A stretch of DNA of 22,423 bases, taken from positions 1 through 22,423 of the forward strand of contig CAJVPJ010000537.1 in assembly GCA_910592205.1 (NCBI GenBank), written 5' to 3'. The notes beneath the pieces were generated by a model. That model ran no database searches, had not been told where the DNA came from, and saw only the letters and a list, made by a program, of their open reading frames with translations. The DNA comes from Paraglomus occultum (Eukaryota; Glomeromycota; Glomeromycetes; Paraglomerales; Paraglomeraceae). Below are positions 1 through 22,423 of the stretch, one piece after another. How positions within the stretch are numbered: the first letter of the stretch is position 1; every line of letters begins with the position of its first letter. A program made the translations under genes and the position numbers.

Positions 1-1793
1 CCTGGCCGCACAACTTTTATTTTGGAAGTAAACTCATAATCTTTCTTTTTTAAATAGTCTTTCATTAAATTATCAGGAGTAATAACTGCTTTGTCTACTC
101 GATTTTGTAGAAGTTGCACTATAAATTTGCGAACAATTGTTTGGATTTTCCGGTTCAATTCCCGCACACCCGCTTCGCGTGTGTAATGTTTTATTATGTC
201 CCGAATAGCCTGATCTTCAAAAACTATTTCTCCGGCGTTTAAATTATGCTTTTTTAAACTTTCGGGAATTATGTATTCCTTGACAATATGAAACTTTTCA
301 ATTTCCGTGTAGGAAGAAAGTCGAATCACTTCCATCCTATCTAGCAAAGGTAATGGTATTTCTCGTTCGTCATTAGCCGTACAAATAAACATTACTTCCG
401 AGAGATTATAAGGAACCTCTTCTCCTAAGTAATTATCAATAAACTTTTTGTTTTGGTTGGGGTCAAGAGCCTCTAATAAGGCATAAGCCGGATCACCACG
501 ATAATCAGAAGAAAACTTATCAACTTCATCAATTAAAAAACAAGGGTTAATTACTTGGGCTTTTTTCATAGCCTGGATAATTCGTCCTGGCATTGCTCCA
601 ATATAAGTGCGACGGTGTCCTTGAACTTCGGCTACATCCCGAACACCACCCACTGAAATGCTAATAAATTTCCGTCCAGTTGCTTCGGCAATAGAAGCTG
701 CCAGGGAAGTTTTTCCTACTCCCGGCGGTCCTGCCAAGCAAATAACTTGTCCTAAGGATTTATTTGCTTTTTGCTGAGCAGCTAAATATTCAATGATTTT
801 TTCTTTTATTTCTGACAACCCATAATGCTTCTCATTCAATTTCCGACGAGCAAATTCTAAATCACTAATTTCTTCGGTTTTTTGGTACCATGGCAGATTC
901 ACTAACCAGTCCACGTATTGCTTGATAATATTGGCTTCGCTGGAATTACCCGGCATCATTTCGTAGCGTTCTATTTCTTCCTGAATTACCTTTTTCACAT
1001 TGTCAGGATAATTTCCTTTTTCTAATTTTTCCAAATGCTTCCGCATCTCATTGCTGCCATAAGTTCCCTTCTTTCGCAATTTTCTTTCAATCGCCTTTAA
1101 TTTCTCTCGCAAATATCATTCCTCTTGTTGGTCTTTAATTGCTTGTTTTGTTTTATCCTCAACCTCCTTGTCAATCTTTTGCCGATCGGGTATGTTGATT
1201 AAAATTTCCAGTCGTTCCTGTAAATCCAAAGAAGACAGTATTTTTCATTTCGTCAACTGGTCGATTTCTCGGCTATTTTGGGCGATAAAGTCGACAAGAT
1301 TGCTAACATTTCCCCGCATCATCGTCATGTAAGGTAATTTCTCAACCGAACTCAATTTAGACTTTTCTAGAATGTCCGGGAGATGACGAACAAATTTCTC
1401 AGTTAGTTCGTCTAATGCCCTTTCGTCCAATTCTTTTTCAGGCAAAATTTGGCATTTTCCATATCATATTTCCTCTCGCTTTTCGAGATTGGTTATTTTT
1501 ATTCTTTCGAGACCCCGCAATTGGATTTCTTTGAGAGAATTGATAATTGGCTCTAAGTTGGCCTCTGCCGAGATATCCAAATTAATTCTGGCTAAGGTCC
1601 CAACAGGCACAAACTTCTCCGAATTACCACCCAGCTCCTCCTTGTTAGGAATAACCAGCAAATGACCTTGACAATCTTTTCAGGATTTCAGAAGTACCTT
1701 TTTTCAATAAATATTACTCTCTAATGGAAGATGGTTGTCGCATTTGGGGAACAAAAAAAAATTATCTAATAATAAAATGGGAAATTCAGTCAT
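1..1793 (-). CDS. lon: ATP-dependent protease Lon, C-terminal part beyond window edge
   Basis: Lon degrades misfolded and regulatory proteins in the cytoplasm. The 597 visible codons cover the N-terminal substrate domain (FPILLLDNFFLFP near the start), the coiled-coil linker, and the AAA+ module with Walker A GPPGVGKT at residues 355-362, the same place as in E. coli Lon, and Walker B ending LIDEVDK. The Ser-Lys protease domain, about 180-200 residues, lies outside the window. Five in-frame TGA codons split the gene under the standard code. At two of them the family has an aromatic residue (E-Y-YL and the H-F-SAK region of E. coli Lon), so they read as Trp. The ATG at 1793 gives the expected N-terminus and has only A/T-rich sequence upstream. 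It starts 62 nt after tRNA-Arg. The family is certain; activity cannot be judged without the C-terminus. Confidence 0.95.
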
Positions 1794-1855
1794 AATCTTT
1801 ATTGTTGTTAATTGTTGTTTTTTTTCTTTACACTATTATTATTTAATATTTTAAA

Positions 1856-1932
1856 TGGCGCCCATGAAGAGAATCGAACTCCCGACCAAACGCTTAGAAG
1901 GCGTCTACTCTAATCCACTGAGCTACATGGGC
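1856..1932 (-). tRNA. tRNA-Arg (anticodon UCU)
   Basis: A full cloverleaf can be drawn: acceptor GCCCATG/CATGGGC, D stem GCTC/GAGT, anticodon stem GACGC/GCGTT with loop CTTCTAA, and T stem GGGAG/CTCTT with loop TTCGATT. The anticodon is UCU, which reads AGA and AGG. The discriminator is G and CCA is encoded. It lies 13 nt after the phosphotransferase-like gene and 62 nt before lon, so it may be processed out of a longer rRNA-linked transcript. Confidence 0.95.
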
Positions 1933-1945
1933 CCATTAATTATTT

Positions 1946-2551
1946 TTAAGTAGAAGCCTGCAGCTCATTCTCTTTTAGGAATTCTAAAATTTTTTGTGCG
2001 TTGACAAAGGGGCTTGTCTGACTGATATCAACAATCAAATTATAAAGGAAGTGGAAATTTTTCTCATTTTGGTAAAAAATCTTTGCCATTCCTATAATTC
2101 TATCTCCCCTTGATTTTTCTCTTTGCTCCAGGATTGTTAAATTACACCTTACACCCACCATTAAAAGTCTGTGTTTGGAGAAAAGAGTTTTATAATCATT
2201 AATTAAGAATTCAGTCTCATTTTCCTTAACAAAATTACACTCATCAAAAATTATGTTTAAGCCATTATCGGCTAGTAATTTTACTACTTTTGGCAAGCAA
2301 GAAAATACTAAACCGGCATAAGGACTGACTTTCATTTCAATTAAATTTTCTGTTTTAGGGTCAATCACATAGCGAAATCCTGCTTCGGCTTTTTGGTCGG
2401 AACCAACAATTTTTCTTGGCAGAGCACCAAAAAGAGTGTCAATTCCTACGTACAAAAACTTTTCTTCGCTTAATTCTTGAATCGCTTTTGCCAGAGTAGA
2501 TTTGCCTGCTGAAGCACAGCCATTCAAAAAAATAATTTTGCTTTTTGCCAA
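1946..2551 (-). CDS. Chloramphenicol phosphotransferase-like P-loop kinase
   Basis: This 201-residue protein begins with a beta strand and Walker A loop, GCASAGKST at residues 11-19, then V-G-I-D-T-L-F with Asp38 and an A-L-P motif. That arrangement is typical of the CPT family (chloramphenicol 3-O-phosphotransferase-like P-loop kinases), in which the Asp near position 37 is catalytic. Length fits the family. The start is TTG, with A/T-only sequence and no Shine-Dalgarno site upstream. It begins 28 nt after 5S rRNA and ends 13 nt before tRNA-Arg, so it looks like a passenger in the 23S-5S unit. CPT-like folds act on diverse small molecules; the substrate is unknown and resistance should not be assumed. 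Confidence 0.75.
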   Translation of the reverse strand: MAKSKIIFLNGCASAGKSTLAKAIQELSEEKFLYVGIDTLFGALPRKIVGSDQKAEAGFRYVIDPKTENLIEMKVSPYAGLVFSCLPKVVKLLADNGLNIIFDECNFVKENETEFLINDYKTLFSKHRLLMVGVRCNLTILEQREKSRGDRIIGMAKIFYQNEKNFHFLYNLIVDISQTSPFVNAQKILEFLKENELQAST

Positions 2552-2579
2552 TTAAAAATAATAGTGAGAGATTTATTAG

Positions 2580-2688
2580 TACTGGCAATGAGCTATCTTC
2601 CCCGTTAAGAGTATTTTCGCCACGCAAGTGCTTGACTTCTGTATTCGGAATGGGAACAGGTATTACCACTTGGTTATAATCACCAGTA
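2580..2688 (-). rRNA. rrf: 5S rRNA
   Basis: The 5' end TACTGGTGA pairs with TTGCCAGTA at the 3' end to make helix I. In between lie the typical CCTGTTCCCATTCCGAA loop and the CTCTTAACGGGGAA segment. The RNA is about 109 nt. It follows 23S closely and lies on the same strand. Confidence 0.93.
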
Positions 2689-2730
2689 CAATATATTCTC
2701 TCAAAACCGAACGCAAAATTGAAAATACCA

Positions 2731-3058
2731 AAAATAAGTCCTCGATAAATTAGTATGGCTTAGCTCAATACATTACTATACTTACACTTGCCACCTATCA
2801 ACCTCCTGGTCTAGAAGGTATCTTACTCCCTTACGGGATGGGAAATCTTATCTTGAAGTTAGCTTCGCACTTATATGCTTTCAGTGCTTATCTATGCCTG
2901 ACATAGCTGGCCAGCCGTGCCTTTGATAAGACAACTGGTACACCATTGGTCAGTCCACTCTGGTCCTCTCGTACTAAGAGCAGTTCTCCGCAAATTTCCT
3001 ACGCCCACAACAGATAGGGACCAAACTGTCTCACGACGTTCTAAACCCAACTCACGTA

Positions 3059-3090
<32 letters not shown>

Positions 3091-3362
3091 AAGGTTCTGC
3101 CCCTCCAGGATGCGATGAGTCGACATCGAGGTGCCAAACACTTCCGTCGATGTGGTCTCTTGGGAAGTATTAGCCTGTTATCCCCGGGGTAACTTTTGTC
3201 CGTTTAGCGACGGCCCTACCACTAGGTAACCGCCGGATCATTAAGTCCTACTTTCGTATCTGTTCGACTTGTAAGTCTCACAGTTAAGCATCCTTCTACC
3301 TTTACGCTCTACACAGGGTTTCTATACCTGCTGAGGATACCTTATGAACACCTCCGTTACTT

Positions 3363-3394
<32 letters not shown>

Positions 3395-4543
3395 ACCAAA
3401 CACTGTCCTTTTGGCTGTAAACCAATAAGTTAGAATTTTCCGCCTGTTAGAGTGGTATCCCACCAACGACTCCGCTAGAACTGGCGTCCTAGCCTCACAG
3501 TCTCCCACCTATCCTGTACAAACAAGAGAAAAAGCCAATATCAAGTTGCAGTAAAGCTCCACGGGGTCTTTCCGTCTAGTTGCGGGTAACCGGCATCTTC
3601 ACCGGTACTAAGATTTCACCGAGCCTATAGTTGAGACAGTACACCAGTCATTACGTCTTTCATGCGGGTCAGAACTTACCTGACAAGGAGTTTCGCTACC
3701 TTTGGACGGTTATAGTTACCGCCGCCGTTCACTCGGGCTTCGATTCAGAGCTTCACCAGTATCTTACTACTGGCTAACCCCCCCTCTTAACCTTGGAGCA
3801 CTGGGCAGACGTCGCCCCCTATACATCGGCTTACGCCTTAGCAGAGAGCTGTGTTTTTGATAAACAGTTGCCGGTGCCTCTTCACTGCGGCCTAGGTTGC
3901 CCTAGGCACCCCTTCTCGCGAACTTACGGGGCTAATTTGCCGAGTTCCTTAACTATAGTTTGCTCGCTGGCCTGAGGATTTTCTCCCCAACCACGTGTGT
4001 TCGTTCTTGGTACGAGTATCATAACCATATCTTTAGAAGCTTTTCTAGGAAGCAAAGCATTCAGATAATTCGGGTTGCCCCTACCCATCATATTTCAAGG
4101 TTACTATATGGCGGATTTGCCAACCATACCCTCTTTATACTTAGACCAGAATCAATAACTGGTTTATCTTAGCTGACTTCGTCACTCCATCAGTAATTAT
4201 GACAGTACAGGAATATTAACCTGTTGTCCATCGACTACGCCTTTCGGCCTCGCCTTAGGTCCCGACTAACCCAGGGTAGACGACCTTCACCCTGGAAACC
4301 TTGGTTATACGGCCAGAAGGATTCTCACCTTCAATCGTTACTCACGCCGGCATTCTCACTAGTAAAAACTCCACTAATCCTTACGGTTTAACTTCAACGC
4401 TTTTACTACGCTCCCCTACCGCTAGTTGGCAACAGAAAAATATTGTAAAAAATAATTCTTTTATTACCAACTAGCCTATGGCTTCGGTATAGTATTTGAG
4501 CCCCCTTACATTCTCGGCGCTGAGAGACTAGACTAGTGAGCTG

Positions 4544-4586
<43 letters not shown>

Positions 4587-5166
4587 AGCTGTTTTTGTCT
4601 CACAACTTCCTTCTACACTTAATACTATTTAGGGACCTTAGCCGATAATCTGGGCTGTTTCCCTCGCGTCCATGGAGCTTATCCCCCATAGACTGACTAC
4701 CAGATAATACAATAACGGTATTCGGAGTTTAATTAGAGGTGGTACCCGGTTAAAGGCCCTTCTCTATTCAGTGCTCTACCCCCATTATCTTTACTCTGGC
4801 GCTAGTCCTACAACTATTTCGGGGAGAACCAGCTATCTCTAGGTTCGATTGCAATTTCAGCTCTAACCACAAGTCATCCGAGGTCATTTCAACGAACAAC
4901 GGTTCGGCCCTCCATGAAGTTTTATCCTCACTTCAGCCTGCTCATGGTTAGCTCACCTAGTTTCGGGTCTATAATCACTGACTATACGCTCTATTAAAAC
5001 TCGCTTTCGCTACGGCTCCATTTCAGAGAAACTTAACCTTGCCAATAATTATAACTCGCCGGCTCATTCTGCAAAAAGCACGCCATTAGGCTTTAATGCC
5101 CTTTGACTTCTTGTAAGTGTTATGGTTTCAAGTTCTATTTCACTCCCCTTCCGGGGTTCTTTTCAA

Positions 5167-5197
<31 letters not shown>

Positions 5198-5682
5198 GAC
5201 TAATGAGTATTTAGCCTTACGGGGTGGTCCCCGTTGCTTCCCACAAGATTTCACGTGTCTCGTGGTACTCAGGATGAAATACGGAGAGTTATTGATTTCG
5301 AATACCAGGCTTTCACTGTCTTTGGCGTGGCTTTCCAACCACTTCTTCTATCACTAACCTTTGTAACTCCTAATGTATTTTCCTACAACCCCAACTTACA
5401 AACATAATTGGTTTAGGCTGTTCCCAGTTCGCTCGCCACTACTACGGGAATCATTATTTATTTTCTTTTCCTCCGGGTACTAAGATGTTTCAGTTCTCCG
5501 GGTTCACTTCTAAGTATCATGATACTTAGACCTTACCACATTACTGGTAATGGGTTGCCCCATTCGGAAATTTCCGGATCGTAGCCTATTTTCCGGCTCC
5601 CCGAAACTTATCGCAGGATATCACGTCCTTCCTCGTCTATTAGTCCCAAGTTATTCACCATACACTCTTAGTAACTTATATT
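2731..5682 (-). rRNA. rrl: 23S rRNA
   Basis: Hallmarks are visible along the whole length: the 5' domain with AAGGACGTGATA and CTGCGATAAG, the sarcin-ricin loop AGTACGAGAGGACC, and the 3' segment GAGCTAAGCCATACTAAT. The ends are placed by pairing ATAAGT near 5674-5679 with ACTTAT at 2734-2739, as in the normal terminal helix, so they are good to a few bases. A 12-bp processing stem flanks the gene (5703-5714 with 2703-2714), close to the TTGAAAACTGAACGC leader common in Firmicutes and Mollicutes. It is separated from 16S by about 3.5 kb with three protein genes and has its own promoter. Confidence 0.96.
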
Positions 5683-5791
5683 TCGGTAAAATCTTTTTTT
5701 TTGCGTTCAGTTTTCAAAGAAAGAGAGAGTAGAAAAAAATATACCTCTCAAAATTAAGCAGATAAAACAACCACTTATTTTTCAAAAGTAT

Positions 5792-5819
5792 ATTATAATT
5801 TATTTGTTTTATTTATCAA
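5792..5819 (-). promoter_or_regulatory. Promoter of the 23S-5S rRNA unit
   Basis: On the minus strand TTGATA (5814-5819) and TATAAT (5792-5797) are 16 bp apart, a near-consensus sigma-70-type promoter about 110 nt upstream of the mature 23S end. It lies just after the terminator-like hairpin of the preceding gene, so 23S-5S can be transcribed independently of 16S. Confidence 0.7.
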
Positions 5820-5873
5820 GTCTGGAAATTAACTTAACTTTTTAACTCATATATATTATTATTTTTAGGAAAA

Positions 5874-5904
5874 TTGGGAAAGGACGGGGGTACCACCCTC
5901 CCAA
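5874..5904 (-). terminator. Hairpin terminator after the glycine-zipper gene
   Basis: On the minus strand TTGGGA and TCCCAA enclose a GC-rich inner part with GGGT/ACCC-type pairing, followed by TTTTCC. It starts 30 nt after the stop codon of the gene at 5934 and just before the 23S promoter. Confidence 0.6.
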
Positions 5905-5933
5905 CTTTGTTCGACCAGAAAACAGGAAAACTC

Positions 5934-6806
5934 TTATTTTAAGTTATTCTCTATATAAGCCTCTATTTCTCTAACTTCATTATCATAACTTTCTTTTTGT
6001 GCCTGGGATTTTTCTTTTTCCCCTGACGTGGACGCCTCATTATCAATTATGGCTTGACAACTACAAGACTTTTCTTCCATTATAATTTTGTAATCCTCCA
6101 AGCAACCTTTGACTTCACTTTTTATTTTGACTGTTTCTGAATTTAATATTTTATCAGCAACGACCCCACTTACCAAACCAGTGGCCCCTCCACTTAAACT
6201 TCCAACAACGGCTCCAGTTATGGCGGCGGTTGGGACAAGTGATAATGACAAACCAAATGTATAAGGAGCAAGAGCAACCATTAAGCCAGCCCCAGCGGCT
6301 GCTCCACCGGCAGCTCCTATTCCAGCCCCACTGGCAGTTCCCGCAATTTTCCCTGTATTACTTTCAGTTTTAATTAAATGTCTTTGGAGGAATATTTCGG
6401 ACTCGTTCTCAATAGTAATCACTCCCTCCTCATCCTTTCTGGCTAATACTTCCTCGGCCACATAAAAATTATCTTCGGGCGTTAGTTCCAACTTTTTGTT
6501 TAACTCTTGGATAACGTCTAAAGTAATGGGCCTATTTTCATGCTTAAAACTATATCTTTCACATACTGGTTCTTTTCAATCTTCTGTAGAACCTCAATAC
6601 TTTTTTGGTTGGTCTAACTCAATAAAATTGCGATTTTGGGGAATTTTGACTTTATCCAAATACAATTGCGCCTTCTCAATTTTCGTCTCTAATTTTTGTT
6701 TCTCACCACTTTTCTCTGATTTGTTAACTTCATCTTCCATTATTTTTACATATTTTTCTAGGAAATTAATTAATTTTTCTAACTCTTGATTTACTATTTT
6801 TGGCAT
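5934..6806 (-). CDS. Glycine-zipper membrane protein of unknown function
   Basis: I do not recognise this gene. It encodes 290 residues when two TGA codons near 6550 are read as Trp. The N-terminal part is charged and coiled-coil-like (ELEKLINFLEKYVKIMEDEV). The centre, about residues 150-218, is a Gly/Ala-rich hydrophobic stretch with many GxxxG spacings (SGAGIGAAGGAAAGAG, then AAITGAVVGSLSGGATG), as in glycine-zipper pairs that insert into membranes. The C-terminal part is Glu/Lys-rich with a CSC motif. I chose the ATG at 6806; a TTG at 6830 would add eight residues. It has its own upstream structured element (6836-6930) and a downstream terminator-like hairpin, so it is probably a single-gene unit. 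It lies between the 16S and 23S genes. Function is open. Confidence 0.75.
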
Positions 6807-6835
6807 ATGTTTTGTTATTGTTGCTTGCAATCACT

Positions 6836-6930
6836 ACTAAGGCTTTTAAGCAAATTATATCTAACTAGGAATGATTGATTTAGATAGTTATGCTAGTTAG
6901 ATATATCTTTGCCGTTCTGACCATAGGCAC
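6836..6930 (-). promoter_or_regulatory. Structured leader element, copy A
   Basis: On the minus strand a 12-bp inverted repeat, ATATCTAACTAG and CTAGTTAGATAT, encloses a 24-nt loop and is followed by TTTGCTTAAAAGCC. The same layout recurs at 16630-16724 upstream of another accessory gene. TAACAT lies 9 nt upstream of the shared TATGG in this copy and 10 nt upstream in the other, so the element may begin the transcript. It ends about 30 nt before the ATG of the glycine-zipper gene. It could be a riboswitch-like or protein-binding leader, or a small RNA; the type is unknown. Confidence 0.55.
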
Positions 6931-6943
6931 ATTTATGTTAGAG

Positions 6944-6959
6944 GAATATTCTAATATTC
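6944..6959. promoter_or_regulatory. Perfect 16-bp palindrome, operator-like
   Basis: GAATATTCTAATATTC is made of 7-bp arms around a 2-bp centre. It lies immediately upstream of the TAACAT box and leader element of the gene at 5934-6806, a position suited to a dimeric repressor. In such AT-rich DNA chance cannot be excluded. Confidence 0.3.
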
Positions 6960-6997
6960 TATTTAACTATATATATAATTTTATAGCACTTTTCTCT

Positions 6998-7018
6998 GAG
7001 GACAAGGCACCAGTCCTC
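6998..7018 (-). terminator. Hairpin after the DUF6980-like gene
   Basis: GAGGAC and GTCCTC form a perfect 6-bp stem around a 9-nt loop, 44 nt after the stop of the gene at 7063. There is no strong T run, so termination is plausible rather than clear. Confidence 0.4.
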
Positions 7019-7062
7019 TTTCATAAATCCATTTTTTGCTCTCTGTTAAACAATATGACTCT

Positions 7063-7473
7063 TTAAATACCTCTTTTCTTTCACCATTCATCACCTTTAA
7101 ACTCTTTAGGAATTTTGGATCTTGTTTCTAAATCTCCATAATCTACACCACATTCTTTTTCTAAAATATTGAAAAATTTTTTTCTTAAACTACTAGGTAA
7201 TTTTTGTCCGCATCAAGGACAATAAAACACTAAATGAACAGCACCTCCATATTCCGCTTTAATATCAATAAAATATTCTCTAAATTTTGGGTCATAACCA
7301 AAATGCAATTCACATTCACCATCACCTTCTCCCAATAAATTTTCATACATTTCTCTACAATAGAAATCTTCGCAGTCAAGTTTAAGATATTTATCTACAT
7401 AAATATACTCGTCGCAATCCTCGTATACTTCACTGCGCTTAATATTGGTTTTTTTTCTAATTAATTCTGTCAT
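7063..7473 (-). CDS. DUF6980-like zinc-knuckle protein
   Basis: The protein has 136 residues when two TGA codons are read as Trp. The C-terminal half contains YCPWCGQKLP, then SLRKKFF, and near the end IPKEFKGDEWW. This order (CPWCG-K-LP-S, then IP-EF-S-D-WW) is what I know from small proteins of the DUF6980 type, whose function is unknown. The Trp in CPWCG is encoded by TGA and is among the best evidence for the code. The first half carries further Cys residues (CDEY, CEDFYC, GECEL) that could bind metal. It has an ATG start with no Shine-Dalgarno site. It is flanked by terminator-like hairpins on both sides, so it is probably transcribed alone, between the 16S and 23S genes. Confidence 0.75.
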
Positions 7474-7523
7474 TAAAATACAGGAAGTATAAAAAAATTG
7501 TATTTTTATTGACCTTTAAAAAA

Positions 7524-7552
7524 TTGGGGAGGGGGGAACCAACCCCTCCCAC
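7524..7552 (-). terminator. Intrinsic terminator after the gene at 7598
   Basis: On the minus strand GGGAGGGG and CCCCTCCC form a strong stem with a short loop, directly followed by AATTTTTT. This is a classic Rho-independent terminator, 45 nt after the stop codon of the upstream gene. Confidence 0.85.
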
Positions 7553-7597
7553 CTTTATCATTTTTTTCTTTTAATTTTTTATAATCTTTAAGCAACT

Positions 7598-8824
7598 TTA
7601 TTTTCTCTTATTCTTTTTCACCAGTAAATAGCCAATAATTCCGGCTGAAACCAAAATTACCGAACCACCAATTACATAAGGAAGTGAACCATTACCTTTA
7701 TTATCTTTGGCTGAGGAAACAGCAGTATTAAACTCATTCATTAACGCTTGCGATTTATTAACTTGCTCTTGTACCTCAGCCACCGAAATATTTTCACTAT
7801 CTTTAATTAACTTCTCATTTTGAACTATTTGCTGTTCCAACTTTTCACTACCTTTACCATTTATATTACGCTTTAACTTTTTCAATTCGTCTAATACTTG
7901 GGCTAATTGATTTTTAACTTCTGACAACTCTTCGCGTAATTCTTGGTTTTCTTTTCTCAAGTCGGAGTTGCTATTGGAGAAAGTTCCATATACTTTTTCT
8001 GCATATTGCGGAACTTTCCAAACCGTTTCATTAGTAGTTTTGTATTTTTCCCCACAATCATGACTACAAAAATGTCCTATTCCACTTACTTCTCTCACTG
8101 CATAATGCTCACCTGCTTTATCAAACATTTGTCCACACTGACAACGAACCCAGTCTGGTCGTCCGGTAACATTACCATTTTTCTGACCTTTTAAAGTTCT
8201 GATAGTATTCTCCGCATCTTTAATATCCTTTCTAAATCCTTCAATCATTTTTTCGTCTCTTGGTTGTTGACTTTCCAAATAATTCAATTTTTCCTTTCAT
8301 TCACCAATTTTTTCTTTCAAATCTTTTATTCTTTGTTCAGGAGTACTATCAAAAAACTCACCAAAATTAGGCTCTATTTTTTTCGGCTCAGGATTTTTGT
8401 TTAAATTACCTTTTCCACGGTATACTCAGCCAACCGTTCATTTATTAGGAGTACTTTCTCGGTAATGCTCATTTCACTTTATTCCATCCATAAAGTTCTT
8501 TCACTCGCCATCTCCAAAAATATCTGTTCCTCTATTTCCTTGGTAATCCTCACCAAAATGCCAATCTTGACGACTATAATGATAATCCTTTCCTTCCTCA
8601 AAATGACCTCTATATGTATAATCTTTTCCGTCGTAGGCTTCTTGGGTTATTCGCACTGGAACTCGGTCACCTCGAAACACACTTCTTAATTTATCGTTAT
8701 GAAAATTGTAGGTTTTTATATTCGGTTCATCAGTCGGCGAAACAGAATAATCTTCACCCTCTTTAAAATCTCTTAGTTTATTTTCTACTTCATTTTTATT
8801 AAATATACTGTTAAATCTGTTCAT
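7598..8824 (-). CDS. Zinc-finger coiled-coil protein with C-terminal membrane anchor
   Basis: I do not recognise a named family. Read with TGA as Trp, the gene is one frame of 408 residues; the standard code cuts it into pieces. The N-terminal part has four short repeats of the form (E/D/F)G(K/E)DY: EGEDYSV, DGKDYTY, EGKDYHY, FGEDYQG. A middle zinc-finger-like region has RCQC (Cys228, Cys230) and FCSHDC (Cys253, Cys257). A long coiled coil follows, then a single membrane helix near residues 382-401 and the basic tail KKNKRK. No signal peptide is seen, so the protein is probably tail-anchored with its bulk in the cytoplasm. It follows the (GA)n repeat and ends at a strong terminator. It shares the FCS-type finger and coiled coil with the gene at 21421. 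Confidence 0.75.
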
Positions 8825-8868
8825 ATTTGTATTGTATTTTTATTTTGTTTATGTTACTTTACTTATAA

Positions 8869-8870
<2 letters not shown>

Positions 8871-8913
<43 letters not shown>
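8871..8913. repeat. (AG)n dinucleotide microsatellite, about 21 units
   Basis: An uninterrupted run of AG repeats about 43 nt long lies 47 nt upstream of the start of the gene at 7598-8824. On the coding strand it is a TC tract, just downstream of a TATAAATATAAAAT segment that might be a -10 region. Such tracts change length by slippage and can vary expression. The assembled length may be imprecise. Confidence 0.95.
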
Positions 8914-8914
<1 letters not shown>

Positions 8915-9060
8915 GATTTTATATTTATAATTTGATAATCATCTTTCACCTATCGCCACTCTCACCCCCTTTCTACACTACTTAATATTATTTTAAGGTT
9001 TTGTCAACTAACCTCACACAAATTATCAACAATAACAACCATTTTCCCATTCACTTTTTC

Positions 9061-9112
9061 GACCAAAAACAATTAGGAGTAATTGGGATTAGGAAACTAA
9101 TCATTTTTGGCC
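9061..9112 (-). ncRNA. Three-way-junction fold in the 16S downstream spacer
   Basis: On the minus strand a 9-bp outer helix (GGCCAAAAA with TTTTTGGTC, one G-U pair) closes two perfect 6-bp hairpins, GATTAG-TTTC-CTAATC and CAATTA-CTCC-TAATTG. Only single bases separate the helices, so 52 nt are used almost completely. The G-U pair would be an A-C mismatch on the other strand, which favours a minus-strand RNA. It may be a processing, termination or regulatory element after 16S, or a DNA structure. There is no known family I can name. Confidence 0.5.
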
Positions 9113-9214
9113 TTTCCTTTAACTTTTTACTGATACTTTATCATCAATTATATTTTATATAAGAATAGTAAAATTACACTTCTAATTTGTATAGAATTAA
9201 CTTTCAAAACTAGA

Positions 9215-9221
9215 CAGAACC
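9215..9221 (-). other. 16S rRNA processing stem, start of the 3' arm
   Basis: The arm GGTTCTGTCTAGTTTTG (9205-9221) pairs over 17 bp with GAAAACTAGACGGAACC at 10789-10805, with one G-U pair. This is the usual RNase III-type stem that brings the two ends of pre-16S together. It fixes the outer limit of the mature 3' end, because the anti-Shine-Dalgarno sequence should lie between helix 45 and this arm. Confidence 0.8.
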
Positions 9222-9233
9222 TTTTTATAAAAT

Positions 9234-9838
9234 TTATTTTCCATCCGCAGATTCCCCTACGGATACCTTGTTACGACTTAACCCCAATTGCCAATCCTAC
9301 CCTTGTCAGCCGCATCCCTTACGGGTTAACAAACTGGTTTCAGGCATTACCGACTTTCGTGATTTGACGGGCGGTGTGTACAAGACTCGAGAACGTATTC
9401 ACCGCAACATGGCTGATTTGCGATTACTAGCAATTCCAACTTCATGGAGGCGAGTTGCAGCCTCCAATCCGAACTGAGGTTAATTTTTTGGGCTTGGCTC
9501 CCCCTCGCGGGTTGGCATCCCTTTGTGTTAACCATTGTAGCACGTGTGTCGCCCAAGGCATAAGGGCCATGACGACCAGACGTCATCCTTTCCTTCCTCC
9601 TGATTACTCAGGCAGTCGACTTAGAGTCCCCAACTGAATGCTGGCAACTAAGTCCAAGGGTTGCGTTCGTTATAGGACTTAACCATACACCTCACGGCAC
9701 GAACTGACGACGGCCATGCAGCACCTGTGTTCGGGTAACCTCCACTTGGTTTCCCAAGTTTTGCCGAACATGTCAAGCCTTGGTAAGGTTCTACGCGTCG
9801 TATCGGATTAAACCACATGCTCCAGTGCTTGTGCGAGT

Positions 9839-9873
<35 letters not shown>

Positions 9874-10395
9874 GTACTACCCAGGCGGAGTGCTTACCGA
9901 GTTATCTAGCGACACTGAGAATCAAGTTCCCAATATCTAGCACTCATCGTTTAGGGCGTGGACTACACGGGTATCTAATCCGTTTTGCTCCCCACGCTTT
10001 CGTGCCTCAACGTCAGTAACAGAATAGTTAACTGCCTTCGCCGTTATTGATGTTCTTCCATATATCTACACATTTTACCGCTCCACATGGAGTTCCGTTA
10101 ACCTCTCCTGCACTCGAGCCTGACAGTATTACCAGCTTCCACGAGGTTGAGCCTCGATTTCCCACTGCTAACTTATCAGGCCATCTACGCACCCTTTACG
10201 CCCAATAATTCCGGATAACGTTCGCCACCTACGTCTTACCGCGACTGCTGGCACGTAGTTAGTCGTGGCTTTCTCTGTGCGTACCGTCAAAACTGAACTT
10301 GCGTTCAGCCCTTCTTCCGCACTAACAGAAGTTTACAATCCGTAGACCTTCCTCCTTCACGTAGTATTGCTCCATCAGGGTTGCCCCCATTGTGG

Positions 10396-10427
<32 letters not shown>

Positions 10428-10757
10428 GGGACCGTGTCTCAGTTCCCTTGTGGCCATTCATCCTCTCAGACTGGCTACGCATCATAGTCTTGGTAGGCCA
10501 TTACCCCACCAACTAACTAATACGACTTATCCCTCTCAATTAGCGAGAATCTTGCGATCCCCTTTCATTACAAAAGTAACAAATGCGGTATTAGCCATGG
10601 TTTCCCATGGTTATCCCCCACTAATTGGCAAGTAAGATAAGCATTACTCACCCGTTCGCCGCTAGAAATAATATTGCTACTATTTCCCGCTCGACTTGCA
10701 TGTGTTAGGCATACTACCAACGTTAATCCTGAGCTAGGATCAAACTCTTAAAAAGAA
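9234..10757 (-). rRNA. rrs: 16S rRNA lacking the anti-Shine-Dalgarno tail
   Basis: Conserved segments run from AGAGTTTGATCC at the 5' end through CTCCTACGGGAGGCAGCAG, ATTAGATACCC and GTACACACCGCCCGTC to helix 45. Helix 45 (TCCGTAGG-GGAA-TCTGCGGA) keeps the GGAA loop that KsgA methylates in other bacteria. After TGGA, where ATCACCTCC is expected, the sequence is AAATAAATTTTATAAAAA up to the processing stem, so no CCTCC core exists. Other deviations are GTGCCAGCAGTCGCGGTAAGACG at the 530 region and GACTCGCACAAG near 920. Standard 27F, 515F and 1492R primers would each have mismatches. End positions are good to about 10 nt. Confidence 0.96.
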
Positions 10758-10788
10758 TAAACTGTAAGAATTCACTCACAGGTAAATT

Positions 10789-10805
10789 GGTTCCGTCTAG
10801 TTTTC
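10789..10805 (-). other. 16S rRNA processing stem, 5' arm
   Basis: GAAAACTAGACGGAACC in the 16S leader pairs with the 3' arm at 9205-9221. It lies about 30 nt upstream of the mature 5' end. Confidence 0.8.
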
Positions 10806-10866
10806 AAAGATATTTCCAAAAAATTGTTTTCTTAGGGAGAACAAGTAACCCGTACAACTGCTTTAT

Positions 10867-10872
10867 ATTATA
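10867..10872 (-). promoter_or_regulatory. Possible -10 box of the 16S promoter
   Basis: TATAAT on the minus strand lies just after the rpsO stop codon and about 110 nt upstream of 16S. No good -35 hexamer is seen at 16-18 bp, only A-rich sequence inside rpsO. Confidence 0.4.
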
Positions 10873-10875
10873 ATA

Positions 10876-11112
10876 TTATTTTAACTCTTTTTTTAACTTC
10901 TCGTAAGCATCGGGATTATGCTTTTTAAGGTATTGAAAAAACCTTTTCTCTTTGGCTATTTTTTTTAACAAGGCTCGTTTGGCTGGGATATCTTTTTTAT
11001 TCCTTTCCAAATGAAATTTTTCTTTATTAATCTCTTCTCTTAAAGCGATTAACTGGAGAGCAGTTGAACCAGTATCTTTTTCGTGAAGTTGATAATTTTT
11101 TTTCACCGTCAT
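10876..11112 (-). CDS. rpsO: 30S ribosomal protein uS15
   Basis: uS15 binds the 16S central domain and forms bridge contacts with 23S rRNA. The 78 residues show the family pattern: the H-x-x-D-T-G-S core (HEKDTGSTALQLIALREEI), a basic helix, and KKIAKEKRFFQYLKKHNPDAYEKL at the end. It is slightly shorter than the usual 88-89 residues. It has an ATG start without a Shine-Dalgarno site. It lies 19 nt after the anchored protein gene at 11132 and immediately before 16S, so its expression may be linked with that rRNA. This position is unusual, because rpsO normally sits with pnp. Confidence 0.9.
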   Translation of the reverse strand: MTVKKNYQLHEKDTGSTALQLIALREEINKEKFHLERNKKDIPAKRALLKKIAKEKRFFQYLKKHNPDAYEKLKKELK

Positions 11113-11131
11113 TGATATTATTAATATATTT

Positions 11132-11704
11132 TTATTGTTTTTTCTTTTTGCTTGCTAACTTGATAACTAGAAAGAAAAAGAAAGCAACAATTACAATAGG
11201 TAAGAAGACAAGAACAATTTTTCCTCAATCAGTTTTATTTTCCGCTTTGGTTGGATTATTATTTGGCTTTGGCTTTTTAACTGGTCTTTCTGGCTTTTGG
11301 TTTGACTCATAAAAATAATTTTTACTGCCTCAAAATCCAATTTTCTTAACTGTATTTTCTCAATAATTTTTGTCTTTTAGAACCATGTTATTTACTTTCT
11401 CACTGTTAAGAAGATTGTTTTTAATGTTGAAACCAGCAGTTTTGTATTCTCCTAGCCTCATAAGAAAACAATAAGTTTTATCAATTTCCCAATTAATATC
11501 TATCTTTTTAATCAATTCCTTTGATATCCACAAATAACAACTCCTGCTGTTACATTCATCTCTTCATAAAGAACGAAAAAATTTGTCGGGTAAGTCGCTG
11601 GCATTAGATACGCTAAACTTGTGATATACTTGTTCTTTTTTGTCCTTAAAAAACTTGTTTTCCCTTTCTCCAAAATATCAGCATTTAACTTTAAACTCTG
11701 GCAT
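11132..11704 (-). CDS. Unknown protein with C-terminal membrane anchor
   Basis: I do not recognise this gene. Read with five TGA codons as Trp it has 190 residues; the standard code leaves nothing recognisable. Residues 1 to about 130 are soluble with several Trp, Tyr and Cys (KCWYFGERENKFF, SCYLWISKELI). A Pro/Lys/Asn linker follows (KPERPVKKPKPNNNPT type), then one membrane helix near residues 162-181 (IVLVFLPIVIVAFFFFLVI) and the tail KKKKQ. No signal peptide is present, which suggests a tail-anchored cytoplasmic protein. It starts 10 nt after the encoded CCA of tRNA-Asn, so its mRNA 5' end may be made by tRNA 3' processing. The layout matches the proteins at 7598 and 15429. Confidence 0.7.
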
Positions 11705-11714
11705 AAATTAAAAA

Positions 11715-11789
11715 TGGCGCCTAGTGGAGGATTCGAACCTCCGACCTGCCGGTTAACAGCCGGATGCTCTGCCACTGAGCTAACTAGGC
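11715..11789 (-). tRNA. tRNA-Asn (anticodon GUU)
   Basis: Acceptor GCCTAGT pairs with ACTAGGC, the D stem is GCTC/GAGC, the anticodon loop is CTGTTAA, and the T arm is GGAGG-TTCGAAT-CCTCC. The discriminator is G and CCA is encoded. The outermost anticodon-stem pair (27-43) looks like a U-C mismatch. It lies between rplQ and the gene at 11132. Confidence 0.95.
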
Positions 11790-11831
11790 CTAGAATTTAA
11801 GAACAAAATAGTCAGAGATTATTTATTTTCT

Positions 11832-12200
11832 CTAAACCAAAGCAAAAACTACTCGTAAACTATTATCACCAACCCGATAATTTAATTTAGTAATCCGGCT
11901 ATAACCGCCTGCTCTATCCTTATATCTTTCTTTTAAGTCAGAAAATAGTTTGTCGAGCAACTTTTTCCCTTCTTTGTCCTCCAATTTTTTTTTGTTGACT
12001 AAATATTGCAAGGCCAAGCGCCGCGAATGTAAAGTGTCTTGTTTAGCATATTTAATGAGTTTGGCTAATAACTTAGTCAGACTCCGTGCCATTGGCAAAC
12101 TAGTCTCCACTTTTTCATACAAAATAGTATCAGCCACCAAATTATTAAGGACATGAGTGCGTCAAGCAGTGGTTTTACCAGGTTTATTAATATAGGACAT
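11832..12200 (-). CDS. rplQ: 50S ribosomal protein bL17
   Basis: bL17 lies near the polypeptide exit tunnel. The 122-residue product shows the family order: a basic start with KPGKTTAWRTHVLNNL, then an I-x-x-E-x-V-E-T-S segment, HSRRLALQYL, and a C-terminal G-G-Y-S-R-I-T-K-L. One TGA is read as Trp in TA-W-RTHVL; without it the true start would be lost. The ATG at 12200 follows TAATAATTATT and lies 5 nt after the rpoA stop, as expected for the last gene of the alpha operon. Confidence 0.92.
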
Positions 12201-12205
12201 AATAA

Positions 12206-12991
12206 TTATTTAATTTCAGCAGTCAATTTTTGTTTTTTTTCACTATTAATTAGTTCAGTGATGGTATTAAAAGAACTCTTTGATAACTCTAGAGTTTCTT
12301 GGATAGCCTTTTTTGGTGTAACAGCGCCATTAGTGGTAATAGTGAGAGTTAATTCTTCTTCCGTTTTTTCTTGACTAATCACTTGTGAATTTACTTTGAA
12401 ATTTACCAATCCACCTTTAATTGGGGAATAATCAGTATCAAAAGCAATAACATTATCTTCCTCAGAAAAATATTTTTTTTCTTGTTCCTCCTCTTCGTGA
12501 TAACCTCAACTTTTCTGAAAATAAAGTTTTATTTCTAGCCTTGGATTTTCTTTCTCACCAGTAGAGGCAGCCAAAGTAGCCAAATAAAGATCGGGATTTT
12601 TAATTTCTATATCTTTATCTTTTTGAAAATCTCCTGCCGTAATTACTTTTTCTTTTTTTTCTTTATTCTCAACACTCAATTCTAAGCAAAAAATTCCTTC
12701 TTTTTTTTTCTTTTCTTCCACAATAATCTTTTTGAGATTAATAATGAGATAACTGGTTACTTCTTTCACTCCTGCCAGGGTACTAAATTCACTTTCCACT
12801 GGACCGTCTCTATCACTAATTTTTGCTCCCAAAGCCGCTATTCCACCATTGTATTTCAGAAGAAAATGTCGCAAATAATTACCAAGAACTATTCCCATAC
12901 CCGAAGGCAGGTGGTGAAAAACAAAAGAAGAAGTATGAGGTTTGCTTTTGACAACTATTTCTTCTATTTCTAAATTATTAAGTAATGACAT
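12206..12991 (-). CDS. rpoA: RNA polymerase alpha subunit, N-terminal domain only
   Basis: Alpha dimers nucleate RNA polymerase assembly. The 261-residue product has the N-terminal-domain motifs: F-V-F-H-H-L-P-S-G-M-G-I-V-L-G-N-YLRHFLL, the F-S-T-L-A-G-V-K-E-V stretch, the second conserved block after KS-W-GYHEEEE, DTDYSP, and LTLTITTNGAVTPKKAIQET. A TGA read as Trp joins the two halves. The protein ends about 20 residues after that domain. The linker and helix-hairpin-helix C-terminal domain (about 80 residues, which bind UP elements and activators) are absent, and no remnant lies between here and rplQ, 5 nt away. It has an ATG start after AAATATAT. Confidence 0.93.
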
Positions 12992-12997
12992 ATATAT

Positions 12998-13426
12998 TTA
13001 TTTTCGTGGTGCTCTTCGGGGACGACAACCACCATGACGATTCGGAGTTCGGTCAGTTAATCCCTCCACATTCAAAGATTTTTCTTCCAATATTTTTTTT
13101 ATTACTGAATCTCGACCGGCACCAATTCCCTTGACTTGTATTTCGACATTATAAACCCCAAATTCGGCTGCTCTTCTAATTATTTCTTCGGCAACTTTTT
13201 CGGCCATGAAGGCAGTAGCTTTTTTAGTGCCAGTAACTTTTTTGTTATTACCGAGGTCGACACTTCCGGAACTAACTTGAGTTAAAACATCACCATTTTC
13301 TTTACTTAAATCAAGAATGGTGTTATTAAAACTAAATTTGCCGTGAATAATTCCTCTTCCTTCAGGAACTTTTTTGATTTTTTTGGTTTTGGTCTCTTTT
13401 TTGGAACTTTTTTTTACTGCCGTCAT
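12998..13426 (-). CDS. rpsK: 30S ribosomal protein uS11
   Basis: uS11 sits on the platform and contacts the E-site region of the 30S subunit. The 142 residues include a Lys-rich N-terminal extension, the FNNTILDLS core, GSVDLG, a short lineage insertion (NNKKVTGTKK), VKGIGAGRDS, and the C-terminal TDRTPNRHGGCRPRR. Gene order rpsM, small membrane protein, rpsK, rpoA shows rpsD is not here, as in Bacillus and mycoplasmas. The stop is 6 nt before rpoA. Confidence 0.95.
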   Translation of the reverse strand: MTAVKKSSKKETKTKKIKKVPEGRGIIHGKFSFNNTILDLSKENGDVLTQVSSGSVDLGNNKKVTGTKKATAFMAEKVAEEIIRRAAEFGVYNVEIQVKGIGAGRDSVIKKILEEKSLNVEGLTDRTPNRHGGCRPRRAPRK

Positions 13427-13444
13427 TCTATATATTAATAAATT

Positions 13445-13765
13445 TTAATTACTCAATACTTCTGATACTACTTTTTTTTTTTTTTTTTTTTCACCACTGC
13501 CCAATTCTCACCATCGATAAAAAATCAAAGAAAGCAAACCAAACACTAAAACATGAAATATGGCAAAACTAGCGAAGGGGTCACGACTGAAAAGCATATA
13601 AACTAAAAGCCACATGAAATTAAAAAAACACCACAACATTAAGAATTTTAAAATGCCTTTTCTCTGACCCAACCGAGAAAAAAACCACCCAGGAATTATT
13701 AAAGCGAAAGCAAGGAGAACTCAATCAGGGATAAAAATTGTGGTATTAGAGAATTGTATTGTCAT
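13445..13765 (-). CDS. Small three-helix membrane protein between rpsM and rpsK
   Basis: I do not recognise it. The frame is closed by two TGA codons under the standard code; with Trp it gives 106 residues. Three hydrophobic helices are clear: WVLLAFALIIPGWFF, FLMLWCFFNFMWLLVYMLF and FHVLVFGLLSLIFY. It ends with a short cytoplasmic-looking tail. A run of exactly 20 A on the coding strand (13472-13491) encodes a Lys stretch in the tail, and the frame agrees with that length. The ATG at 13765 is 35 nt after rpsM and the stop is 18 nt before rpsK, so it should be co-transcribed with ribosomal proteins. Slippage in the A run would change the last residues or the stop. Confidence 0.7.
13472..13491. 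repeat. Homopolymer of 20 T (A on the coding strand)
   Basis: This is an uninterrupted 20-base tract inside the 3' part of the small membrane protein gene. It is prone to polymerase slippage and sequencing error. Confidence 0.95.
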
Positions 13766-13800
13766 AATTAAAGGCATTTTTGCAAAAATCCTTCATGAGA

Positions 13801-14208
13801 TTATTTTGGAGTAGGAGCCTTTTTCTTATTAGCCACTGTTATTCTTTTATGACCTTTGGCCGTACGAGCATTGTGCCGTGTCCTCTGTCCGTGAATTGGT
13901 AAAGGATTAGGTTTGCGGGAACGCCTTAACCCTTGATAAGTACCAAGACGAATTTGCGCACTAATATTTTTTTGAACTTTTTCTTTTAATTCCCCCTCGG
14001 TCGGGATTTTTTTTACCCTCTGACTAATTAGATTAATTTGTTCCGAAGTCAAATCACGAACCTTAGCAAGAGGATTAATACTTAATTCTTCGAGAATTTG
14101 CCGTGAAGGAGAAGTTGGACCAAAACTTTTGCCAAAACCATAAATATAACTCAGAGCCACCCGAATATTTTTATTTTCAGGCATCTCCTTATTACCAATA
14201 CGAACCAT
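13801..14208 (-). CDS. rpsM: 30S ribosomal protein uS13
   Basis: uS13 in the 30S head contacts the P-site tRNA and uL5. The 135 residues show the N-terminal R-I-G-N-K-x-P-x-N-K start, the Y-I-Y-G-F-G helix-turn region, the R-x-G-T-Y-Q-G-L-R-R segment, and the tail PLPIHGQRTRHNARTAKG. It is slightly longer than usual because of an extra loop and a Lys-rich end. It has an ATG start after AATATAT, 23 nt downstream of rpmJ. Confidence 0.95.
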   Translation of the reverse strand: MVRIGNKEMPENKNIRVALSYIYGFGKSFGPTSPSRQILEELSINPLAKVRDLTSEQINLISQRVKKIPTEGELKEKVQKNISAQIRLGTYQGLRRSRKPNPLPIHGQRTRHNARTAKGHKRITVANKKKAPTPK

Positions 14209-14231
14209 ATATATTTATTATTTTTTACCTA

Positions 14232-14348
14232 TTAACCTTGTCTTTGATTATGTTTTCGATCCTTTTGACAATAAATGTATCTAACCCCCTCCCTGATAAT
14301 TACTTGACAATCGCGGCACATTATTTTAATCGAACTACGAACTTTCAT
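14232..14348 (-). CDS. rpmJ: 50S ribosomal protein bL36
   Basis: This 38-residue protein is the zinc-binding type: Cys11, Cys14, Cys27 and His33 are all present (CRDC ... YCQKDRKH), and it ends with HNQRQG, the family signature. It starts MKVRSSIK. It has an ATG start after ATATTATT, 13 nt after infA and 23 nt before rpsM, which is the classic order. Confidence 0.93.
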   Translation of the reverse strand: MKVRSSIKIMCRDCQVIIREGVRYIYCQKDRKHNQRQG

Positions 14349-14361
14349 AATAATATCTATT

Positions 14362-14601
14362 TTAAATATTTTCCTCAACTAGAGAAACAATTTGTCCTTT
14401 TCCTAAGTCTCCTAAAGTTATCTCTACCCTTACCCTATCTCCGACAACAATGTTAGCCCTCCTTCGCCCTCCTTTCGTGCGAAAACGAGCCGGCACGTCA
14501 GCATCGATTATTTTACCATTATCGCATTTAACTCGAAATTTTTTTTTATTTATTCATTCAATTACTTCACCCTGAGTGGAAAAAAAATCTTTATTCTTCA
14601 T
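14362..14601 (-). CDS. infA: Translation initiation factor IF-1
   Basis: IF-1 blocks the ribosomal A site during initiation. The 79-residue product has the OB-fold pattern: GEVIE-W-INKKKFRVKCDNG, then a basic segment ARFRTKGGRRR, then VVGDRVRVEITLGDLGKGQIV. One in-frame TGA, read as Trp, follows GEVIE. Identification is supported by position between map and rpmJ. The ATG overlaps the 3' end of map by 11 nt, which suggests translational coupling. IF-1 matters here because the ribosome seems unable to use Shine-Dalgarno pairing. Confidence 0.88.
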
Positions 14602-15328
14602 AATTAGTTATTATTTCAGCGCCTTTTTTATTAATATATATTGTATGTTCAAAATGAGCGTTCAAATAGCCATTTTTAGAAAATACGGTCCATTTATTAG
14701 GGGAAATATCCACCTCACCATCACCAATCTGAACTAATGGTTCAATACAAATAAACATTCCTTCTTTAATCACTTCCCCTTTATTAGAAATTTTATAATT
14801 AGGAATAAAGGGCTCTTGGTGAAGATTTTCCCCAATCCCATGTCCGCCATATTCTTTAATAGGATAATAACCACGAGTTCGTATGTATTTTTCTAACATG
14901 GCACCAATATCCTGAGTAGTAGTAACGCCGGGTTGAATATTTTGAATAGCAAAGTATAAACTATTTTTAGTTATATTTAGTAGACTTCTTTTTACTTCAT
15001 CTCCTGCTCCGACAATAGCAGTCAGAGCAGCGTCAGCGTGATAACCTTGGTAATTACAAGCTACATCAATCGAAACTAAATCACCTTCCTTGAAAATCCG
15101 CTCGTCAGGGATACCATGTGTTAATTCTTCATTAAGAGAAACGCAAATGGCGGCCGAAAACCCCTTGTAATCAAGAGTTGATGACTGAACTTTTTGTTCT
15201 TTCATTAATTGCCGAGCCAACTTATCTAAATCCTTTCCTGAAACACCAGGCTTGATTTCTTTTTTTAGTCTTTTTAAAATATTACTGACGGCTTGCCCGG
15301 CTTTTTTTATACATTCAAGTTTATTCAC
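14591..15328 (-). CDS. map: Methionine aminopeptidase, type I
   Basis: It removes the initiator Met from new proteins in the cytoplasm. The 245 residues are of normal length. All metal ligands are present: Asp88, Asp99, His163, Glu196 and Glu227, with the substrate-binding His71 in ELTHGIPD and the GGHGIG motif. No zinc-finger N-terminal extension is present. The start is GTG at 15328 (MNKLECIKKA), with A-rich sequence and no Shine-Dalgarno site. The 3' end overlaps infA. It is separated from the accessory gene upstream by 100 nt containing a terminator-like hairpin. Confidence 0.95.
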   Translation of the reverse strand: MNKLECIKKAGQAVSNILKRLKKEIKPGVSGKDLDKLARQLMKEQKVQSSTLDYKGFSAAICVSLNEELTHGIPDERIFKEGDLVSIDVACNYQGYHADAALTAIVGAGDEVKRSLLNITKNSLYFAIQNIQPGVTTTQDIGAMLEKYIRTRGYYPIKEYGGHGIGENLHQEPFIPNYKISNKGEVIKEGMFICIEPLVQIGDGEVDISPNKWTVFSKNGYLNAHFEHTIYINKKGAEIITNYEE

Positions 15329-15385
15329 TTTTTAACCCAATATCTAATCCGTAAAAAATTTTCTTATGCCAATTTAGAATAGATA

Positions 15386-15415
15386 TTAGGGGGAACAACT
15401 ATAACTCCCTCCTAA
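15386..15415 (-). terminator. Terminator-like hairpin before map
   Basis: On the minus strand TTAGG-GGGA pairs with TCCC-CCTAA with one bulged base and an 11-nt loop. It lies 13 nt after the stop of the gene at 15429. There is no T run. It resembles the other G-rich hairpins that follow accessory genes at 5874 and 7524. Confidence 0.45.
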
Positions 15416-15428
15416 TTTTTTATATCAA

Positions 15429-16112
15429 CTATTTCTTTTTCTTTACTCAAACTACCATCATGCTTATCAATAAAAGAACCAGAGAAATCGCACCCACTCC
15501 ATAATAAATATTCTTGGCGTTGTCATCTTTATTCCCTGTCTTTTGTGATTGATTTTGTTGTTGTTCGGTGTCTTTTTTGTCGGAATTAGAGGAATTTTCT
15601 TGATTTTGAGCCTGCTGCCCCAAGTCTTTTTTATTTTCCTCTGCTTCTTCTCGCCTTTTTTGATTTCTTTCGATAATTTGTTTTTTATCTTCTTCGCTTC
15701 GAGGTTCGTAATAACTTTCTTTAAAAAATCCATCTTGGCCTTTTCTTTCAACATAAATTTCTGTTCCATCAATATTTCCTTTAACTCCATAAACTAAACT
15801 TTCTTTGGACGGAACTTTAACATTTTTTCCTTCCTCCACTCACTTGGCAAACTCCTCCTTGCTTACTTCAATTAATTTTCTGTCTTGATTTTCAATTTGG
15901 AAGTTAACTGGTTGGTCGTTGCCAACAGTTTTTAAATCGCTTGCGGTTTTTTTTCTTGGAGTTAAAACGCCTCTTTTTTTGATTCCTCACTCTTCCTCTC
16001 AATGAAATGAAATGTAAATACCTTTTTCTTCAAAATATTTTTCGACTTCTTTCTCAGTGGGCTCGTGTCCAACGGGTCAAGGAAATTCTCTTTTATTTAA
16101 ATTTGCGTTCAT
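15429..16112 (-). CDS. Unknown protein with C-terminal membrane anchor
   Basis: I do not recognise this gene. Five TGA codons read as Trp give 227 residues. Residues 1 to about 120 look folded (FPWPVGHEPTEKEVEKYFEE, then GIYISFHWEEEWGIKKRG). A long, highly charged and Gln-rich low-complexity region follows (residues about 130-200). One membrane helix near 203-222 (IYYGVGAISLVLLLISMMVV) and the tail WVKKKK end the protein; the tail is only seen when the last TGA is read through. With no signal peptide it is probably tail-anchored. The ATG at 16112 follows AAAGTTATT, 10 nt after the gene at 16123, so the two should be co-transcribed between the adenylate-kinase-like gene and map. Confidence 0.72.
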
Positions 16113-16122
16113 AATAACTTTA

Positions 16123-16584
16123 TTAGTTTTTTCTGCATATTAGAGAATGAGAGATTTTTTTCCCGCCTTTATTCTCTATCTCTATTTTATATTCCCAATT
16201 GTTTCCAGTTTCATCTACCATTCTAGACAACTCTCGGGCTATTTCCCTTACCTCTGGACTTTTCATAGCATTCACAGCACTGGACGAAATGATTATGTCA
16301 GAAGAGGAACCAGAAGCAGTAATTACATTTGTAGGCGTAATTTTCCTTACTATACTAGTGTCACTACAAATATCATACTTATTTTCTTCATACTTGGTTC
16401 TATCTAAATTAATTTCTAAACAGTCTCCTACTTGATAGGTATTGAAAGGACGAGAATTAGGTACATTAATAAATATCCCAGTCCCATTTTTATAAATCAA
16501 CGTACCATCTAATACAATCATAATACAATCTCTACTTTCGACGTATTCTTTTTTTACAATTTTAAATTCTCTTTTTCCTAACAT
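16123..16584 (-). CDS. Unknown soluble protein
   Basis: This is a complete 153-residue frame with no TGA. I do not recognise a family. It looks like a beta-rich N-terminal half (KREFKIVKKEYVESRDCIMIV, GTGIFINVPNSRPF) followed by a Ser-rich turn (SGSSSDIIISSSAVNAM) and a helical part (SPEVREIARELSRMVDE). No membrane segment or signal peptide is seen. It is first in a two-gene unit with the anchored protein at 15429 and is preceded by the structured leader element copy B. It interrupts the usual adk-map adjacency. Confidence 0.7.
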   Translation of the reverse strand: MLGKREFKIVKKEYVESRDCIMIVLDGTLIYKNGTGIFINVPNSRPFNTYQVGDCLEINLDRTKYEENKYDICSDTSIVRKITPTNVITASGSSSDIIISSSAVNAMKSPEVREIARELSRMVDETGNNWEYKIEIENKGGKKISHSLICRKN

Positions 16585-16783
16585 TATTATTTTAAGTTCT
16601 TTAATTTTTATTATCTTTTCACCACCACAATGGCAATTAAGCCAATTTATATCTAATTAGGCAGCGATATTAGTTGGTTGTTATTCTAATTAGACATCTG
16701 CTATTCGTCTCCATATACTTTGACTATGTTATTAAATTTTTTTTATCTTTCAAGAACTTATATCTTTGTCATCTTAATTTATT
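16585..16783. other. Intergenic region with promoter and leader element
   Basis: This 199-nt gap inside an otherwise tight operon holds no gene. On the minus strand TTGAAA and TAACAT, 16 bp apart (near 16730-16757), form a plausible promoter, directly followed by the structured element at 16630-16724. Confidence 0.5.
16630..16724 (-). promoter_or_regulatory. Structured leader element, copy B
   Basis: On the minus strand TCTAATTAG and CTAATTAGA form a stem with a 25-nt loop, followed by the small hairpin TGGC-TTAAT-TGCCA. It aligns along its length with copy A at 6836-6930. In the main stem the C-G pair of copy A is a T-A pair here, so both partners changed together. It begins close to the predicted transcription start of the gene at 16123-16584. 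Confidence 0.55.
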
Positions 16784-17494
16784 TTATATATAAAAAAGAC
16801 TCCTAAGGTGAAAGTTTTTTACAAATCCTCAACTATTTTTAATAAGTTTCTTTGGATTTCACCAGTAAAAATTTCCTCTTTTTTTTTGGACCGTTAATTG
16901 AATGATAGAAGAAGTGGCAAGTTTATTTTCAGAAAGAAACTTTTTAATTACTAACTCAGTATTTTTTAAATGGTATTCAATAACATATTCACTATATTTT
17001 TTTATATCAGAAAGAGAAAAGTGGTATTCACTATCTTGCGGACAAATGAACTTCTCATTTTCTTTTATGGTCTCGTCTTTTTTATATATTTTTTCACAAA
17101 GAGGACAAATTAAATACTCTTTTTTTAGACTCAAAATTAGTTCATAGTTAGAAATATTGAGAAGAATGATATTATTTATTCTTTTTCCTTCCAGGGCTAA
17201 CTCAGAATTCAAAGCAGTAAATTGCTGCTCATTATGGGGATAATTAACTAATACTAATTTAGAATTGGGATTATGTTGAATAAATTCTTTAATTTCCTGG
17301 ATGTAATTAGCATCAATTAATTTAAGTATTTTTTCCTCATCCAAGGAAGTGATATTTTTTTCCTCAAGTTCTTTTTTTCTTACCTTTCCTATCTCAAAAA
17401 AATTTCCTTTTTCCCCTGTCGGAAAATTAAATTTATTAATAATGAGGGGGAACAACAACAAAATGACTTTTTGTGAATTATTTTTTGCTTCCAT
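16784..17494 (-). CDS. Degenerate adenylate kinase homologue, P-loop lost
   Basis: Adenylate kinase interconverts ATP, ADP and AMP. This 236-residue protein sits where adk belongs, after secY and towards map, and keeps parts of the fold: a first strand KVILLLF, NYPHNEQQFTAL in place of the G-F-P-R-T-x-x-Q motif, and a LID zinc site Cys130, Cys133, Cys151, Asp154, matching the Cys3-Asp site of Bacillus Adk almost residue for residue. The Gly-rich P-loop (GxPGxGKGT) after the first strand is absent, and the catalytic Arg residues of the core and LID are not recognisable. Two TGA codons read as Trp extend the C-terminus by 25 residues beyond the standard-code stop. It is probably inactive as a kinase. 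It is intact in frame, so it is not an obvious pseudogene. Confidence 0.7.
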
Positions 17495-17509
17495 ATAAAA
17501 TGTTTACTT

Positions 17510-18841
17510 CTATCTATTAGTTTTTATATATTTATACTTTGTTCTTACTTGGCGAACCAGGTCAACTCCGATATTAACGCTTCCAAATCAATTAAAAAAA
17601 GATAAAAAGGGGGAAGAGCCTTTAAATATATTATCAAAAATGATATTGAAAACTAGAATGATGAAATATCAAGAAAATATTATCTTATTAATTACTTTTC
17701 GTAATAAATTACGGGTCGAACGACCGGGAGCCAAATGGTTTATATAAATACCTCTACTGCGTAAGTCTTTACTCATTTCACCAGTTTTTCAAGGAGTGAC
17801 CTTCCGCATTTGTATTCACACTGCTAACCAGCGAAGAAAAAGGAGGAAGAGAAGAGCACCAATAATTCACCACTTTTTGTTCAAAAACCAATCTTTTAAA
17901 TTGTCGAAGTCGAAAATATATCTGGCATCATTAAGCAAAAAAAAAGGTCCTCAAAAAGACCTTCCGGCCGCATCCTCACTCTTCAAACTTTCCTGAAAAT
18001 TGTTTGTATCCATTCCTCTTTTTTCGTTTGCTCCCTTTCATTTTTCTCTTATACTACTAAAATCGAACCAATTCACTCCCGCTCTACGCATTAGGACAGC
18101 ATTGTAAATCAAGCCAATCAACTGGGACAACTGAATTAAAGGCATAAAACCCAGACTCAACCGAAATCCTAATTTTGACTTATTTTTTTTTAGTATTTTG
18201 CTATTTTGGCTATAAAGAGTATTAGTCTCGACTGGCGCTTCTCATTTTAAATTAGTTATTCAGATAAAGGACACCGTAATCAACAGCAGACAAAACATTG
18301 GTCCAAGATTATTCCAGTTTTTGGCAATTCAATCGTAAGGAATAAACACCGTAAAAAGTATTAGGTTGAAAGCATTACATATCCCATATTGGTTCATTAA
18401 CTGAATAAGCAATTCTAACAAACAACAATTAATTACAGTAACAATTAAACCCAAGAGCAGAATATTACCCACACTACCTTTGACATTATCTCAGTAAGTC
18501 ATGAAACCCATGAATAGAGAACCGAGAAAAATCAGAGTCCGGCTAATTCAAAGTTTTCATTTTTGAAATTTAACCCGGTCCATTTTGTCGGGATTTAAAA
18601 AAATATAAAAGAATTGTAAAACAAAATTGACTCCTAAATGGACACTAATACCGGAAAAAAATAGTTTGGTTGCTTTTACTTCTTCCTTAGCGCCTTCAAT
18701 CCCTTCCATTCACTGATGAGGAAAAGATATTTTTTTGGCTCCTAAAATGTAGACCAGCAAACCAAGCAAACTAGCCAAGCAAGCCAAAAAGAAAGCCTGG
18801 TACTGACGACTAACTCTTTTTTTTTTGATGCCACTTGCCAT
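17510..18841 (-). CDS. secY: Protein translocase subunit SecY, divergent
   Basis: SecY is the channel of the Sec translocon in the inner membrane. The gene is 444 codons in one frame only if 14 TGA codons are read as Trp; five TGG codons are also used. Conserved pieces are NQYGICNAFNLILF (the GIGNGISLIIF helix), LGFMPLIQLSQL, and the C-terminal loop and helices MSKDLRSRGIYINHLAPGRST and FNWFGSVNIGVDLVRQV. The rest is divergent, and the canonical first-loop plug motif is not evident. Length is normal. Position directly after rplO, with a 1-nt gap, supports the call. The ATG at 18841 has no Shine-Dalgarno site. Confidence 0.9.
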
Positions 18842-18842
18842 A

Positions 18843-19277
18843 TTACTTTTTCTTTTTCTCTACCACTTGAAAATTACCACCTACCTGGGTAATTTTTTCC
18901 TGAGCCGGCCGAGAAAAAGCGGCGGCTTTAATAGTCAAGTTTTTGGTAAAATTTCCTTCTCCTAATATCTTAACTGGAAACTTTTTTTGCGATAAATCTA
19001 CTACTTGTCCGGCTGTTATCTTTTCATCTTTTTCTAATTCTTCTAAATTAACTACCTGATAAGAAATTTTTTTGGCCTTAAATCCTCCTCCTCGCTTGGG
19101 AAAAGCCCGATAAACCGGAGTTTGTCCCCCTTCAAAACCAGGGCGAACATTACCACTTTTACGCGACCCTTGTCCTTTTTGACCGCGTCCACTTGTCTTT
19201 CCCCGACCGGAACCAATGCCACGACCAACAATCTTTTTCTTCTTTACAATAGCAGTTAAATAATTATTAGTATTCAT
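18843..19277 (-). CDS. rplO: 50S ribosomal protein uL15
   Basis: The 144 residues carry the Gly/Arg-rich N-terminal RNA-binding segment (GRGIGSGRGKTSGRGQKGQG), RPGFEGGQTPVYRAFPKRGG, and the C-terminal globular part ending KAAAFSRPAQEKI. It directly follows rpsE (11-nt overlap). The usual rpmD (uL30) between them is absent. Confidence 0.96.
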   Translation of the reverse strand: MNTNNYLTAIVKKKKIVGRGIGSGRGKTSGRGQKGQGSRKSGNVRPGFEGGQTPVYRAFPKRGGGFKAKKISYQVVNLEELEKDEKITAGQVVDLSQKKFPVKILGEGNFTKNLTIKAAAFSRPAQEKITQVGGNFQVVEKKKK

Positions 19278-19884
19278 ATTTTTTTCCAGTTAATTTATCC
19301 AGAGCCAGAAAGGCCGCACGAATAACATTGAGTTTATTTTGTCGGGAACCAATTATTTTGGCACTTACATCTTTAATTTCCAGGAACTTGAATAATCGAC
19401 TAAGGGCTCCGCTCGCCTTGATACCACTGCCCGGTGGAGTAGGCTTGAGGAAGAGTTTAGTGGCCTTATATTTTACCGTTATATCACGAGGAATGGTGCG
19501 GACAGGAGTGGGAAAATAAGATATTAATTTTTTCTGTCCTTGCCGCAAAGCCTTGCGAAAAGCAATAATAACTTCCTTACCACCGGCGTGTGCGAAAGCA
19601 ACCGCTTTTTTTTCTTCATCTTTTATCAAAACCAGACAAGTAAAACTAAACCTTCGACCGCCTTTTGTCACTTTTACTACCCGTTTGTTGGCCAAGGTTT
19701 CACTTTTTATATGAGAGCGGAATGCCCTTCTATCTTCCCTTTCTTCTTTTTTTGGTTCACTCGAAACCAGATTATTTTTTTCTTCTACCTTTTCTTTGCC
19801 ATTTACTTCACTACTTTTTTTTTCTTCCTGAGAAATACTTTTATCGTTTCCCAGAACCTGATAATTTTCTCCTACCTTCTCCAT
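19267..19884 (-). CDS. rpsE: 30S ribosomal protein uS5
   Basis: uS5 takes part in decoding accuracy and mRNA unwinding at the entry channel. At 205 residues it is longer than usual: about 60 N-terminal residues are a charged, low-complexity extension. The domain then follows in order: KVTKGGRRFSFTCLVLI, HAGGKEVIIAFRKAL, PTPVRTIPRDITVKY, PPGSGIKASGALSRLFKFL and GSRQNKLNVIRAAFLAL. The start ATG overlaps the stop of rplR by one base, so reading may be coupled. Confidence 0.95.
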   Translation of the reverse strand: MEKVGENYQVLGNDKSISQEEKKSSEVNGKEKVEEKNNLVSSEPKKEEREDRRAFRSHIKSETLANKRVVKVTKGGRRFSFTCLVLIKDEEKKAVAFAHAGGKEVIIAFRKALRQGQKKLISYFPTPVRTIPRDITVKYKATKLFLKPTPPGSGIKASGALSRLFKFLEIKDVSAKIIGSRQNKLNVIRAAFLALDKLTGKKYEY

Positions 19885-20246
19885 TAAAAATTAATTCCTA
19901 GTTTTCGCATTTCCTGGCAAAAGACCTCCATTTTTCCATGATAAGGGCGACCATTGCGGTCAAAAATGATTTTTTCTTTATTCTCTTTCTTCAATTTCTC
20001 AGCAAACAATTCACCAAGCTTCTTAGCATAATCTTTATTCTTACGAGAGTAATTATCCTCACTAAAATCTTTTGTGGAAGCCGAGGTAAGAGTATTACCT
20101 ACTGTGTCATCGATGGCTTGCACGCGTAAATAACGATTTGATTCACTCAAAACCACTCGTGGTCTTTCTGAGGAACCCTTAATCAAAGCACTTCTTCTTT
20201 TACGGACCTTCCGGCGAATTTTTTTATCGATAGATGTCGTCGTCAT
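19884..20246 (-). CDS. rplR: 50S ribosomal protein uL18
   Basis: uL18 binds 5S rRNA. The 120 residues show RRKVRKRRSALIKGSSERPRV at the N-terminus, the VFxSNxxIYxQ-like segment (VVLSESNRYLRVQAID), and the C-terminal FDRNGRPYHGKMEVFCQEMR. The ATG follows AATAATATAT, 5 nt after rplF. Confidence 0.95.
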   Translation of the reverse strand: MTTTSIDKKIRRKVRKRRSALIKGSSERPRVVLSESNRYLRVQAIDDTVGNTLTSASTKDFSEDNYSRKNKDYAKKLGELFAEKLKKENKEKIIFDRNGRPYHGKMEVFCQEMRKLGINF

Positions 20247-20251
20247 ATATA

Positions 20252-20785
20252 TTATTTATTTAAAGATTTTCCAGCTTTCAGTTTAATAGTTTCTGCTTCG
20301 CCTAAATAGTAAATGCCTTTGTCCTTCTTATAAATGCTGGGCAGGCGAAGGCTTCGAATAGCGGCTGCAAAACTGGTAACTTTCTGCTTATCCTTTCCCC
20401 TAATTATTATTTTATTACCTTCTACTTTTACTTCTAATTCGCTAGGAATAGCAACATGGTTAAGATGAGATTTTCCCAACGAAAACTCTAATTTTCCTTC
20501 TTTTAAGGATACCTTATACCCAACTCCCTTTACTTCCACAACACTCTCATGACCTTCCACCACCCCCTTTATCAGATTAGAAATTAAAGAATTATAAGTA
20601 CCAGCCAAAGCCGAGTTAACTGACTTAGTGCTTAACTTATTTTCTTGATTAGTAATTTCCAAGTTAGAAGGAATGATTAAATCTTCACTTTTTCCTAATG
20701 GCCCTTCGGCAGAAATTATCCCCCCCTCTAAATTAATTTTTACCCTTTCTGGTATTGAAATAATTCGGTTAGCGATTTTTGACAT
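20252..20785 (-). CDS. rplF: 50S ribosomal protein uL6
   Basis: uL6 lies near the factor-binding site of the 50S subunit. The 177 residues have the two repeated domains and the signatures VEVKGVGYKV, LSLGKSH-type FSLGKSHLNHV, IIIRGKDKQKVTSFAAAIR and YKKDKGIYYLGEA. Length is normal. The ATG lies 3 nt after the rpsH stop. Confidence 0.96.
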   Translation of the reverse strand: MSKIANRIISIPERVKINLEGGIISAEGPLGKSEDLIIPSNLEITNQENKLSTKSVNSALAGTYNSLISNLIKGVVEGHESVVEVKGVGYKVSLKEGKLEFSLGKSHLNHVAIPSELEVKVEGNKIIIRGKDKQKVTSFAAAIRSLRLPSIYKKDKGIYYLGEAETIKLKAGKSLNK

Positions 20786-20788
20786 AAT

Positions 20789-21179
20789 TTAACTAATAAA
20801 AAAGATAACTTTTCCTCCTTGTTTTTTTTCCAAGGCTTCGCGATGAGTTAATAATCCAGCAGGAGTAGAAATAAAATAAACACCACGACCACGACAATGT
20901 TTTTTTATTTCTTCAACTCTTAAATGAATATGTTGCGAAGGCTTAGAAATTTTTTTTACTTGGTGGATACGGCTATCTTGATTGCTGTATTTAATATCAG
21001 CCTTGATTTTCCCATTTTTTTTCGTCAAATCAACATTTCGAAAGAAAGTTACTTTCTTCTAACTTTTTACAGATTTGCCATTTAAAAGAAGAGTAGGGAA
21101 AAACAACTGTTTTATAACCCCGCAGGTTGGCATTGCGGATAACTGTCAGCATATTAGCGACTGGGTCGGATAGTGTCAT
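20789..21179 (-). CDS. rpsH: 30S ribosomal protein uS8, one-base frameshift
   Basis: uS8 binds the 16S central domain and is essential for assembly. The first part (SDPVANMLTVIRNANLRGYKT) and the last part (ISTPAGLLTHREALEKKQGG) are both clear uS8, but they are in different frames. The total span is 391 nt, one more than a multiple of three. Dropping one base in the run AACTTTCTTTCGA near 21041-21047 joins KLEESNF to FRNVDLTKKNG, matching the G-F-I-R-D-V-E-F region of Bacillus uS8, and gives 129 residues, a normal length. The shift lies beside a perfect palindrome (AAGAAAGTTACTTTCTT). It may be an assembly error, a real mutation or +1 frameshifting; an internal TTG at 21028 would give only the C-terminal part. 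Confidence 0.85.
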
Positions 21180-21191
21180 ATTAATATTATT

Positions 21192-21377
21192 TTACCAAGA
21201 ACCTTTTCGTCAGCCTGGCAACAGACCTTCATAAATTTGCTTGCGAAAATCGATACGACAAAGCAGGGTATCCCTAAAAACTGACCCCGAACGACCACAG
21301 ATTCGACAACGAGTATATTTTCTACTAGAATATTTCGGAGTTTTACGAGCTTTAATAACCAAGGCTTTGCGTGTCAT
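21192..21377 (-). CDS. rpsN: 30S ribosomal protein uS14, short zinc-type
   Basis: The 61-residue length and Cys24, Cys27 and Cys40 mark the short zinc-binding form. The fourth ligand, normally Cys in L-C-R-I-C, is Asp43 here (LCRIDFRKQ), so the site would be Cys3-Asp. It ends LPG-W-RKGSW, where a TGA gives the Trp; relatives have a hydrophobic residue there (PGVKKASW). The ATG at 21377 follows AAAATATAT with no Shine-Dalgarno site at normal spacing. Upstream lies an unrelated gene instead of rplE. Confidence 0.93.
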
Positions 21378-21420
21378 ATATATTTTTTATTTTAATTGCT
21401 GCTTGTGGCTCCTTCAATTC

Positions 21421-22398
21421 TTATTCATATGTTTCCTCCTCTTTCTCTTTGAACGCAATTCTTCCTTTTTCCAAAATAATTTTTTTTTCTAATCTTTTTC
21501 TTTCTTCTTCCTTTTGTTCGTCTAGGGAAAGAATTACTAAAGATTTTTGCAACTCTTCACCGGTTTTCTCCAACTGAATATTCAATTCCCCTTTTAATTT
21601 TCTTACTCTTTCTAATTTAGAAAGAGGATGAGGCTTCTTGGCTAAGCCTAATTTTTGACCAAGGCGGCGAAAGAAACCGGCACTTTCGAGCTTTTCTGTT
21701 TGGTCGCTTTCTGGCGATAATTCTAACTCTCACTCTCTTCTTTCTAACCTGTTTATTCTTTCGGTCAAATCGGCCATTCGTCCTTGAATTTCAGTAACCA
21801 TTTTTTTGTCTTGAGCAATTTTTTCTTTATTTCTTTTTTCTTCCGCCTGGCGCAGTTTTTCGCGATTTTTATATTCCTTACAGTGATTTAACAAGCACTC
21901 TTGAGAACAAAAAGCTGCTCCTTCAGGAATCACAATCCCCAACGTATTTTGCTCTTCGACCTTTAATTTATAAGGAAAGTCAGTCTCATAACTGGTATCA
22001 CAAAAATAACAATAACCGCTCTTGACTGTCTTTTGACGAAGAGGAGTCACAATCATTATTTTTTTTTCCATCTGCCGCGAAATAGTTTCTTTTTCCTCGC
22101 GCAATTTTTTTACCAACAAATGATACTTCTGAATCAGATTATCTTTTTCCTCATAAAGAACCACTTCACTTCCGGAAAAACGCACCACTTCTAACCTCTC
22201 CAAGACCTCTTCCACCTTTCTAATGACATTCTTGGTGTACTCAGCCATTCCGTTCCACACCTTTCTTTTCTCCTCCGCATTAAGATTCGTCTTGGCTAAA
22301 GTGAAAAGGGAAAGATTGACTTTTTTTACTAATTCTTGGTAGTCATTTTCAAATTTATTTAATTTTTCCCGAGCCGACTGGATAATTGAATAATTCAT
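21421..22398 (-). CDS. Coiled-coil protein with FCS-type zinc finger
   Basis: I do not recognise a named family. One TGA read as Trp (RRE-W-ELEL) extends the frame from 222 to 325 residues. A long helical, coiled-coil N-terminal part (to about residue 120) leads to a zinc-finger-like region with CYFC (Cys130, Cys133) and FCSQEC (Cys164, Cys168), then more charged coiled coil to the C-terminus. No signal peptide or membrane helix is present. It lies 43 nt upstream of rpsN where rplE (uL5) is normally found, so it is probably co-transcribed with the ribosomal proteins. The FCS finger plus coiled coil is shared with the protein at 7598. The ATG at 22398 follows AATACTATT. Confidence 0.75.
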
Positions 22399-22423
22399 AA
22401 TAGTATTTATTTATAATTTAATT

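Follow-up and report, generated by a model that had tools for sequence, protein, structure and literature searches.

The 16S rRNA gene in a stretch of DNA of 22,423 nucleotides (the whole of which we call the window) ends without the anti-Shine-Dalgarno (anti-SD) core CCTCC, and our analysis confirms this observation, first made in an initial annotation. With considerable confidence, we interpret the window as a contig of a mycoplasma-related endobacterium (MRE) in which the core has truly been lost, the Shine-Dalgarno (SD) motif has been lost as well, translation would start free of SD pairing on A/U-rich leaders, and the loss probably took place separately from that in the hemotropic mycoplasmas (hemoplasmas). 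The window adds a genuine new example to a phenomenon already known, and for its lineage no report was found in the literature: the search, which covered papers outside subscription, returned no account of the anti-SD state of MRE, and the word 'Shine' is absent from the main text of the MRE genome papers examined.

The 3' end of the 16S rRNA gene

The gene is full length (9229..10755, minus strand; Rfam RF00177, 1447.6 bits, model positions 1-1533). Along the minus strand, helix 45 with its GGAA loop and the TGGA that ends at 9240 is intact (TCCGTAGGGGAATCTGCGGATGGA, 9263-9240), as is seen both by direct reading and in the Rfam alignment, which shows a paired stem. It is followed, where the anti-SD tail would stand, by an 18-base tail of A and T only (AAATAAATTTTATAAAAA, 9239-9222), and then, from 9221, by the 3' arm of a pre-16S leader-trailer stem (GGTTCTGTCTAGTTTT, 9206..9221), which was recognized by direct reading, by a repeat finder and by RNA duplex prediction. 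In the RF00177 alignment, the consensus after GGA, UcACCUCCUUu, is set against AAAUAAAUUUU, and the two agree at no more than a single A and the final three U. The sequence CCTCC is absent from the 60 bases after TGGA. The initial annotation had described this arrangement at 9205-9262, with an intact helix 45, an A/T-only tail reaching to the stem and no CCTCC core wherever the mature 3' end can lie, and its description proved accurate, coordinates included.

The 5' arm of the same stem lies in the 16S leader (10789..10804, minus strand; repeat finder and RNA duplex prediction). When arms of 41 bases from the leader (10823-10783) and the trailer (9227-9187) were paired, the duplex reached -34.6 kcal/mol; shuffling the leader 500 times gave -9.5 kcal/mol on average and -20.4 kcal/mol at best. 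Without interruption, the stem extends over at most 16 pairs (10804-10789 with 9221-9206), including a G-U pair, with more pairs past single mismatches and interrupted pairing going on further 3'; the processing stem proposed earlier thus exists, with 16 uninterrupted pairs in place of the 17 bp assigned to it. Because the pairing of leader and trailer is far stronger than that of the shuffles, the trailer belongs to this 16S, and therefore the mature 3' end must fall in the core-less stretch.

It is very improbable that the tail is an artefact of assembly or sequencing, such as a join directly after helix 45. Single-base errors are possible on this contig, as the S8 reading frame breaks at a run of eight A, but no error of that kind could make an 18-base tract of A and T out of ATCACCTCC; moreover, the trailer pairs with its own leader, and the missing SD motif at the genes is an observation independent of the tail. 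In addition, the 16S and protein trees described below give the window the same neighbour, genome G188, at support values that range from weak to fair, and this agreement speaks against a chimera. The earlier judgement that truncation or chimerism is unlikely is borne out by this agreement and by the comparison of the stem with its shuffles.

Origin and gene content of the contig

The assembly around the window comprises 32.3 Mb in 1408 contigs and was handled as intron-bearing, and the contig was therefore taken as a bacterial part of a eukaryote assembly. By ribosomal protein S11, for which a search found 104 relatives, the closest sequence relatives are MRE: identity was 83% over 85% of the query for DhMRE, 66% over 92% for GvMRE and 60% over 100% for Candidatus Moeniiplasma, all three being endobacteria of arbuscular mycorrhizal fungi. 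The matches that scored above these were metagenome proteins, and others came from metagenome-assembled genomes of Mycoplasmataceae and Spiroplasmataceae and from records filed under Gigaspora, Cetraspora and Racocetra. An S11 search at E 1e-24 across the 320 genomes of the order of comparison genome G132 (presumably Mycoplasmatales, in what is presumably the class Bacilli, both names being assigned in part from the TGA codons in S11; hereafter the comparison order) gave no match, and nothing was found when viral contigs were searched for the same 16S end and for S11, so that these collections yielded no close relative among MRE.

The second trait shared with MRE is the reading of UGA. The 22 genes of the window contain 43 in-frame TGA and 21 TGG codons, and many of the frames stay open only when TGA is taken as a sense codon. 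Decoding of UGA as glycine was considered and judged the poorer fit, as the L17 profile favours tryptophan by 3.8 bits (96.1 versus 92.3 bits), though one S14 model prefers glycine (44 versus 40.1); rpoA and the best S14 model score the two nearly equally. Judged from these profiles, in-frame UGA fits tryptophan best (table 4), as in MRE, for which an excerpt of PMC10507103 gives table 4 as the code in use. A search of the assembly for the RF-1 domain returned three matches, one in an open frame of 347 amino acids and two in shorter frames, a result that would be consistent with the bacterium having just one release factor. This sequence evidence is best explained if the window is a contig of an MRE (Mollicutes) and entered the assembly along with the DNA of a eukaryotic host. 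This host is probably a fungus, judging from the hosts of the relatives and from an excerpt of PMC11423566 that describes MRE contigs hidden within fungal assemblies.

On the minus strand, positions 11832..21377 hold a block with the genes for S14, S8, L6, L18, S5, L15, secY, an adk-like gene, map, infA (so that IF-1 is encoded in the window), S13, S11, rpoA and L17, together with three unnamed frames (NCBIfam, Pfam). The names of S13, infA, map, L15, S5, L18, L6, S11 and the two S8 pieces are based on NCBIfam, several of them on scores below the curated cut-off; L17, S14 and rpoA were named by NCBIfam profile matches, SecY and S15 by Pfam, and adk by a weak match to Pfam ADK (18.7 bits, cut-off 26.8) plus the gene's place. 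The S8 gene (20789-21179, minus strand) changes frame at the run of eight A, two overlapping frames matching the halves of the S8 model; the change may reflect sequencing error, decay or slippage at poly(A). SecY (17510-18841, minus strand) is very diverged, with 51.7 bits to Pfam SecY and 14 in-frame TGA codons; it had no NCBIfam match at E 0.001 and, as a query, found no SecY in the 60 comparison loci.

Protein genes also lie among the ribosomal RNA genes. The 16S and 23S genes are about 3.5 kb apart (5682-9228), and between them lie three open frames on the same strand (5934-6830; 7063-7473, DUF6980; and 7598-8824), so that protein genes split the rRNA cluster; a long GA microsatellite (8871-8912) stands just upstream of the 7598-8824 gene. 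Behind the rRNA genes, between 5S rRNA and tRNA-Arg, is a gene for a chloramphenicol phosphotransferase-like protein (1946-2551, minus strand; Pfam CPT, 111.9 bits), which is followed by lon.

Shine-Dalgarno motifs and start regions

An SD-like 4-mer was defined as GGAG, GAGG or AGGA at -20 to -4, with expectations taken from shuffles. In the window it occurs at 2 of 22 genes, against 0.97 expected (0.91 in a repeat), and at 2 of 25 (0.96 expected) when the frames of lon (start 1793), 2551 and 22398 are added; starts in the 11832..21377 block mostly lack it, the two exceptions being S5 and the frame at 13445. The comparison set consisted of 60 loci around S11, hand-chosen from the comparison order and its class, with at most 12 orthologous genes each. 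For the 38 other genomes of the order, the 4-mer was present at 215 of 361 orthologous starts (89.3 expected), and for 14 genomes outside it at 113 of 155 (46.5 expected), the starts here coming solely from an automatic start finder and those of the window having been checked, and the 16S tails having been read for a minority of the genomes. Among the 38, four loci were low exceptions (L104, L126, L142 and L146; 1/6 to 2/11). On the same 12 genes, the checked starts of the window gave 1/12, with rpoA, adk and S5 mended, and fully automatic start finding gave 0/11. Fisher tests against 215/361 yielded p 2.4e-6 for the 22 window genes, which differ from the comparison gene set, and p 4.5e-4 for the 12, genes being treated as independent in both. 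A low G content upstream reduces the chance occurrence of SD motifs, so the contrast depends on how the window compares with other genomes.

Pairing energies were compared as well. Leaders of the window pair with a canonical tail at -0.59 kcal/mol, slightly better than the -0.03 of shuffled leaders, which counts somewhat against the reading of a loss; the gain is far smaller than that of the 38 other genomes, for which the values are -5.54 and -3.11 kcal/mol. A new tail pairing with a new leader motif was also considered and rejected, as the leaders reach -2.19 kcal/mol with the window's own tail versus -2.06 when shuffled, no gain over chance. SD-like sequences are thus lost upstream of the genes in the window, a statement about these genes and not the whole genome, and this lack of enrichment supports the earlier reading of the 16S as one devoid of an anti-SD. 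As the SD motif has gone along with the anti-SD core, the pairing system as a whole appears to have been lost, as shown for the window genes.

The start regions have features of their own. A makes up 49% of the leaders and T 35%. Start regions fold less strongly than gene interiors (-0.90 kcal/mol, n=22, versus -3.76 kcal/mol, n=330; one-sided p 1.6e-7), which is partly due to base make-up. In our reading, the sequence that follows helix 45 has decayed into a stretch of A and U, so that the anti-SD core was lost and, along with it, the SD motif upstream of genes. Initiation would then most likely depend on 30S subunits that bind weakly structured, single-stranded A/U-rich leaders, and AUG would be picked through initiator tRNA pairing, initiation factors and accessibility. 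Such a route has been proposed for other SD-poor bacteria.

A second, intact 16S gene in the bacterium, missing from the assembly, would also account for a core-less copy, and some genomes of the comparison order have two or more 16S ends. We nevertheless regard it as a very slight probability. A family search of the 32.3-Mb assembly found one 16S among the best 5 of 208 candidates, which were scored, and a nucleotide search, for which the query was the 16S as far as helix 45, found no second full 16S among the best-scored candidates, its matches being the window itself and three others of 44, 53 and 38 bases. A further copy carrying ATCACCTCC, which would have overturned the initial annotation, was thus not found in the assembly, and the one full 16S found in it lacks CCTCC, as in genomes classed as non-anti-SD. 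Moreover, the window genes do not use SD, which would leave an intact copy few motifs to pair with.

One loss or two

Loss of the core together with SD was reported by Lim and colleagues (Lim, Furuta, Kobayashi 2012) for 15 of 1,182 genomes (PMC3522020); excerpts of later surveys give 128 core-less organisms, variant cores being counted too (PMC6107228), and 112 SD-scarce organisms (PMC10783764). Besides hemotropic mycoplasmas and symbionts, these sources, as far as excerpted, list many Flavobacteriia, some of them free-living (PMC10783764, PMC3522020, PMC6107228), which contradicts the earlier remark that losses are known mainly in extremely reduced genomes. Hemotropic mycoplasmas are the only Mycoplasma reported by Lim and colleagues to lack the core (PMC3522020), and the excerpted list in PMC10783764 includes M. 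haemocanis (Mycoplasma haemocanis) and M. ovis. Like the window, they are Mollicutes, host-bound and, in the parts of the sources available, endowed with a 16S lacking CCTCC and genes lacking SD (PMC3522020, PMC10783764); they differ in their tail, in their place in the protein tree and in living in red blood cells, as opposed to the presumed fungal host of the window.

In the comparison order, a search pattern could read the helix-45 end in 252 of 320 genomes, leaving 68 without a readable end. In 7 of the 320, position eight after TGGA carries a base other than C, and three further genomes (G376-G378) have C there yet no CCTCC (tail TAATCTTC). At least 10 of the 252 readable genomes (G369-G378) therefore lack the core, and the 16S tree unites these ten in a single, fully supported clade. 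The whole core was checked in the tree genomes, of which 26 of 35 have TGGANNNCCTCC; the nine that do not are eight members of the core-less clade and G134, which yielded no readable end. This clade presumably represents the hemotropic mycoplasmas, since these are the only Mycoplasma that Lim and colleagues reported without the core. Six of these hemoplasma-like genomes have an SD-like 4-mer at 8 of 46 starts (6.0 expected) and two sister genomes at 4 of 23 (3.2 expected), so that 8 of the 10 clade members taken together have 12 of 69 (9.2 expected), a frequency near chance. One of the six, L095, has 5 SD-like starts out of 9 (1.6 expected) though it lacks the core, and therefore the two losses need not coincide everywhere.

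A collection of 84,980 species was scanned for six A/T bases directly after helix 45, a pattern that misses tails such as AAACTTTT, and yielded 27 stretches, none of them labelled Mollicutes. Genuine A/T tails were found in two Shikimatogenerans chromosomes (L019, L025) and in the complete Parcubacteria genome KatS3mg097, with one 16S found in each. Two others (L015 and L024) look like organelle contamination, as the same tail occurs in bins labelled as different phyla. Genomes labelled Patescibacteria, Kaiserbacteria or Parcubacteria (L009, L018, L021, L022 and L026; one complete) have A/T for at least the first six bases after TGGA, and CCTCC does not occur within the next 60. Carsonella, Hodgkinia and Nasuia are named as non-anti-SD symbionts in the excerpt of PMC10783764. 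They and Shikimatogenerans resemble the window in lacking CCTCC, and the two Shikimatogenerans chromosomes also in their A/T-rich tails after helix 45, but they belong to other phyla and represent clearly separate losses.

Within the Mollicutes, the question of one loss or two was addressed with trees. The protein tree was built from 12 proteins (eight ribosomal proteins, rpoA, infA, map and adk; 1643 columns, LG+C20) of the window and 35 of 59 genomes. In it, the window, whose branch is very long (2.26), is the neighbour of G188 (57/85) and stands outside a fully supported group (100/100) of 15 rows that holds the eight hemoplasma-like rows and seven other members with CCTCC. The long branch and the odd letter make-up of nine rows, G188 included, make the window's exact place unsure. 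An earlier protein tree of the window and 59 genomes under a simpler model also joined the window with G188 (support 95), as did the 16S tree (84/84). The latter held 33 of 48 rows, 15 presumed near copies having been dropped by hand and 3 of the 50 loci lacking a full 16S, and the nearest relatives of the hemoplasma-like clade were absent from it.

A single old event in the Mollicutes, with the loss inherited from an ancestor common to the window and the hemotropic mycoplasmas, might be expected to leave core-less genomes in one clade, as the ten or more of the 252 readable genomes do, and with the 16S alone a clade of the window and the ten core-less genomes is not rejected (AU test, p 0.215). 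The 12 proteins, however, reject the window's falling within the hemotropic mycoplasmas, at p 1.1e-7 with six hemoplasma-like genomes, a group named before the tree was made, and at p 0.0015 with eight hemoplasma-like rows, a group named after the tree had been seen; this is so although long branches tend to attract each other. The hemoplasma-like rows moreover share their 15-row group with seven members that have kept CCTCC, and the tails differ, being AAATAAATTTT in the window and, for example, AAACTTTT, TAACTTTA and TAATCTTC in the core-less clade. A shared loss is thus improbable, though less so than either an artefact or a hidden second 16S. G188 (L104) carries the core (TGGATCACCTCC) and has few SD motifs (2 of 11, 1.0 expected), so that weak SD use may have preceded the loss of the core. 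On the evidence of the 12 proteins rather than of the 16S alone, the anti-SD loss in the window was probably separate from that of the hemoplasmas and occurred in a lineage in which SD use was already weak. Our judgement is evenly divided on a wider generalization, according to which the MRE of fungi as a lineage would have lost core and SD apart from the hemoplasmas, and all of their translation would be SD-free, on open A/U-rich leaders that often end in AAATATATG.

The window therefore likely represents a second anti-SD loss inside the Mollicutes, beside relatives that keep the core, and this proximity makes the order of events, SD motifs first and then the core, testable. According to an excerpt of PMC10507103, the MRE-bearing fungus Benniella erionia GBAus27B is in culture and a cured sister strain exists. 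This culture would be open to work on SD-free initiation, provided that its MRE has the trait as well.
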